DNA from: an uncultured Kiloniellaceae bacterium
GTDB taxonomy: Bacteria > Pseudomonadota > Alphaproteobacteria > Kiloniellales > Kiloniellaceae
DNA: 64,000 nucleotides
NCBI GenBank assembly: GCA_947493695.1
Contig: CANLSF010000002.1
Span: 868,001-932,000, forward strand
Direction of reading: 5' to 3'
In this document: positions 1 through 64,000 of the stretch, in pieces
How positions within the stretch are numbered: the first letter of the stretch is position 1
Layout: every line of letters starts with the position of its first letter
The notes under the pieces: model-generated
The model's database searches: none
Told to the model about the DNA's origin: nothing
Seen by the model: the letters and a program-made list of their open reading frames with translations, nothing else
Program-made: the position numbers and the translations under genes

Positions 1-363
1 GATCGCCATATCTAGGATGGATTTGACCCGCTCCTGCCTGAGGCCATCGACGACATAGGCCGAGACGCCTGCCTCTACAGCAGCTTCAATGGACGCCTGA
101 TCGGAGCGGTCGACGAACATTGCAATCGGCCTTTTCACCGCCCGTGAAAGCTGAAACATGCTTTCCAGCATGTCCCGGTTCGGGTTTTCCAGGTCGATGA
201 CGATTACATCAGGCTCAAGATCGCCAATGCGCTGTGCGATGCCGTTCACATCCTTGACCAGCGTCACCTGATCATGACCAGCATCCCGCAACCCCGCTTC
301 GATAATGGAAGCCCGGATCTGGTTTTCATCGATCACAAGTACGGAAAGCTGCGCATGACACAT
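1..363 (-). CDS. nasT: NasT-like ANTAR response regulator (partial, 3' end outside window)
   Basis: The N-terminal 121 residues of a response regulator are visible, starting at ATG 363 with MCHAQLSVLVIDEN. The receiver domain has the acidic pocket and the stretch GVSAYVVDGL, which is typical of NasT-type receivers that continue into a C-terminal ANTAR RNA-binding domain; that domain lies beyond position 1. In the family NasT binds leader RNA hairpins and relieves termination of nitrate/nitrite assimilation operons under control of a nitrate sensor. The gene lies on the same strand as the pst genes but 194 bases downstream of pstB, so it may have its own promoter. The receiver-family call is firm; the ANTAR part is inferred from similarity. 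Confidence 0.75.
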   Translation of the reverse strand, partial: MCHAQLSVLVIDENQIRASIIEAGLRDAGHDQVTLVKDVNGIAQRIGDLEPDVIVIDLENPNRDMLESMFQLSRAVKRPIAMFVDRSDQASIEAAVEAGVSAYVVDGLRQERVKSILDMAI

Positions 364-474
364 GGGTTTATTCTGCGCATGCGAGATAATTGTGCAATGC
401 AAAAAAAATACTGACTTCGCATCAATCAAAGTTGCTTTGGTTAATGTGAAGTCAGCGACATCTCACCGAAATTG

Positions 475-492
475 GCCCCCCCTATGGAGGGC
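475..492 (-). terminator. GC-rich hairpin downstream of pstB
   Basis: Read on the minus strand, GCCCTCC and GGGGGGC form a 7-bp stem (one G-U pair) around a 3-nt loop, about 65 bases after the pstB stop. No U-run follows, so an intrinsic terminator is only possible. Confidence 0.25.
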
Positions 493-557
493 GTTTGCAT
501 AAGTATCAAGGATGGTGCGGGATTTCTTGCCATAGCGGTCACCGTGCAAATTCGCCT

Positions 558-1364
558 TCAGGCCACCTGCCCAAGAACGTAACGCTGTGTCAGTTCATGC
601 CTCGGTGAATTGAATATCTGGTCACTTGAACCGGCTTCGATAAGCATTCCCGCGCCATCCCGCATCCAGAAAAATGCAACGTCCGACCCCAGGCGTCGCG
701 CCTGACGCAGGTTATGTGTGACCATTACGATTGTATAATTCTTCGAAAGAGACTGGATCAGAGACTCTACGACTGCGGTTGAGACAGGATCCAGAGCGCT
801 GCAGGGTTCATCCATCAACAAAGCGTCTGGTTTAAGCACAAGAGCGCGCGCAATGCACAAGCGTTGTTGCTGACCACCCGATAGGGAAAGCGCAGGCGCA
901 TCCAGCCGGTCTTTCACTTCACTCCAAAGCCCCACCTCAGTCAGGCAGCGAGTAATGGTTGAATCCACTTCGCGCGAGTCCCGCATGCCATGTTCGCGCA
1001 GGGGCAACTCAAGATTCCGTCGAATTGACATCGGAAAGGGATTGGGTTTTTGGAAGATCAGCCCTACACGCCGCCGCAGCGACGTACTGTCAAACCTTGT
1101 TGCCAGGATATTCTCACGCTGAATTTCAATTCGACCCGACACACAGCATCCGGGAATCATTTCAGAGAGTCGGTTGAGGCAACAGAGAAACGAAGACTTT
1201 CCGCAGCCCGATGGTCCTATGATGGCCGTCACACCCGTCTTGCGGATATCGATCGATACGGACGATAACGCGAGCGCCTTTCCGTACGACACCGTAAGAT
1301 CATTCACGCGCCAGAAAATAGAGTCTGAAGTTACGTCGAGCGGAGCCATCGAGCTACCTTTCAT
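558..1364 (-). CDS. pstB: Phosphate ABC transporter ATP-binding protein (PstB)
   Basis: This 268-residue ABC ATPase is of PstB type. Walker A is GPSGCGKSS near residue 50, the signature is LSGGQQQRLCIARAL and Walker B is LLMDEPCSALDP, followed by the H-loop TH. In the family it powers phosphate import through PstC/PstA at the inner membrane. It is the last gene of a pstS-pstC-pstA-pstB operon, 27 bases after pstA. The start at 1364 has an alternative ATG at 1349. No phoU or phoB follows, unlike the usual housekeeping pst locus. Because an arsenite oxidase is encoded 13 kb away, this copy may serve phosphate/arsenate discrimination, which is inference. Confidence 0.9.
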   Translation of the reverse strand: MKGSSMAPLDVTSDSIFWRVNDLTVSYGKALALSSVSIDIRKTGVTAIIGPSGCGKSSFLCCLNRLSEMIPGCCVSGRIEIQRENILATRFDSTSLRRRVGLIFQKPNPFPMSIRRNLELPLREHGMRDSREVDSTITRCLTEVGLWSEVKDRLDAPALSLSGGQQQRLCIARALVLKPDALLMDEPCSALDPVSTAVVESLIQSLSKNYTIVMVTHNLRQARRLGSDVAFFWMRDGAGMLIEAGSSDQIFNSPRHELTQRYVLGQVA

Positions 1365-1391
1365 CAGGTTGGATGGGAATCACATCGAATC

Positions 1392-2267
1392 TCACGAAGT
1401 CAATCCTGAACGTCGTTTACTGAAAAAGAGCAAAGCGGCGATTCCGCTATTGATCACCAGAATCAGCACGCCCAGGACAAGAACACTGGCGTAGGCATTT
1501 TTGTCACCCCCAGCCACGTTCATCGAAAGGTCAAGAATGTGGATTGAGAGCGTGCGTCCTGAATCGAGCAGGCTGCTTGGCATGCGATCGACATAGCCGC
1601 TCGTAAATACCAGAGCCGCGGTTTCGGCTAACGCCCGCCCGACGCCCAGCAATAACCCGACCAGCAACCCCGGTATCGAGAGCGGCAGGATAACGCGAAT
1701 GATTACTTGAGACTTACTCAAACCCAACGCCGCTGCGCCCAGCCGATAGTCTTCCGGCACTGCGCGAATAGCGTTCTCCATCGTTCGGATTAGAATGGGC
1801 AAAACCATACAGGCAAGGGTCAATCCACCAGACAGGATGGAATAGCCCATTCCCAGGGCAACGCAAAAAAGTGCATTTCCAAAGATACCGAAAACGATAG
1901 AAGGCACGGCTGCGAGGCAATTCAGACTGAGCCTGATAATGCGCGACATTGGAACAGACGCGCGCGAAAACTCCGCCAAAAACAGCGCCGCGAAAAGCGA
2001 TAAGGGAACGGCAACCGCGACGCAAACCAGAATAACCAGAAACGTCGAGACGATGATGGGTGCGATACCACCGGCGCGTCCGGCGTTGCGCGGCACGTCG
2101 ACGATAAAATTCCAGTCGACTCCGCCAATTCCTCTCAGCACGACATCACCGATCAGCCAGAGAAACGCAGCTGCGACGATCGCAGGCGCAAGCCAGGTCA
2201 GAGCGAGGACAAGTAATCTCCCGTGACCGGAAGCGTTGGTGGGCCGATCGTCAAGCGCGACCGACAC
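1392..2267 (-). CDS. pstA: Phosphate ABC transporter permease (PstA)
   Basis: This 291-residue inner-membrane permease has about six hydrophobic segments and a binding-protein-dependent transport signature around GAAALGLSKSQVIIRVILP, the loop that contacts the ATPase. The later stretch GVGRALAETAALVFTSG is the conserved PstA/PstC region. It begins with GTG at 2267 and overlaps the 3' end of pstC by 17 bases, which points to translational coupling. It pairs with PstC to form the transmembrane channel of the phosphate importer. Confidence 0.88.
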   Translation of the reverse strand: MSVALDDRPTNASGHGRLLVLALTWLAPAIVAAAFLWLIGDVVLRGIGGVDWNFIVDVPRNAGRAGGIAPIIVSTFLVILVCVAVAVPLSLFAALFLAEFSRASVPMSRIIRLSLNCLAAVPSIVFGIFGNALFCVALGMGYSILSGGLTLACMVLPILIRTMENAIRAVPEDYRLGAAALGLSKSQVIIRVILPLSIPGLLVGLLLGVGRALAETAALVFTSGYVDRMPSSLLDSGRTLSIHILDLSMNVAGGDKNAYASVLVLGVLILVINSGIAALLFFSKRRSGLTS

Positions 2268-3138
2268 GGTACGACTTTCTTGAATGGGCGATAGCCTCGG
2301 CGCAGCAAAATGCGAACAAGGTCATGATGATCATGATCAGGCCGCTCGCAAAAAGCGAAGCACGGTGGAGATCCACGGCGTAGGCGACTTCCAGCGCTAT
2401 GTTTGCCGACAAGGTGCGAACAGGTGCAAACACGCTGTCGGGAAACTGGACGACGTTGCCAGCGACCATCATAACAGCCATCGTTTCACCAGCAGCGCGG
2501 GCGACCCCCAGAATAGTTCCGGCGCAGATACCGGAGACAGCAGAGGGCATAACAACCTTCCAGACCGCCTGCTCCCTCGAGAGCCCCAAAGCGCGCGCGG
2601 CCAGGTAATGGTGGTGAGGCACATCGGCGAGCGCAGTCGCGGAGATCAACTCAATCGTCGGCAGTATCATAAGCGCCAGAACCAAAGAAGCAGCCAGAAG
2701 GCTCGCCCCAGGCGGCTCAATACGTGAGATTAACGGCACCAGCACGGTCAGGCCCCAGAGTCCGAATACGACAGACGGGATCCCGGCCAAAAGCTCGATA
2801 AGTCGCCGGTAAATCCCACCCAGAGCTCTCGGTGCGTAGAACTGTCTGAAGACCGCCGATACCACCGCCAAAGGCGCGGCGATCACAATCGCCAACACGG
2901 TAACCAAAACTGTTCCCAAGAGCATCGGCGCGAGACCGAAGCTGTCACTCGAGGGATGCCAGCTTTCGTCACTCAGCATTCTCCAAAGACCGATATCGCG
3001 TATTGCGGGCAGGGATTCCAGCGTCACGACCGCGATGGCAAGTACGAGCACAGAAGCGGAAACCGCGGCGGCAGAACGGCTTGAAAACAAAAGTAATTTA
3101 TGCGCCAGCCAATCCTTACTCCGCGGGGGGTAATACAT
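2251..3138 (-). CDS. pstC: Phosphate ABC transporter permease (PstC)
   Basis: This second permease of the Pst complex is about 295 residues long. I chose ATG 3138 (MYYPPRSKDW) rather than the upstream ATG at 3186 because it leaves only a 23-base overlap with pstS. It has about six membrane segments. The coupling loop is near ARALGLSREQAVWKVVMPS, and the phosphate-permease signature GVARAAGETMAVMMVAG follows. It is encoded between pstS and pstA on the same transcript. Confidence 0.88.
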   Translation of the reverse strand: MYYPPRSKDWLAHKLLLFSSRSAAAVSASVLVLAIAVVTLESLPAIRDIGLWRMLSDESWHPSSDSFGLAPMLLGTVLVTVLAIVIAAPLAVVSAVFRQFYAPRALGGIYRRLIELLAGIPSVVFGLWGLTVLVPLISRIEPPGASLLAASLVLALMILPTIELISATALADVPHHHYLAARALGLSREQAVWKVVMPSAVSGICAGTILGVARAAGETMAVMMVAGNVVQFPDSVFAPVRTLSANIALEVAYAVDLHRASLFASGLIMIIMTLFAFCCAEAIAHSRKSYRVGRA

Positions 3139-3952
3139 AGAAAGCATCCAGGATATCCGCGACAGATGGCGAAGTGGCAAACGCAATAAACTCAGCCGTC
3201 AGCCCTTCGGGCATTCCAGCTGTTACGAAGTTGAGTTCGCGGATCATCGGCAGGTTCCCCTCAGCCAACGACTTGGCATTGGGTACGACACCGTCGACGG
3301 CCACCATCCGTAAGGGCAGTCCGTTTTCGATATGGTAGGTGGAGGCACCGACAGAAACATACGCAATCGCAAGAGGGTTGGTTGAAACGGTTTTGATAGC
3401 CTGTTCGTTGTCGCCAATGATGATGTCGGACTTGATACCGTTGGATTTCAGCTGTGTGTATTTGAGGAAAACTTCGAGTGTCGACCGCCCATCGGCTTTA
3501 TTGACGACCACGATCGGCCCTTTGAAATCCTCGATTTGAGACCAGTCATCGATCTTGTCGGTGTAAATGTCGATAATCTGAGATCGATCGAGTCCGAGAA
3601 TGGGATTCTTTGCATGCGTGATCATGGTGACGGCGTCGAGCGCAATCGTATGCCCGGTCAGATCACCTTCTGACGGTTCCAGGCGACGAGACACCATACC
3701 GATATCGGCCAGGCCTTTGCGCGCATCGTGAATACCGCGTGCACTGCCACCGGTTTGAATTTCAATCTGAACGTCCGGCCGTGTTGCCTCGAAGCGTTTC
3801 GCGATTTCAAGAGCGATCGGCGCGACCGAGCTCGACCCGGTCACCATCAGTCTCTCTGTCGCTGAAACTCCGGTGGACAACACACTCAAAACGAATACGG
3901 CGAGAAAACCCATCACTGAAAAACGGCCAAACGACCGTGATCCTGCGTTCAT
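3116..3952 (-). CDS. pstS: Phosphate (PstS-like) substrate-binding protein
   Basis: This periplasmic binding protein is about 278 residues long and begins at ATG 3952, five bases after a strong AGGAGG. The N-terminus carries a Sec signal peptide (hydrophobic stretch FSVMGFLAVFVLSVL, cleavage near VSA). The mature part starts with a VTGSSSVAPIALEIAK segment, matching the anion-binding P-loop of the PBP-like family that includes PstS, and continues with TGGSARGIHDARKG. It is first in the pstSCAB operon. Which oxyanion it prefers cannot be read from the sequence; phosphate is the default, and tight discrimination against arsenate is plausible given the neighbours. Confidence 0.85.
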   Translation of the reverse strand: MNAGSRSFGRFSVMGFLAVFVLSVLSTGVSATERLMVTGSSSVAPIALEIAKRFEATRPDVQIEIQTGGSARGIHDARKGLADIGMVSRRLEPSEGDLTGHTIALDAVTMITHAKNPILGLDRSQIIDIYTDKIDDWSQIEDFKGPIVVVNKADGRSTLEVFLKYTQLKSNGIKSDIIIGDNEQAIKTVSTNPLAIAYVSVGASTYHIENGLPLRMVAVDGVVPNAKSLAEGNLPMIRELNFVTAGMPEGLTAEFIAFATSPSVADILDAFYVLPPAE

Positions 3953-4075
3953 TTTTGCCTCCTGCTTTTTGGCTATGCTCGCGTAAGACCCGAACACTAT
4001 CCACTGGTCAGGTTGTTAGGGCTCCGGGTTCAGGAGGATCGGCGCTCTCATGAAATTGAGATGACAGATGGGGTA

Positions 4076-5269
4076 TCAGCTGCGCAGTCTTTGCATCGCC
4101 AGCAGGACAAGACAGGCACAAAAGGCCGTCGCGCCCGAGATGGTCAGAGCCGTATCGTAGTTAGCGGCGATGTCGAAGATCATGCCGGCGGCGTAGGGCG
4201 CCACAAGGGCCGCAACGCCCCACGCTGTATTCACATATCCGTAAATCTTGCCGACCGACGCAGAGCCAAATTTCTGCGCGATGATGACGGGATATGACCC
4301 CGACATCCAACCGTACCCCAACCCCACAGCGAAGAGCATCATCAGAGACGAATTCGGGCCTGGCCAAATGAGCGCCACGGCGATGGAGCCAGCCGCGAGC
4401 GCCTGCAAAGCGGCCGTGGAGCGGTGTGGCGCCATCCGGTCACTCGTCCAACCGCCTGCGAAGCGTCCAATAAAGTTTCCAATCGTCACTAAAACGACAG
4501 CCAAAGCTACTGCCGCGGCTCCTCCGCCTTGTGCGCTGACGATGGGAGACGCATGCCCAATTGTGAGCATGCCCGTGATACTTCCGAACAGAAACCCAAA
4601 CCACAAAATGACAATCGGCATCAGGCGCGGCGTCGTGGAATTTTCATCTTGCTTCGAAGTCTGTGCCTGTAAAGTGGCCCCGGATCGCATCAGGATTGCA
4701 TGTGCCGCGCCGCCGATTAACACGGCAGCCACTGCTGAGCCCATAAGTGTCGCGGCAGGGCCATATTGCGAAATCGACCAACTCAAAAGGGGTGACCAGG
4801 CGATGGAACCAAGGGCATAACTCGACACGATCACGCCCGTTCCCAGACCGGCGCGCCCCGGCAGCGTGTTGTGCACGATCTGAAGACAAAGTGCATAACC
4901 CAAGCCGTTGGCGAGACCGAACAAACCGCCATAGCCGATCCACACGCTCCAGAGCGACATAAAGCCTGAAGCCAGTAACAGGCCACTGGCGCCGAGCGCA
5001 ATTGTCAAAAGCGAAAGATGCGATAGCGATACCCGGCCATAGCTGAACGGACCGACAAGAAGCCCAACGGTAAAGCCGACATTTGCAATCGAAAACACCC
5101 CGCTGATCGAAGCCCGAGACTCTTGCAATAGACTTTCAAGCGGTTCGACAAAGAGGCTCCAGGCGTAGAGTGGCCCGATCCAGAACATGATAAAAGCACA
5201 AGCAACAAGGACGGCGACCGGGCGCACAGGTCTCTGAACTTCGTCGATTGCACGCGCGTGGGCGCTCAC
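4076..5269 (-). CDS. MFS transporter, OFA (oxalate/formate antiporter)-like
   Basis: This 397-residue inner-membrane protein has about 12 hydrophobic segments in two halves joined by a polar linker near residue 200 (QTSKQDEN). The overall pattern (ACAFIMFWIGPLYAWSLF at the start, GRFAGGWTSDRM in the loop after the linker) resembles OFA-type monocarboxylate permeases. It starts with GTG at 5269, only three bases after the flavoprotein stop, so the two are an operon. Beside an arsenic/phosphate cluster it could export an organic acid or organoarsenical, as the MFS protein ArsJ does elsewhere, but no substrate can be read from the sequence. Confidence 0.75.
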   Translation of the reverse strand: MSAHARAIDEVQRPVRPVAVLVACAFIMFWIGPLYAWSLFVEPLESLLQESRASISGVFSIANVGFTVGLLVGPFSYGRVSLSHLSLLTIALGASGLLLASGFMSLWSVWIGYGGLFGLANGLGYALCLQIVHNTLPGRAGLGTGVIVSSYALGSIAWSPLLSWSISQYGPAATLMGSAVAAVLIGGAAHAILMRSGATLQAQTSKQDENSTTPRLMPIVILWFGFLFGSITGMLTIGHASPIVSAQGGGAAAVALAVVLVTIGNFIGRFAGGWTSDRMAPHRSTAALQALAAGSIAVALIWPGPNSSLMMLFAVGLGYGWMSGSYPVIIAQKFGSASVGKIYGYVNTAWGVAALVAPYAAGMIFDIAANYDTALTISGATAFCACLVLLAMQRLRS

Positions 5270-5272
5270 GGA

Positions 5273-6556
5273 TCAGATTGCCCCATCCAGGCTGACAAAC
5301 TCGACGCCTTCACGGACTGCAACGTCCTTATCGTCTGCTGCGCCCTTCGCAATTACCTCAACGATAGAGCGCACCTGGTGATAGCCGGTAAACGCCAGAA
5401 ACGTCGCCGCCCGTCCGTAGCTCTTGGCGCCCACTATGTAGAAATCAGGTTCCATGGGATGACGCAGTTCAGACCAGCCGTGCTGCGGGACTGAATAGCA
5501 ACTGTGTTCGTTAGGGTCGATCAAAGGCGCAAGATCCACAACACACTCCAACGCCGGATCCAGTCTCAAGCGCAGTTCGCGTGTCAGATCGAGATCAGGT
5601 CGCTGACCTGTGTTGCACAGGATACAATCCAAGTCATCGAGGCGTCTCTGCTCCCCGGCATGCGTTCCGATGACTGAGAGTTCCGCATCGTTCCCATCGA
5701 GTTCTTGGACCTGAAACTCCGTCAAAAGCTCGAAGGCTCCAGCACGCTTGTGCGCTGTGAGTTTAGTCCCAAGAGCAAGCCGCGCCGGCACGTCATCAGC
5801 CTCGTCCTTGACGAGGTGTTCCAGGTCGGGTCTCCGGATCAACCAGAGTATGCTGGTCTCAGGCACCTCTTGCTTCAGATGAACCAGATTCAAAACAGTG
5901 TTCGCCGCCGAGTAACCGCTTCCGACAATCGCAACGTTTTTTCCGGCGTAATCCGCTCGGTCGCGGCCATAGACATCGGGAATACCATAGCGAACCCGAG
6001 ATGCGCTGCGCTCCTCACCGTGAGCCGACATACCGTCGCTGCCAAGAGGGTTCTGTTGCGACCAGGTCCCCGAAGCATCGATCACCGCGTCGACCAGACA
6101 ACGCTCGATTTCGCCGTCACGTCGAAACGCAACGGTGAAGCGCTGTGACTCACGACGCGCCGTTCGCGTCTTGTCGAGACCGGCTCGCGCAACTCCAATC
6201 ACGCGGCAATTCAGCTGAAGCGCTTTGGAAACCGCAGGCAATTCTGACAAGGGTTCAAGATAATCGCTTATCAGCTCCCCCCCTGTCGGCAGGGCATCAT
6301 CCTGCGGTGCCTTCCATCCGGTCGCTTCCAGCAACTGTCGGGCAACCGGGTCGATAAGCGTGTCCCATGTAGAGAACATCCGGATGTGGGACCAGTCTCT
6401 GACATGCTCCGCGATATCAGTTCCCTGCTCAAAAACGATTGGAATCTGACCCGCCGCCAAGAGATTGGCAGCGGCGGACAGGCCCACCGGCCCTGCACCA
6501 ATAACCGCAACCGTGACCGGTCGTTTTTTATGGCCTGATAGCATCTGCCTGCTCAC
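5273..6556 (-). CDS. FAD/NAD(P)-binding flavoprotein (monooxygenase or oxidoreductase; ArsO-like candidate)
   Basis: This is a two-dinucleotide-domain flavoprotein of about 427 residues. The first Rossmann motif is VIGAGPVGLSAA, which binds FAD, and the second is AIVGSGYSAANT, which binds NAD(P)H. GTG 6556 is the likely start because AGGAGA lies five bases upstream; an in-frame ATG at 6577 lacks a ribosome-binding site. The C-terminal motif GAKSYGRAATFL recalls flavoproteins found in arsenic operons (ArsO-type, function unproven). It precedes the MFS gene with a 3-base gap and diverges from the LysR gene, a common regulator-target arrangement. The reaction is unknown. Confidence 0.7.
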   Translation of the reverse strand: MSRQMLSGHKKRPVTVAVIGAGPVGLSAAANLLAAGQIPIVFEQGTDIAEHVRDWSHIRMFSTWDTLIDPVARQLLEATGWKAPQDDALPTGGELISDYLEPLSELPAVSKALQLNCRVIGVARAGLDKTRTARRESQRFTVAFRRDGEIERCLVDAVIDASGTWSQQNPLGSDGMSAHGEERSASRVRYGIPDVYGRDRADYAGKNVAIVGSGYSAANTVLNLVHLKQEVPETSILWLIRRPDLEHLVKDEADDVPARLALGTKLTAHKRAGAFELLTEFQVQELDGNDAELSVIGTHAGEQRRLDDLDCILCNTGQRPDLDLTRELRLRLDPALECVVDLAPLIDPNEHSCYSVPQHGWSELRHPMEPDFYIVGAKSYGRAATFLAFTGYHQVRSIVEVIAKGAADDKDVAVREGVEFVSLDGAI

Positions 6557-6742
6557 GAGTGTCTCCTGTCGAAGCATTGTGAGATGTGCATTTTTTCTGA
6601 ACTATTGATCAGCATCAAAATCGACGCGAAGGTAGCACGGTACAAAAAATGCATATTTTACAACATACATGGACAAACTTACGGGCGAGCACTTCCCTAT
6701 CAAAGTCATTTGTTTTTCTTCATGATTAAGCTAAACTTAACT

Positions 6743-7651
6743 ATGAAGAAATCTCATGTACCGTCCCTGCGCGCCCTTCACGCTTGCGAGTCCGTGGCCC
6801 GGCTCGGTGGCGTCAAGAAAGCTGCCATGGAATTGGGCGTCACGCCGGCCGCCATCAGTCAGCTGCTCCGTGGCGTTGAACTTGATCTGGAGACAAAACT
6901 TTTTACACGTGTTGAACGCAACCTTGTGCCCAGGGCCGAGGCTCATGACGGCCTCAAGGACTTGGAGGCAGCTTTTGAGCTCGTGCATCAGGCGGTTCGA
7001 AAACTACGGGAACCAAGACCAAGTAAGCTTCTGACTGTCAGCGTCGATCCTGCATTCGCATCCTGCTGGCTGGTGCAGAGGCTGAGCGGCTTTCGACTGC
7101 GTCATCCATCGATCGACGTTTTGATCGATGCAACAAACCGTTACGATCAGCCGAATGAAAACTCGGTCGATATGGTGATTCGCTTTGGCACAGCCCGCGA
7201 GACCGATCTGGTCAAAACGATACTGTTCCGTGAGTCCGTTTTTCCGGTCTGCAGTCCGGACTTGCTTGTATCAGGATCAGCCTTGCACCCCAGTGAGCTC
7301 GCCGATCTGACACTCATTCATCTCGATTGGTCATCGCGTCAGGGCACCTGGCCGACGTGGAATGATTGGCTTCGCGCTGCAAAGGTAGCCAAGATTGCGC
7401 AGGTCAGTGGCTTACTTTTTTCCGATCACGCATTGGCACTGGCAGCAGCTATTCGAGGGGACGGCGTCGCGCTGGGCAGCACTGCGCTCACCTGTGACGC
7501 AATACGTTCAAGGGCCTTGGTGTGCCCTACGGACGTTATCCTACCCACTGCATTTTCCTACTACGCTGCGGTGCATCCCGACCGGGAGTCTGAAACAAAG
7601 ATCCGGGTATTCCGAGAGTGGCTGGAAGAGGAAGCGAAAGCCAGTGAGTGA
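6743..7651 (+). CDS. LysR-family transcriptional regulator (GcvA-like)
   Basis: This regulator is about 302 residues long. An N-terminal winged helix-turn-helix (SLRALHACESVARLGGVKKAA, then VTPAAISQLLRGVE) is followed by a two-lobed substrate-binding effector domain. The start at ATG 6743 (MKKSHVPS) is chosen because the LysR domain begins there; an ATG at 6722 is also in frame. It is divergent from the flavoprotein/MFS operon across about 186 bases, so that operon is its probable target. The HTH wording most resembles the GcvA/AmpR subgroup. The effector molecule is unknown. Confidence 0.85.
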   Translation: MKKSHVPSLRALHACESVARLGGVKKAAMELGVTPAAISQLLRGVELDLETKLFTRVERNLVPRAEAHDGLKDLEAAFELVHQAVRKLREPRPSKLLTVSVDPAFASCWLVQRLSGFRLRHPSIDVLIDATNRYDQPNENSVDMVIRFGTARETDLVKTILFRESVFPVCSPDLLVSGSALHPSELADLTLIHLDWSSRQGTWPTWNDWLRAAKVAKIAQVSGLLFSDHALALAAAIRGDGVALGSTALTCDAIRSRALVCPTDVILPTAFSYYAAVHPDRESETKIRVFREWLEEEAKASE

Positions 7652-8185
7652 CCGAAGGTATCGCAGGTCCGGTTCCATCATCACCGATCTCGATTAAGCC
7701 CCTGATTGTATGAGAGATAACTGGTTGCCCGTGACGAAAGTGGCAGGGGCGGACCTCTTTGTAAATTGGCGCTTAAAGCAATCATGCTGTCACGAAAATC
7801 AGAACACAAAACAGCTTTTTTAATTCGTTCACAAAATTACCATAGATGGTTTTACATAAACCATGTATTATTGTTAGTTGAGCAACAAAATACGCACTAG
7901 TGATTGAACTTTTTAACGGGTATCAGCTTGAAAAGAGTCTTTTCACACACCAGTGTATTGTCGGGGCGCAGCTGGGAAGTTGCTTCATACCGCCTCGTAC
8001 TTACCTGCCTCCAGCCTGCCCAGAGTTTGAACGCTGAGATCGGAACTCTATCGACCTGACGCATACCCGCCGCTGAATCCAACACAAGAGAAGATTTCAT
8101 TCCAAGGTAAAGAGAAAACCTGAGTCCCGGCTCTGCATGACCGAGACCTTTCAATCGCTTCAACATTCAATGCATGGGAAGTTAG
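7652..8185. other. Intergenic stretch with no confident gene
   Basis: These 534 bases between the lysR and luxR genes are AT-rich around 7800-7900. A minus-strand open frame at 7897-8166 (89 codons) has no recognisable motif or good ribosome-binding site. The only clear structure is the inverted repeat listed separately at 7846-7864. Confidence 0.5.
7846..7864. promoter_or_regulatory. Perfect inverted repeat, possible operator
   Basis: ATGGTTT and AAACCAT form exact 7-bp arms around a 5-base spacer in an AT-rich region. It lies 320 bases before the luxR-type gene, far for an operator of that gene. It could bind a dimeric regulator or be a residue of a lost promoter. Confidence 0.3.
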
Positions 8186-8914
8186 ATGAATTGGTCACAC
8201 ACTCCTTATCTGTTCGATGCATGCGAAACATGTGACATCGGGTCGGTCGTCCAACAAACAGAAAAGATCCTCGATAACGGTAAAGTTGCCCTTTTCGTTT
8301 ACATCGGCTTGCGAATGCCGGGACACAAAGTCTCGGAAGGTGACTTACCAATCATCCTGACAAACATTTCTCCGGCTTGGGCAAGCGCTTATCGGCGCGA
8401 AGACCAACATCTGAGAGATCCAGCGATGAAACGCGCCTGCGCAAGTAGGGTCCCGCTTCTGATGACAACCCGCGAGCTCGAATATGTCTCGCAATCGCTC
8501 AGCGCAATCGACACGGCGATGACGCGACCGACGAGAGGCATTGTCGTTCCCATCCACGGACCTGATGGTGAGCTCGCGCTCTTTAACGTATTGGGGAACT
8601 GGCGCGGCTGTGCCCCAATGCCCGGCATCATGGATGTCAGTGATATCCATATGCTGGCTCTAAACGTGCACGCCACCATCACGGAATGCACTCTCAAGAA
8701 ACGCAGTGGCGAAAGTATATCCCTCACAATACGGGAGAAGGAATGCTTACTGTTAACCGCTCGGGGCAAGACAGCCTGGGAGATTTCCAAGATTATGGCG
8801 CGCTCCCGCGGAACGGTGAATTTTCACCTACAGAACGCTATGCGCAAGCTGGATGCAGTTAACAAAACGCAGGCTGCTGCAAAGGCAACAGAACTAGGTC
8901 TTTTGACAGCATAG
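8186..8914 (+). CDS. LuxR-family regulator with autoinducer-binding domain (LuxR solo)
   Basis: This 242-residue protein has an N-terminal ligand-binding domain and a C-terminal LuxR helix-turn-helix (LTIREKECLLLTARGKTAWE, then SRGTVNFHLQNAMRKL). The ligand domain keeps residues typical of acyl-homoserine-lactone receptors: W in PAWAS, Y in AYRRED, the D-P of LRDPAM and G in GIVVPIHG. ATG 8186 has GGGAAG upstream. No luxI synthase gene lies in the window, so it is a solo. It sits 105 bases upstream of the AroA-like operon in the same orientation and may control it, linking the cluster to cell density or another small signal. This is inference from position. Confidence 0.8.
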   Translation: MNWSHTPYLFDACETCDIGSVVQQTEKILDNGKVALFVYIGLRMPGHKVSEGDLPIILTNISPAWASAYRREDQHLRDPAMKRACASRVPLLMTTRELEYVSQSLSAIDTAMTRPTRGIVVPIHGPDGELALFNVLGNWRGCAPMPGIMDVSDIHMLALNVHATITECTLKKRSGESISLTIREKECLLLTARGKTAWEISKIMARSRGTVNFHLQNAMRKLDAVNKTQAAAKATELGLLTA

Positions 8915-9019
8915 CGTCAATTTCGTTCCCCGGTACTGGCAACTTGTCCAGTTGCTGCTCTTTCGTCCTTTCGACTTCAATAGCCCTGCCCATCAAAGTC
9001 GGCATAAAGGACGGACGCC

Positions 9020-10321
9020 ATGTATCGGAGCACCCGACTCGTCAATCGAAATCCCAATCCCTTTGTCGCACAGCTTCCAGGATCGAAGTCTTACACGAAC
9101 CGAGCCCTGGTCTTGGCCGCACAGAGAATTGGTGCAACGAAAATCACCAACGCACTTCACGCCGATGACACCCTGCTGCTGGCAGAATGCCTGAACCAGT
9201 TTTCCGGCCTGAGCGTCGAAAAAACCGATGACGGTTTCCAGGTTGTTCGCAGCGCAAAACAGCTTGGCGCGCCCGAAAAAGAACTCTTTATCGGAGGTGC
9301 CGGAACGCCCGCACGCCTCTTGATCGCATTCGCAACAGCGGCTGAAGGCGCGACCGCCATCACCGGCAATGACCGGCTCTGCGAACGACCCATGAACGAC
9401 ATCATCGATAGTTTGCGGGATGCAGGCTACCACATCGAAGAATTGGGAACGCCCGGCTGTTTACCGCTGCGCGTCCATAGCGGCAGCCCCGCACATCGGC
9501 GATGGAAGATCAGCGGTAGCGTGTCGTCGCAGTTTACCACATCACTCCTGATTCACGCGGCACAGGTGCCAGGAGATCCGGTCGAGATTGAAGTCCGGGA
9601 TCATCTTGTCTCGAAGCCCTACGTACGCATGACGTTACGGATGATGAAAGACTGTGGGATCAAGGTGGAGACAATTGATCCAGCGCGCTTCCGGGTTTTC
9701 CCGACTCAACCAGACGTCGACAGGATCCCGATTGAAGCCGATGCGTCCGCCATGTCTTATATGCTTGGCGCAGCGGCCATCACACGAAGCCGTGTTGTCG
9801 TTCCAAGCATTGACCTCTCCTCTGCACAGGGTGATGTGGGGTTTGCGAAGGTCCTCCAGAAGATGGGTTGTGATCTTGATGGCCGAGACGGGAAAATTCT
9901 TCTCACCGGCGCACCGCTGCGCGGCCTGACCGTCGATATGGAAGACATGCCGGACACAGTATTGACGCTTGCCGCGGTCGCACCCTTTGCTCAGGGCCCC
10001 ACGAAAATTACCAACATTGCCAATTTGCGCGTCAAGGAATGCGACCGTATCCACGCCGCCTCAGAAGGCCTGGGACGCCTCGGTGTAAAAAGCGGTGAAG
10101 GACCGGACTATCTGATAGTCACCCCGGGTGAGTCTCTCAACGCAGGTCGGATCAGTACCTATGACGATCACCGGGTTGCCATGGCGTTTTCACTCGCCGG
10201 CTTGATGCAGGAGGGGATCGAAATAGAAGACCCCGACTGTGTCGGCAAATCCTTCCCGAACTACTGGGCTGAGCTTTCACGTTTCCAGGAACACCACTCG
10301 GCATTGGAAGTTGCGTTATGA
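9020..10321 (+). CDS. EPSP-synthase homologue (AroA-like); candidate arsenoenolpyruvate synthase
   Basis: This 433-residue protein is a full-length homologue of 3-phosphoshikimate 1-carboxyvinyltransferase, which transfers enolpyruvyl from PEP. Conserved residues include the PGSKSYTNR loop (K23, S24, R28), AGTPAR, CERP, GSVSSQF, NLRVKECDR and DDHRVAMAF; the usual T in VKETDR is C here. It starts an operon of overlapping genes with no other shikimate gene nearby, so it is probably not the housekeeping aroA. In streptomycete arseno-organic clusters an AroA paralogue beside a phosphoglycerate-mutase paralogue was proposed to make arsenoenolpyruvate. The same pairing here, upstream of arsenite oxidase, supports that role. 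A plain second EPSP synthase remains possible. Confidence 0.82.
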   Translation: MYRSTRLVNRNPNPFVAQLPGSKSYTNRALVLAAQRIGATKITNALHADDTLLLAECLNQFSGLSVEKTDDGFQVVRSAKQLGAPEKELFIGGAGTPARLLIAFATAAEGATAITGNDRLCERPMNDIIDSLRDAGYHIEELGTPGCLPLRVHSGSPAHRRWKISGSVSSQFTTSLLIHAAQVPGDPVEIEVRDHLVSKPYVRMTLRMMKDCGIKVETIDPARFRVFPTQPDVDRIPIEADASAMSYMLGAAAITRSRVVVPSIDLSSAQGDVGFAKVLQKMGCDLDGRDGKILLTGAPLRGLTVDMEDMPDTVLTLAAVAPFAQGPTKITNIANLRVKECDRIHAASEGLGRLGVKSGEGPDYLIVTPGESLNAGRISTYDDHRVAMAFSLAGLMQEGIEIEDPDCVGKSFPNYWAELSRFQEHHSALEVAL

Positions 10322-11118
10322 CCTATGCAGATGCTTCGCAAAGCACACTCTACACCGAAGAATATTCGCAGGATTTCGCTGACTCCTTTGACGGCATTGC
10401 GGGCTGGGAAGCCCGTTCGGCTGCAGAGGGAGATCATTTGACATCTCTATTGAGACAGCACGGTGCGCAGCGTGTCCTCGACGCTGCCTGTGGTACCGGC
10501 TTCCACCTGGCGCTTCTTGCTGATCGGGGTTTCGAGTTACTCGGAAGCGACGGTGCCCCGGCAATGATCGAAAGAGCACGCGTCAATCTGGCAGCGCGAA
10601 ACCTGCAGATGCCCCTTGAAGTGTGTGACTGGCGAACCTTATCGCAGAAGATGGGTTCCGGTTTCGATGCCGTTCTTTGCCTCGGCGACTCCTTCGCACA
10701 TCTTCTAAGCAGCGACATGCAGTTAACGGTGTTGCGGCAGTTTGCTGCCGTCCTCAAACCCGGCGGTATCGTCATTATCGATCATCGCAACTACGACCGG
10801 GTCGTCGAAGCCGGCACCTACATTGAAAAACCGAGCGGGTACTGTTGTTGCGGCGATGCCCCACCGCGAACCCTGACAATCGACGAGGATGGTCTGGTAA
10901 ACTGCCATTACAGATCTTCGGACGGTAAGGAGTTTTCCTTCAGAACCTTTCCTGTTCGCCGCAGCGAATTTGCAGCCAATCTGCGTCAGGCAGGCTTTGC
11001 GCAAATAAAAACTCTCATCGAAGGTCGTGAGAGCGCTAGCGCAGCTGCCATAGATGAATCGGATTTTCTGATTGAAGTGGCCGTCAAAGTACATCCTGCA
11101 CCTGAGACCATGGCGTGA
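10318..11118 (+). CDS. Class I SAM methyltransferase, glycine N-methyltransferase-like
   Basis: This 266-residue methyltransferase begins inside the stop of the AroA-like gene (ATGA overlap). Motif I is VLDAACGTG at residues 53-61. CLGDSFAHL and the DHRNYD segment at 155-160 match glycine/sarcosine N-methyltransferases. A CCC triplet at 176-178 is unusual and could bind thiophilic As(III); ArsM enzymes use several cysteines, but overall this is not an ArsM. In this operon it may methylate the arsenical or an amino-acid moiety. Alternatively it makes sarcosine, which the downstream sarcosine oxidase could use, though that operon is beyond the island. Confidence 0.8.
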   Translation: MTYADASQSTLYTEEYSQDFADSFDGIAGWEARSAAEGDHLTSLLRQHGAQRVLDAACGTGFHLALLADRGFELLGSDGAPAMIERARVNLAARNLQMPLEVCDWRTLSQKMGSGFDAVLCLGDSFAHLLSSDMQLTVLRQFAAVLKPGGIVIIDHRNYDRVVEAGTYIEKPSGYCCCGDAPPRTLTIDEDGLVNCHYRSSDGKEFSFRTFPVRRSEFAANLRQAGFAQIKTLIEGRESASAAAIDESDFLIEVAVKVHPAPETMA

Positions 11119-12593
11119 GCGACGTGAAAACAGCACTCATTATCTTAGATGGCATGGGCCTCTCCGAGGATCCGGTGGGGAATGCGGTAACCCCCGAAAC
11201 CATGCCGTTCCTCTTTTCGCAGATGGATCTACATGGCCATGCCCGCCTCGCCGCATCGGGCGAAGCTGTGGGTCTGCGTGAAGATGTCGTTGGCAACTCC
11301 GAAGTCGGCCACCTCACGATAGGTGCGGGGCGCATTGTTCCTTCGACGCTCAACCGGATGGATCAGGCCTATACGGACGGGAGCTGGCAAAGACACCCGC
11401 TCTGGAGCGAGATTGTGTCCCGGCAACCTTGTCACATTGTCGGTCTGCTCTCCGACGCCGGCGTCCACGGACACCTCGATACTCTCTGGAGAAGCGCTGA
11501 ACTTGCGGTTGCCAATGGTTGCACCGACGTTATCGTCCATCCTGTTTTGGACGGAGTCGACTCGCCCGCCGGCAGCGCATCCGAACTTCTTCAGAGACTT
11601 CGGCAAAAGCTCTCTGATTTACCGCACCTACGCCTCGGCATGGTTATGGGGCGGAAGTGTTTTTGCGACCGAAGCGGATCTCCAGAACCGGCCAGGCAGT
11701 TCGTCGAGGCACTGAGCAACATTCCAAACCTGCCCAGCTTTGATGAAAGTGCGTTGGCAAAAATCGAAAACGAACGTGATTTCGAACCGCACGGCAACCC
11801 GGGAGTTACGGGAGCCCGGGCACGAGAAACTATCGTTCTGACCAGCCACCGCGCGGACCGGGCCGTCCAGGTCGCGCGTGTCATGCGGGAAAATTTCCGT
11901 GTTTTCGCTCCAATCGCGCTGCCGGACGCCGTTCCTGCCGAACAGACCTTCTTCCCGTCAACACCTCTGCAGGACGGGTTGGCCGTAGAGCTTGCAGCCG
12001 CGGGCCTGGAGACCACCCGCATTGCTGAAGACTGCAAATTTCCGCATGTGACTTCCTTCTTCAACGGATTGAATGAAACGATCACGTCGCACAGCTTTCC
12101 GATTCCAACGCCGGCAGAGGACGACTTACCGAACCAACCCGAGATGTCTGCGGACCAGGTGGCGGATAAGGTCATCGACGAAATCGAGACAGGAAGCAGT
12201 CATCTTCTGGTCGTCAACATCGCCAACCTGGACCAAATAGGTCATCTCGGCCGGTTGGATCTCGCAAAAATCGCGGCTGCCAAGGTCGATGCGGTGGCGC
12301 AGCGTATTTGTGAAGCAGCCGCACGTCACTCCTGGAACACCCTTTTCGTTGCGGATCACGGGAACGCCGATCGCGTCGAGACAGAGACCGGAAAAGCCTT
12401 TGGCTCGCACACTGCGCGACCAGTCCCGTTTATTGTTGTTCCAAGCCCAGGACACCACGTGACCTGGCGAGTGCACGAAGGAAGTCTCGCCAATGTTGCC
12501 TCGTCCGTGTTGGCGTCAATGATGAAGCCTTGTCCTGCCTCCATGCATCCCCCGCTGCTGGACTTTCAGCCGCGGCAAGTAGAGGCGCCGTAG
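11115..12593 (+). CDS. Phosphoglycerate mutase (2,3-BPG-independent) homologue; candidate arsenopyruvate mutase
   Basis: This 492-residue member of the alkaline-phosphatase superfamily starts with GTG overlapping the methyltransferase stop (GTGA). The metal and nucleophile residues of GpmI are kept: D12, S62 in GNSEVGH, D373 and H377 in NLDQIGH, D414-H415 and H432. Substrate-loop residues differ: the canonical GRDTPP reads GVDSPA at 147-152 (the arginine is lost) and GGVHSH reads AGVHGH. That pattern of intact chemistry with a changed pocket fits recruitment to a new substrate. In streptomycetes such a paralogue was proposed to rearrange arsenoenolpyruvate into a C-As bonded product. A normal glycolytic role is less likely in this operon. 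Confidence 0.82.
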   Translation: MSDVKTALIILDGMGLSEDPVGNAVTPETMPFLFSQMDLHGHARLAASGEAVGLREDVVGNSEVGHLTIGAGRIVPSTLNRMDQAYTDGSWQRHPLWSEIVSRQPCHIVGLLSDAGVHGHLDTLWRSAELAVANGCTDVIVHPVLDGVDSPAGSASELLQRLRQKLSDLPHLRLGMVMGRKCFCDRSGSPEPARQFVEALSNIPNLPSFDESALAKIENERDFEPHGNPGVTGARARETIVLTSHRADRAVQVARVMRENFRVFAPIALPDAVPAEQTFFPSTPLQDGLAVELAAAGLETTRIAEDCKFPHVTSFFNGLNETITSHSFPIPTPAEDDLPNQPEMSADQVADKVIDEIETGSSHLLVVNIANLDQIGHLGRLDLAKIAAAKVDAVAQRICEAAARHSWNTLFVADHGNADRVETETGKAFGSHTARPVPFIVVPSPGHHVTWRVHEGSLANVASSVLASMMKPCPASMHPPLLDFQPRQVEAP

Positions 12594-12595
12594 CT

Positions 12596-13483
12596 ATGTC
12601 TCTGCACTTGACTGTTGATTTGTTATCGCCCGCAGAATGCCCCGAAAATATAGGACTTCTTGTTCCCGTCCCTCCAGAAACCGGACTTCAGTCTCTGGAG
12701 AAGGTCACCATTGCGGGGGCTGAGGTTATTGATCGCCATCATGCGGTTAGCGGCCATCAGGAAGCTCTGCTTGTCTTGCCGCGGCGCGGCCAGCCGATAG
12801 TGATCAACTATGCGCTAAAACTAGGCGGCAAGAGTCCTGCAGGGATGTTCAAGGGACAGAAATCGTATACCGCATTGCCAGATGCCGTTTCTGAACGGCT
12901 GCAGAGACTATTGAACAACACGACGTCCATCAGCGAGCGCGAGCGTCTTGTCATCACATTCGCGGCAGACAATTTTTCCTACGGCCCCCGGGCAGAAATT
13001 CCTGTCGCCGCCCAAGTTCTATGCGGACTTGCATCAGGCAATTGCGTGGATATCAACGGTTTTCTGATTTCCGCAATGCTGCAAAACAACATACCCGCCT
13101 GCTACTTTGCGGGTTACTATTTTCCCGACAGCGATCGCAGCTCGAGCGCGGACGGCATGCACTGCTGGATCTCGACGTATTTGGACGGCGCGCAGCGCCA
13201 TTGGGATCTCCCTTATTCACTGAAACTCGGCAAACCTACGTTGAGTCCCGGTCTCGATCACATCGGCGGACACCACGTCGCCATGTCGACCGGCATGGAC
13301 CTTACATTCGAGGTGGGCGGCAGCGCGTTTCAAACCCACTACCTGGCGCAGCCTTTGTGGTTACTCCCCGCCGGTCGGGTGCAGACAGCCAGCGTCGAAT
13401 GCCACGCACAGCCTTTTTCCACCGTTCGAAACGACACCATCCCAAAAAACGAGGCACTCTCGCAAATTCAAAACAACCTTTGA
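12596..13483 (+). CDS. Transglutaminase-like superfamily protein
   Basis: This 295-residue protein starts at ATG 12596, two bases after the mutase stop. Its centre has the transglutaminase/cysteine-protease-like triad: C150 in SGNCVDING, H189 in DGMHCWIS and D204 in HWDLPY. The N-terminal 90 residues form a beta-rich segment seen in many bacterial transglutaminase-like proteins. The family includes amidases, peptidases and enzymes forming amide bonds; the substrate cannot be named. Its place inside the operon suggests processing or conjugation of the cluster's product, for example hydrolysis or formation of an amide. No signal peptide is seen, so it is probably cytoplasmic. Confidence 0.72.
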   Translation: MSLHLTVDLLSPAECPENIGLLVPVPPETGLQSLEKVTIAGAEVIDRHHAVSGHQEALLVLPRRGQPIVINYALKLGGKSPAGMFKGQKSYTALPDAVSERLQRLLNNTTSISERERLVITFAADNFSYGPRAEIPVAAQVLCGLASGNCVDINGFLISAMLQNNIPACYFAGYYFPDSDRSSSADGMHCWISTYLDGAQRHWDLPYSLKLGKPTLSPGLDHIGGHHVAMSTGMDLTFEVGGSAFQTHYLAQPLWLLPAGRVQTASVECHAQPFSTVRNDTIPKNEALSQIQNNL

Positions 13484-13486
13484 GAA

Positions 13487-13927
13487 ATGGCAAAAGCGCA
13501 GAAAAACGAGACGACGGCAGACAGCCCCCCCTCTTCCGGGTCAGACAACCTGGCGGAGGATTGGGTGGTGCGCGCTTTCAGCGCGCTTGCCCAGGAAACA
13601 CGCCTTGCAATTCTGCGATTGTTGCTACGCCATGCACCCGGCGAACTCTCCGCTGGCGACGTCGCGCAGGCTGTTCAAATACCCCCCTCAACACTCTCAT
13701 TTCATCTCTCACGGCTTGAGCGGGCGGAACTCGTCCAATCGTGCCGTCGGCACAGAAACATTTATTACCAGGTCAACCTGATCGCGACCCGTGATCTTGC
13801 CGGCTTTCTGTTGGAGGAGTGCTGCAGGGAAACGAAGTCCAAGGCTCAGTTGGCGGCTTTTCTGTCAGGGGTCGATCAGGAGCAAGTATGGAAAAAGTGC
13901 GCCTCCACCAATACGGACCTGAATTGA
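13487..13927 (+). CDS. arsR: ArsR/SmtB-family transcriptional repressor
   Basis: This 146-residue winged helix-turn-helix protein has FSALAQETRLAILRLLLRH followed by the recognition region IPPSTLSFHLSRLERAELV. It lacks the classical ELCVCD metal site (the position reads ELSAGDV). It has other cysteines: SCRRHR in the wing, and a pair in EECCRE near residue 120 that could bind As(III). It starts three bases after the transglutaminase-like gene and 84 bases before aioB, so it is co-transcribed with the biosynthetic genes and is the probable arsenic sensor of the cluster. Ligand identity is inferred from neighbours. Confidence 0.85.
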   Translation: MAKAQKNETTADSPPSSGSDNLAEDWVVRAFSALAQETRLAILRLLLRHAPGELSAGDVAQAVQIPPSTLSFHLSRLERAELVQSCRRHRNIYYQVNLIATRDLAGFLLEECCRETKSKAQLAAFLSGVDQEQVWKKCASTNTDLN

Positions 13928-14010
13928 CACCCCCTTGAGCAACGCTTCACCCCCGTAAACTGTCAACTGTCTGGAACGCAAATTTCTTTTAAAGAACGAG
14001 GACACTGCGA

Positions 14011-14529
14011 ATGCTGAGAGATAAACAGTCGCTCAATCAAACCCGTCGCTCCTTTTTCAAGACCTTTGCAACTGCCGGAATTGCCACTGCAACAGCACCC
14101 TACCAGACCGCAAAAGCAGGTTTCCGCGCACGCGTTGACTACCCCTCGACACGCCTGGCCAACCTAAGAGATCTCAGGATAAACCAGCCCATCGATATCA
14201 ATTATCCAGATGCAGAATCTCCAGGTGTTCTTGTCAGGCTGGGCAGGAAGCTCTCAAACGGTGTAGGGCCCGATCAAGACATCGTTGCCTATTCAACTCT
14301 GTGTCCTCACGAAGGATTTCGACTGATTTACGACGCAACTGACAAGACTTTGAACTGCCCGGGACACTATTCACGCTTTGATACCGAACTTTCTGGTCAG
14401 CAGATCTTCGGAATGTGTAACCAGAGCCTGCCGCAGTTCAGTCTTTACCTCGATGACAAGGGCGACATCTTTGCCGATGGCGCTGACGAGCTGATCTATG
14501 GACGCACCAGTAACGTACTTGAGGGATAG
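14011..14529 (+). CDS. aioB: Arsenite oxidase small subunit, Rieske protein (AioB)
   Basis: This 172-residue Rieske 2Fe-2S protein is the small subunit of arsenite oxidase. The two cluster motifs are CPHEGF and, 16 residues on, CPGHYS. The C-terminal segment DELIYGRTSNVL closely matches known AioB. The N-terminus has a twin-arginine signal (TRRSFFKTFATAGIATA), so the protein is exported folded to the periplasm, carrying the AioA partner. In the complex it passes electrons from the molybdenum subunit to a cytochrome or quinone. It precedes aioA by 11 bases. Confidence 0.93.
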   Translation: MLRDKQSLNQTRRSFFKTFATAGIATATAPYQTAKAGFRARVDYPSTRLANLRDLRINQPIDINYPDAESPGVLVRLGRKLSNGVGPDQDIVAYSTLCPHEGFRLIYDATDKTLNCPGHYSRFDTELSGQQIFGMCNQSLPQFSLYLDDKGDIFADGADELIYGRTSNVLEG

Positions 14530-14540
14530 CGGAGTCGGCC

Positions 14541-17006
14541 ATGACCTACAAACGCGGAATAGACCAGCTCCCAATCCCACCGAAAGACGCCAGGGTGCAG
14601 AACGTAACTTGTGACTTTTGCATCGTGGGATGCGGCTACAAAGCCTACAGCTGGGATCTCAGTAAACAAGGCGGCACGGCGCCCGGCGAGAATGCCTTTG
14701 GAGTTGATCTCTCGAAACAGCAAGAAACCGAGTCTCCCACCTGGTATCAGCCTTCGATGTACAACATGGTTCAACAAGACGGTCGTCCGGTTCACCTGAT
14801 CGTTAAACCAGATCAGGATTGTGTTGTGAATACCGGGCTCAACTCGGTTCGTGGTGGTCGCTTGGCAGAAACGCGCTATTCAGAGCAGGCTGGCACCATG
14901 GTCGACCGCCTAACGCATCCACTCATCTGGCGCTATTCGCAACATATGCCCAGCTCTTGGGACGACGCCCTTTCACTGGTGGCGGATGTGACACGCCGTG
15001 TCATCGAGGAATGGGGAGAGGACGGCATCATCGTCTCCGCGTTCGATCATGGCGGTGCCGCTGGCGGTTACGAGAACACCTGGGGCACCGGAAAGCTCTA
15101 TTTCGAGAGCATGAAAATCAAGAATATCCGGATTCATAACCGCCCTGCCTATAACTCAGAAGTTCACGCAACCCGCGACATGGGGATGGGTGAGCTCAAC
15201 AATTCATATAAAGACGCCGAGCTCGCCGATACCATATTTTGCGTCGGCGCAAATCCTCTCGAGAATCAAACCAACTATTTCCTGGCACATTGGGTCCCCA
15301 ATCTACGCGGTACCACGCTTGTTGAAAAAAAGCGCCGGTTTCCCGCCGAGGCACACGCGCCGGCTAAAGTGATCATCGTCGATCCCCGGCGGACCGTGAG
15401 CGTGAACGCCTGCGAATACGAAGCCGGCAAGGAAAATGTTTTACACCTTGCGATTAAACCGGGCACCGATCTGGTGCTCATGAACGCTCTATTGACCGAA
15501 GTTGTCGCGCAGGGCTGGCACGCCCGCGATTTCATTGCTCAAAGCACCAGCGGCTTTGACACAGCCATGCAGGCCAATCGCACATCCGTCAAGGACGCCG
15601 CGGAGATCACCGGCCTCGCCCCTGCCGATATCCAAAAGGCTGCGAAATGGATCGCTGAACCAAAGGCTGCAAACCAACCGCGCCGAACAATGATGTGTTA
15701 CGAGAAGGGTTTGATCTGGGGCAACGACAACTATCGAACAAATGCTGCACTCGCAAATCTGTGCTTCGCGACGCAAAACGTCGGGCGTGAAGGTACCGGC
15801 TGTGTCCGGCTCGGCGGACATCAGGAAGGTTATGTCCGCCCGCCCGGCGACCACGTTGGCCGACCGGCCAGTTATGTCGATCAGCTTCTTATCAAGGGGG
15901 AAGGCCGAATCCATCACATCTGGGCGACCGATCACTTCAAATCGACGCTGAACGCCGAAGAATTCCGCCGCGTGTACCGTCGTCGTACAAACCTGGTGAA
16001 AGAAGCTATGGACAGCGTGTCCTATGGCGACCACGCCGCTCAGGTTGACGCTGTGATGAACGCAATCCGGCAAGGCGGCCTCTTCTCAGTGGATGTTGAT
16101 ATCCTTCCCACCCCTATCGGCCAAGCCTGTCATGTCGTCCTTCCGGCCGCCACCGCGGGAGAAATGAACCTCACCTCCATGAACGGAGAGAGGCGTTTAC
16201 GCCTGTCGGAAAAATACATGGACCCCCCAGGTGAGGCGCTGCCGGATTGTTTGATTGCAGCGCGCCTGGCCAATCACTTGGAGCAATCCTTCCAAGGAGC
16301 CGGCGATACCGAAACCGCAAAGCGGTTCCAGGGATTTGATTGGCAGCGTGAGGAAGACGCCTTTATGGACGGTTATCACAAGCACGCCGATGGCGGGAAA
16401 TATGTGACCTACGAGCGTCTGCGGGCCATGGGAACAAATGGTGTTCAGGAACCCTGCATCGGCTTCGACGGAGCCAGGTTGATTGGAACAGAACGCCTCT
16501 ATACAGACGGCCGCTTCGGAACCGATGACACAAAGGCACACTTTAAGACTGCACAATGGCGCGGTTTGCAGGCCGCAGGACGAGAGGAACAGCGCAAGCA
16601 GTTCCGGTTCCTGATTAATAACGGCCGTAAGAATATGATCTGGCAGAGCGCTTTTTATGATCTGCGCGTACCGTTCGTGCGGGAGCGCTTTCCCCTGCCC
16701 CCGATCGAGATGAACCCTAACGATATGGCTCTAATCGGCGTCGCGCCCGGCGATCTGGTGGAAATCCACAACGATGTGGGATCGACCCAGGCCATGGTGT
16801 ACCCCATGGAAAACGCACGAGAGGGCGAGTGCTTTATGTTGTTCTCCTCACCCTTGGGGCAGGTCGGTAACATCGTCAGTGCACATACCAACGAATTGGT
16901 GCTGCCAAACTACAAGAATGTTTGGGCGGACATCCGCAGGATCGGCCGAGCGCCGCAAGCGGATGGGATCAGTTTTAAAGCGCTTGAGTACCCCACGGAA
17001 ATCTGA
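14541..17006 (+). CDS. aioA: Arsenite oxidase large molybdopterin subunit (AioA)
   Basis: This 821-residue DMSO-reductase-family enzyme oxidises arsenite to arsenate. The [3Fe-4S] motif is CDFCIVGC (C24, C27, C31), and a serine (S102) sits where other family members have the fourth cysteine, as in characterised AioA. All four arsenite-pocket residues are present: H199 and E207 in HNRPAYNSE, and R423 and H427 in RLGGHQEG. Stretches such as FDHGGA and ENTWGTGKL are near-identical to those of arsenite oxidases. No signal peptide is seen, as expected because AioB carries the Tat signal. The related iodate reductase IdrA is an alternative, but the pocket residues favour arsenite. Confidence 0.93.
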   Translation: MTYKRGIDQLPIPPKDARVQNVTCDFCIVGCGYKAYSWDLSKQGGTAPGENAFGVDLSKQQETESPTWYQPSMYNMVQQDGRPVHLIVKPDQDCVVNTGLNSVRGGRLAETRYSEQAGTMVDRLTHPLIWRYSQHMPSSWDDALSLVADVTRRVIEEWGEDGIIVSAFDHGGAAGGYENTWGTGKLYFESMKIKNIRIHNRPAYNSEVHATRDMGMGELNNSYKDAELADTIFCVGANPLENQTNYFLAHWVPNLRGTTLVEKKRRFPAEAHAPAKVIIVDPRRTVSVNACEYEAGKENVLHLAIKPGTDLVLMNALLTEVVAQGWHARDFIAQSTSGFDTAMQANRTSVKDAAEITGLAPADIQKAAKWIAEPKAANQPRRTMMCYEKGLIWGNDNYRTNAALANLCFATQNVGREGTGCVRLGGHQEGYVRPPGDHVGRPASYVDQLLIKGEGRIHHIWATDHFKSTLNAEEFRRVYRRRTNLVKEAMDSVSYGDHAAQVDAVMNAIRQGGLFSVDVDILPTPIGQACHVVLPAATAGEMNLTSMNGERRLRLSEKYMDPPGEALPDCLIAARLANHLEQSFQGAGDTETAKRFQGFDWQREEDAFMDGYHKHADGGKYVTYERLRAMGTNGVQEPCIGFDGARLIGTERLYTDGRFGTDDTKAHFKTAQWRGLQAAGREEQRKQFRFLINNGRKNMIWQSAFYDLRVPFVRERFPLPPIEMNPNDMALIGVAPGDLVEIHNDVGSTQAMVYPMENAREGECFMLFSSPLGQVGNIVSAHTNELVLPNYKNVWADIRRIGRAPQADGISFKALEYPTEI

Positions 17007-17118
17007 AGCGCCCAAGCGCCGATAACCTCATCAATACTGTCGTCGCGGGATACGCGGTGTTAAAAAGGAGCAAACCGTCCTTGGAGCTCCGGCATCCAGC
17101 TTGGAATAACGATCCAGT

Positions 17119-18318
17119 CTAGCTGGAAATTCCTGACGGCTTCTGTACGACGAGGTCATGGACATGAAAGCCGTTAAACCCGGTTGAAAGCGCTCCTGTA
17201 TAGGCCCCCATCGTCGCAACCTCAATCCAATCACCTTCGCCAATGTCATCGGGTAGCAGCCACTGGTCCGAAAGCTTATCCGTTACATCGCAAGTCGGTC
17301 CAAAGATCTCGAACGCGCTCGCCGCTCCGCTGAAGTCGCCGATCGGACGCACGGAAAACTGCTGGCCGCAACCGCAACAGCCCTTCGACAAGGCACCGTA
17401 GGTACCATCGTTGAGGTAAAGCCGTTGGTCACGCCGCTGCTGAACCTGGACGATGAGTTTCATCGCTTCGGCAATAAGGGCCCGCCCGGGTTCGATGAGG
17501 ATTTTTGCACCGGTTTCTCGACATAGCGCAGGCAAGCGATCCGAGAGCACTTTAAGATACGCGGAAATCGGCGGTACTGTTTGCTGCGGCCATGTTTCGA
17601 CGGGAAATCCGCCACCACAGTTTATCCAGCCTATGTCGACTGCGGTGCGCCCGGCAACTTCGGCAACCATCTCGAGCGCAGGAAGAAAGCGATCCGGATC
17701 GCGACACTGCGAGCCGACATGGAAAGACACACCGGTCTGGAAACCCTGACCTGCTGCCGTCTCCAGAAGCGTGCAAGCCTCCGCGACACCCACACCGAAT
17801 TTGTCATTGAAACCGCAAGCTCCTTCACTGGACGGTGGAGCCAAACGGACGTGCAGTGTCGAACCCTGCGAAGCAAGACCGGCGACTTTTTCCAGCTCAG
17901 CCATGCAATCAATGGTGAAATGCCGCACATCAAAGTCCCTGGCAGCACATTGGATCGCCTCGCGCGACTTAATCGGATGGTGGAAGTAGCTCTGCGACTC
18001 GGGATTTACCTCTGCAACGAGCTGGATTTCAGGCAAGGATGCTGTATCAAAGCTTCGAATACCTGCATCCGACAAAGCCTGAAGCACACGCGGATGTGGG
18101 TTGCATTTGACGGCATAGAGGAGTTCCGCGTCGATCCCATCATTGAAGAGACTGACGCAGGACTGCAACGTTTCCAGATTCAAGACAAAGCTTGGATGTG
18201 CCGGTTTCGAAGTACGAACCCACTCATCCAGTAAATCTTGACCCTGCTGCCTCTGAACGGCATCTCTGCGGATGTCGACGGCCCCTGGCAGCTTAGCCTC
18301 TTTCAGACGCTGGAGCAT
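17119..18318 (-). CDS. PLP-dependent decarboxylase, ornithine/diaminopimelate decarboxylase fold
   Basis: This 399-residue fold-type III PLP enzyme starts at ATG 18318 after GGGGAGG. The PLP lysine is K71 in YAVKCNPH. The glycine loop is GGGFP, the phosphate-binding segment is EPGR, and GPTCDVTD carries the active-site cysteine-aspartate of eukaryote-type ornithine decarboxylases. Its default function is ornithine to putrescine. Encoded just after a 2-oxoglutarate oxygenase and convergent with aioA, it may instead decarboxylate an amino acid in the cluster's pathway. Substrate assignment by sequence is uncertain in this family. Confidence 0.8.
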   Translation of the reverse strand: MLQRLKEAKLPGAVDIRRDAVQRQQGQDLLDEWVRTSKPAHPSFVLNLETLQSCVSLFNDGIDAELLYAVKCNPHPRVLQALSDAGIRSFDTASLPEIQLVAEVNPESQSYFHHPIKSREAIQCAARDFDVRHFTIDCMAELEKVAGLASQGSTLHVRLAPPSSEGACGFNDKFGVGVAEACTLLETAAGQGFQTGVSFHVGSQCRDPDRFLPALEMVAEVAGRTAVDIGWINCGGGFPVETWPQQTVPPISAYLKVLSDRLPALCRETGAKILIEPGRALIAEAMKLIVQVQQRRDQRLYLNDGTYGALSKGCCGCGQQFSVRPIGDFSGAASAFEIFGPTCDVTDKLSDQWLLPDDIGEGDWIEVATMGAYTGALSTGFNGFHVHDLVVQKPSGISS

Positions 18319-18381
18319 GACAACCTCCCCGATGCGGTGATAAGAACTCTCCAGGGTCTTCTCTCAAGGAGTAGTGACCTG

Positions 18382-19440
18382 TCACGGCAATTGGCACGCG
18401 GAGCGTATCTCGTCGTAACAGCACTTAAGGTACTCTCCGGCGGTCGCGCGGCCAGGATCCTCAGTCTTATCTCCCACCAGGCTCTTGAAGCCCTCGACCA
18501 TGACATCGAAACTGGGGTTAAAGAACAGAGCGACAGAATTCCTTGTTCTGTCACTGCTATTGATCACGCGATGGATCGTGCTGGAAAAGCGTCCGCCAGA
18601 CCACTGCTCCATCATGTCGCCAACATTGCACACGAGCGCCCCTTCTATCGGATCCGCCGCAATCCATTCGCCGTTCGCGTTGCGAACCGCAAGGCCACCG
18701 ACATCGTCCTGCGCCAGTATCGTCAGGCAACCGCAGTCCGCGTGTGCGCCTGCGCCAAAAGCACGTTCCGACTCGGCGCCACCAGGTTGACCGGGATAGC
18801 TCAAAAGCCGCATCCGCGACTCTGAATGCGCGATATCCTGATCGAACTCGGACTCGTCCAGGGAAAGGGAGAGCGCAAACGCACGGCAAAGATCTCGGCC
18901 CAGTGCGACACTATGCTCGTAGTACTGCTCCAGAGCAGACTGGAAATCGGGTATATCTGCAGGCCATTGATTGGCACCGCGCAATCCCGTCTTTTCCCTG
19001 TTTTCTGCCGCGGAAGTGCCCGCGAACCCGATGTCGAACCCTTCCTTGATGTCGCGTGTATGAAGAGGATCGACATTCTCTCCGCCGATTGGGAAGTAGC
19101 CTCTGTGATTGGTGGTGTTGCTGCTGGCAACTCTATCTTTAACCTCGTCAGGCAATTCGAAAAAATTCCGAGCCGCGCGAAAAACACCATCTAAAACCTC
19201 AGTCGGCAGCCCATGATTGGTCAGATAAAAGAAACCGACTTCGTTTAGCGAGCGACCGATCTCATCAGCGACGCGTTGTTTCTCCTCGGTGGTCCCATCT
19301 CGGAAGGTTCTGAAGTCAACCAGAGGTATCTGGCTGAAGGGGATGGACTTGGCGAGCGGAGGTGCGTAGTTCAACTCTGATGGAGGCGGCGTTTCAGGAT
19401 CAGCTACCGGAGTCACCGCGGACACTTTGACCTCAGTCAT
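18382..19440 (-). CDS. 2-oxoglutarate/Fe(II)-dependent oxygenase, isopenicillin N synthase family
   Basis: This 352-residue oxygenase starts at ATG 19440 with AGGA upstream. The N-terminal DIOX_N segment (IPLVDFRTF, then GFFYLTNHGL) precedes the double-stranded beta-helix. The iron ligands are H and D in GAHADCG and H in STIHRV, and RNSVALFF carries the R-x-S that binds 2-oxoglutarate. Family members hydroxylate, desaturate or cyclise small molecules. It forms an operon with the downstream decarboxylase (63-base gap). It could tailor the product of the adjacent cluster; no substrate can be deduced. Confidence 0.82.
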   Translation of the reverse strand: MTEVKVSAVTPVADPETPPPSELNYAPPLAKSIPFSQIPLVDFRTFRDGTTEEKQRVADEIGRSLNEVGFFYLTNHGLPTEVLDGVFRAARNFFELPDEVKDRVASSNTTNHRGYFPIGGENVDPLHTRDIKEGFDIGFAGTSAAENREKTGLRGANQWPADIPDFQSALEQYYEHSVALGRDLCRAFALSLSLDESEFDQDIAHSESRMRLLSYPGQPGGAESERAFGAGAHADCGCLTILAQDDVGGLAVRNANGEWIAADPIEGALVCNVGDMMEQWSGGRFSSTIHRVINSSDRTRNSVALFFNPSFDVMVEGFKSLVGDKTEDPGRATAGEYLKCCYDEIRSACQLP

Positions 19441-19509
19441 CTCAATTCCTCATCTGGTCAGTATTCCCGGATATCGTGGCGACAAACTGCCCGGCTCGTA
19501 ACTAGCAAC

Positions 19510-19809
19510 TTGGCGGGGTTTAAGTGAGTCCAGCGTGCCGCCGGACTGTTCCTGCTTTACGCCAGAGCGGCGAAAACTGACGGCTGGTTCGTCGCTCCGT
19601 CAGAAACCGAAACATCAAAGGCTGACACCTTGGCCTCATTCAGCGAAATTCTGATGGTTGACGAGACGAAAATTGCACTGTTCCTTGGAGATCAGCTAAT
19701 CGCTCATCAGCGCGACAACAAACCCGACATTCCTTTCCCTGGGAAATCGAATCTACCTGGAGGCGGACGGGAAGTGGCTGTTTCGAAGGATGGCCATGAG
19801 CTACAATGA
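19510..19809 (+). pseudogene. Nudix hydrolase N-terminal fragment
   Basis: An open frame ending at TGA 19807 reads ALFLGDQLIAHQRDNKPD and then FPGKSNLPGGGRE. This matches the start of Nudix hydrolases up to the first glycines of the Nudix box, and the box itself (the GGREx7 helix) is missing. The sequence is therefore a truncated remnant. The frame upstream (GLFLLYARAAKTDGWFV) is of unclear origin. It marks a rearranged junction between the arsenic cluster and the FemAB-like gene. Confidence 0.55.
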
Positions 19810-19813
19810 CGCT

Positions 19814-20038
19814 TCAGTTAAGGAGACAGAACAGCGCGTAGCAGTGATCGGTGAAGCGGGTGAAAAGAAAATACATAAGGGCATCGGCCAGCAGGCTGAT
19901 GGCCAGCACCGGCAGTACGACGTAGAGAATGAAGTAGTAGAGCGCCCAGCGCGTGAAGCGGCGCTTGGGAATCCGGTGTCCCCGGACTTTCGCCACCGTT
20001 TTCACCTGCAATGAATGGCTGTCGGTCGACTGGGTCAT
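19814..20038 (-). CDS. Small membrane protein
   Basis: This protein of about 74 residues has a basic N-terminal part (KVRGHRIPKRRFTRW) followed by one long or two short hydrophobic segments (YYFILYVVLPVLAISLLADALM). ATG 20038 is preferred over a GTG at 20044. It is divergent from the FemAB-like gene, with starts about 44 bases apart, so the two probably share a promoter region. The function is unknown. Confidence 0.5.
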   Translation of the reverse strand: MTQSTDSHSLQVKTVAKVRGHRIPKRRFTRWALYYFILYVVLPVLAISLLADALMYFLFTRFTDHCYALFCLLN

Positions 20039-20081
20039 AATCACAGACTAAAGATTGCCAGGCCCGGTGAAAACCGGGATT

Positions 20082-21056
20082 ATGACGGCCATGGTGACCG
20101 CCCCCGAACCTGAACCCCAACCCGACGCCGATATTACCTGGCAGCCCTGTGCCCGCGAGACCTGGGAAGCCCTCACTCACCAGGCTGAGAAGAGCAGCCT
20201 CGAACAGGCCTGGGCTTACGGCTCGGCGATCGAAAGCGAGCAGGGCCTGCGGGCCGAGCGCGGCCTGATCAGCCAGGACGGCGAACCGCTGGCTCTGGTC
20301 CAGGCCTTCTGCCGGGACCCACTCTTCACCCGCATCGCCCGTGTGCTGCGAGGCCCCATCTGGCTGATCGACCCACGGGAAGACCCGCGCGTACCAGAGG
20401 TCTGCGAAACCATCGCCCATCAGTTCCGCCGCCGCCACTTCGGCGACTTCCTGTTCTGGCTGCCCGAACTGCCTGACAATCCGAAGAGCGCTGCCATGCT
20501 GCGGGCTCAGAGCCTGCGCCCGGTCGTAACAGGCTACAGTTCGATCTGGCTCGATCTGCGACCACCGCTGGAGGCCTTGCGCGCCGGCCTGCACGGCAAG
20601 TGGCGCAATGCCCTGCGGCAGGCGGAAAAGGCCGATTTCGACGTGAAGGAGTCAACCCACCCTCGCCACCTGAACGAAAGTTTGCAGCAGTACGATCGCT
20701 TCCGCCGCGAGAAGCGCTTCGTCGGCCCCGAAGGCGATTTCATCGCCGCCGTGGCAGACCACGACCGCAAGACCGTGATCACCCTCACTGCACGACTGAG
20801 CGACGAGCAAGTCGCCGGAATCATCCTGGCTCGCCACGGCAGAGCCGCCACCTACCTTGCTTCCTGGACCGGCGACGCAGGACGCGCCGGCCAGGCCCAC
20901 AACCTGCTGCTCTGGCGTGGCATCGAGACCCTGAAGGCAAGCGGGATCGAATGGCTCGACCTCGGCGGCGTCAACACCGAAAGCCAACACGGTATCGCCC
21001 GCTTCAAGCTCGGCCTCGGCGGCGAAGTCTTTACGCTGGCTGGAACCTATTTGTGA
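20082..21056 (+). CDS. FemAB/GNAT-like aminoacyltransferase
   Basis: This protein of about 324 residues has two GNAT-like halves. KWRNALRQAEK and the C-terminal block (YLASWTGDAGRAGQAHNLLLW, then WLDLGGVN) match the FemAB-type peptidoglycan-bridge or acyl-transfer family (FemABX/DUF2156-like). ATG 20082 is taken as start; TTG 20055 is weaker, and ATG 20091 is possible. Family members use aminoacyl-tRNA or acyl-CoA donors to modify cell-wall or polysaccharide precursors. Its codon use is more GC-rich than the island to the right, consistent with core chromosome. Confidence 0.72.
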   Translation: MTAMVTAPEPEPQPDADITWQPCARETWEALTHQAEKSSLEQAWAYGSAIESEQGLRAERGLISQDGEPLALVQAFCRDPLFTRIARVLRGPIWLIDPREDPRVPEVCETIAHQFRRRHFGDFLFWLPELPDNPKSAAMLRAQSLRPVVTGYSSIWLDLRPPLEALRAGLHGKWRNALRQAEKADFDVKESTHPRHLNESLQQYDRFRREKRFVGPEGDFIAAVADHDRKTVITLTARLSDEQVAGIILARHGRAATYLASWTGDAGRAGQAHNLLLWRGIETLKASGIEWLDLGGVNTESQHGIARFKLGLGGEVFTLAGTYL

Positions 21057-21117
21057 GCGACGAAACGAAGAAGGCGAAGAATTTCCACTCAGAGACTTTG
21101 CCACCTATGTTTCTTGA

Positions 21118-21465
21118 AATCGTCCACTGACCGCCTGTTGGGCGAAAGGGCTCAACAAGCGCTATCCCCAATATGAATGCTTCAACAAAGGTTGCGAGCA
21201 GCGCAGCACGTCCATTCGCAAAGATGCTTTGGAAACCATCTTTGAAGACCTCATCAAACAGATGCGGTCCGCTGCCGGGATCTTGTCCGCAGTAGCATCC
21301 ATGTTCCGGGATATCTGGGATAACCGCATCGAAGGGATCCAGCAAAAGCAGGCCCTCACAAAGGTCTACTCGACAATCAATAAGCTGATGGATCGACTCG
21401 TTGAGACGACAAGTTCCTCAATGACAGGGGCTTACGAAACCAGGCAGGAAAAGCTTGAGGTCTAG
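21118..21465 (+). pseudogene. Large serine recombinase, C-terminal remnant
   Basis: The open frame reads LTACWAKGLNKRYPQYECFN, then GCEQRSTSIRKDALE, then MFRDIWDNR and KLMDRLVETTSS. These match the zinc-ribbon (C-x-C...C-x-C type) and coiled-coil C-terminal parts of large serine site-specific recombinases. The catalytic N-terminal domain is absent upstream, where a stop lies at 21115. It is a dead remnant of an older mobile element, just outside the left end of the present island. Confidence 0.7.
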
Positions 21466-21749
21466 AAAATGCTCATTCATGAAAATCTGGCCTAAAAACA
21501 GAACCTCAACCGCGACTTTGGCAGGAGATTTTGAACCGCAATGAATTTTCTCGCAAATCCCGAAGTCTTTGGACTTCACCCAACCCGGCACACCGCAGGA
21601 CTCTCATCAAATTGGTCTTTGCGGCTCCATTACCCGATTCCTTCAAGGCCTTAGAGGCTTTGAAGGATAAAAGATTGTGAATTGGTGCGCCTATACGAAC
21701 AAAGTTCGAACACTCATTTAAACGGTGGGGGGCGGACATTTCAAGAGAG
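21466..21749. other. Non-coding stretch before the left attachment site
   Basis: No gene with recognisable features is present on either strand. Together with the preceding recombinase remnant it forms degraded DNA up to the island boundary. Confidence 0.5.
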
Positions 21750-21769
21750 ATGGCGCGCCCGTAGGGATT
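21750..21769. repeat. Left attachment site (attL-type 20-bp direct repeat)
   Basis: These 20 bases, starting ATGGCGCGCC, are identical to 59160-59179 at the tRNA-Arg 3' end. The flanking bases differ on both sides, so the repeat length is exactly 20. It is the duplicated core made by site-specific integration. Confidence 0.88.
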
Positions 21770-21828
21770 AGGCGCTTTCGGCCATTAATTGTTTAATTTC
21801 AAAGGATTATCGAATCGCTCGACAAAGC

Positions 21829-21851
21829 TTTTGTACCAGAGATTTGTACCA
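21829..21851. promoter_or_regulatory. Paired TTTTGTACCA-type repeats, candidate integrase arm sites (left end)
   Basis: TTTTGTACCA at 21829-21838 and TTTGTACCA at 21843-21851 lie about 60 bases inside the left attachment site. The same word occurs twice inside the right end at 59075-59096. Repeats at both ends of an island, close to the core sites, are what arm-type integrase-binding sites look like. Confidence 0.6.
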
Positions 21852-22393
21852 ACGGCAACTTTCAGCCGATAACCACTCCGCACAGGTAGCAGGTAGAAGG
21901 ACATAACTTCCTTTATGTCCACCTGTTAGCATAGCTGAAGAACGATGTGAATCTTCTATGATTTCTCAGATAATCTGACCCCAAATTTGACAAGTTAAAT
22001 GGCCCTTTGAAGCAGATGGCGCTTCCTAGCTCCGGTAAAGCCGCCGTTCGCAAGGCGCTTAGCGAATGACTGGTCTGAACCCATCTCTGGCATCAGCTGC
22101 AGCGCAGTAAACGATCAAAACGGGCAGGAAGCGGTCTTTCGCTAAGGCCGGTGTGAACGCCCGTTCTACAGGGCTCTGCTGCCATCTGATTCGACGCAGC
22201 TAAGCACCGTTACCGATCTCAGCTAGGTGTACTGCGTAGCGTATAGACAAATCTTGCAATCCGCATGAGTCATCATGCCTCATATCAGTCGACGCTGATG
22301 GAAGGGGGAATTGGAGGTGATCGCTCGCGAGGCAAACGAGATCAGAAGTTTTGTTTTTGTATTGAGTCGATTTGTTTGAAGTTCGTTGAGCGG
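21852..22393. other. Non-coding left end of island with hairpin
   Basis: There is no supportable gene in about 540 bases. A perfect 8-bp inverted repeat (GGACATAA / TTATGTCC, 21899-21920) is flanked by a further CAGGT/ACCTG pair. It may be a terminator-like or protein-binding structure of the island end. Confidence 0.5.
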
Positions 22394-23536
22394 TCAGATC
22401 ACACGGTCCATTGCGTTGGCAATCAACAAAATTGCGCGCTCCGCTTGGTCCATGTCCGAAAATCTCCCAAAACTGAACCGAATGCACTCAGATGCAAACT
22501 CCTTACCGTGCCCCATGGCTTGCAAGACGTGTGAGGGCTCTATCGACCCGGACGAACACGCGGACTGTGTCGAAGCGGCAATATGTGGCTGAAGGCGGAT
22601 GAGAAGATCTGCCGCACTGTGCCCCGAGAAACGCATAAGCGCGTTCCCTGGATGCCTGGACTCGAGCGTGCCGACCAAAGTAGCGATTTGTTTTTCTTCA
22701 AGTTTTTCTACGAAATGGTTTCGAATGTCAGCGACGTTTTCATGCTCGCTGCGTCGATTCTGCAAAACCAGGCGACATGCTTCACCAAAACCCACGATCA
22801 GCTCTGTTGGCATCGTCCCGCCACGTCTTCCGCCCTGCTGACCCGCGCCCACGACAACAGGTTTGACAAACTCAGACGCGCCAGGACCTGTGAGCAGCGC
22901 CCCGATACCTTTGGGTCCATAGAGCTTGTGTGCGGAAATCGTTGCAAAAGGGATGTCGAGATCAAGGAGGTCGATATCCATTGCGAGCGGGGCCTGAACA
23001 AGGTCCGCATGGAATAGGACATTTTGGGACCTGCAGAGGGCTGCTATCGTAGCGAGTTCCGCGATTGCTCCGTTTTCATTATTGACGCCGACCACGGAAA
23101 CAAGCGCCGTGTGATCGCTTATCATTGATTGCAATTGGTCAACGTTAGGCGCCCCTTTTGTGTTGAGAGGAATATGCTGCGTAACCAATCCGCTATTGTT
23201 TGCCTCATTGAAGATCGATCCATGATCCGCCGCGCCGATAAGTACATCTGTACGTCCTGTTTGGGATGCAATTGCCTGTGCGGCACGTAAGGCCATTGCA
23301 TTGGCTTCGCTAGCGCCTGAAGTAAAAACTACATCATCGGCCTGAAGGCCAAATAGGCTAGAAACATGCGAAGCAGCAGCTTCAATAGCCGCTGCTGCTC
23401 GCCACCCAAGCACATGATCGGCCGCGTGCGGGTTAGCAAAGTGCGTCTCGTACGCCGCCTGCATCACCCGTAGAACACGGTTATCCAATGGCGTTGCGGC
23501 CTGATAGTCTAGATATATGGATTCTCCAACTTGCAT
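22394..23536 (-). CDS. sspA: Cysteine desulfurase of DNA phosphorothioation (SspA/DndA-like)
   Basis: This 380-residue PLP enzyme is counted from ATG 23536, which has GAGGG upstream; a longer frame to 23653 lacks support. It shows the class V aminotransferase fold of IscS/DndA: the PLP lysine is K204 in SAHKLYGPKG and the sulfur-carrying cysteine is C327 in TQSACSSGS. It mobilises sulfur from cysteine. Its divergent arrangement with DUF4007, ATPase and PAPS-reductase-like genes identifies it as the sulfur donor for DNA backbone modification, not a housekeeping IscS. Confidence 0.85.
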   Translation of the reverse strand: MQVGESIYLDYQAATPLDNRVLRVMQAAYETHFANPHAADHVLGWRAAAAIEAAASHVSSLFGLQADDVVFTSGASEANAMALRAAQAIASQTGRTDVLIGAADHGSIFNEANNSGLVTQHIPLNTKGAPNVDQLQSMISDHTALVSVVGVNNENGAIAELATIAALCRSQNVLFHADLVQAPLAMDIDLLDLDIPFATISAHKLYGPKGIGALLTGPGASEFVKPVVVGAGQQGGRRGGTMPTELIVGFGEACRLVLQNRRSEHENVADIRNHFVEKLEEKQIATLVGTLESRHPGNALMRFSGHSAADLLIRLQPHIAASTQSACSSGSIEPSHVLQAMGHGKEFASECIRFSFGRFSDMDQAERAILLIANAMDRVI

Positions 23537-23546
23537 GAAACCCTCA

Positions 23547-23569
23547 GTACTGGACGACTTCTCCAGTAC
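23547..23569. promoter_or_regulatory. Operator-like palindrome between sspA and sspB
   Basis: GTACTGGA and TCCAGTAC form exact 8-bp arms around 7 bases, in the short gap between the divergent sspA and sspBCD starts. A TATAAC-like element follows at about 23574. It is suited to co-regulate both directions. Confidence 0.5.
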
Positions 23570-23613
23570 CTTATATAACTTTTTCCTGCTGGATGATATC
23601 CCCAGGAGTCGAA

Positions 23614-24552
23614 GTGAACGCTCAAGAACTGAAAAACGATCAGTATCGCCCATGCTTTTCGGGGCATGAGACTTTTCCTTTGCGCTATGGTTGGTTGCAA
23701 AAAGCCTATCGCGCGGTCAATGGAGCTCTCTCGCCCAAGGATGCCATACATATGTTTCGCGATCCGGAATCAATCGCGCGCTTTGGCGTCGGCCGGAACA
23801 TGGTGGGCGCGATTCGATATTGGGCAACCGGTTCTGGCATCCTTGATGAAACAACCGAGGGCCTTGTAACGACGTGGCTCGGAGAAATGCTGTTTGGTGA
23901 GCATGGGATTGATCCTTATCTTGAAGAAGACTCCTCTCTTTGGCTGCTCCATTGGCATTTGGCTGCACGTCCCCACCTGACGTCAGTCTATTGGCTGTTC
24001 AATGAGTTTCGTGGTGGCAGCTTTGTAAGGCAAGATATCGTTGCTGCCCTCCTGACACTTGCTCAAGAACGCGCGTGGAGTCGGGTGGCCTCCACGACTG
24101 TCGATCGAGATCTTCAATGTCTGCTCAGAACTTATATTGGCGGGCGCGGCTCAAGCGATGCGGGAGACTCGATACTTGCTGAACTTGGGCTAATTCGCCC
24201 CATGGAAAAGCAAAGATATCGGCTTTCGCGCGGGCGAAAACCTAATCTTCCCAACGTCGTGTTTCTTTTTTGTCTCAATGAGTTTTGGGGGAATTTCGCA
24301 CCTACCCAAAACTCGATGTCTTTCGAAAATGTGGTATATGCACCGCGATCCCCTGGCAGAATCTTTCTGCTCGACGAGGACGATATCGTTGAACGACTTG
24401 CGCAGCTCGAAGAAGTATCAGGTGGAACACTTGTCTGGTCGGAAACAGCCGGGCTGCGGCAGATCATCCGTAGTGGCAATCGTTCAGTCGACACTGAACG
24501 GAGCATCCTTCGCGACGCACTCGCTAGTGCGCACGTAAGGGAGGCTGCATGA
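23614..24552 (+). CDS. sspB: DUF4007 protein, SspB-like DNA nickase of phosphorothioation
   Basis: This protein is about 312 residues long; GTG 23614 lies five bases after AGGAG, better than ATG 23593. The N-terminal FSGHETFPLRYGWLQK segment is the hallmark of DUF4007. In Ssp systems the DUF4007 protein SspB nicks DNA at the target site as the first step of single-stranded phosphorothioate insertion. It overlaps sspC by four bases (ATGA). Function is by family and context. Confidence 0.85.
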   Translation: MNAQELKNDQYRPCFSGHETFPLRYGWLQKAYRAVNGALSPKDAIHMFRDPESIARFGVGRNMVGAIRYWATGSGILDETTEGLVTTWLGEMLFGEHGIDPYLEEDSSLWLLHWHLAARPHLTSVYWLFNEFRGGSFVRQDIVAALLTLAQERAWSRVASTTVDRDLQCLLRTYIGGRGSSDAGDSILAELGLIRPMEKQRYRLSRGRKPNLPNVVFLFCLNEFWGNFAPTQNSMSFENVVYAPRSPGRIFLLDEDDIVERLAQLEEVSGGTLVWSETAGLRQIIRSGNRSVDTERSILRDALASAHVREAA

Positions 24553-27500
24553 GTGACTCCGTAGCAATTGCACCGAGATTTCGTCGTTCAGTACGGATCG
24601 ATACCGACTTTGCCTCCACCACGGCAATTGACGGCTTCCATTGTCCGCCATCGTTTCAAGCCGCGGTGACCTTCATGGCTGCGCACGTAGCTGACACCGA
24701 ACAAGGCGCGTTCACATGGACTGGTCCTTATGGGGGTGGCAAATCGAGTCTGGCACTGGCACTTGCCTGCCTTTTTGGCGCACCAAAGCCTGTTCGGGAA
24801 CAGGCCGCATTCTTGTTTGGCGATACTGTCACAACAGCGTTAAAGGCCGCTTTACCCCACTTCCCGGCTCGCTGGAGCGTTTTGCCACTGGTCACCGAAC
24901 GCCGTTCCATTTCCGCGCAACTCGCTGAGCTCTTGGGACTTCCTGCGGATACTGCATCGTCCGCTATTCTTGGAGAAATCCAAAGCAGATCAAAAGACCG
25001 CGGCCTCCTTCTTATCTTGGACGAACTCGGAAGAGGATTGGAAGCCGCTGCTGAGGGCGAAGGCGACATACACCTCTTGCAGGATATTGCGGAACTCGCT
25101 TCCCGAAGCCAAGGCAAGCTGATCTTTCTCGGAATCTTGCACCAGGCCTTCGAGGAATACGCCGAGCGCCTGACCAGAAAAGCGCGGAATTCCTGGGCCA
25201 AAATCCAAGGACGGTTTGTCGATATTTCGATCTCCGTTTCGTTGGAAGAAACGATCGAACTTGTCGGCGAGGCACTGGGCCATCAGCGCGCGGTTCGAAA
25301 AGCGCTTCCTCTTGCTGAAGCGTGCGTAGATCATCTTCGGCCAGCGAAGAGCAAATCCGACTCCAAACGCATGGCCGGCAAACTAGCGCGAACAGCACCG
25401 CTTCATCCCTTTACGGCTTGCCTGCTGGGGCCTTTGTCTCGAAGGAGATTTGGCCAAAACCAGCGGAGCCTATTCTCGTTTCTCAGCTCGGCGGAACCCT
25501 TTGGTTTGCAGGATGCACTTACCGCAGAGGCTATCGACAATATCTACCCGCCTTATCTCCTGTGGAGTTATCTGCAAGCCAATTTTGAGCCCGCCATTCT
25601 ATCCTCCCCTGACGGCCGCCGGTGGGCGCTAGCATACGATGTCATCGAAAGAGCGATATCGCGAGGGGCTAGCGATGCAGAGTTGAAGGCTCTGAAGACA
25701 ATAGCGATCCTGGATCTTCTAAAGGACAGGTCCGGTTTGGCGACACAGCCTGCGACGATTGCGTTAGCACTTCACGAGATTGGCCGGGTTGACGTCGATG
25801 ACGCATTGGCACGACTGGAACGGCAATCAGAAATCGTCTTCCGAAAACACGCTGGCATCTATGTGCTTTACGCAGGATCTGATTTCGATGTCGAAGCACG
25901 GCTACAGGAAGCAATCGCCGAGACGAGCCATGTCGATTTGAGTTTGGTCCGGACTCTGGCCGACCTGCAGCCAATGTTGGCCAAGCGCCATCATGAAGAA
26001 ACCGGAGCCATGCGGTGGTTCGAAATGTCGATCGAACCAGTATCCGGGCTGGAATCTCTACCTGCTCCAAAGCATTCCCAAGACACAATCGGACGCATTG
26101 TATTCCCTTTGCCAACTCAAAGCGAAACATCTGAAGAAGCAATCAGCACCTATGAATGTGTTATACGATCCTGCAAGTCTCATCCACTGTTCATCGGGCA
26201 TCATTCCAACGCTGATAAATTGCTCGAGCTTGCGCGAGAACTGACCGGCCTAAGCAGCTTAGCGAACCGTTTCCCCGAACTAAGAGGGGATCCGGTAGCA
26301 CGGCGTGAGATCGATTCACGTATTACCGAAGTGCGCCAGAAACTCGAAGACAATTTACACGAGCTGATCGGAGAATGCGTTTGGTACGAAGGTGCCAACA
26401 AACCGCGACGCCTGACCAAACGTCTCTTGAATGAGCAATTGTCATTCAGCGCCGACGCAATCTTCCGCGACGCACCTGATATCCGCAACGAGCTGCTCAA
26501 CTGCTCGGAACCGTCCTCAAACGCTGTCAGTGCGCGAACTAAGCTCATGAAGCGGATGGCAATGCGTGCTTCCGAACCAAACTTGGGATTTGAGGGCAAG
26601 AACTATCCGGCCGAGCGTGGCCTTTACATATCCCTTCTGCAGCAAACAGGACTGCATATCGACGGGGAGTATCGGGCGCCGAACAAGGGAGACAAATTGC
26701 ATCCACTATGGCAGAAGGCAGATGTGATGCTTGCCGATGCCGAGCATGGCATCATGACAGCGGATGAAATCATCCAGACCTGGGGTAAGGATCCAATAGG
26801 GCTCAAAGCAGGACTCGGCCCCGTATTCATCGCAGCCTATATTTTGTCACGCCGCGCTAGCGTCGCCGTCTATGGCGAAGGTGTGTTTCAAAGCAACTTC
26901 AACGAACTTTGCGTCGAATTCCTGGCAAGAAATGCTAAAGATATCGGTCTACGCCGTGTCGAGATGGAAGGGTTTATCGGAGATACACTTGAGGAGTTGG
27001 GCAACCTCTTGAAACTCAAAGGGGCGGCCGAACCCCTTCTTGTCGCGCGCACCATCATCGGGGACTTCGACGCCCTCGTACCTTGGACCGCACGTACCCA
27101 GTCGCTTTCACCGCAAACACTGCAGGTCCGCGAAATCCTCAAGCGGGCGAACGATCCAAACAAGCTGTTATTTGACGATTTGCCACGATTGACAAAACCG
27201 CTTCCGGACGGTCGTTTTGACCCCAAAGCAACTGCTCTCCTTCTCAGAGATGCGCTGGCGGAAATGCGCGCCGCCTATCCTAAGGTTCTTGATGAACTCA
27301 AAGGCTTGATGCTGACCGAGCTTGATGTCCGCGGGCAAGGCGTAGAAGCTTTCAAGGATTTGCGCGACCGGGCAGACAATATCCGGCAGATTGGTGGCGA
27401 TCTCCGCCTAGAAGCGTTCGTCGGTCGGCTAACGCAGTTTCACGGAACACGTGAAGACATGGAAGGCGTTGCCAGTATCGCAGCCGACAAGCTGCCACGC

Positions 27501-27842
27501 GATTGGAACGATGGAGATCGAGAGCGCGCAGCGGTTGGAATTGTGGAACTCGCTGCGTCGTTCTTGAAAACCGAAACAATGGCACGGGTGAAAGGGCGCA
27601 AAGATCGCCGTCACGCTCTCGCGGTCGTGGTCGGTAAAGATTCCGCGCCGCATTCGCTCTTCCGAGAATTCGAGATTGCGGATGTCGACCGCCAAGATGT
27701 TGAGCATTTGGCCAACATCGTCGACAAAGTACTCCGCGAAGCAGACCAGCAACGACGCGATATAATCTTGGCAGCTCTTGTCGAGGTAACATCGAAGTAC
27801 ATCGGTTCAGACAGACAACACCGAGTGGGAGAACAGGCATGA
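24549..27842 (+). CDS. sspC: Large P-loop ATPase, SspC-like
   Basis: This 1097-residue ATPase has Walker A GPYGGGKSS (59-67) and Walker B LLLILDE (153-159). A long helical C-terminal part has no other motif I recognise. It overlaps both neighbours by four bases, forming a sspBCD unit. SspC in characterised systems is an ATPase that helps assemble sulfur onto DNA, although those homologues are often described as shorter. Known systems with large ATPases beside DUF4007 and PAPS-reductase genes also exist. The position and partners make the assignment good. Confidence 0.8.
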   Translation: MSDSVAIAPRFRRSVRIDTDFASTTAIDGFHCPPSFQAAVTFMAAHVADTEQGAFTWTGPYGGGKSSLALALACLFGAPKPVREQAAFLFGDTVTTALKAALPHFPARWSVLPLVTERRSISAQLAELLGLPADTASSAILGEIQSRSKDRGLLLILDELGRGLEAAAEGEGDIHLLQDIAELASRSQGKLIFLGILHQAFEEYAERLTRKARNSWAKIQGRFVDISISVSLEETIELVGEALGHQRAVRKALPLAEACVDHLRPAKSKSDSKRMAGKLARTAPLHPFTACLLGPLSRRRFGQNQRSLFSFLSSAEPFGLQDALTAEAIDNIYPPYLLWSYLQANFEPAILSSPDGRRWALAYDVIERAISRGASDAELKALKTIAILDLLKDRSGLATQPATIALALHEIGRVDVDDALARLERQSEIVFRKHAGIYVLYAGSDFDVEARLQEAIAETSHVDLSLVRTLADLQPMLAKRHHEETGAMRWFEMSIEPVSGLESLPAPKHSQDTIGRIVFPLPTQSETSEEAISTYECVIRSCKSHPLFIGHHSNADKLLELARELTGLSSLANRFPELRGDPVARREIDSRITEVRQKLEDNLHELIGECVWYEGANKPRRLTKRLLNEQLSFSADAIFRDAPDIRNELLNCSEPSSNAVSARTKLMKRMAMRASEPNLGFEGKNYPAERGLYISLLQQTGLHIDGEYRAPNKGDKLHPLWQKADVMLADAEHGIMTADEIIQTWGKDPIGLKAGLGPVFIAAYILSRRASVAVYGEGVFQSNFNELCVEFLARNAKDIGLRRVEMEGFIGDTLEELGNLLKLKGAAEPLLVARTIIGDFDALVPWTARTQSLSPQTLQVREILKRANDPNKLLFDDLPRLTKPLPDGRFDPKATALLLRDALAEMRAAYPKVLDELKGLMLTELDVRGQGVEAFKDLRDRADNIRQIGGDLRLEAFVGRLTQFHGTREDMEGVASIAADKLPRDWNDGDRERAAVGIVELAASFLKTETMARVKGRKDRRHALAVVVGKDSAPHSLFREFEIADVDRQDVEHLANIVDKVLREADQQRRDIILAALVEVTSKYIGSDRQHRVGEQA

Positions 27843-28672
27843 CCGGAACCCGCCATGTCCTTGGTCTGTCTGGTGGACGAGATAGCGCCGCCTTGGCGGT
27901 TTTCATGCGCCAACGGCACCCGGAAATCGAAGTGGAATACTTCTTCACCGATACGGGAAAGGAATTGCCTGAGGTATACAATTATCTCACCCGGCTGGAG
28001 GGTTATCTCGGCAGATCGATATTGCGACTGAACCCCGACAGGGATTTCGACTATTGGCTCAAGAGCTACAAGAGCTACCTTCCTTCCCCGCAGTCTCGCT
28101 GGTGCACGCGACAGCTAAAACTCCGACCCTTTGAGAAATGGGTAAACCAATTTATCGAAGCCGATGAGACTGTCATTTCCTATGTCGCCATCCGCAGCGA
28201 CGAAGAGTATCGCGAAGGCTACCAGTCCAACAAAGACAAGCTGCTTGTCCGACTTCCGTTCAAAGACAGCGGTATCGACAAAGCAGGTGTCATCGAGATT
28301 CTGGAAGGCTCAGGCCTTGGCCTACCCGACTACTATGACTGGCGAACGCGAAGCGGCTGCACATTCTGCTTCTTTCAGCAAAAAATCGAATGGGTACGCC
28401 TACGAGAACGTCATCCGGAGGCTTTTGAGGAAGCCAAACAATACGAGAAGAACGCAATTGAACACGGGTCTCCATTCACGTGGAGCCAAGGTGAGTCTCT
28501 CAGTGAACTTGAGAAGCCCGAGCGCCAAGAGCAGATCAGATTAGATCACGAGCGGCGTCTTGAGCGGGCGCGCTCACGCCTTCAAGCAAATCCGTTGCGA
28601 CCGGGAACCTCGATCGATGTAGACGATGTCTACGGTGGAGCGGCCAAAGCATGTCTTACTTGTCACAAGTAA
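27839..28672 (+). CDS. sspD: PAPS-reductase-like ATP pyrophosphatase, SspD/DndC-like
   Basis: This 277-residue protein has the PP-loop SGGRDS starting at residue 11, typical of the PAPS reductase/adenine nucleotide alpha hydrolase fold. Cysteines in RWCTRQLK, CTFC and the C-terminal CLTCHK could ligate an iron-sulfur cluster, as in DndC/SspD. In phosphorothioation it adenylates the DNA phosphate and transfers sulfur. It overlaps sspC (ATGA). Eighty-one bases separate it from the DUF262 gene. Confidence 0.85.
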   Translation: MTGTRHVLGLSGGRDSAALAVFMRQRHPEIEVEYFFTDTGKELPEVYNYLTRLEGYLGRSILRLNPDRDFDYWLKSYKSYLPSPQSRWCTRQLKLRPFEKWVNQFIEADETVISYVAIRSDEEYREGYQSNKDKLLVRLPFKDSGIDKAGVIEILEGSGLGLPDYYDWRTRSGCTFCFFQQKIEWVRLRERHPEAFEEAKQYEKNAIEHGSPFTWSQGESLSELEKPERQEQIRLDHERRLERARSRLQANPLRPGTSIDVDDVYGGAAKACLTCHK

Positions 28673-28753
28673 CTTTAGGTGTGTTCTTTCGAGCGAGTGG
28701 AAATAGCTTAGGATATAAAGTTCGCACGATCCAAAAGTGGGGAAGAGGTATCT

Positions 28754-29791
28754 GTGAAGATTGAGCATGAGCGTCAAACTCTCGAAGAGCTCCACCGCAA
28801 CCGAGAGAAAATAAACCTCACCCCGATGTGGCAACGTGGTCGCGCGTGGACACAGCAAAAGCAAGTGCTTCTTATCGACTCAATCTTGCGCGGTATGGAT
28901 ATGCCAAAGATTTATCTTTGGCGCCGAAGGAAAAACGGCCAGAGCTTCGATGTTGTCGATGGTCAGCAGCGCCTGCGCGCTGTTTGGGATTTTATGGATG
29001 AGAAGTACAAACTCATTCACTCTCAGTCACTTCAACCGATTGGCAAAACCGAGATTGCTGGTAAATCGTATTCTGAACTAAACGCGCGACTTAAGAAAAA
29101 ACTTCGTGGTTTCGAGGTGTCGATCGCCTTAATCGAAAGATCGGAAACACAAGACATAACCCTTCTGTTTGCTCGATTGCAGCTTGCGGCTCCTTTGAAC
29201 TCCGCTGAACTAAGGAACGCCATACTTTGTCCCCTACGCCATGAAGTTGATGCTACGGCTTTGAACCACGAATTCTTTCGCGACTGCCGTATTTCCTCTG
29301 GTCGAATGAAACACCAAGACTATGTAGCACATGTCTATGCACTTTGCGCAAATGGCGATCAAGCTGACTTAAAGGCGCCTGATCTTCGCGAACTTTATAT
29401 AAAATCGACAGAGGTCGGCAGGGAGGAACTTTCGAATCAATCCAAGGAAGTTGAGGAGGCTCTCACACTTCTCCAAGCTGTCAATGTCGCTGCAAGCCAA
29501 CGCATTACACAAAAATGGATTTTCTGCGACCTTATGTATTTTCTGATTAAGAGCGTTCGGGATGGAACGACCGTTGATCCGGTAGGATTGGCCGCGACGT
29601 ATCAGGAATTTGATGTACGCCGGCTGATACACACTAAGAACGCGGATGTTCTCCTTGAGGGCGACCAGTGCGACGAAGATCAGGATCTTTATGACTATAT
29701 TCAGGCCTTTCGAATTGAAGGGGGGCGTAAGGAAAGTATTGCCACGAGAGCGGCTGTGATAGAGCGTCTGTTCAAGGATTGCATATCATGA
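28754..29791 (+). CDS. DUF262-domain protein (GmrS-like), candidate PT-linked effector
   Basis: This 345-residue protein starts with GTG 28754 after GGAAGAGG. The DUF262 core is seen in PMWQRGRAW and VDGQQRLRAVWDFM; DGQQR is the conserved ParB/Srx-type nucleotidase motif. It lacks the C-terminal DUF1524 HNH nuclease half found in GmrSD and SspE, so it is a stand-alone sensor/NTPase domain. It overlaps the SIR2 gene by four bases, so the two are translated together. Confidence 0.78.
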   Translation: MKIEHERQTLEELHRNREKINLTPMWQRGRAWTQQKQVLLIDSILRGMDMPKIYLWRRRKNGQSFDVVDGQQRLRAVWDFMDEKYKLIHSQSLQPIGKTEIAGKSYSELNARLKKKLRGFEVSIALIERSETQDITLLFARLQLAAPLNSAELRNAILCPLRHEVDATALNHEFFRDCRISSGRMKHQDYVAHVYALCANGDQADLKAPDLRELYIKSTEVGREELSNQSKEVEEALTLLQAVNVAASQRITQKWIFCDLMYFLIKSVRDGTTVDPVGLAATYQEFDVRRLIHTKNADVLLEGDQCDEDQDLYDYIQAFRIEGGRKESIATRAAVIERLFKDCIS

Positions 29792-30666
29792 GTTTTGGTA
29801 TCGAACGCCTACCCGCTAGTCTTGTTAAAGCGTACTCAGAAAGGAGATGTGCCGTTTTTGTCGGGGCTGGTGCGTCACAAGCTGCTGGTTATCCTGGTTG
29901 GGATAAATTTTTAGAAACGCTCATCGATCGCTGCATCGAAGAGAGCCGATTGTCCGATGACGATGCCGCTAACTACAAGGACCTGGTTGGGGAAGCCGGT
30001 AAGTACCTAACGTTGGCAAGCGCTCTCAAAGATAAATTGGGCGACGTTTGGGATCAGATCATCGCTGAGATGTTCTATGACGATCCAAAGGACCCAGCAG
30101 ATGTGCATACTCTGCTTCCGCAGCTAGACAAGTTGTCCATGGTAATAACGACCAATTATGACACCTTGCTCGAGGATACGTACACAACTGCTCTGGGCCG
30201 TAGACCAAGCGTTCTTACGTTTAATGATGGTGGTGAGATGCGCCGTCTAATGTTGCAACGCAAGTTCTTTATACTCAAGGCTCATGGCGATGCGGCAAAG
30301 CCCGGGAATGGAATCATCTTGACGACGAGCGATTACAGAAAACTGAGTAGAGAGCGGGCATATCAGAGCCTACTTGCTTCAATTTTTACATTGCATACAG
30401 TTTTCTTTGTTGGCATCTCTTTCAACGATCCTGAACTGATTGTTTTGCTGGACTACTTAGCTGACACGTTTGAACCAGGCTCTAGACCTGTTCACTATGC
30501 ATTGATTGCAGAAGAGGAGATCAACGCTGTGGAAAGGGATCGCTGGCTTAAAGACTATCTGATCCAGATAATTCCAATCTCATCGGATAACGATTTTGCC
30601 GAAGTGCCCGGTGCTGTTGAAGCCTTGCTCAGACGCTCGGAAGCCGATGATGGAGCGGCCGAATAG
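29788..30666 (+). CDS. SIR2-like NAD-dependent effector
   Basis: This protein is about 292 residues long and starts at ATG 29788, inside the stop of the DUF262 gene. The SIR2-family Rossmann motifs are VFVGAGASQAAGYPGW, ITTNYDTLLE and LKAHGD (catalytic histidine). SIR2 domains in defence systems (for example ThsA, DSR, Dsr2) hydrolyse NAD+ to stop phage growth. Context with a phosphorothioation module suggests an abortive-infection role; this is inference. Confidence 0.8.
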   Translation: MSFGIERLPASLVKAYSERRCAVFVGAGASQAAGYPGWDKFLETLIDRCIEESRLSDDDAANYKDLVGEAGKYLTLASALKDKLGDVWDQIIAEMFYDDPKDPADVHTLLPQLDKLSMVITTNYDTLLEDTYTTALGRRPSVLTFNDGGEMRRLMLQRKFFILKAHGDAAKPGNGIILTTSDYRKLSRERAYQSLLASIFTLHTVFFVGISFNDPELIVLLDYLADTFEPGSRPVHYALIAEEEINAVERDRWLKDYLIQIIPISSDNDFAEVPGAVEALLRRSEADDGAAE

Positions 30667-30686
30667 AATCTAGTATTGGGGGCATT

Positions 30687-33137
30687 GTGAACGTAGAGAA
30701 TTTATTCTGGCGATTGTTTCGCTGCCCCGTCGAGGCTGATGTTCAAACTGTTCTTGAAGACGCAAGCCTGCTCGAATCTCCCCTGAACTGGAAACCCTAC
30801 GGCGGGAACGACAATAACTACGGCGTAGTCGAAAACCAACAGGCCTCGCCAATCCCAGCTCTCGTTGAAAAGATAACAAACGGCATAGACGCAATCCTAG
30901 AGCGACGATGCCTTGAAGAAGGGATCGATCCCAAATCGCCAGAAGCACCAAAATCTATACCGGACGGCGTCAACCAGTTCTTTCCGGATCACAAGAACTG
31001 GGATCTGACCGCACACCGGAAGCAACAATCGGAAATGCTGCAGATCATCGCCGACGGCCCGCGAATGGAGACATCCCTGATGATCTTCGACGAGGGAATT
31101 GGGCAAGCACCGGAGGATTTTGAGGATACTTTTCTGTCGCTTCTTCGCGGCAACAAGAACGAAATCCATTTTGTGCAAGGCAAGTACAATATGGGCGGTG
31201 CCGGTGCGGTCGCGTTCTGCGGGAAGCACCGATACCAACTCATCGCCTCGAAGCGCTTCGACAATAAATCCGAATTTGGCTTCACGCTTGTCCGCCGACA
31301 CCCACTGACTGCGTCCGAGGAAATCACCCGGAAGAATACTTGGTATGAATATCTGGTGATCGATGGCCGCATCCCGTCTTTCAAAATCGACACAATCGAT
31401 CTGGGATTGGCCAACCGGACATTTCGAACGGGCAGTGTCATAAAACTCTATTCCTACGATTTGCCATCTGGCTCGCGCTCGGTCATATCCCGCGATCTCA
31501 ATCAGAGTCTAAACGAATACCTCTTTCGACCTGCGCTGCCGATTCTGACCGTCGATACGAAAGAGAGATATCCTGAAGACCGCAATCTAGCGCGAGATCT
31601 TTTCGGGCTTCAGCGGCGGTTAGAAGACGACGACAGCAAGTACGTCCAAACTTACTTTTCCGATGAGATCAACGACGCCGATATCGGGACATTGAAGGTC
31701 ACCTCGTACGTCTTCAACGCTCGTGCGGAAGGGCGATCCTCCAAAGACACCCGCAACACGACTCAGCGCGAATTCTTCAAGAACAATATGGCGGTGATCT
31801 TTTCGATAAACGGCCAGGTTCACGGCAATCTCACATCGGAATTCGTCACCCGTTCTTTGAAATTTCCCTTGTTGAAAGATCATCTGTTGATTCATGTCGA
31901 TTGCACGGGGATTAGGACCAGCGTGCGAAACGAACTGTTCATGGCATCGCGCGATCGCTTGAAAGGTGGCGAGGAGTCGCGCGCCCTGCGCAGGCGTCTT
32001 GCCACACTGCTTGCCAGCGGACGCCTCAAGGAAATCAATGCTTCGCGCAAGGCCTCCTTGAATATCGAAGGCAACGATGCGGAAGACCTCTTGCGCAACA
32101 TGACCAGGCACTTGCCGCTAAAACAGGACTTGGCCAAGCTGCTTGGCCAGACGTTTCGTCTTGAAGACCCACATGAGGGCAAACGCCAGAAAACAGAGAC
32201 GAAAAAGAAGACCGAGACCCCCAAGCCGGAAAAGCCTGAATTCAATCCTCAGCGCTTCCCTTCAACGTTCCAGATCGAGGTCAAGGCGAAGGATGAGTTC
32301 GGCTTGCCCTTGGTGATGCTCCCGGCCGGAAACTCCAAGACCATCCGTTTCTCAACCGACGTCGAGGACCATTATTTCGACCGCGTGTCGGAACCTGGTG
32401 AGTTGCGGATTGCCCTCTTGGGACCAGAATCACCAGACAGTGAGGGCGGCGATAAACTAGGCAGACTAACGGATATAAAGTCAGTCCTAAACGTCGTCAA
32501 ATCCAGCCCCACATCTGGAACCATTCGCGTGCATGTCAACGCCACCGACGATCTTGCCGTCGGCGATGCCGTCACCGTGCGCGCCGAGTTGACCCAGCCA
32601 TCCGGTTCGTTGGAGCAGGTCTTCATGGTGAAGGTAACAGAACCCGAAAACAAGAAACCATCGAACGATCCCGGTGATAGCCCCGATGACCGACTTGGCT
32701 TGCCCGAACCTGTGATGGTCTACAAAGAACCCCGCGAAGACGGACCCGCCAATGTGATGACGTGGGAAAAGCTAGATGAAAGCGGCATCGACATGTCCCA
32801 CGAAACGGTTGTTCATCCGCTTGCTGATGAAGAAGGTTTAAGCGCGATCTATGTTAACATGGACAGCACGGCACTGCTGAACTACCGCAGCGGCTTAAAA
32901 ACTCCGGAAGCGATAACTGTAGCGGAAAAGCGCTACTTTTCGGCGGTGTATTTCCATACTCTGTTTTTGTTTGCAATCACTCGAAATCGCAAATACGTCA
33001 TTCAGCGTGAGGCGGAGGACACGGACAGCGTGTCGGTTGAGATCACTGAATACATCTCTGATCTGTTCACCAATGCCTACGCTCAGTTTCTTCTCAGCTT
33101 CGATACACAGGAATTGATAAGCGCGCTGGAATCTTGA
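30687..33137 (+). CDS. GHKL (Hsp90-like) ATPase, defence-associated
   Basis: This 816-residue protein starts with GTG 30687 after GGGGG. Its N-terminal domain has the Bergerat ATP-binding motifs: N-box EKITNGIDA (E61, N65, D68), D-x-G-x-G in DEGIG at 135-139, and the glycine-rich lid KYNMGGAGAVAF near 166-177. A charged linker (KRQKTETKKKTETPKPEKPE) near residue 500 leads to a beta-rich C-terminal half. GHKL ATPases of this size are common in defence islands. It closes the DUF262-SIR2 trio. Whether the trio equals the described SspFGH module cannot be settled here. Confidence 0.72.
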   Translation: MNVENLFWRLFRCPVEADVQTVLEDASLLESPLNWKPYGGNDNNYGVVENQQASPIPALVEKITNGIDAILERRCLEEGIDPKSPEAPKSIPDGVNQFFPDHKNWDLTAHRKQQSEMLQIIADGPRMETSLMIFDEGIGQAPEDFEDTFLSLLRGNKNEIHFVQGKYNMGGAGAVAFCGKHRYQLIASKRFDNKSEFGFTLVRRHPLTASEEITRKNTWYEYLVIDGRIPSFKIDTIDLGLANRTFRTGSVIKLYSYDLPSGSRSVISRDLNQSLNEYLFRPALPILTVDTKERYPEDRNLARDLFGLQRRLEDDDSKYVQTYFSDEINDADIGTLKVTSYVFNARAEGRSSKDTRNTTQREFFKNNMAVIFSINGQVHGNLTSEFVTRSLKFPLLKDHLLIHVDCTGIRTSVRNELFMASRDRLKGGEESRALRRRLATLLASGRLKEINASRKASLNIEGNDAEDLLRNMTRHLPLKQDLAKLLGQTFRLEDPHEGKRQKTETKKKTETPKPEKPEFNPQRFPSTFQIEVKAKDEFGLPLVMLPAGNSKTIRFSTDVEDHYFDRVSEPGELRIALLGPESPDSEGGDKLGRLTDIKSVLNVVKSSPTSGTIRVHVNATDDLAVGDAVTVRAELTQPSGSLEQVFMVKVTEPENKKPSNDPGDSPDDRLGLPEPVMVYKEPREDGPANVMTWEKLDESGIDMSHETVVHPLADEEGLSAIYVNMDSTALLNYRSGLKTPEAITVAEKRYFSAVYFHTLFLFAITRNRKYVIQREAEDTDSVSVEITEYISDLFTNAYAQFLLSFDTQELISALES

Positions 33138-33424
33138 CGACTTGTACCAAAAGAACCGTTGCGTTCAAAGCAGGTTCCAAACTTGTGTATTTCTCGTGAG
33201 TATTACTTCCTCCACGCCGCCGATCCAGTTCGTGCCGACCAAGCTTACCATCGACGCGCTGAACAAGGCACCCGACGTCGATGAATGTTTGGAGCGACGC
33301 ACTGCAACTTGGCACTGCAGCCCAATGGTGGACAGTAGGTTGGGGTCGAGCTTGAGCACGGTCCCTCAACTTAGATCTCAACGGCTTCCACAGTTGCGAG
33401 CTCGAGGACGCGCCAGATTGACCG

Positions 33425-33680
33425 CATTTAGTAATCCGTCAAGTAGATGCGCCAACATTGTCCGTCAGGATCGCTTTGACCGGCAGATCGAGCTTGCGAT
33501 AGAACGGCAGCACACCATTGTGGCATGCTCCGAATTGATTCTAATCGCTTCTTTCTAACCTCAGCTGCAAACAACGGTCTGAATCGGTTCCTCCAGGCAC
33601 GCCCTGTCTCGTTGCCGATATCAATGCCACGCTCATCCCGCAAGTCTTCGACCTAGCGCACAGAGAGTCGAAAGCGAACA
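33425..33680 (-). pseudogene. IS6-family transposase remnant
   Basis: On the minus strand, DERGIDIGNETGRAWRNRF then LFAAEVRKKRLESIRSMPQW matches the N-terminal helix-turn-helix region of IS6/IS26-type transposases. Just downstream in another frame FYRKLDLPVKAILTDN matches a later part, so the middle (the first DDE residue region) is deleted. No ends of an IS were found. Confidence 0.6.
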
Positions 33681-33699
33681 TACACAATCACCACAAGAT

Positions 33700-34205
33700 G
33701 GATGACATCCGGAGGCGCTTTGAATTAGCGGAAATGGTTTCTCATGCAATGACGCTAAGAAAGCGGCTGCAGCGGTTCAAACCATTTCGCTCTGACAATG
33801 CCCGTGACAGCATTCCGGCATGGCAGTGGACATGTCATCCAGCACCGAGCAATCCTCGACTGGTTCCACATCACCATGCGTCTGACCGTTCTGATACAGT
33901 ATGTAAAAGCGTTAGCACACCATACCAATACGGGATTCTTCATGAAGACTTGCCCTTTATCGATTGGTTTACAGATGATCTGGATATCCTGGAAACGGCT
34001 TATCCTAGTATCAGGACCCTCCGGAAAGCCTCTCATGAATTGAGCAGTTACATCGCCAACAACGCGTACACGATTCCTAAGTACGCCGAGCGCCATTGCA
34101 ATGATGAGCGGGTTTCGATCGCTCTCGTGGAGTCGGTCGTGAACACGGTTGACGGCAAACGCTTCTCAAGACGCCAGCAAGTAAGCCAGAGCGCTTTAAT
34201 TGCTT
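33700..34205 (+). pseudogene. ISKra4-like transposase remnant (frameshifted)
   Basis: One frame reads AILDWFHITMRLTVLIQYVK and another, further on, reads YIANNAYTIPKYAERH then ALVESVVNTVDGKRF. Both match the C-terminal half of ISKra4-family transposases but in different frames, so the gene is broken by frameshifts and truncated. Confidence 0.55.
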
Positions 34206-34541
34206 CAAACCTGGACACGAGTCCTCGACAAAACGCTCAGAGCAAAATTCGAAGTATGGTATCCGGAGCGCTCTCCCACCGAAGCCAACCGTCAAACAGA
34301 GATCGCGATAGCAGAGTAAACCCCACGCTTTTTGATGTTCCCCAAATTGTCGCTCTTGAAGTTCATTGTTACTTCGGCAGCCACCTCGGCTTTGGACGCT
34401 GTGCGGCGTCAAGTATGTCTTGATGGAAACCTTAAGTAGCAATCACTACACTTTTTAATATCTTAGCAAGAATTTTATTTGCGCGAATCCAATACTAAAT
34501 GTTCTACTTGGCGCACTAGGTGGAACTCAGGGGGCATCGCA
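34206..34541. other. Region upstream of the giant-protein gene
   Basis: No gene is supported. The last 100 bases before 34542 are AT-rich (TTTTTAATATC around 34451) and probably hold the promoter of the giant-protein operon. A GGGGG run precedes the chosen start. Confidence 0.4.
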
Positions 34542-37500
34542 ATGGGTGACATTCTGGAAAGGTGGCGTACTTTTGCCACGTTGACCGATCACTTCCAAAA
34601 GTTGCGCGACAGAGTTAGTCGCCTGGAGGTTACTCGGCGGCGAGTGCTTACTCTCGGTGTGTCGATGCCGGGTATCTTAGGACTGGCTGGATGCACCACT
34701 CTTCCCAAGCCAGATCCCTCAGCTCGCCAAAGGAGCCATGTGAGGGTCATTCGCCGCCTTGGGGCCGCACAAATAGTCGACGTAATCGACCTCGACGAAA
34801 AACATAAAGACATCGACGATGCGGAGGCAACTCAGGTTCCGGACTCGGAGAAGCGAACCTGGACCTTCGACCCGCGAATGTTTGGTGATCAGTGTTGTGT
34901 CGCCATCCTGCGGAACGAGACGCGCTTTAAAAGACTGGAGGTCCGCAACGGCCGATTTCCTGGAACGGATCTGAAGGCCCGTTTTTACATTACTTTGCAA
35001 ACCGCGTCGCGGCTCGATTGGTTCTGGAATGTCACGATCCGATTGAATGGCATCAATCTGGATAGGCAAGGCAAACCGCTTGAGAATTGGATGCGGGGCG
35101 CGCCCCTTCGACACCGCTTGGATAGTCTCACCACGGATGGCTTCGGATTCCTGCGAAGAGGTTTTGCTGATCGGTTGGAGGATCTCGGGCTTTTCATTCG
35201 CAAAGGACTGATATTGTCCCTTGATGCGCACTGGCGCTTCGTCTTGGAGGCGGAGGAAGTTCAGGATGCGATACCAAATTCCATCCGCCTGAACGCGATA
35301 GGCGCAAATTATTGGTCGAACAAACTGACCGGGGAACTGGTCGTGGCGACACCGCTGGATGAGGGTGAAGCCAATCTCGACCCGGCATCTCGTTGTCCTG
35401 ATTGGGCGCGGGCCGAATTAGATGCTGCAACAGGAATTGTTCTGGCAGATTTGTCCACACCCATTCCAGGCGACCAAACAGGCGCCGATCTCTCCGCGGA
35501 CGTTATGCAAGTGATGGCGCCGAACAAGCAAGATAGTTTCCGCGTTGACCAGGATGAGCCAATACTCCAAGCGTCGATCGTTGCTTATCACGTAAATTCA
35601 CCCGCGCAGCCCCCCGCTACTGCTGGTCGAGAGTGCAGATGGGATATTGTCACCAAACGGCCAAAAGCGATCATTCATTGCCTCTCGGGAATCGGGTCTG
35701 CACGCGGTATTCTTCAACGCGGCGCCAATGTATGGCTTGATGCTGTGCGCCTGGAAAAATGGTCCGCCATTGAGGTCAGACGTCCCAAGGGAGCCGAGCA
35801 GGAATTCCTCGGTCAAATCTCTGCGGCCGTGTTTCCAATTGCCATTACCAATGGCCGGTTGTTAGCCAAGGCGTTACCGGGGTTGGATGCTAGTACTCTG
35901 TCCCTCAAGATACGTGCCAACGGGGAAAATCAGTTCAAGTGCTGCTTGGCACAAATCTGCGCTGATATCGCACTCGAGGGTGCAGATTATGCCCACATAG
36001 ACTTTGGTACTCGGGGCGACGATGGAAAACTGGTCACCCCGGTTTTGATGATCCTGCCTGATTGGATCGATGCTGACAGAGCCCGAGCCGATGAGCTAGG
36101 AGAATTGACCTTCGCTGAACTCACTTGCGATGCTGATCAAATCTGGCGATCACGGATGGATTTGGGGTGCCTTCGTACACTCAGAGCTGACATGAACCTT
36201 GATTTGACGTTTCGCTATCGGAGCGTAATGTTGACCTTGGGTCAAGGGTCGCCGCCGCCCGCACTTGCTGCTGTCGATGATCAGGCCACGATGGTAGTCG
36301 AACTACCGCCTCAACACTTGGCGGAGCGGGCGTTAGATAAGAAAGACGAAACAGCTCCCATCTGCGATCCCAATGATTGCGACAGTCCAGATGACCGACC
36401 CCGCAAGATCGCAGCCGATATCGATGTTCTGGAAAGCCGATTAGCGAACCGGTCGCGTGTTGCTTTCAACATTCCTAAAACGATACCCGACACCGAAATA
36501 CCTGATGGATCGCAAGTTCCTTTCTCGCTCGTTTTCTCGCTTGTGGGCCTAACTAATTGGCCGCAGTTGGAGCCAGCAGTCAATGCTCGAGCGCTGCCTC
36601 AAACGGCAGGCTTAGAGAAGCAACTCAAAACTATTGAGTTTACTCCGACAAGTGATGCGCAAACGAACCGGAGGAAGTTGCGCGACGCGGCTCGTGATGC
36701 CATCAAGATGCCAGGGCCGTTCGAGACTGCCATAGAGCTTCCTTACCGAGTGATCCTATCGCCTTCTTCAAACGCCCGCTGGACGACGTCTCGCATAGAT
36801 ATGCTACCCAGCGAGGAACCGATCCCATTGTGGTCAGCGGATATCAACACCAAGCGCGGAGACCCAAGTTTCAGGGCAATCTGGTCGCCGGACGTCATAC
36901 CGGAGGTCCTATCCGACGCCGGAGGAGGACGGCCGAAACCACCTACCCGAAACTCGTCACCGCCTTGGCTGAAACTTGGTCCTAACGAGCGCCCCTCCGC
37001 CCCTGAGCAAGCCGATCACGAATTCCTTATGAGCACGACCGCCTTCAATCGACATGAAATGGTGTTGGTATCGTCTGTCTTCGGCTTACCTGCCCTCATG
37101 GGGATTTCAGTGGACGTGGATGAAGCAGCGTTAAAGGACCCCAACAAACCCTATCAACCAAAACCGAAGGATAACTCAAACAAGGACGCAAGCGTTGTCC
37201 CATCGCCGAAGGAGATACCGCTCTTTAAGGACCCTAACCCCAAACGCCTAGTTTTCGAGGGCCTTTATGTGCCGCGCGCGATCACTCCCCGAGCTCTCGG
37301 TTTGACAAGTTTCGGAGGTTATCTGGACTCTGAAGGCAGTTGGGAGCCGCCTGCGGCGCACGCCGATCTTTGGCCCGCCCTGAATTTGGAACGGTGGCGC
37401 CATCAAGCGATCCTCGGACGCGACACCTATGTGGAGATCGTCAGTAAGGGCTTCCTGTTTCCCATCGGGCTTCGCGCGTCATACATCGAAATTACGGAGC

Positions 37501-40500
37501 GGAAATTTCACACCCATCCCAAGTACGGCTTTCCCATCGCGGTGTTGATCAAGCGCCGGTACATCCAGGTCAGCCGACCCGAAAAAACTTACAAAGCGTT
37601 GAACCAACGCCATGACGGGCGTGGTTGGCCAGTGAAATCCTTGAAAATGGTCACGCTAACGACACCAGACCTGGTGAGGCCCGAGAAAGGACCAAACTAC
37701 GGTGGTAGACGTACAACAATCGGATTAACGAGCGGGAACGCGTTCTGGCCGAAGACTCAAGCGGGCAAAGGGTATGAGGGACTGTTCCCGTTCAAGGTCC
37801 GGTTCGATGACGATGACCAAGAACTCGAACTTCCGCTCATGTTCGTAGACAACACGGCTACGCACAGTCCCAAAGAACTCTATAAGATCGTTAAGCATTA
37901 TAACGACGAGATCAGTTCGAACAGCCAGTTTCGGAACCTTAAGGTTCCGACGATCCGGCGCCAATATGCCGACAGCACCAGAGCGGGAGACACAGAGTTT
38001 CCCACCTATAACTGGCGGTTAAAGGCAGCAGGCCGAACCGTTCCCCTGGAGATTCAAGATCTAGAGGTAAAAGAAAATCCCACCAGTGCTGACATCTCCA
38101 AAATCCAGGAGTTTGCCTATTCCATGGACTCTGTCATGGAAAGCGCCGATCAACCGCCATTCTATCCCTTTGTAGAAGAGGCCCGCATTCAGGCTCAATC
38201 AATCAAGGCCATGACGGGATCCGCTACGGGCATTATTGACGTCCAGTTCCACGAACTGTTCATTCGCTATGGCTTTGACACAGCCAAGCCGACAAAGCTC
38301 GGTGGATCAAAGAATCCATCCGAGGTGTTTCTTCGCGTAGTCCGGAACGCACCGTCCTTGAATTTCTCTCAGAATGGTGGAGCCAGCGGCGGTATAGCCA
38401 AACCGAACTCAAAGGTGGTAGGTCTGTCCCGCTCTCATGGTTTGGTGGGCGGAAAGACTGTCCCGGCACCTAACAGTGATCCCAAAAGTGTCACGCTCTA
38501 TCGCAGCAGCCTTGCGGCATCACGGACTCGGACCACTGCCAAGGCGACCGTCGACTCGGATCTTGGCAACTTTAATCCACTGGAAGCCTTTACCGATGCA
38601 AAGTTTCTTGGATTGGACTTAGCCGATTTGCTGAGCGCTGCTCTGTTCGCCACCGGTGCTCCGCAAATGGTGGAGCAGTTCCTTTATGACGTCTCGCCGC
38701 AAATTCCCGACTTGATTAGACGCCTGCAGCGAGAACTCAAACATTTTACCAACACGCTGGACAAGAACCTGAAAGGAGAAATCCCAGGTGTGTCCGGCGC
38801 CACGGCTAACTGGCGAACGCTCTACCCGAAACTTTCGGAACGACTGGTTTCCCTGGATGCGGCTTTAAGTGAAGCGATCGCGCCTTTCGAACAAGTTCCA
38901 AGACCTTCTCCAGAAGCGCTCACAAAGGATCCCAAGATTCAAGCCGCTATCGGCAAGATTGTGAACGAAGTCAAATCCTTACTTGATGAATTGAAGCGTT
39001 TGTCTCGAAACCCGATTCCCGGCGTCGTCAGCGACACCATCCGTAGGATCCGGAATACTGCTGCCGTGGCAAAAGACCTGCCAAGAGCCATATTCCAAGA
39101 AGCTGTTTCTTTGCTGGTGACGATGGCAAAGGATGCCAAGAAAGCGGCCCTTAATGACTTGGAAATGGAGCTAAAGACCCTAGAGAACGAACTGCGTCTG
39201 GTCTTGAACGGTGAGGTAAAAAATATCCTAACACTGCTCGATAACGCGCGAAACGGCCTTGAGGAAGCGATTACAGAAGAAGCCAACGCTAAGTTCATGG
39301 ACTACTATGAAAAGTCCTCGTCCCAGCTCAAGGGTTCTTTAGATTATGCCTTTGCCGCTTTGCTCGGACGCCCGGTCGGCATCAAACGCACAATCAATTT
39401 AGCAGCAGAAGGCGATCCACCAATCTACGAGACTGTTCGTGTTTACGAACCGTTCTTCCTAAAAGATTTCGATAACCGTCCGGATGTGGGTGCACTTCGG
39501 GACTCTCTTTATGATAACTTCGTCGCGGAACCGCTGTTGCGATTGTACAACGATTTAAAGGAGTTGGAACGACTTAAGCAGGATGCACTCAATCAACTCG
39601 TTGAAACGCTTCTGAACGCGGTCAAGACGGCGACGCAAATACACGAATTGCATTCTATTTCGGCGATGATCGAGCTTGAAATCGCCGAGTATTGTGAGCA
39701 AGCCATCGGTCCCATCGCCATGACCTTTATGAGGCGAGCTAGCCAAGTCTCTAGCAAACTGACGACACTCGATAAGCACCTTGCTCAAATACACACGGAA
39801 TTCAAAAAGCCGAAGCATCAGAAGTTCCTTCAGAAATATAGTGCTCGACACGGCGGCCCCGCCCACGATGCTCTTGTCGAATTAATGCAGCGTTTGCCGC
39901 AGAGCCGCCAGCGCGTCAGTGAGCTTCTGACCCAGTTGTTCAAGATTCAAGAACAGGTGGGATCTACATGCGAAGACTTCGTCAAAAAAGGTCCAACAGC
40001 AGATCTCAGCGAAGCCATCAACAAGCTTATGAAACTTCGGCGCGACGCACTGAGGGAATTGGAACTGCTGTTGACCAGCATGGTCAACGCTCATTTCGAG
40101 ATCAACTCTCTTTCATCCAGGCTTCCGGCTATATCGACCTTGAATGTTGCTGCAACCAACGACATGCGGCTAATCAAGGATCTTTGGAAGGACGTCAAGA
40201 CAGACGTTGCCTTTACCCACAAATCGGTTGCGGATCTAATCAAGGAAATCACCTCCGTTGACCGTTTGTCCGATGTAAAAGCCCTTGCCACGAAAACTGG
40301 AGCCTTTGTTAAGGGAACTACCGCGACGATCAACCGCTACAAGGTTCGCCTTAAACGGTTTGAGACAATTGACACGGATTCGGAGTTTAAGGCTCTTGTT
40401 GATACAGCTATTGAGAAACTGGCGCAAACCCAGCAGGCACAGATGCTGGAAGGCTCCATCCGTGATGCCATCCTGGAAGTCCAGAATTACAACGATCTGG

Positions 40501-42284
40501 TCGAACGCGAATTCGTTTCATTGATCATGGAGGGAACGGTCCTCGCCAAGTCCCTTCGTAACGAGTCGTTGAACGAGGTACTAAAATTTGTTCAACCCAC
40601 GGCGCTAAGCCTCTATGCCGTTCACGTGTTTGCAGACTATGGCTTGCAACTTCTATCGAAAGAAATTGGCGATATCGGCGACGAAATCAATCAATTCAAG
40701 CTAATCCTCCGGAACGAAGTATTCAAACAACTCGATACCCTAAGCAACCTGCCAGCGTCGCAAGATTACCAAGACCTGAAAAATGACCTTACTACAATCA
40801 AGACCATCGCGGCCAATCTTAAGCCTAAATCAAAAGAGGAGCTAGATGACCTGGAGGGCCAACTTCCGGATGACTGGAAAGTTGGGCTGGAGAAAGCGCA
40901 AGAGCTTCAAGACCGGTGGGAAAGTGGCAGTGTCGGTTTAGTAACCGTCGGCGAAGGGCTTATTGACATGGTCGAGTCCTTGGTTACGGGCGATATCAAT
41001 GAGCTTCTGGACCTGAACCAATTCAAGAGCCGAATTATTGACCGACTTGAAGATGAACTCGAGAAGGCGATTCTGGACCTGATACCCACAAGCCTATCGT
41101 TATCTTATGACTGGGGAACGACGCTCCGGCCATTCCCAGATTCCAATCCCCTTTTCCTGATGAACAAGAATTCGGATTTTTGGGAAAGCCAAAAAGTCTT
41201 TAAGGAAAAGAAAAACAAAAAAAACCATTTTTTGATCGATGTGAAGGGTGCGGTTGATGTCATTTCAGGCGAGCGAGATCTAGCAGTCAGAAGCTACCTC
41301 CGTCCATTTTCCATCAAGTTGTTTCCTGGCTTCGATGCCCTCACAATTAACTTCAAGGGGGCATATTTCGAAGGAGGAGCCGGTGGGTCCGATTTCGATA
41401 TTAAGGTGGAAGACGTTATCATCGGCCCAGCATTGGCCTATATCAAGCGGCTAGCGGAAATGCTAAGCCCTGACACTGGGCCCTACCTGGATTTCACCTT
41501 CTCGCCACCGACTGTCATCGCCGGTTTCCGCCTGAACCTGGGTACGATCAACTTGGGTGGCGTTGCCTTCATCAACATTGCCTTGGACGTGGCCTGCCTG
41601 TTGCCGCTGGACAACCGCCGTGCCCTTTTCCAGTTCGGCCTGTCGAATCGGTCCAAGCCCTTCCTGATTTCGGCGCCTCCCTACGGCGGCGGCGGCTTCG
41701 TCTCAATACAGATGGAGGCGGCTGATCTGGTCGGCTTCACCGCGGGTTTCGAAATGGGTGCCGTTGTCGATATTTCGTTCGGTCCCTTAACGGGACATGG
41801 GAGGGTCACCAGCGGCGTGTACGTCGATAAACAAGCCGGCCGAAGCATATATATAACCGGTTTTGTACAAGCTTACGGTGAATGCAGTATTGCCTGCTTC
41901 GGGGTCTGTGCCGCACTTGGGGTGTCGCTGACCATGGTCGATTCGGACATGTGGGGTGACGCTTGGTACAGCTTCTCTTTCAAGATTGGGTTCTTTAAAG
42001 CGAAGTTTGAAATCAATGTCCAATATACCCTTAAGGGGGGAGAAAACTCGCCCGGAAGCGGTCCGAGCGCCCTTTCCGTCTTAAACAACAGCCAAAGTCG
42101 CCAAATCGACACGATCACCGTCGACGGCATCCGCTTCTATGTATCTTACAAAAGTCCAAACATGGACCAAGCGGACCTGGAACGAGTTTGCCGCAGCGAA
42201 AGTATTGAGGAAGGAGATAAGGCCATCGTCGCCTGTGTCCACGACCGCTCGGACTGGAAGAACTATAGGGACCTTTTCGTCTGA
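34542..42284 (+). CDS. Giant protein A (about 2580 aa), unrecognised, probable lipoprotein
   Basis: I do not recognise this family as a whole. From ATG 34542 the N-terminus has a twin-arginine-like TRRRVLTLG (R32-R34) followed by a hydrophobic run and lipobox LAGC with Cys51, so export and lipidation are possible. Residues about 60-1380 are mixed alpha/beta and proline-rich. Residues about 1390-2180 are long helices with coiled-coil character (many ELKRL/LDEL repeats). The last 350 residues are glycine-rich beta (PPYGGGGFVS near 2380, ITGFVQAYGE near 2440), recalling repetitive C-terminal domains of other large uncharacterised proteins. It is followed after 26 bases by giant B. Confidence 0.85.
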   Translation: MGDILERWRTFATLTDHFQKLRDRVSRLEVTRRRVLTLGVSMPGILGLAGCTTLPKPDPSARQRSHVRVIRRLGAAQIVDVIDLDEKHKDIDDAEATQVPDSEKRTWTFDPRMFGDQCCVAILRNETRFKRLEVRNGRFPGTDLKARFYITLQTASRLDWFWNVTIRLNGINLDRQGKPLENWMRGAPLRHRLDSLTTDGFGFLRRGFADRLEDLGLFIRKGLILSLDAHWRFVLEAEEVQDAIPNSIRLNAIGANYWSNKLTGELVVATPLDEGEANLDPASRCPDWARAELDAATGIVLADLSTPIPGDQTGADLSADVMQVMAPNKQDSFRVDQDEPILQASIVAYHVNSPAQPPATAGRECRWDIVTKRPKAIIHCLSGIGSARGILQRGANVWLDAVRLEKWSAIEVRRPKGAEQEFLGQISAAVFPIAITNGRLLAKALPGLDASTLSLKIRANGENQFKCCLAQICADIALEGADYAHIDFGTRGDDGKLVTPVLMILPDWIDADRARADELGELTFAELTCDADQIWRSRMDLGCLRTLRADMNLDLTFRYRSVMLTLGQGSPPPALAAVDDQATMVVELPPQHLAERALDKKDETAPICDPNDCDSPDDRPRKIAADIDVLESRLANRSRVAFNIPKTIPDTEIPDGSQVPFSLVFSLVGLTNWPQLEPAVNARALPQTAGLEKQLKTIEFTPTSDAQTNRRKLRDAARDAIKMPGPFETAIELPYRVILSPSSNARWTTSRIDMLPSEEPIPLWSADINTKRGDPSFRAIWSPDVIPEVLSDAGGGRPKPPTRNSSPPWLKLGPNERPSAPEQADHEFLMSTTAFNRHEMVLVSSVFGLPALMGISVDVDEAALKDPNKPYQPKPKDNSNKDASVVPSPKEIPLFKDPNPKRLVFEGLYVPRAITPRALGLTSFGGYLDSEGSWEPPAAHADLWPALNLERWRHQAILGRDTYVEIVSKGFLFPIGLRASYIEITERKFHTHPKYGFPIAVLIKRRYIQVSRPEKTYKALNQRHDGRGWPVKSLKMVTLTTPDLVRPEKGPNYGGRRTTIGLTSGNAFWPKTQAGKGYEGLFPFKVRFDDDDQELELPLMFVDNTATHSPKELYKIVKHYNDEISSNSQFRNLKVPTIRRQYADSTRAGDTEFPTYNWRLKAAGRTVPLEIQDLEVKENPTSADISKIQEFAYSMDSVMESADQPPFYPFVEEARIQAQSIKAMTGSATGIIDVQFHELFIRYGFDTAKPTKLGGSKNPSEVFLRVVRNAPSLNFSQNGGASGGIAKPNSKVVGLSRSHGLVGGKTVPAPNSDPKSVTLYRSSLAASRTRTTAKATVDSDLGNFNPLEAFTDAKFLGLDLADLLSAALFATGAPQMVEQFLYDVSPQIPDLIRRLQRELKHFTNTLDKNLKGEIPGVSGATANWRTLYPKLSERLVSLDAALSEAIAPFEQVPRPSPEALTKDPKIQAAIGKIVNEVKSLLDELKRLSRNPIPGVVSDTIRRIRNTAAVAKDLPRAIFQEAVSLLVTMAKDAKKAALNDLEMELKTLENELRLVLNGEVKNILTLLDNARNGLEEAITEEANAKFMDYYEKSSSQLKGSLDYAFAALLGRPVGIKRTINLAAEGDPPIYETVRVYEPFFLKDFDNRPDVGALRDSLYDNFVAEPLLRLYNDLKELERLKQDALNQLVETLLNAVKTATQIHELHSISAMIELEIAEYCEQAIGPIAMTFMRRASQVSSKLTTLDKHLAQIHTEFKKPKHQKFLQKYSARHGGPAHDALVELMQRLPQSRQRVSELLTQLFKIQEQVGSTCEDFVKKGPTADLSEAINKLMKLRRDALRELELLLTSMVNAHFEINSLSSRLPAISTLNVAATNDMRLIKDLWKDVKTDVAFTHKSVADLIKEITSVDRLSDVKALATKTGAFVKGTTATINRYKVRLKRFETIDTDSEFKALVDTAIEKLAQTQQAQMLEGSIRDAILEVQNYNDLVEREFVSLIMEGTVLAKSLRNESLNEVLKFVQPTALSLYAVHVFADYGLQLLSKEIGDIGDEINQFKLILRNEVFKQLDTLSNLPASQDYQDLKNDLTTIKTIAANLKPKSKEELDDLEGQLPDDWKVGLEKAQELQDRWESGSVGLVTVGEGLIDMVESLVTGDINELLDLNQFKSRIIDRLEDELEKAILDLIPTSLSLSYDWGTTLRPFPDSNPLFLMNKNSDFWESQKVFKEKKNKKNHFLIDVKGAVDVISGERDLAVRSYLRPFSIKLFPGFDALTINFKGAYFEGGAGGSDFDIKVEDVIIGPALAYIKRLAEMLSPDTGPYLDFTFSPPTVIAGFRLNLGTINLGGVAFINIALDVACLLPLDNRRALFQFGLSNRSKPFLISAPPYGGGGFVSIQMEAADLVGFTAGFEMGAVVDISFGPLTGHGRVTSGVYVDKQAGRSIYITGFVQAYGECSIACFGVCAALGVSLTMVDSDMWGDAWYSFSFKIGFFKAKFEINVQYTLKGGENSPGSGPSALSVLNNSQSRQIDTITVDGIRFYVSYKSPNMDQADLERVCRSESIEEGDKAIVACVHDRSDWKNYRDLFV

Positions 42285-42310
42285 CACGTAAATAGAAAGG
42301 GGAGGAATAA

Positions 42311-45300
42311 ATGGCTCTAGTAGCAGCGAACGTTCGTGTTGTCCCCAACGGCAAGTGGACAGACGGCCACGACAAGAACTGGTGTCGCATGGGTTTGGTT
42401 GTTGATCCCATAGCTTATGGCAATACGACGAAGACCTTTGAACTATCGCAATGGCCGTATGAGATAATCAAACGGCTAGCCAATCTAGAAATCAGCATTA
42501 ATGGAGTCCCTTACAGAGGTGAGGTTCAGTATCAGATTCCCACGAAGAAAGGGCGCTTGGAAGTTAGCCGGACGGCCCTCGCCCAGGACCTAGAGAATGT
42601 GACCAGTAACTGGCTCAAGGAAGCATCAATACTTTGGAAGAAGTCCTTCAATTTTTTGGACGACAAGAATGCTTTCGAAAAGCTTTTCCAAGCCCTCAAG
42701 ATGGAACAAGACCCTAACACATCGGGTGAGAAAGGCTATGCGGAACCGATGGCGACAGAACCCGGCGGTCCAGGAGCACGCCCCCGGATAGGTTACAACT
42801 CCCTGATCGAAGGGCACGATCCGTCGATCCTTTCAGACGCTATTTCGATCATTCAAACGGCGGCCGGGCTCCTTTCGTTAGGCACGAACAGTTACATCTC
42901 TGGGGCGCGCCTGCGTCCGGGTTTTTTGGATGAGGCGGCCCTTACCTATCATCTATTCTGCCCAACACAACCAGCAACGACACCGGAATTTGCCCGTTAC
43001 CTAGCGCGCGGAGATAAGGAGCATCTGTTGATTGGGCGCGGCGAGCGGGGACTCGGAGACGACAAAGATCAACTCTTCTGGAATCCAGAAATCGATGGCG
43101 TCCTGAAGCCCCGTATTGAAGAATTCATAATGGATATGTCTGATAGTCTTCGCAAACACCAGGTTGATCAGAAGCGAATAACGAAGGCTATTTTGGCACA
43201 GCTCAACAACCAACTGGCGACCATTGGAACTGGTCCTGTCAAACCGCTTGGACGTGCCAAAGATGTTTTTAGGACTGATGTTTTGTCCGATACGTTGATC
43301 GAAGAGGACCCGGATAAACTTAAAGAAGGCCTCATAAATCTATTTGCAAAAGCCATTCGATCGAACCTAGTCGGTGGGAAGGAGAACAAGACGTTCAGTG
43401 CGGAGTACATGACAGCCCTACTGCTACAGGAAGCGGATGTGGCGGGCACGAGAGGTCTGGGTGAAGAGAGAGTAGCAGAGTACCTGCTGGCATCTCGACG
43501 ATCCGGGCTTCGGAAAACCGTGTCCAGCCATATCAAGGATGTCGGCAGCGGAGCGCGCGAGGACAACATGCTTCGAAAGTTGACGGCCATCGCCAATTAT
43601 CCGCGCTTAGCACGTTTCTTAGCAACCATGGTCGACATTGATATACCCGACGATGAGATCGGTGATGGTTTCCCAAAAATCGTGGCTAAGATCGACGAAG
43701 AGTTGGTTCCCGATTTTCAGACCCGTTCGATTTGCCGCAAAGATAGAACTTCGTTCCGCCCCGCGAGCCGCACAGAATACTTTCTGGGGGACAAATTCGA
43801 CAAGAATGCAAGCCAATCCCGCGATGGCTTCCTCAATCTCTCAATGTTGCGCAGCAACGGTCAAGGCAAACGCTATGCTCTTCGGGCGACCGAGATGCGT
43901 GCAAGCATCGAAGCCATGTTACGTGCATCCCACGAGGTCGCGAGTAGTCGCGCGAACGGGGTCCCTGACAGCATGATTGATACAACATCTCCCCAACGCC
44001 GGACAGCTGGGATCTCGTTGATCGATCGGGACCAAAGAGGAAGCAGCGCGATCGAACAAGAGGCCGCTAATTTCAAGATGTTGGGCGGCGAGATAATAGA
44101 CCTGTTCGCCGAAGATTTAACCGACGGACTACGGCTCGACATCGGTTTCCGTGATCTCGACCATGACAGACAGTTAGATGGATCGATCGACTGGCGTTCA
44201 GCTTGCATGCGCAAGGTGGCTTTGCAAGATTCTGTCGACGCCTATTTTTCAGAAAGGACCGACACTCGAGACGCCACTCGTCCATGGCTGCGCGATTTGG
44301 ACGAGGCAACCATTCAAATACCTCATCAAATCAAACGGTCGGCCGAAAAAGACCAAAAGAACAAAGACCTGACACAGACGTCGATTGTTACCAACAGTCT
44401 CGTCCAAAACTACGAAGGATGGTCATTCGGTCTCCCCACGCGGGCCTCCGTGACCAGACTCATGCCCGGCGAACTGCCCGTTTCTCTCTATTACGGGCAT
44501 CCGGATTCTGTGTCGCGCAGCAAGTCGGGACAACGTCTTCCGAACACACTGGTCAAACTTAAATTCTGTCGCGAGTATTTCATGCGCGCGCGCCTTAGCT
44601 ACATCGATGGCAGTGGTATCAGTTGGCGGGAAGCATACGATCTTTATCGCGATAAGACGATCAAGACTACCATTCCCACCACCGACGGACATGTATTCCG
44701 ACGCTTCGAAACGGTTCGTCCGCCCCTGATCTTGCTTTACGAGCCGCTGGACGGATCTGAACCTAAGGAGCGTCAAGCAATGGGCCTAAAAGAAGTATCA
44801 GACGTTGAGGTTGAGTCGGTGAAAGGGTTGGAGTTGAAGGATAAGGATGCGAAGAATAATCGTGCGCAAACGCGAAATCTTGTCCTGCGCAGTTTTGAAG
44901 ACCGCAGAAAAACCGACGTCCAAGAAGGAACGAGTCGATCTCGTCGTGTCATTGTGCCTGAAGAGGTCCCGGTGAACCTCGCCGATATGCATGACGTTTT
45001 TTCCCGTTACCGGGGCGACTGGCCGCCACCGGGCGCTTTCCCCAATTTACGCTTGATGAAAAAGACCGGGGAGTTCCCCACCGTTGACGACCCTAAGGGC
45101 CGACTCACGGATTTCGACATCGGTGACAAGCGCGACGCAGAATGCCCGGACAAACGCTACACAGGCCGGACTAGCGACCAAATCGCAATTCCCGACCGAA
45201 ACCGGCCGGAACCCGATAACCCATATTACCCCGATCCGATGGCGCAGCGTTTGTACGTGGCATGGGTACCGGATACCGCGCAATCCAATGATGATATGAT

Positions 45301-47515
45301 TATCGAGTCCACAACCTTTTATGAAGACCCCACCAACCCAGTTCCGCAGGAGGCCCTGGCCCACCTGATAGAATGCAAACGATCCGATTCCGCAGGTCAG
45401 ACTAAACTCGAAGTAAGCAACGAAGGATTGCCTGGCGGCAAATGGAGAGGAATTCTGACGAGGCGTTTTGAACTGCTTCTTCCGAAAGCAGTCCAGGGGA
45501 AGATCTATCTGTGGTGTGCGCCAGACGACTTGGCATATGACAAGGCCGGGTCATCCGCCAACGCATCGACACACCCATGTGCGTTGGATATCGTTGTTGA
45601 AATGGCAAGTTGGGCGAGGAAAGAAGCCAGCAATGCGAGTCGAATCCTTGGTGTCAGTGTAGACCTAGAGAACAGACCACAAGATATTCTGAAAGCGTTC
45701 CGTAGCCGCTTCAAAGGCCAGTTACCCCCCGTCCCGAACATGCTTCCACTACTCACCTTGGACGCAGTGCATGCCGTTCAAAAGCCAATCAGCCCACCGA
45801 TCATTCTTAATAGCAATCCAGAGAACCAACCCGAATTCGCAGTAGTATTAACAACTCCTGCACCGACGAGCGAAACGACCGATCCTGAAGGCCGGGTCGA
45901 CTTCCAACGATATTACATAGCCAATCAGGCAAGGTCCTTGGCGCAATGGACGAGCGAGCCAGACGGGACACAGGCTTTCGTTGCAGCCAAGGTCCAATTC
46001 CACCGGGCCTCTACTGTTCGGCTTCGTGGCATCGGCAGATGGAGCGACCACAGTGATGCGGTGGCGATCAAGTACGATTTGGGAAAGAGGCTCTATTCCT
46101 TCGAACCAGAGGACCGGTCAGTTGAATTATTCAATGTGGACAACCTGGAACGGCCAACGAAGAAGGAAGAAAACGTCGATGACATCGACATCCACGGTTC
46201 TGTCGACGCCGTTAATATCCACTCTCCTACTTTCAAGGCGCGGATTGCACGCCCGATGAAAGTCATAGTTTACGGATACTCTCGATACGCCAACTTTTTC
46301 CCCAAGGAGGCGGCAGAAGGCAAACCCAATAGCTTCACCAAGACCAGTGATGAAGTTGCCTACAATATGCCATCCGTGGTTCGACCGGACCCGCCCATTG
46401 TTGTGGGGGCACATCTGGCTGCCAAAACCACATTGGAGTCTTGGTTTAAGGAGAAAAGGCGAGCGGCAACTACATACATTCAAAGGATTTATTTGGAACG
46501 ACCCTGGTTTGTGACGGGAGAGGGCGAAAAGCTAGCCGTGATCCTGGCGCCGTGGCCCGGACATCCTAAGCACTCCTATTGGTTCGAACGGCGCAAAAAA
46601 ACCGAAGACCTTGACAGCCCCGCTTTCGACTTGCTCGAGAGTACCGTGACGCGGTGGGGAGCGGACCCAACTGAGCAATCTGGCACGCTGTCCAGCCTGA
46701 TAATGCCCCAACACCTCTCAAACGCGGAGGAAATACTTTACGACCAGAACTTGCCGGTAGAAATCAACGGTAGCAAAGTGACGACTAAAAAGGTGACAGT
46801 GGCTCTGTTCTCGCCGAAGCTTGAAGCCACGACGGGTCGCTGGTATTGCGACATCAATATTCGGTCTGACCAAAGTGCGCGCCCCTTCGTACGGTTCGGT
46901 GTCGCGCGGTATCAAGCGAATACAATTTCCTTTCCGAAAAAGGACCCTAACCGCGATCTTCGCATGTCCACACCCGTGGGCAATATTTGGTCACAAGTAC
47001 GCCCCGACCGGGAGATTCAAGTGGAGCGTCGTAGGGCGGAAAGCAACGAAAATTTCGCGATCACCGTCTCAGGTCTTGGGTACTTTCGTAAAGAAGCTGA
47101 TTGGGAAGACTTAGTTCTCACCAATCCCGCTAACTCGGAAGATCGAGACCAGTTCGACCTGCCGAGAATGTCGGTACAGATGATGGAATCCCTTGACGAA
47201 CGTTCTGAAGGGTTAAGCGTCTTCAATGAACAAACGGGATCGGTAGTGTGCAGCGATAACCTCTGCGCAAAACTGATCGGCTGGCAAAGGAGTCTTGGAG
47301 GCTCATTCACAGCAGATCTCGTTTGGGAGTTCAAGCTCGAATTGCCGCCAAACAATAAGGTTCGACGGCCACACTATCTTCTGTTCTACGAGAGCGATAC
47401 CTACGCATCAGACCCGGATCCCTATCACACGGGCAGTGGAGCCGAGCACATCAAGCGCATCGGATCACAGGCCGCGACGCGGCCAGCCGGCATAGTTCGA
47501 GTAGATTTGGATTGA
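42311..47515 (+). CDS. Giant protein B (1734 aa), unrecognised
   Basis: This gene starts at ATG 42311 right after GGGGAGGA and is 26 bases downstream of giant A. No signal peptide or membrane segment is seen. The first 700 residues are mostly helical, and the last 700 contain beta-sandwich-like stretches. A conserved-looking block PFVRFGVARYQ lies near residue 1523 and is followed by WSQVRPDREIQVER. Similar wording occurs in other huge uncharacterised bacterial proteins. It probably acts with giant A. No enzymatic motif was found. Confidence 0.85.
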   Translation: MALVAANVRVVPNGKWTDGHDKNWCRMGLVVDPIAYGNTTKTFELSQWPYEIIKRLANLEISINGVPYRGEVQYQIPTKKGRLEVSRTALAQDLENVTSNWLKEASILWKKSFNFLDDKNAFEKLFQALKMEQDPNTSGEKGYAEPMATEPGGPGARPRIGYNSLIEGHDPSILSDAISIIQTAAGLLSLGTNSYISGARLRPGFLDEAALTYHLFCPTQPATTPEFARYLARGDKEHLLIGRGERGLGDDKDQLFWNPEIDGVLKPRIEEFIMDMSDSLRKHQVDQKRITKAILAQLNNQLATIGTGPVKPLGRAKDVFRTDVLSDTLIEEDPDKLKEGLINLFAKAIRSNLVGGKENKTFSAEYMTALLLQEADVAGTRGLGEERVAEYLLASRRSGLRKTVSSHIKDVGSGAREDNMLRKLTAIANYPRLARFLATMVDIDIPDDEIGDGFPKIVAKIDEELVPDFQTRSICRKDRTSFRPASRTEYFLGDKFDKNASQSRDGFLNLSMLRSNGQGKRYALRATEMRASIEAMLRASHEVASSRANGVPDSMIDTTSPQRRTAGISLIDRDQRGSSAIEQEAANFKMLGGEIIDLFAEDLTDGLRLDIGFRDLDHDRQLDGSIDWRSACMRKVALQDSVDAYFSERTDTRDATRPWLRDLDEATIQIPHQIKRSAEKDQKNKDLTQTSIVTNSLVQNYEGWSFGLPTRASVTRLMPGELPVSLYYGHPDSVSRSKSGQRLPNTLVKLKFCREYFMRARLSYIDGSGISWREAYDLYRDKTIKTTIPTTDGHVFRRFETVRPPLILLYEPLDGSEPKERQAMGLKEVSDVEVESVKGLELKDKDAKNNRAQTRNLVLRSFEDRRKTDVQEGTSRSRRVIVPEEVPVNLADMHDVFSRYRGDWPPPGAFPNLRLMKKTGEFPTVDDPKGRLTDFDIGDKRDAECPDKRYTGRTSDQIAIPDRNRPEPDNPYYPDPMAQRLYVAWVPDTAQSNDDMIIESTTFYEDPTNPVPQEALAHLIECKRSDSAGQTKLEVSNEGLPGGKWRGILTRRFELLLPKAVQGKIYLWCAPDDLAYDKAGSSANASTHPCALDIVVEMASWARKEASNASRILGVSVDLENRPQDILKAFRSRFKGQLPPVPNMLPLLTLDAVHAVQKPISPPIILNSNPENQPEFAVVLTTPAPTSETTDPEGRVDFQRYYIANQARSLAQWTSEPDGTQAFVAAKVQFHRASTVRLRGIGRWSDHSDAVAIKYDLGKRLYSFEPEDRSVELFNVDNLERPTKKEENVDDIDIHGSVDAVNIHSPTFKARIARPMKVIVYGYSRYANFFPKEAAEGKPNSFTKTSDEVAYNMPSVVRPDPPIVVGAHLAAKTTLESWFKEKRRAATTYIQRIYLERPWFVTGEGEKLAVILAPWPGHPKHSYWFERRKKTEDLDSPAFDLLESTVTRWGADPTEQSGTLSSLIMPQHLSNAEEILYDQNLPVEINGSKVTTKKVTVALFSPKLEATTGRWYCDINIRSDQSARPFVRFGVARYQANTISFPKKDPNRDLRMSTPVGNIWSQVRPDREIQVERRRAESNENFAITVSGLGYFRKEADWEDLVLTNPANSEDRDQFDLPRMSVQMMESLDERSEGLSVFNEQTGSVVCSDNLCAKLIGWQRSLGGSFTADLVWEFKLELPPNNKVRRPHYLLFYESDTYASDPDPYHTGSGAEHIKRIGSQAATRPAGIVRVDLD

Positions 47516-47536
47516 CACTATCATAAGGAAGAGCTT

Positions 47537-48058
47537 ATGCCAAAAATTCCCAACAAAATCGGCGGTGTAACCATGGAGTTTGCGAGCTCGGTAACGAATG
47601 AAGTGACTCAAGACATGTTAGATGCACTCACAGCTACGATCTCTACAAGTGCTGTCAGTGGGGAGACGATCGAAAAACTATGGATTTCATCTGCTAAGGA
47701 CTCCCATAAGTGCCCTAGCCGCCATGTTACCGGCAATGGAGTCGATATCTCTAGGGTGAATGGCAAGTACATCAGTTCAGATTACGAAACCGATGCATCT
47801 GTAAAATCTATTGTAGATGGCCTTCAAACTTCTTTCGAAAATGCCCCAAAGCGTCGTGAAAATTTTGGGCCAAGTATCAAGAAGAAACTTGGAAAAGATC
47901 ACGCCGTATCGGGTCACAAGGACCACTTCCACTGGTCTGTAGATGGCGATCACTCGGCATGCTCCAAGAGTCTAATCGAACGTTTTTTCGATTTGTTTCG
48001 AAGAAATGAGCTTCAAAATCCTCCTTCCGAGCCTCCTGCAGAAATTTGCAATTTGTAG
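47537..48058 (+). CDS. M15/LAS-type metallopeptidase-like protein
   Basis: This 173-residue protein has the zinc-ligand pattern of LAS metallopeptidases (VanX, DD-carboxypeptidase, phage endolysins): H63 and D70 in SRHVTGNGVDIS, and H130/H132 in KDHFHW. Such enzymes cut peptidoglycan cross-links. It has no signal peptide; it starts 21 bases after giant B with AGGAAGAG upstream, so it belongs to the same operon. The short size fits a single catalytic domain. Confidence 0.65.
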   Translation: MPKIPNKIGGVTMEFASSVTNEVTQDMLDALTATISTSAVSGETIEKLWISSAKDSHKCPSRHVTGNGVDISRVNGKYISSDYETDASVKSIVDGLQTSFENAPKRRENFGPSIKKKLGKDHAVSGHKDHFHWSVDGDHSACSKSLIERFFDLFRRNELQNPPSEPPAEICNL

Positions 48059-48648
48059 AATTTGTTTTTTCGGCACCGTCACGTTTTCGAAAGCTGACTC
48101 GGACAAAGTTCAGAAATGCGCTTCTCACACCTTTGTGGCTGCGCGACGCGAGTTTCTCACCGCTTTGGCGCGGAACCGACCAGCGTGCGCTCCGCCCCGA
48201 GCCCCTTTTTACACTGCCATTGGTACTTTTACCGACTCAGCAACAAGAGACTGATGTAGCTGCTTCCTGAAATGGCTACACAGTAATGCCCCATACGCAA
48301 CTATTTCGAATACTACGTTCAACGATTTCGGCACAACCGTTGAGTCGAGCAGCCTTAAATCGGGACGCGCGTCTACTGTATAGAACTCGGTGTCCTTTTC
48401 GCGAGACAAAGGAACTAAATGTCAGGGCCATCGAGAAACGCCGCTTGCAGATCGGTCAAACGGCGAATGGGCGCAAAGGCAAGCCAGAGCCTTAGCGCAT
48501 AATCAGGTCATCGTGTCCAAAGCAATCTGGCGACGGAAATGATACCGCCCTAAGAAAGTGATTCGAGATCAAATTTCATTGACGGTGTGAATTGAGAGTC
48601 GAAGAAGTAACTCAGATGGAGATGAATAGATGACTGTTTAGACGAAAA
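48059..48648. other. Gap without supportable gene
   Basis: About 590 bases between the peptidase-like and the transglycosylase-like genes. Short frames on both strands show no motif or family similarity. Confidence 0.5.
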
Positions 48649-49446
48649 TTGGACCCCTTCGCTCTGACGAAGCAAAAAAAGTGGTCGGCCGTGAAAGGCA
48701 CTGCCGAAGTGGCTTTGGATTTTTATGTCACCTTCCTTGGATGCCGGAAAGGGGCGCAGCACGACCAGAAGATTGACACCGCAGCCCGGGGTCGACTGTT
48801 GAAGATTCTGCGCGCCGTTTCGTGGGTTGAGAGCGCACACGGAACATCCGGCGAAAACCAACCGGAACGCGACCCAATCCAATGCGGCAACCCGAAGGAT
48901 GCTTGGTGGAAGGAACTGACCGGTCAGTCTGGGAAGGGATCACGATTCATTCACGGGCCAAACCTGAGCAACCTCTGGGCGAACAAATTCGTGGGCGAGG
49001 CCGAGGCGTTCAACGGTTTTCCCGACGCCGCCAAAATGTCCGGACTCGGAAGCAAAAAGAAAGGGCATACAGACGGAAAGTTCTCTCAGAACCACAGCTA
49101 TTACTGGGGTGTCGGCTATCTTATCCACCGGATCAATACGACGGCAGGAGACAAATCGTATCAATGCGGAGATTTATCGAGGGATCGGCTTATTGATGGT
49201 GCGGTGGAATGCAACGGCGGCGGTGTGAAAGACTACAAGGAGCGACTCAACAAAGCGCTCAAGCTAATCGGCGATCTGAGCAGCTTCGAGGCGCTGGACA
49301 GGATTGCATTACTTGAGCACCAGGGCCTCTCCATCGACATCGCACGTCAACTTGCGGAGCTTTCCACAGGTCGCTCATTGTCGCACGTTCGACTCGAATG
49401 GGATTCGAACGGCATACTACGTGCGGCCGGCGTCAGGTTCGACTGA
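48649..49446 (+). CDS. Lytic transglycosylase/lysozyme-like protein
   Basis: The frame is about 265 residues. RLLKILRAVSWVESAHG with E61 matches the catalytic-glutamate helix of the lysozyme-like fold, and NHSYYWGVGYLIHRIN is the later helix with tyrosines. TTG 48649 is the first possible start after a stop at 48631 (a CTG at 48634 is also possible), so the true 5' end is unclear and the gene may be trimmed. Paired with the M15-like protein it would cleave glycan strands while the other cuts peptides. No signal peptide is visible. Confidence 0.55.
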   Translation: MDPFALTKQKKWSAVKGTAEVALDFYVTFLGCRKGAQHDQKIDTAARGRLLKILRAVSWVESAHGTSGENQPERDPIQCGNPKDAWWKELTGQSGKGSRFIHGPNLSNLWANKFVGEAEAFNGFPDAAKMSGLGSKKKGHTDGKFSQNHSYYWGVGYLIHRINTTAGDKSYQCGDLSRDRLIDGAVECNGGGVKDYKERLNKALKLIGDLSSFEALDRIALLEHQGLSIDIARQLAELSTGRSLSHVRLEWDSNGILRAAGVRFD

Positions 49447-49522
49447 TGCGCTATCCAACGCGCGCTCTACCAACGACGGGTCCGTGATGATCTTTCTTAA
49501 CCGGGTATTCGGCATTAACACG

Positions 49523-49550
49523 TTAACTGGCGAATTGGATGCGCTATAAT
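49523..49550 (+). promoter_or_regulatory. Sigma70-like promoter
   Basis: TTAACT and a perfect TATAAT are spaced by 16 bases. Only a 12-codon frame (ATG 49558) follows, so the promoter may be orphaned by decay. Confidence 0.3.
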
Positions 49551-49696
49551 CAGGGCATGAGTAAACTGACCGTCTCCGGTCGTACCACTCGGTGACAAGT
49601 CCCCGGATGTATCCTTCCTGGGGATCTTCGCCGTACCTCGCATAACAAAAATACCTGGCTACCAAGGTCTTTTTTCAGCGTCGTATCGGCTCGATT

Positions 49697-49724
49697 TGGT
49701 TTTGGGCGCTGGATTTGAACCTGC
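49697..49724 (-). repeat. tRNA 3'-end fragment (old attachment site)
   Basis: Read on the minus strand the sequence is a T-arm (GCAGG TTCAAAT CCAGC, one mismatch), a 7-base acceptor strand, an A discriminator and CCA. No anticodon or D arm precedes it. It lies 23 bases from the stop of the dead integrase, the place where an attachment copy of a tRNA end would be. Confidence 0.45.
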
Positions 49725-49747
49725 GATTCTCAATGGTCTCGCCTGAC

Positions 49748-50863
49748 TTACACGGTTACCCCCATCAACCTCGCCGCACGGCTCAACTCGGCCTCTGCAT
49801 CGTTGTAATACTCCGACACCTGCTGTACCGACTTGTGTTACGATTGCTGCATCGTCTCCGATAGTGGTATGCTTTCCCTATTCGCCTGTGTTAGGTAACC
49901 AACTCGGATCTCAAGCGCGCTGTAATCAACCGGCTCATAGCAATCAATCTGTAGGCGACGTTTTGCCATGTGATTGATCCCTGCCGCCGTCATAGCGCAG
50001 TCAGCAAAGTTTTCCCAGAGATCAATGTGCCGAAAGACAAAACCGTCTTCAATGCCTCAGCAGGTCGGCCAATCGGCTTTACCTGAGCCCCATCATCAGC
50101 ATCGGTTGTCTTGGTGCGACCGAGTTGGATGGTCATACAAGATAGCAACGGGCTGTCCGGATCTGTGGGATCCGCTGGTACCGGACAACCATCCTCACAG
50201 GTCTCCAAGAGATCTACCAGAACACGCCGCGTGATCGCCCTATTGCTATCCGAACCCGCGGCCGATCAGCGGCCTTTGCCGCTCGCTTGACGGCCTCACG
50301 CAGGCTTGGGGATTCAAAGGGACCTCTCTCGCCCCGGATCCGGTGGAGCGTTGCCCATGAGGAAAGCTGCCGCTGCACTGTCGTCGGCGCCTGAGGCCCC
50401 TCGGTCCGAAGTAGTCCACGCGTGCGTCGTGCAATCTCAGCATACCATGTTGTGAATCTCGGGCACGCTCAGCCGCATCGTAGAGATGATGAGCCAAATA
50501 TTTCAGGGTGAGTGATTCAGGCACTGGCCAGGAAAGAACCTGATCAGTTGCCGCCAAACACCGGGCTTCTAGATAAGCAAGGTCCGAGGTCAGCGCCCGT
50601 AGAGTGTTTGCCGGTGTTCCCTTGCGCGCCAAATACTTCAGAGTGTCGAGATCTGCTTCGGTCAAGAGATCGGTGACCAGGTCCAGCTGTTCTAAGGACA
50701 CGACGGAAATCAATGAGCCCAGACGAGCGCTCGGATCCTGGTCAGGCTTGGTGCTTCCTTCCGCGTTCTCATCTATGGCGATGGAGCCCCTCACCTCATC
50801 ACTTCGCCGCAAAATGAGGCTAACGCCGCCCGGCAGTGGCGGGATTACAGGGGATTCCATCAC
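49748..50863 (-). pseudogene. Tyrosine recombinase (integrase) pseudogene
   Basis: From 50863 the frame begins as an integrase N-terminal domain (NTLRALTSDLAYLEARCL, then LKYLAHHLYD). Near 50430 it shifts frame; the next segment reads TVQRQLSSWATLH in another frame. Later frames show LGRTKTTDADDGAQV and the C-terminal HKSVQQVSEYYNDAEAEL with the catalytic-tyrosine region, ending at TAA 49748. At least two frameshifts and loss of the middle make it inactive. It is a relic of an earlier element nested in the island. Confidence 0.75.
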
Positions 50864-51134
50864 TTACGATGAGGGTTAATTATCACAAGTGATTGATTAT
50901 TATGTCCATTAAAGTACCAGTCGTGCAGAACTAACTGTTCGAGAAATCTGAAACAGGCCATTTTTTTTGAAACTCACTTGGATTTTAAATGTCGCCCCGG
51001 TATCGGTTCAACGATGCTTAGAGCCAAAAAAATAATCCATTCAATGTTTCATCTATTCCTTACAGATCAGATTACGCATGGTCAGACGTGAAAAAAGTAA
51101 CTGCATCGCTAAATACGTTGCGGAGGAATACGTC
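50864..51134. other. AT-rich intergenic region
   Basis: About 270 AT-rich bases with no gene, upstream of the small RHH-like gene and of the dead integrase. Confidence 0.4.
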
Positions 51135-51311
51135 ATGCAAGATTTTAAACGCTGGACAGTCAGGAACGTAGATCCTGAAACGATCGAAATCATAAATTTG
51201 ATGAGAGAATTTTCCGGCTTTACAGCCGGAGAGCTTCTAAATGAAGCAGTGTCGGACTGGTATGAAAATCTCGAAGAGGACGATGAAGATATCGAAATTG
51301 AGAATCAGTGA
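51135..51311 (+). CDS. Small ribbon-helix-helix-like protein
   Basis: This protein is about 58 residues long, from ATG 51135 eight bases after GGAGG; the frame is open up to ATG 51078. A short strand (FKRWTVRNVD) is followed by two helices (PETIEIINLMREFSG and TAGELLNEAVSDWYENL) and an acidic tail. That is the layout of RHH DNA-binding proteins or antitoxins. No toxin partner is adjacent. Confidence 0.5.
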   Translation: MQDFKRWTVRNVDPETIEIINLMREFSGFTAGELLNEAVSDWYENLEEDDEDIEIENQ

Positions 51312-51691
51312 CAGCTTCTAAATCCATCACTCGAATTTAGTGTGCGCTTAGCCATAGGCTGCAGTTATTCTCTCCCAAATAACGGAATGACTGAATACAC
51401 CTTCAGACAATCGTAGCTGCCATTGTCTTCGCGGTCTGCACTGGGACGTTCAATCACCCCCCCATTAATGTTTCAGGCTACATATTATATTAGAGATGTA
51501 AATTGACGGGGGTTCGAGCCCTGGAAGGGCTCCGATCCCCATTAAGTTTTATCATCCGATCGCTAGACCAAAAAAAGAGGTGTTGGGCGCGGGAAAAGGT
51601 ATGTTGAGCCTTGCGAGACAAACCTGAACCCGCTACGCCGTTGCCCGAAGGTGCCCTGCACCTGAGTGGTAATGGCTCTACAGTATGATGA
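51312..51691. other. Intergenic region with strong hairpin
   Basis: No gene is supported. The main structure is the hairpin described at 51508-51540. The region lies between the RHH gene and the convergent end of the primase gene. Confidence 0.4.
51508..51540. terminator. Two-tier hairpin
   Basis: GAGCCCT and AGGGCTC form a perfect 7-bp stem with loop GGA, framed by GGGG and CCCC that extend the stem across small internal loops. There is no U-run. It could terminate the convergent transcripts or be a structured RNA or an origin element. Confidence 0.35.
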
Positions 51692-54637
51692 CTAAATAAG
51701 ATTTTTTTGTTTGATCAAACTGTAACGGCAACCAGACGTAAATCCACTCATACCAAGATCTTTATAGAGACGGGCCGACATAACAACTTTATGCAATCCT
51801 GCCGCAACCATGTCTCTGCGCATACCGCGATTCCGACCAATGGATTGAAACAATTCGTCCTGATAAAAAAGCTCAATCACGTTGGACACCTCAAACTCCG
51901 ATGCGATGAGGCAAAGTCGAGCATATAGATTTGGATTGAGATACTGCAGGATTGTAAAGAGATCAAATCCCTTCAGATCGTTACTGCCTTTGGCGCTTAC
52001 ATGTGTGATCGTACCTTCATGATTACCAGCACCGTTGGTTATAATCCTGGAGCTCGGATATTTCGCTTTAATGTCATCAATGAGCGCCGACAACTTTGCT
52101 GTATCATCTCGGTCTTTTGCAGCACGTGGATCCAGATGTAATGGGATTTTTTCATTTATGAATTGATCCGAATCGTCGAAGCGATAAACCCTGAACTTGA
52201 TCTGACTACGCTCGCCATCTTCCTTCTTCTTCCCTGCCCAATCAATTTCATCGACCATGCATGTCGGCAATTCTTCTGTCGTTAACACAACGACCTTTGC
52301 ATCCAGTGTCTGCCACCACCGTCGTGGCTTAACATAAAAACTCTGATCGTGTTGAGATCGATAGACACCATTACAGTCGTGATCATTTCCGAAGGGTGCA
52401 GCAGAGGTATCGACTGACTGAACGTCTGACGGCGTGAAACCGATTGAAATGATCCGACGGAACTCGTCGAAACTGATCTCCTGCCCTCCGCTATGTGGCT
52501 TAGATTCGACGGCATTGGAAAAGGCTCTAAACTGCTCCGGCAGTGATAGGTCGTCCCAATTCTTATGGCTCTTCTTTACCTTGTGGCACCATTGAACAAT
52601 CGCTCCCTCTTTAATGTCGACAAGGTCATCTATAGAGATCTCATCATAGACAACCTGGGCAATCCAGAGGTCGTTTTGACAAGCCGCAAGTTCTTCGACA
52701 TTTCCTTTCGCCTGTTCAAAACCGGGATGGATCCATGCCCGAGAAGTACTTTGATTCCCCCAATTCTGAATCAGCGAGTGGACCGTAAACCAAACAATCT
52801 CTAGCCGACCGGGGAATGGCTTTTCAGGGTCAAACGGATTCGTCCAGAGCTCATCTCTACGCCGGCACATTTCTTTGTAGATTTCAGGTTGTTCACACTG
52901 CACTGCTTCGAGGGATGAGGTGTATCCGAGCTTCGCTACATCAGCATACGAGAACGGCGTCACACTCCTCACCGAACAAGCATCTTTGTAGAGTTTGGAA
53001 AACGACGGAAGCACACGACCATGGAAACGGCCATCTACCTGATGCATTTCATTAAATTCGCGGCATTTCTCTTCGGCTTGATCATAGGATCTGCAGGCGA
53101 AGGCCAGAAACCCAGGTTCAGTAATGCCCTCACCATCGCCGGAGAATTTCCATGCTGCGCGATAGCGATCCAGATAATGATCCAAACGACGGTACGGCAA
53201 CAACCACATCAGGGAGCGTGTTTTGCCAATTCCCTCCACCGACTTTATCCAGGAAAAGTAACCTGCACCCGTTACAAGGCGCGTAAGCTTACTCAGGGCT
53301 GAGCGAGCTTCTTCCTTCGAAGTGGCGCCGGCGCAATACCTCTTCTCCCAAAACGAGCGAGACTGGTTAAAGGTCGAACCAGCACGTTTGTCTGACGTGA
53401 TCCCCCTAATGTCGTCAAGATGATCATCCAAAGTCCATCCGTCTGGCATATAGAATGGGCCCGCCGGTTGATTAGCACCGCAAAGGAGCAATCTTCGATA
53501 GGATCCGCGGATTACCGTGGAAGGATTCTTATCTCCAGCATGGTTTCGGAACCGTACAACATTCTCTCCGCCTTCCTCGAGAACTTCGACCGGCATTGGA
53601 TAATCTGTATCCCAGTCGGCTTTAAGCCGTTGTCTTAGTTCTGCAAGAACCTGTTTTTCATCACCTTGCGCCACCCGCGTTGATCGGGACTTCGAACGCG
53701 CATTTGCGACAACATCAGCAACCATGTCGACTTTATCCGGATGGATTAGCCAGGCAGCAGAACTTCGAGGGGCGCGCTGCTGAACTAAGTCAAATAGGAC
53801 CACTTGCTGAACCATCGTCCCAGGTTCGAGTTTAAGGATATGCCCCTCTTCTACCTCACGAATACCCCAGGGCGTCCGACGCGCTTGAAACGGACTAGAT
53901 AACGCTCTGTCGACTTCCAGGTTAGTTCCGAGAACTCGAGTAAACACCTCCGCCAGTTGGTTCCAGCAAAGCCTGTATAGATCTTTCAGGCAAGGATCCG
54001 AGACATCGCCCTGCCAATTCGCCTTTGCCTGCCTACCAAGCGAGAGATCCGAAAATATGTGGCGTGTGTCGAAAACAAAGTGAAAGTGTACGGACTTGTT
54101 GCCACCGTAAACTGCTGTGACGCCTCGGTAATCTCTAAACTGTCTCAACTCTTTATCGACATTACCAATCGGAGAATCAGTCAATTTCTTGCCGCGGCTT
54201 CGACACCACAACAATTGTTCCTCAAGCACAGCAAGCTCAGGGCTATCAATTTCCATCGTGAAAACCCAAAAGCCAGCGTTTATCAGTCGGTCGCTGGGCC
54301 TTTCCCATTTAGCTACTCCATCGCGACTATACTCCGGTCCAAATCGCGCCAGCAGAAGAGGCATACTAAAGAGCGGTGACAAACCTAAAATCTCATCGTC
54401 AGTCGCACTTTCCTCAATGAGTGATTCGATGTGCTCTTGCCTACTGCCTTCGTATTTTGCCCTTGGTAGTAACGGAACGTAGGATTGTCGTTCCTGATTG
54501 AGCAGGTTGGGTTTCAAGAAGTGGGTCCAAAGCCCATTACGTTTTTCTATTGGCGAACGATAGGCACGCACCAGCAGGGATTTTGCTGGTCCTTTAAGGA
54601 GATCGGTTTCACCGGAGAACTGAGTTAAATGCTTCAT
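51692..54637 (-). CDS. Primase-helicase-like replication protein
   Basis: This protein is about 981 residues long (ATG 54637; ATG 54643 and GTG 54655 are alternatives, none with a good ribosome site). The N-terminal half carries archaeo-eukaryotic-primase-like motifs: an acidic motif in FTMEIDSPEL and KSVHFHFVFD with its central histidine, then RRTPWGIRE. Later a GxGKT-type P-loop (EGIGKTRS) and a DE-containing Walker B (VVYDEISID) suggest a helicase half. Such proteins replicate phage satellites and plasmids. The assignment is moderate since the motifs are divergent. Confidence 0.6.
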   Translation of the reverse strand: MKHLTQFSGETDLLKGPAKSLLVRAYRSPIEKRNGLWTHFLKPNLLNQERQSYVPLLPRAKYEGSRQEHIESLIEESATDDEILGLSPLFSMPLLLARFGPEYSRDGVAKWERPSDRLINAGFWVFTMEIDSPELAVLEEQLLWCRSRGKKLTDSPIGNVDKELRQFRDYRGVTAVYGGNKSVHFHFVFDTRHIFSDLSLGRQAKANWQGDVSDPCLKDLYRLCWNQLAEVFTRVLGTNLEVDRALSSPFQARRTPWGIREVEEGHILKLEPGTMVQQVVLFDLVQQRAPRSSAAWLIHPDKVDMVADVVANARSKSRSTRVAQGDEKQVLAELRQRLKADWDTDYPMPVEVLEEGGENVVRFRNHAGDKNPSTVIRGSYRRLLLCGANQPAGPFYMPDGWTLDDHLDDIRGITSDKRAGSTFNQSRSFWEKRYCAGATSKEEARSALSKLTRLVTGAGYFSWIKSVEGIGKTRSLMWLLPYRRLDHYLDRYRAAWKFSGDGEGITEPGFLAFACRSYDQAEEKCREFNEMHQVDGRFHGRVLPSFSKLYKDACSVRSVTPFSYADVAKLGYTSSLEAVQCEQPEIYKEMCRRRDELWTNPFDPEKPFPGRLEIVWFTVHSLIQNWGNQSTSRAWIHPGFEQAKGNVEELAACQNDLWIAQVVYDEISIDDLVDIKEGAIVQWCHKVKKSHKNWDDLSLPEQFRAFSNAVESKPHSGGQEISFDEFRRIISIGFTPSDVQSVDTSAAPFGNDHDCNGVYRSQHDQSFYVKPRRWWQTLDAKVVVLTTEELPTCMVDEIDWAGKKKEDGERSQIKFRVYRFDDSDQFINEKIPLHLDPRAAKDRDDTAKLSALIDDIKAKYPSSRIITNGAGNHEGTITHVSAKGSNDLKGFDLFTILQYLNPNLYARLCLIASEFEVSNVIELFYQDELFQSIGRNRGMRRDMVAAGLHKVVMSARLYKDLGMSGFTSGCRYSLIKQKNLI

Positions 54638-54641
54638 GCAC

Positions 54642-54676
54642 ATTAAATAGTGCACATTTCATGTGAATTAAATAGT
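54642..54676. repeat. ATTAAATAGT direct repeats with TGCAC palindrome upstream of the primase
   Basis: ATTAAATAGT occurs at 54642-54651 and 54667-54676; the first copy is inside TGCAC...GTGCA arms. The spot overlaps the start of the replication gene and lies in very AT-rich DNA, so it could be an operator or iteron/origin element. Confidence 0.4.
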
Positions 54677-54782
54677 ATTTCACTTTATTATTTTATTTAA
54701 TGAATTTTGTGACGAATACTTTAAGTATAGCTAGATTATTTTCTTCACAAAACTGGATTTGATACCAACGTATTTCCAACAC

Positions 54783-55307
54783 CTACGCGGGCATGGGGAG
54801 CACAAGAGGCTCCACCACGCCATACATTCTCGCCTCGCCCATACTATTGTGCGCAGCAACAAGGCGCCCGTTTAAGCACAATGCATTGTCTGCCAAACGC
54901 ACCATTAGAGGATTCGGACTCAACCAAGGGCCCGCAGACCTCATCAAGCTGGCGACTTGTCCAACTCTGGACGGATTAAGCGCCGAAAGGTATATGAGCC
55001 CGGCCGCCGCACTTCGACTTACACCCGCCATACAATGAATTAGCACGCGATCCTTAGACCCCCAGCGCTGCGCCAATTCAACGATTGCTTGGACATGCCC
55101 GAGTGAAGGTGCGACGTAAGGGCGATCAAACTCCGAAGCATCGGATGCGATGTCATGAACCCAAATCGTCTCATGGGCCTCAACGCTGTCTACACGCGGC
55201 AGATTAAAATTTGACGCCGGATCCATAAGACTCAGTACGAAACGAGGTCGCAGGTCTTCAATCTGTTCACGAGCAAACCAATACGAAGTAATAATGATTT
55301 GCCCCAT
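54783..55307 (-). CDS. Dual-specificity/tyrosine phosphatase-like protein
   Basis: This protein is about 174 residues long, from ATG 55307 (MGQIIITSYW). The phosphatase P-loop is HCMAGVSRS (C-x5-R) preceded by RVLIHC, and a general-acid-type aspartate lies upstream in VHDIASD. The family dephosphorylates Tyr/Ser/Thr or other phosphoesters. The stop of the preceding small gene and this start share one base (TGATG), so translation is coupled. Confidence 0.7.
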   Translation of the reverse strand: MGQIIITSYWFAREQIEDLRPRFVLSLMDPASNFNLPRVDSVEAHETIWVHDIASDASEFDRPYVAPSLGHVQAIVELAQRWGSKDRVLIHCMAGVSRSAAAGLIYLSALNPSRVGQVASLMRSAGPWLSPNPLMVRLADNALCLNGRLVAAHNSMGEARMYGVVEPLVLPMPA

Positions 55308-55519
55308 CAATCGGCTCTCGGTGAAAGTTGCTTTAACCAACTTTGAACATCGGCGCGGTTGTCCCGTACGACCTGCCGCGGCCCACCGGCCTGTAGGTAT
55401 CCACTACCATCAATGCGACGCACAGCAATTTCCCAACGGTTTCCGTCTCGATCGAGGCGCACAAAGACGGCTTCAAATCCAAGAGCTCTACCGAAAATGC
55501 AAGGCTCTTCGATTGCCAC
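55307..55519 (-). CDS. Small hypothetical protein coupled to the phosphatase
   Basis: This protein is about 70 residues long, from GTG 55519; the start is uncertain because no ribosome site is seen. It contains a beta-hairpin-like segment (FEAVFVRLDRDGNRWEIAVRR) and no known motif. It ends in TGATG with the phosphatase start, implying joint production. Confidence 0.5.
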   Translation of the reverse strand: MAIEEPCIFGRALGFEAVFVRLDRDGNRWEIAVRRIDGSGYLQAGGPRQVVRDNRADVQSWLKQLSPRAD

Positions 55520-55723
55520 CAGGCGACTTGCTTTTTGACTCCTATTCAGTGCTTTCAGTTCAATCTCCTATGCCGTTTGTGAGGTTCTAAAATCTATGCC
55601 GCGCATCAGTTGTTCCAAACCGCGCTTAGCTAATTCGACACCAACGTTCGACTTCTGCAGAACAGGCGTAATCAAATAGCGCTCACGTTTAAGGGCTAGG
55701 TGTTCAACAAGCCAAACTGCGGT

Positions 55724-56203
55724 TTAGCTCTCCCCGCCGGGTGTCCATGTTTCATTCACGGTCCGCACGGTGTTTTCGAGATCAACCACATCGCCCGCGC
55801 AGTATGTACCTGCGTATGACTCCACGGGAATTAACTGAAGCCATTTCGGAATGTCAGGATCGAGAAGCCCAGGCTTTGGCTCAATAGGTCCTGATCGATT
55901 CTTGTAATAGAGATCCCCTCGGAACGATCTGCAATCAGCATCGCGGTCTCCAAACCATGTGACGATCGCTGCAGTGCCCGTTTTGTAATTTGAGGTTGCT
56001 GAGTTCATCCGGTCAGGTACGCGTTGAGTGGCGGAGTATTTGATACGCTGCTCCAACAGTTCATAGTCAGAAGCAGTAAAATACGACACAACAACACCTC
56101 CGTCCGAGCTCACGCTGGTCTCAAAAACCTGGGCAGCCAATGGCGCTGGGTGAGTTGAGATTGCAAACATCAGTAAAACTGTTACCTCGCCAATCCCACG
56201 CAT
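55724..56203 (-). CDS. Secreted hypothetical protein
   Basis: This protein is about 159 residues long, from ATG 56203 (MRGIGEVTVLLMF). A Sec signal peptide is evident, with probable cleavage after LAA. The mature protein has three cysteines and no recognised domain. The longer frame to 56257 would put the signal inside. It is placed between the phosphatase pair and the regulator genes. Function is unknown. Confidence 0.5.
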   Translation of the reverse strand: MRGIGEVTVLLMFAISTHPAPLAAQVFETSVSSDGGVVVSYFTASDYELLEQRIKYSATQRVPDRMNSATSNYKTGTAAIVTWFGDRDADCRSFRGDLYYKNRSGPIEPKPGLLDPDIPKWLQLIPVESYAGTYCAGDVVDLENTVRTVNETWTPGGES

Positions 56204-56378
56204 TCTCTTACGCCTATTGGCGACCACATTTGGTGTTATGGAACTGAAATCTCTCAAGCTTCACTACCTCTCTCTGTTATTGCGGTTAATGCTTCGATAC
56301 CGGCCCATCGACCCAGATACATGCGATCAGACACGACCGATTAACCCTTAATTCGAATGCAGGTTTTCGTAGTCTTAG

Positions 56379-56720
56379 TCATCCCGATGACCCCTCCTTG
56401 TCCTCTTTTGTCGCCCTCCTACGCGCCTGGTATTTTTGTGGAACTCCATTGGCGTCGTAGCGGTCAGGCCAAATGATACGAGGCTCGACGTCTAATGCTT
56501 CTGCAATAACTAGCTCCATATTGGGCCAGGCAGTGCGGAGAGTTCGTCCTGCTGCAGTCGGAGAATAGCCGTGCTCGCGCGACAGAGAGGCAAGAGACCA
56601 GCCACGCAACTCAAGCTCCATTTTGATTCGAGCGGGATGCCAACCGGCATTCTCGATCAAGAGAGATTCTTCTTGATCGAGAACATTTTTTCGTGCTAAT
56701 GATTGTTTATTCGTATTCAT
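56379..56720 (-). CDS. Nlp/Ner-type helix-turn-helix regulator
   Basis: This protein is about 113 residues long, from ATG 56720. WHPARIKMELELRGWSLASL, then HGYSPTAAGRTLR and IIWPDRYD match the Nlp/SfsB family of sugar-fermentation/Ner-like phage regulators. It is divergent from the CI-type repressor with a 49-base gap that holds an operator-like palindrome. It is probably the Cro-like or Ner-like partner controlling early island genes. Confidence 0.75.
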   Translation of the reverse strand: MNTNKQSLARKNVLDQEESLLIENAGWHPARIKMELELRGWSLASLSREHGYSPTAAGRTLRTAWPNMELVIAEALDVEPRIIWPDRYDANGVPQKYQARRRATKEDKEGSSG

Positions 56721-56724
56721 ATCG

Positions 56725-56739
56725 GCCGTCTTATACGGC
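56725..56739. promoter_or_regulatory. Operator-like palindrome between the divergent regulators
   Basis: GCCGT and ACGGC form a perfect palindrome with a 5-base centre. It lies in the 49-base gap between the regulator genes, where a lytic/lysogenic-type switch would bind. Confidence 0.55.
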
Positions 56740-56769
56740 TTTAATGTGTATTTGTCAATCAGAACGCGT

Positions 56770-57483
56770 ATGGTCGAAGCAATAATTCCCCGACGTGGGC
56801 GCACGCCAAAAACGCCTCCTCCGGCTCTCACAGCAAGACTGGTCCAGGCTCGCCGCACGATTGGAGCAACGCAAAAAGAGCTCGCAAAGCAGCTCGGCTG
56901 CGCTTGGCGCAGCGTGCAGGACTACGAGCAGGGCAAAGCCGTGCCAGGCGGGCAGGTGCTTGCTAGCTACGGGGAACTTGGTGTTGACCTCAACTGGCTA
57001 CTAAACGGCACAGATGCGATTGAGACTTCTCGCGATGGCGATTTTATTAGAGTTCCAAATTTCCAGTTGAGCGATATAGACGCTGATTTCAGCGCTGCTG
57101 CTTCAGCTTCATCGTTGGTTCAACTCAATGAATCTTGGCTTGAAGAACTCATTAGCAACGCTCCTGGAGAAATCGACGCATCGCAAACGGCATCCATAAC
57201 TGTTGAAGACGACGCCATGGCGCCTGAAATACCTAATGGGTCGCTGGTTATTTTCGACACCTGTCCCGTTCGACCAGCGCACCCTGGGCTTTATGTAATG
57301 CCTCTAACTGGTCAACTCGCTGTCAGACTGATCAGGGCCAATCTTGACGGTCACCGGGAAATCATCGAACTCAGACACCCGGCACGACCGATCGTTATCG
57401 ACAACTCTCGCAAGGCTCTGCCGAATGCATATCGGGTAATTACGACACTGTCAGCACAAGTGTATTCGAAGGACGTGCTTTAA
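56770..57483 (+). CDS. CI/S24-type repressor without catalytic serine
   Basis: This protein is about 237 residues long, from ATG 56770. It has an HTH (RRTIGATQKELAKQLG, then WRSVQDYEQG) and a C-terminal S24/LexA-like domain. The self-cleavage serine, normally DSM, is A149 in DDAMAPEIPNG, and the general-base lysine of the LxVK motif is R186 (LAVRLI). So it cannot autoproteolyse; induction must use anti-repression or dimerisation control. That is typical of satellites that respond to a helper phage, not to DNA damage. A GTG at 56746 is an alternative start. Confidence 0.8.
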   Translation: MVEAIIPRRGRTPKTPPPALTARLVQARRTIGATQKELAKQLGCAWRSVQDYEQGKAVPGGQVLASYGELGVDLNWLLNGTDAIETSRDGDFIRVPNFQLSDIDADFSAAASASSLVQLNESWLEELISNAPGEIDASQTASITVEDDAMAPEIPNGSLVIFDTCPVRPAHPGLYVMPLTGQLAVRLIRANLDGHREIIELRHPARPIVIDNSRKALPNAYRVITTLSAQVYSKDVL

Positions 57484-57484
57484 A

Positions 57485-57508
57485 AACTGAAGCAGGTTTT
57501 TTTATAGA
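57485..57508. terminator. Terminator-like hairpin with T-run
   Basis: AAAACTG and CAGGTTTT form a short imperfect stem followed by a T run, between the convergent repressor and integrase genes. Confidence 0.4.
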
Positions 57509-57526
57509 GTTCCATCGACGCTCAAC

Positions 57527-59074
57527 TCACGGCAAGGCAGCTTCCTGGGCCTTCAAACATAACCCTGGATATCGGATCTGTTTCATCGCGCGGTCCAGTG
57601 CCGCCAAGGAATATCCCGAGCCATACCCACCTGAAACGGATCCATCCGAATGGCCCTGTAATGCATCGACGACCGCCTTATCCAAGCCGCAATCGCGACC
57701 AGCATCCTTAAAACTGTGACGGAAACTATGGAATACCTTTTTGGAATCTGTAATTCCGATCTTCTCCCGGACAAACCGCCCGAACCACTTGCTGAATGCA
57801 TGAGAGTACCGACCCCGATACGGTCTCAATTCAAAAACCATTTTTGTATTGCGAGATCTAACATAATCGAGAAACCCAAACTCGATAAGTCTGGGATGCA
57901 ACGGAACCCGGCGAACTGAATTCCGATTTTTCAAGGTCTGGCCCTCTTCAATCTCCGCGATATTCAGATAGTGAGTACCATCATGTTCTTGGACATCGCT
58001 CGTGTATAACTGCGCCAATTCCTCAAGCCGGGCTCCGGTGAACAATCCCAGCAATGGAAGCCAGGACTTTTCATCGTTCCGAGCGGTAAAGATGGGGTTG
58101 GAAAAGATCAGGTTCAGATCCTCTATCGAGTAAGGAAGGCGCTTTTTGCTGGCTTTACCCTTCGGAACCTTCACCCCACGTGCGGGGTTTACCGCTATGA
58201 GATCATTCTTAACGGCATATTCGAGGGTCACTGAGACAACGGATAGCGCCTTATTGATCGAAGCCCCGGAGAGGGTTTCGTGATCCCCCTTAAGCTCAGC
58301 GAGTTTACGCAGGCTTAGCTTTCGTTGTTCCCCAAAGATGTGTTTGGGCCGTCTCAAAAGGAGGTTCTTGTACTCGACAATCATCCCCTTGGTGACGGAA
58401 CGAATCGGTATGTCCGCGCCATGGATCGCACAAAAATCACTAATCGATTTCCGGTATTCTTGCTCAGTCCGATCTCTCGGCTGAGCTTCTTTTAAGTAAA
58501 GCTCAAACACGTCCAACAATCTTGGACCATCACCGGGTTTGACCTTCTGCCGCTTACTCTCCAACCGTTCCAGTACCGGCGGGCGCGAAATCACGTGAGC
58601 ATTATAATGTTCGTCAAAACAGTGGCTCCGCAGAACCTCATAATCGGGCCAGTCTTGTTCGATCTTTGGGCCCAACTTGGTCCAATCCATCCGATCCAGA
58701 TACTTCTGTATGGATTCGTCTAATCCGGCTTCAGAATATATCGGCCCATAAACCTCGTCTGTGAAATCCTGATCAAAGTCGGTGACTTCGGCGGTTTGCT
58801 CCATTTGTACCTGGAAATCCATTGACCAGCTCATGGCAATCTGTTCCAGCTGATCATCTGAATATCGTCGGTAACTTCCAGATCGGATGTCATCGATGAT
58901 CTGATTTGTTTCAGCCAAATGAGGCAGGATTAGCTTTTCAGCTTCCGTTCGGGAAGCCGTGTCCAGCGACACTTTCCACTCCCGTTTACCCACAATTTCA
59001 CGACAATCCTCGGGAACAGCCCGACGGAAATAATAGATCCCGGATTTGTGCTTGAACGGCTTGGACATAGCCAT
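57527..59074 (-). CDS. int: Tyrosine recombinase (island integrase)
   Basis: This protein is about 515 residues long, from ATG 59074. The N-terminal arm-binding domain (KHKSGIYYFRRAVPEDC) is of the DUF6538 kind. The catalytic set is complete: R in FTGARLEE, HxxR in FRHSF, H in LQGHS and tyrosine in GYSLAAL. It begins 87 bases from the tRNA end, and two TTTTGTACCA repeats overlap its ribosome-site and start, so it likely represses its own translation or transcription. A TTG at 59140 is less likely. Confidence 0.88.
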   Translation of the reverse strand: MAMSKPFKHKSGIYYFRRAVPEDCREIVGKREWKVSLDTASRTEAEKLILPHLAETNQIIDDIRSGSYRRYSDDQLEQIAMSWSMDFQVQMEQTAEVTDFDQDFTDEVYGPIYSEAGLDESIQKYLDRMDWTKLGPKIEQDWPDYEVLRSHCFDEHYNAHVISRPPVLERLESKRQKVKPGDGPRLLDVFELYLKEAQPRDRTEQEYRKSISDFCAIHGADIPIRSVTKGMIVEYKNLLLRRPKHIFGEQRKLSLRKLAELKGDHETLSGASINKALSVVSVTLEYAVKNDLIAVNPARGVKVPKGKASKKRLPYSIEDLNLIFSNPIFTARNDEKSWLPLLGLFTGARLEELAQLYTSDVQEHDGTHYLNIAEIEEGQTLKNRNSVRRVPLHPRLIEFGFLDYVRSRNTKMVFELRPYRGRYSHAFSKWFGRFVREKIGITDSKKVFHSFRHSFKDAGRDCGLDKAVVDALQGHSDGSVSGGYGSGYSLAALDRAMKQIRYPGLCLKAQEAALP

Positions 59075-59096
59075 TTTTGTACCACCTTTTGTACCA
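59075..59096. promoter_or_regulatory. Paired TTTTGTACCA repeats, candidate integrase arm sites (right end)
   Basis: Copies at 59075-59084 and 59087-59096 are two bases apart and cover the start of int. The left-end copies are at 21829-21851. Confidence 0.6.
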
Positions 59097-59159
59097 GCGC
59101 CGAAACGACAAACGCTGAAATTACAACAAGTTGAGTACAATCAATGGCTTGAAAAGGAA

Positions 59160-59179
59160 ATGGCGCGCCCGTAGGGATT
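59160..59179. repeat. Right attachment site (20-bp direct repeat)
   Basis: Identical to 21750-21769. It comprises the last bases (CCA end and acceptor/T-arm) of tRNA-Arg(ACG), so integration restores an intact tRNA. Confidence 0.88.
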
Positions 59180-59236
59180 CGAACCCCAAACCTCCTGATT
59201 CGTAGTCAGGTGCTCTATCCAGTTGAGCTACGGGCA
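59161..59236 (-). tRNA. tRNA-Arg (anticodon ACG)
   Basis: A full cloverleaf of 76 bases with encoded CCA. The acceptor is GTGCCCG/CGGGCGC with one G-U pair, the D-loop is GCTCAACTGGATAGAGC, the anticodon loop is CTACGAA (ACG), and the T-arm has GGTTCGAATCCC-type pairing. It is the integration site of the island. Confidence 0.95.
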
Positions 59237-59678
59237 CGCCGAGCAACCGAGGTTGCAGCTTCTTGGTGAAGCGGGGCGGACACTACTTTAAGCCTGCCGT
59301 TGGTGCAAGCCCCAGAATGACAGAAAATTTACGATCACTTTCCGCCCATGTTTTCGGCGAAGAAATGGCGAATTTCTGCGCAGAACTCGACCCAAGACAG
59401 GCTTACTACACATGCTTCCCAGCGCGGCTGCACATTCTCTACATAAGAAAAAGTCGCATTTCCGCCCCAAAGAAATGAGCCACATCCCATACCGTTCGAA
59501 TGAGGCAGAGAACAGGCTCCGCACATCAGTAATGGCGATTCTAGGAAACAGAAATTCTAATGCTGTCGAATAATACCTTTTTTGCCGATAGTCTTAGCAG
59601 CTAGCGTTCGCCATAACGGGATCTGAGCCCGGGGCGCGACGCCCACGAATAATAAGGCAACATTTCGGTAGGAGGCTT
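59237..59678. other. Intergenic region upstream of the sarcosine oxidase operon
   Basis: No gene is supported in 442 bases. It should hold the promoter of the sox operon. AGGAGG lies at 59671-59676. Confidence 0.5.
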
Positions 59679-59723
59679 ATGGGCGGCAGGTCTGCCCATA
59701 CCGAAAGGCGGGAATTCATTAAA

Positions 59724-60986
59724 ATGGGTAACTATTCGGTTTTCTCTCTGGTCAAGAATGCAATGACCGGACACCAAAACTGGCAGCGTGCCTGGCGTTC
59801 ACCGGCCCCCAAGCCGGAGTACGACGTCATCATCGTCGGTGGCGGCGGGCACGGCTTGGCCACGGCCTACTACCTCGCCAAAGAGCACGGCATCACCAAT
59901 GTTGCGGTGATAGAAAAGGGCTGGTTGGGCGGTGGGAACGTTGGGCGTAATACAACGATCGTACGCTCAAACTACATGCTGCCTGCCAATACCCGTTTTT
60001 ACGAATGGAGCATGAAGCTATGGGAGGGCTTGTCCCAGGACCTGAACTATAATGTCATGTTCTCCTCCCGCGGTGTTTTGAACCTGGCCCACACCCCGGC
60101 CCAGATTGATGCCTTTGCCCGCCGGGGTAATTCCATGCGTCTGCAAGGTGTTGACGCCGAGCTGCTCGATAGGGATCAGGTGGCTCGAATGGTTCCAGGT
60201 CTCGACGTGTCGGAAAGCGCCCGTTTTCCAATCATCGGAGGACTCTGCCAACCGCGCGGCGGCACGGCGCGGCATGACGCCGTTGCCTGGGGTTACGCCC
60301 GAGGGGCCAGCGACCGGGGCGTCGATATCATCGAGCAATGCGAGACTACCGGTTTCCTCTTTGATGAAACGGGAAAAGTCACCGGAGTCAAAACCACACG
60401 TGGCGATATTCGGGCAGCCAAGGTGGGAGTCGCGGTCGCCGGCAATACAAGCAATGTCCTGCGCACGGCCGGTGTGAACAGTCTTCCAATCGAAAGCCAT
60501 GTCTTGCAGGCCTTCGTTTCCGAGCCGCTGAAACCCCTGATCGACACGGTGGTGACCTTCGGCGCCGGGCATCTTTATATCTCCCAGTCGGACAAGGGCG
60601 GGCTTGTATTCGGCGGAGATATCGACGGCTACAACTCCTACGCTCAGCGCGGTAATCTGCCGATTGTCGAACATGTCGCCTCGATGGCCGTGGCCATGTT
60701 TCCGAACCTCAGCCGCCTGCGCGTGTTGCGCCACTGGGGCGGCATCATGGATATGTCCATGGACGGCAGTCCGATCATCACGACCGGGCCTCTTGACGGC
60801 CTCTACCTTAACGCCGGCTGGTGTTACGGCGGCTTCAAGGCGACGCCTGCTTCGGGTTGGTGTTTCGCCTGGACCATCGCAAAAAACCAGCCGCACGCAC
60901 TCAACGCAGACTTCACCCTGGAGCGTTTCCATCAGGGCCGGACCATCGACGAGCGCGGCGCAGGACCGCAGCCTCGCCTGCATTGA
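59724..60986 (+). CDS. soxB: Sarcosine oxidase beta subunit (SoxB)
   Basis: This protein is about 420 residues long. ATG 59724 (MGNYSVFSLVKN) matches the usual start of the family, though ATG 59679 has the better AGGAGG. The FAD Rossmann motif is DVIIVGGGGHGLATAYYLA. RHDAVAWGY contains the histidine where heterotetrameric sarcosine oxidases attach FMN covalently. With the other subunits it oxidises sarcosine to glycine, hydrogen peroxide and 5,10-methylene-tetrahydrofolate. It leads soxB-soxD-soxA. Confidence 0.93.
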   Translation: MGNYSVFSLVKNAMTGHQNWQRAWRSPAPKPEYDVIIVGGGGHGLATAYYLAKEHGITNVAVIEKGWLGGGNVGRNTTIVRSNYMLPANTRFYEWSMKLWEGLSQDLNYNVMFSSRGVLNLAHTPAQIDAFARRGNSMRLQGVDAELLDRDQVARMVPGLDVSESARFPIIGGLCQPRGGTARHDAVAWGYARGASDRGVDIIEQCETTGFLFDETGKVTGVKTTRGDIRAAKVGVAVAGNTSNVLRTAGVNSLPIESHVLQAFVSEPLKPLIDTVVTFGAGHLYISQSDKGGLVFGGDIDGYNSYAQRGNLPIVEHVASMAVAMFPNLSRLRVLRHWGGIMDMSMDGSPIITTGPLDGLYLNAGWCYGGFKATPASGWCFAWTIAKNQPHALNADFTLERFHQGRTIDERGAGPQPRLH

Positions 60987-61018
60987 CCTAACTTTTTCGT
61001 ACTCCGAGGCTTTTTTCT

Positions 61019-61327
61019 ATGCGTATTCCCTGTCCCATCTGTGGCGAACGTGATGTCGGCGAATTCACCTATGGCGGCGACGCGACGCTCAGCCGCCCCG
61101 CAATGGACGAAACCGATACGTCGGTCTGGAACCGTTTCGTGTATGATCGCGAAAATCCGCGTGGCCCCCATCTCGAATACTGGCAACACACCGGTGGCTG
61201 CCGGGCCTGGTTCAAATTGCAGCGCAACGTCCTGACCCACGAAGTAGGTGCTTGCGAACTGGTGGGCCCCTGGTCCGGATCACCAGGCAAAGACGTGCCT
61301 GCCGAACAGAAAGGGCCGGTGAAATGA
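61019..61327 (+). CDS. soxD: Sarcosine oxidase delta subunit (SoxD)
   Basis: This 102-residue zinc-binding subunit has CPICGERDVGEF at the N-terminus (C-x2-C), then QHTGGCRAWFKLQRN. It stabilises the tetramer. It overlaps soxA by four bases (ATGA). Confidence 0.92.
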   Translation: MRIPCPICGERDVGEFTYGGDATLSRPAMDETDTSVWNRFVYDRENPRGPHLEYWQHTGGCRAWFKLQRNVLTHEVGACELVGPWSGSPGKDVPAEQKGPVK

Positions 61328-64000
61328 GCGGTTATCGTCTCGATGGCGGCGGCCTGGTCGACCGTGGCACACGCCTGAATTTCACTTTCGACGGCAAAAG
61401 CTACAGCGGTTTTGCCGGTGACACGCTCGCTTCGGCCCTTCTGGCCAACGGCGTCTCGCTCTTTGCCCGCAGTTTTAAGTATCACCGGCCCCGTGGGGTC
61501 TATTCTGCCGGTCCGGAAGAGCCCAATGCCCTGGTGACACTGCGCAGCGGCGGCCGGGCGGAACCGAATACAAAGGCCACGGTGATAGAGCTCTATGAAG
61601 GTCTGGAAGCGCACAGTCAAAATCGCTGGCCAAGCCTGAAACACGATTTTCTCAGCATCAACCAGCTTGGCGGTCCGATGCTGGTCGCAGGCTTCTACTA
61701 CAAAACCTTCATGGGCCCGACCCGCAAAGCCTGGATGCTCTACGAGCACTTTATCCGCAAGGCAGCCGGCCTGGGTGAAGCAGCCAAGGAAGCCGATCCC
61801 GACCGCTACGAAAAATCCAACCTCTTTTGCGATGTCCTTGTTGTCGGCGCGGGACCGGCGGGCCTGACGGCGGCGCTTGCAGCGGCACGCGCAGGAGCGC
61901 GCGTTGTGCTGGCGGACGAAAATGCCGAAGCCGGCGGCGCGCTGCTGGGTGAGAGGAACGAAACAATCGACGGCCTGCCCGCACAGGACTGGGTTACCAA
62001 AACCATCGCCGAACTCAATGTCCTGCCCGATGTCATCTTCATGCCGCGCACTACGGTCTATGGCTATTATGACCACAACGTTCTGGGGGCGGTTGAGCGT
62101 ACCGCGGATCACCTCGCGACGCCCGACGCGCATCAGCCGCGTCAGAAACACTGGAGCATTCGTTGTGCTTCGGTCGTGCTGGCGACTGGTGCAATCGAGC
62201 GACCGATTGTCTTTGACGGCAACGACAAGCCCGGCGTGATGCTTGCGGAATCTGCACGCCGTTTCGCCCAGCGCCACGGGGTTGCAGTAGGTAAACAAAT
62301 CGTCGTGTTCACCAACAACGACTCAGCCTATCGCGCTGCTCTGGAGTTGCGAAACGCAGGGATTACGATTGCGGCCATAATCGATCCCCGTGACAGCATC
62401 TCCAGCGCCCTTAGCAATGCAGTGAAAGCACGCGGAATACGGCTGTTGACCGGTCATGTCGTGGCAGGCACCAAAGGCGGCAAGGCGCTCACGGCAGTCG
62501 AGATAGCGCCGATCGATACACTCAGTCGGAAGGTAGACGAGTCCTATGAATGGTTGCCTGCAGATACTCTGGCCGTATCAGGCGGCTGGACTCCAACGAT
62601 CCACCTGGCAAGCCAGGCCGGAGACAAACCCATCTTCAACGAAGAGATCGCGTCCTTCGTTCCCGGCAAAGCCTTTCAGGCTTGGCGGGCGGTGGGTGCC
62701 TGCAACGGTGATTTCGCGCTGACCGATTGCCTTTCCGAAGGCTCTGCGAAGGGTGCCGCTGCCGCCAACGACGCCGGGTTCGCCTCTTCCGAATCCATGA
62801 AAACCCTTGAGGTTTCGGTTCCCGCCCACATCAGTAGCAACGACGCGCCATACCCTCTCTGGGAGATCACCCGTCCGAACGGCCCCAAGGGTAAAAAGTT
62901 CGTCGACCTGCAGCACGACGTAACGGCAGAAGATGTGCGCCTGGCGCAACGCGAAGGCTTCGAGTCCGTCGAACATCTGAAACGCTATACCACCTTGGGC
63001 ATGGCCGCCGACCAAGGTAAGACCTCCAACGTGAACGGCCTGGCGCTGATGGCCGCCGCGCTTGAACGCTCGATCCCTGAAGTAGGCACGACACGCTTCC
63101 GCCCGCCCTACACGCCGGTCGCCCTCGGCGCACTGGCAGGCCGGGAAACGGGCTATCACATCAGTCCCGTCCGACGCACGCCCATGCACGACCTGCATGT
63201 CAAAGCCGGCGCAGACATGCTCACCGCAGGTCAGTGGATGCGCCCACAGGTCTATCGGAAAACCGGCGAAGATGTCTTTGACGCCTACGTACGCGAAGCC
63301 AAGGCCGTTCGTGAGAGCGTTGGAATGGTCGATGTCTCCACTCTGGGTAAAATCGACATTCAGGGACCGGACGCGCAGGAATTTCTCAATCGGGTCTACA
63401 GCAACGGCTTTAAAAGCCTTCCCGTGGGCAAGGCCCGCTATGGTCTGATGTTGCGCGAAGATGGCTGCCTCTTCGACGACGGCACGACCTGGCGTCTGGG
63501 CGAAACCCAGTATCTCATGACCACAACGACAGCCAACGCCGCCGGGGTACTGTCGCATCTGGAATTCCTGCTAGCCACTGTATGGCCGGAGATGCGCGTT
63601 CAGGTGACATCGGTCACCGAACAATGGGCTGGTGTAGCGGTTGCCGGACCGAAAAGCCGGGCCTTGTTGCAGACTGTAATCAAGGACCTCGATCTATCCA
63701 ACGAGGGTGTCCCTTTTATGGGCGTGTTTCCCGCCACCCTGGGCGCTATTCCAGTACTGGTCGCGCGCCTCTCCTTTTCCGGCGAGCTGGCTTACGAGGT
63801 CTACGCAGGATCGAACTATGGCGCAGCGCTCTGGGAAAAGCTGACCACGGCGGGAGAAGCCTTCGGCCTCGTGCCGTACGGCACGGAAGCCCTTGGTACA
63901 CTGCGTATCGAGAAAGGGCACGTCGCCGGTCCGGAGTTGGACGGTCGCACCACAGCAAAGGACCTTGGCCTCGGTGGCATGACCTCAAGCAAGAAGCATT
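61324..64000 (+). CDS. soxA: Sarcosine oxidase alpha subunit (SoxA), partial
   Basis: The first 892 residues of an approximately 1000-residue protein are present; the rest lies beyond the window. The N-terminal 2Fe-2S-like fold region (SYSGFAGDTLASALLANG, then SFKYHRPRG) precedes the NAD/FAD-binding domain (VLVVGAGPAGLTAA). The C-terminal aminomethyltransferase-like folate domain starts near residue 620 (RPPYTPVALG). It binds NAD+ and channels the methylene group to tetrahydrofolate. Confidence 0.92.
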   Translation, partial: MSGYRLDGGGLVDRGTRLNFTFDGKSYSGFAGDTLASALLANGVSLFARSFKYHRPRGVYSAGPEEPNALVTLRSGGRAEPNTKATVIELYEGLEAHSQNRWPSLKHDFLSINQLGGPMLVAGFYYKTFMGPTRKAWMLYEHFIRKAAGLGEAAKEADPDRYEKSNLFCDVLVVGAGPAGLTAALAAARAGARVVLADENAEAGGALLGERNETIDGLPAQDWVTKTIAELNVLPDVIFMPRTTVYGYYDHNVLGAVERTADHLATPDAHQPRQKHWSIRCASVVLATGAIERPIVFDGNDKPGVMLAESARRFAQRHGVAVGKQIVVFTNNDSAYRAALELRNAGITIAAIIDPRDSISSALSNAVKARGIRLLTGHVVAGTKGGKALTAVEIAPIDTLSRKVDESYEWLPADTLAVSGGWTPTIHLASQAGDKPIFNEEIASFVPGKAFQAWRAVGACNGDFALTDCLSEGSAKGAAAANDAGFASSESMKTLEVSVPAHISSNDAPYPLWEITRPNGPKGKKFVDLQHDVTAEDVRLAQREGFESVEHLKRYTTLGMAADQGKTSNVNGLALMAAALERSIPEVGTTRFRPPYTPVALGALAGRETGYHISPVRRTPMHDLHVKAGADMLTAGQWMRPQVYRKTGEDVFDAYVREAKAVRESVGMVDVSTLGKIDIQGPDAQEFLNRVYSNGFKSLPVGKARYGLMLREDGCLFDDGTTWRLGETQYLMTTTTANAAGVLSHLEFLLATVWPEMRVQVTSVTEQWAGVAVAGPKSRALLQTVIKDLDLSNEGVPFMGVFPATLGAIPVLVARLSFSGELAYEVYAGSNYGAALWEKLTTAGEAFGLVPYGTEALGTLRIEKGHVAGPELDGRTTAKDLGLGGMTSSKKH

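Follow-up and report, generated by a model that had tools for sequence, protein, structure and literature searches.

Results

A candidate organoarsenical operon in an alphaproteobacterium

An operon from an uncultured Kiloniellaceae bacterium probably encodes a BsnM/BsnN-type, arsenic-driven route to organoarsenicals that runs through to a methyltransferase acting on a carboxylated arsenical, a reading to which we assign a probability of about 0.7. Judged from its sequence, the core is a BsnM/BsnN-type arsonopyruvate pathway in an alphaproteobacterium, an assignment based on the grouping of its AroA-like and GpmI-like proteins and on the linkage to gpmI and arsenic markers in close relatives. 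The window, which is the whole stretch of DNA analysed, comprises 64,000 nt (GCA_947493695.1, contig CANLSF010000002.1, positions 868,001-932,000 of the forward strand). All ORFs named for positions 8186-19440 are present and intact, and their family matches confirm the AroA-like, methyltransferase, GpmI-like, transglutaminase-like and ArsR genes, with AioBA on the same strand, where the original prediction had placed them (Table 1). The genes of that interval stand; its left edge does not, because a Pst operon (558-3997) and a flavoprotein gene (5273-6577), both to the left of it, have relatives in arsenic loci. That prediction was silent on the Pst operon, as it was on the cysteine-substituted pocket of the methyltransferase described below.

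The methyltransferase gene overlaps the AroA-like gene and the GpmI-like gene by 4 bases each and is the one gene that stands between them. For the transglutaminase-like gene, the ATG at 12596 is a likelier start than position 12530, where the mechanical ORF begins. A search for a polyketide synthase that could supply an acyl part returned no Pfam match at 1e-8 for the two largest proteins of the window, and no inverted repeats that could serve as ArsR operators were seen at 8880-9060 or 13880-14030.

Table 1. Genes of the locus, with positions in the window and supporting family matches
Feature	Position	Strand	Evidence
PstB-like ATPase, Pst-type ABC importer	558..1364	-	TIGR00972 312 bits (below 343.2 cut-off); 65% identity to PstB of G130 arsenic locus
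PstA-like permease	1392..2267	-	TIGR00974 226 bits, above cut-off; 59% to G130 PstA
PstC-like permease	2251..3186	-	TIGR02138 231 bits, above cut-off; 56% to G130 PstC
PstS-like substrate-binding protein	3116..3997	-	TIGR02136 137.6 bits (below 206.6 cut-off); 47% to G130 PstS
MFS protein	4076-5269		Best scores to organic-acid carriers, below cut-offs
FAD/NAD(P)-binding oxidoreductase (flavoprotein)	5273..6577	-	PF07992 39.1 bits
LuxR	8186-8914
AroA-like (BsnM-type) enolpyruvyl transferase, proposed arsenoenolpyruvate synthase	9020..10321	+	PF00275 345.6 bits
GSMT/GNMT-fold SAM methyltransferase (P0003)	10318..11118	+	NF051855 183 bits, below 350 cut-off
iPGM-like (BsnN-type) mutase, proposed to convert arsenoenolpyruvate to 3-arsonopyruvate	11115..12593	+	TIGR01307 277 bits, below 330.65 cut-off
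Transglutaminase-like Cys protein	12596..13483	+	PF01841 28.7 bits
ArsR/SmtB-type repressor	13487..13927	+	NF033788 69.4 bits, above cut-off
AioB, Rieske subunit of arsenite oxidase	14011..14529	+	TIGR02694 174 bits, above cut-off
AioA, molybdopterin subunit of arsenite oxidase	14541..17006	+	TIGR02693 1195 bits, above cut-off
PLP decarboxylase	17119-18318	-
2OG oxygenase	18382-19440	-

The AroA-like and GpmI-like proteins group with arsenic-locus paralogues

Housekeeping aroA and gpmI genes are present separately in the same genome, and their products are 32% and 38% identical to the AroA-like and GpmI-like proteins, respectively. In a tree of 34 AroA rows, hand-picked from 62 with the genome's own aroA among the 28 omitted, the window protein grouped with those of genome G130, two planctomycetes and locus L071 at 100/100, and this group joined eight actinomycete arsenic-locus proteins at 99/96. 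The same group was recovered at SH-aLRT 90 when all 62 rows were used, with the genome's own aroA far away. At least two aroA genes were found in 18 of the 19 genomes examined, own genome counted. L071 lies inside the AroA clade, yet it is the sole aroA found in its assembly and its fetched flanks hold no gpmI; two neighbouring ORFs were scanned and showed nothing relevant. The window protein exceeds the cut-off of the EPSP-synthase equivalog and keeps 20 of 22 EPSPS positions, in a comparison with 33 control AroA rows that included L071 but neither the genome's own aroA nor other divergent rows. The bisenarsan proposal in PMC12159101 names EPSP rather than PEP as the enolpyruvyl donor, and the retained EPSP-synthase site of the window protein fits EPSP in this role.

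The unrooted GpmI tree places 38 housekeeping rows on one side of a branch (99) and the window mutase with 18 arsenic-locus rows on the other. Within it, four proteobacterial or planctomycete rows and 15 actinomycete rows form separate groups, so that a single origin is not established. The window mutase sits on a long branch (1.28) and is 28-32% identical to actinomycete BsnN-type proteins, lower than to many housekeeping iPGMs. It has the conserved nucleophilic Ser62 and the metal site, and it keeps 14 of 15 iPGM positions; position Arg153 is Val, while the actinomycete proteins retain Arg. The TIGR01307 score for housekeeping iPGM is not reached by this protein, but since the actinomycete BsnN-type protein P0015 passes at 395.5, this score does not separate the housekeeping from the BsnN type. 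Neither the AroA-like protein nor the mutase thus branches with the organism's own aroA or gpmI product, the outcome that would have spoken against the original prediction; both fall with or beside arsenic-locus paralogues.

The gene pair is linked to arsenic markers in related loci

Relatives were gathered in one scan of genome contigs with two exact peptide patterns, and the counts given here apply to the best 80 of 190. These were divided, not blind, by identity to the window AroA-like protein into 37 close (about 43% or more) and 43 distant loci, with unequal flanks between the groups (median locus length 21209 versus 16798 bases). A gpmI-like gene lies near 35 of the 37 close AroA relatives and near none of the 43 distant ones, which argues that the adjacency of aroA and gpmI is more than chance. 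At least one marker among ArsR, ArsC, ACR3, Pst and the flavoprotein occurs in 31 of the 37 close loci and in 0 of 43 distant loci. Taken singly, and against 0/43 in each case, ArsR occurs in 29, Pst in 25, the phosphonopyruvate decarboxylase Ppd in 21, ArsC in 13, relatives of the flavoprotein at 38% identity or more in 11, and ACR3 in 10 of the 37. AroA and GpmI genes stand side by side in three phyla, in most of these loci together with arsenic markers; the actinomycete loci were labelled bsn-type by gene content.

With a threshold of 38% identity for AioA, neither AioBA nor a GNMT-like gene was found in the 37 other close loci with flanks of up to 10 kb, in line with the suggestion that the combination with AioBA seems undescribed. 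A distant molybdopterin-oxidoreductase ORF (23-30% to AioA) occurs in 15 of the 37, so actinomycete loci may include an oxidoreductase of this family. The PLP decarboxylase and 2OG oxygenase, originally proposed as tailoring enzymes, were rejected: the proposal had proximity alone in its favour, both genes lie on the opposite strand, and neither of them, although among the reference proteins, came up as best match in any of the 37 arsenic-type loci.

The methyltransferase has an altered amine site

The methyltransferase is related to the glycine sarcosine methyltransferase MpGSMT (5GWX, phmmer E 2.2e-45), and its AlphaFold2 model (mean pLDDT 86) has 5HIJ as its best Foldseek match. The carboxylate clamp of MpGSMT, Arg167/Tyr206, is kept as R157 and Y198, as are Tyr26 and His138. 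The amine site and methyl channel are changed, with Asn134 replaced by D124, Trp34 by F24, Met218 by T210 and Tyr185 by C176 or C177. The Tyr pair that holds Tyr185 is Cys-Cys in the window enzyme, and the alignment is ambiguous as to which Cys stands for Tyr185. The substrate region thus contains Asp124 and Cys176-Cys177-Cys178, the latter in a weak part of the model (mean pLDDT 57, residues 171-180). The Asn, the Trp and both Tyr are retained in 10 of 10 aligned homologues; the Cys178 position is Cys in 5 of 10. The replacements look as if a pocket for an amine had been remodelled for arsenic. The protein falls short of the NF051855 glycine/sarcosine N-methyltransferase equivalog and also of the ArsM type, since its scores on the two selenoprotein ArsM models, 21.1 and 20.7 bits, lie below the cut-offs of 510 and 575. 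Plasmid relatives number 85 records, the best at 34%. The methyltransferase step is based on one locus, since a search of 18 other genomes that carry this type of AroA yielded no enzyme resembling P0003.

Arsenite oxidase, ArsR and the transglutaminase-like protein

AioB and AioA both exceed their equivalog cut-offs, and 3Fe-4S and Rieske Cys/His motifs were seen by eye. The N terminus of AioB is twin-arginine-like, and AioA shares 538 of 821 residues with the AioA of genome G194. ArsR carries a C-terminal Cys pair without a nearby third Cys, in a classification of Cys types that follows PMC11868830. Among 385 genomes of the class, the transglutaminase-like protein has one other homologue, which lies beside aioBA in G194 (27%), and the gene therefore seems to go with arsenite oxidase. 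It was rejected as a core biosynthetic gene, given its occurrence in 0 of 37 loci, the lack of a plasmid match and the distant homologue beside aioBA; its structure model has a pLDDT of 43.

A variant of the locus with Ppd and PhnW

Neither Ppd nor PhnW was found in the window's own locus. In the window genome as a whole, no phosphonopyruvate decarboxylase (BsnJ) scores above the cut-off (best match 92.6 bits versus 312.5), and since no Ppd was seen in the flanks of 15 of 33 actinomycete loci, this lack is not special. Contig C5 of the genome carries a two-part Ppd relative (92.6 and 60.1 bits, below cut-off), whose second stretch reads through one TGA and which might perform the decarboxylase step. 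PhnW is encoded elsewhere in the genome, far from the locus (478 bits, above cut-off). The G130 locus has ArsR and, beside AroA/GpmI, both Ppd (417.6 bits, cut-off 312.5) and PhnW (492.4 bits, cut-off 400.8); both are above cut-off in locus L054, and L053 has Ppd above cut-off with a PhnW-like ORF. On gene content, G130 and the two planctomycetes form another variant with Ppd and PhnW, for which 2-aminoethylarsonate is the predicted product.

Discussion

A proposed pathway and its alternatives

In the pathway that we propose, AioBA would oxidise arsenite outside the membrane and the neighbouring Pst-type importer would take in the arsenate. The AroA paralogue would then transfer an enolpyruvyl group, probably from EPSP, to arsenate to give arsenoenolpyruvate, and the iPGM paralogue would move arsenic from O to C through Ser62 and the metal site, yielding 3-arsonopyruvate; both steps are modelled on homology with bisenarsan biosynthesis. 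The coupling of arsenate to enolpyruvate and the C-As rearrangement of the original prediction are thus supported by BsnM/BsnN homology, with the donor changed to EPSP. In place of the Ppd step of bisenarsan, the GSMT-fold methyltransferase would act on a carboxylated arsenical. The intact carboxylate clamp, the change of the amine-binding Asn to Asp and the replacement of the invariant Tyr pair by Cys-Cys suggest that the likeliest methyl acceptor is trivalent arsenic, held by thiols, in an acid derived from arsonopyruvate. Given its Cys pair and the lack of a third Cys close by, ArsR would sense a two-coordinate organoarsenical or arsenite.

The Cys residues could instead be incidental and the enzyme an N-methyltransferase, with arsonopyruvate transaminated to 3-arsonoalanine and the amino group methylated to an arsenic-containing, betaine-like amino acid. 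The retained clamp and Tyr26 equivalent, an Asp124 that could still bind an amine, and the PhnW elsewhere in the genome fit this possibility, which we consider rather unlikely given that two Tyr kept in all ten homologues are now Cys, that the equivalents of Asn134, Trp34 and Met218 are altered too, and that the core genes include no identified aminotransferase. A more specific form of arsenic methylation, with the operon devoted to making arsenobetaine or something closely related to it (arsonopyruvate converted to the shorter arsonoacetate, which is reduced and methylated at As by the Cys-equipped enzyme), is a long shot. Were it true, an arsenic analogue of glycine would be methylated at As as relatives of the enzyme methylate glycine N toward glycine betaine, and the operon would be a genetic candidate for a route from inorganic arsenic to arsenobetaine in which the C-As bond comes first and the methyl groups after.

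There is a tangible though minority prospect that the core serves detoxification, with arsenate locked into a stable organoarsenical that the methyltransferase only finishes and the adjoining MFS protein exports, without a signalling or antibiotic role. ArsR and AioBA in the operon agree with this, as does the lower toxicity that PMC12159101 reports for bisenarsan in comparison with arsenate. Against it, taking in arsenate by means of a Pst-type operon would be strange if detoxification were the whole purpose, and the MFS protein, whose best scores are with organic-acid carriers and below the cut-offs, did not come up as best match in the 37 arsenic-type loci. That the AroA-like and GpmI-like proteins are ordinary duplicates in an arsenic island, serving shikimate or glycolytic flux as, for example, arsenate-tolerant isoenzymes, is very improbable. 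Nearly all listed catalytic residues are kept in both, and the AroA-like protein passes the EPSP-synthase cut-off, but the pair recurs in three phyla, mostly with arsenic markers, glycolysis offers no explanation for Ppd and PhnW beside it in G130 and L054, and gene disruption in Streptomyces abolished an organoarsenical, according to PMC12159101. Pst, Ppd and PhnW are named as phosphate or phosphonate proteins, and a pathway using phosphate rather than arsenate would make a phosphonate; this is highly improbable in view of ArsR (29/37), ArsC (13/37) and ACR3 (10/37) against 0/43 controls each among the best 80 of 190, the AioBA of the window, and the tie of the Streptomyces genes to arsenic in the same source.

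Relation to known systems

The closest known system is the bisenarsan (bsn) cluster of Streptomyces lividans and Streptomyces coelicolor, in which BsnM is an EPSP-synthase homologue, BsnN a phosphoglycerate-mutase homologue and BsnJ a phosphonopyruvate decarboxylase. The window shares with it adjacent AroA and iPGM paralogues in an arsenic-regulated locus, and many of the actinomycete loci of the bsn type carry Pst-type genes; the window differs in its alphaproteobacterial host, in AioBA on the same strand and in a genome lacking Ppd above cut-off. According to PMC12159101, bisenarsan needs bsnM, bsnN and bsnJ, and bsn is reported without a SAM enzyme, whereas the core operon of the window has the SAM methyltransferase P0003. 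The arsQML genes of the arsinothricin cluster of Burkholderia gladioli, three genes named in PMC8552651, are likewise organoarsenical genes that a bacterium carries within an arsenic operon, but form C-As bonds by SAM-dependent enzymes, one of them radical SAM (PMC12159101). MpGSMT (PDB 5GWX/5HIJ) has the fold and the Arg/Tyr carboxylate clamp in common with the window enzyme, in which its amine-site Asn, channel Tyr, Trp and Met are Asp, Cys, Phe and Thr.

In 2-aminoethylphosphonate biosynthesis, PepM, Ppd and PhnW carry out an O-to-C rearrangement of an enolpyruvyl oxyanion, a decarboxylation and a transamination. The logic is shared, and Ppd and PhnW are present in the G130 and L054 loci; AroA and iPGM replace PepM, however, ArsR is present in G130, and the window locus is without a detected Ppd or PhnW.

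If our reading is right, the SAM-independent C-As route of actinomycetes extends to Alphaproteobacteria and Planctomycetota, with further downstream branches in the form of the methyltransferase and of Ppd with PhnW, the latter leading to 2-aminoethylarsonate, the arsenic counterpart of 2-aminoethylphosphonate. Arsenite oxidation would be tied to organoarsenical synthesis on one strand. PMC9609160 describes the biosynthesis of arsenobetaine as unknown, except for its final steps, which start from arsenocholine and are described for a bacterium; for related chemistry the operon would be a compact candidate that lends itself to direct tests.

No aioXSR-like gene was seen among the neighbours scanned, and aioBA stands behind an organoarsenical core operon and ArsR, two points that set the window apart from aioBA clusters, which it resembles in its AioA and AioB. 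The LuxR, LysR and MFS proteins of the window came up as best match in 0 of the 37 arsenic-type loci. A different LuxR-type regulator lies beside the AroA/GpmI pair in some Streptomyces loci.

The AroA/GpmI pair is distinct from the housekeeping enzymes

All open reading frames named in the original prediction were present where it had placed them, its family assignments were confirmed, and the ORF coordinates bear out that neighbours among the five core genes either overlap or lie next to each other. The scores of AioA and AioB lie above the respective equivalog cut-offs, those of the GNMT-like methyltransferase and the GpmI-like protein below.

Features of the window and of compared loci (locus coordinates where a locus is named)
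Feature	Position	Strand	Spacing to next gene
Pst-type ABC operon	558-3997	-	
Flavoprotein	5273-6577	-	
AroA-like	9020-10321	+	4-base overlap
Methyltransferase (P0003)	10318-11118	+	4-base overlap
GpmI-like	11115-12593	+	2-base gap, given a start at 12596
Transglutaminase-like	12596-13483	+	3-base gap
ArsR	13487-13927	+	83 bases
AioB	14011-14529	+	11 bases
AioA	14541-17006	+	
SspA, SspB, SspC, SspD-like	22394-28672		
GmrSD_N-type protein	28754-29791		
SIR2-like protein	29779-30666		
Large ORF, 2601 aa	34479-42284		
Large ORF, 1734 aa	42311-47515		
L071, planctomycete AroA	7623-8942		
L048, Streptomyces plasmid, genes after gpmI	14729-15810		
L227, G194 transglutaminase-like locus	7111-10584		

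The pair is not the organism's only aroA and gpmI, as the window genome (6.46 Mb, 99.86% complete) carries one further copy of each on another contig, 32% and 38% identical to the AroA-like and GpmI-like proteins, respectively. In a tree of 34 chosen AroA proteins, the window protein grouped with those of G130, a genome of the same class, and of three planctomycete loci (L053, L054 and L071; bootstrap/SH-aLRT 100/100), and this group joined eight actinomycete arsenic-locus proteins (99/96). The grouping recurred in a quick 62-row tree (SH-aLRT 90), where the genome's own aroA fell far off, beside that of G130. Among 57 GpmI proteins, 38 housekeeping rows including the genome's own formed one side of a branch with support of 99; on the other side lay the window protein with G130 and two planctomycetes (support 100) and, as a separate group, 15 actinomycete proteins (support 99). 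Both proteins stand apart from the organism's own enzymes, contrary to the branching that would have refuted the prediction.

Because the GpmI tree is unrooted, it leaves a common origin of the two arsenic-type groups undemonstrated. Val59, Phe337 and Gly460 (Bacillus-type numbering) occur in 19/19 and Ser328 in 18/19 arsenic-type proteins and are absent or nearly so in housekeeping rows, and their presence in both groups counts for one origin, while Arg153, replaced by Val in the window group but kept in the actinomycete group, and Arg191, which is Lys in the actinomycete group only, count against it.

The GpmI-like protein keeps 14 of the 15 positions that we take to form the iPGM active site, including Ser62 and the metal ligands. 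Likewise, 20 of the 22 positions presumed to line the EPSP-synthase site are identical to E. coli in the AroA-like protein, and the shikimate-phosphate site is therefore intact. Pro at position 98, adjoining Gly96 and Thr97, is present in all 19 arsenic-type AroA proteins and also in L071. The intact site fits the bisenarsan proposal in which EPSP is the enolpyruvyl donor (PMC12159101).

Few close relatives in the lineage

The AroA-like protein matched 12 of 385 class genomes at E 1e-60, where, its own genome apart, only G130 (58%) exceeded 41% identity, and 21 of 398 phylum genomes at E 1e-80, where all except its own were 39-44% identical and were classed as housekeeping on identity alone. 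Across 143 genomes (its own, three congeners, 19 further family members, the rest from the order or class), the sole close gpmI relative was again in G130, with 52% identity in residues 4-228 and 41% in residues 235-482, other full-length matches being at most 38% identical. The cluster looks like an accessory one.

Arsenic genes surround most close AroA relatives

Three aligned AroA-like proteins served as the query for a scan of genome contigs, which gave 281 matching stretches, of which 190 were confirmed and the best 80 kept: 37 close relatives, with identities from about 43% upwards, and 43 distant ones. Within the fetched flanks of these 80, the close loci harbored gpmI-like genes (35/37), ArsR (29), Pst genes (25), Ppd (21), ArsC (13), relatives of the window flavoprotein (11), ACR3 (10) and PhnW (3), in contrast to none of the 43 distant loci for any of them; at least one of ArsR, ArsC, ACR3, Pst or flavoprotein occurred in 31/37 versus 0/43. 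GNMT-like, transglutaminase-like, AioA (at least 38% identity) and AioB proteins were each found in 0/37 close flanks. An independently annotated Streptomyces plasmid locus has the same surroundings (aroA, gpmI, PstC, PstS, ArsC, ACR3 and ArsO, with four ArsR-type regulators, thioredoxin and its reductase). Of 19 genomes checked, among them that of the window, 18 have at least one other aroA besides the arsenic-type copy.

The close loci without gpmI are L118, a partial match, and L071, whose AroA lies inside the arsenic-type clade, is the only one found in its assembly and has no gpmI in the fetched flanks. Two genes come after gpmI in L048: one small and hypothetical, the other class-I glutamine-amidotransferase-like, with relatives recurring in many actinomycete loci. 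A distant, partial molybdopterin-oxidoreductase ORF (23-30% to AioA) lies 5' of aroA in 15 of the 37 arsenic-type loci among the best 80 of 190 (L055-L082).

One core with different downstream branches

Ppd and PhnW adjoin the pair in a Rhodospirillales MAG (L034, G130:C75) and two Planctomycetota MAGs (L053, L054). G130:C75 encodes, on one strand, Ppd, PstS, PstC, PstA, PstB, AroA-like, GpmI-like (frame broken), a MIP-like channel, PhnW and ArsR; its Pst proteins share 47-65% identity with the window's, and as G130 falls in the window's class, its host is probably an alphaproteobacterium. For these loci, Ppd and PhnW beside the pair predict 2-aminoethylarsonate as the product. The window genome has PhnW above cut-off, far from the locus, and no Ppd above cut-off, the best match (92.6 bits versus 312.5) being a two-part relative on contig C5.

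Ppd is not general for such loci: among the best 80 of 190, 18 of 33 actinomycete loci have it and 15 do not, some being ended by contig edges. Given this unevenness and the PhnW and methyltransferase cases, one core is common to at least four variants: with Ppd (part of the actinomycetes); without it (the remaining actinomycetes, whose L048 type has genes for an aminotransferase and a GNAT protein); with Ppd and PhnW (G130, L054 and L053, whose PhnW-like ORF is assigned by similarity); and with a methyltransferase (the window).

According to the 2025 review PMC12159101, bsnMN is widespread among actinobacteria. Of the open-licence papers searched, it alone mentions arsenoenolpyruvate and, among the matches listed, arsonopyruvate; aminoethylarsonic had no mention among those listed, and we found no open-licence report of a bsnMN-type AroA/GpmI pair in Proteobacteria or Planctomycetota.

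An unusual methyltransferase

The Methanohalophilus glycine sarcosine N-methyltransferase is the best match of P0003 by sequence (5H02, 5GWX; E about 1e-45) and by predicted structure (5HIJ; model pLDDT 86, residues 171-180 only 57). That enzyme binds the carboxylate through Arg167 and Tyr206 and the amine through Asn134, with contacts from His138 and Met218 and a methyl channel lined by Tyr26, Tyr185 and Asn134 (PMC5146677). P0003 keeps Arg157, Tyr198, His128 and Tyr16 (Arg167, Tyr206, His138 and Tyr26), but has Asp124 for Asn134, Thr210 for Met218, Phe24 for Trp34, and Cys176-Cys177 for a Tyr pair including Tyr185, gap placement deciding which Cys replaces Tyr185. The Asn, Trp and both Tyr are conserved in 10/10 homologues (11 class-search matches minus the window's own), five of which share Cys178. 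A carboxylate grip retained alongside thiols at the former amine-methylation spot suggests that trivalent arsenic is the methyl acceptor. P0003-like enzymes were absent at E 1e-15 from 18 other genomes with arsenic-type AroA.

The boldest reading, that the operon is a route to arsenobetaine, has low probability, since both precedents in PMC9609160, which calls arsenobetaine formation unknown, differ from the route proposed for the window: mushrooms formed arsenobetaine best from trimethylarsine oxide, and the bacterial route cited there starts from arsenocholine. No genes are assigned to two steps that this reading needs, the formation of arsonoacetate and the reduction of arsenic.

ArsR, the transglutaminase-like protein and other window features

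The window ArsR has a C-terminal Cys pair, the next Cys lying only near the C terminus. SpArsR, a repressor of the same fold without a third Cys, responds to methylarsenite and not to arsenite (PMC11868830), a hint that the window repressor might do likewise.

The transglutaminase-like protein occurs in 2 of 385 class genomes at E 1e-6, its own included. In the other, G194, the gene is convergent with aioA and stands next to genes for AioA and AioB, each scoring above its cut-off, for a permease and for proteins that we take to be AioX-, AioS- and AioR-like; Cys, His and Asp positions align between the two homologues. The protein appears to go with arsenite oxidase as a possible companion, a link for which we found no literature (transglutaminase with arsenite oxidase and aioA) among open-licence papers.

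Elsewhere in the window, two very large ORFs share a strand, neither with a Pfam match at 1e-8. DNA phosphorothioation defence genes (best PADLOC scores of 336, 316.5, 1082.8 and 444.8 bits for SspA, SspB, SspC and SspD-like) are followed by GmrSD_N-type and SIR2-like proteins.
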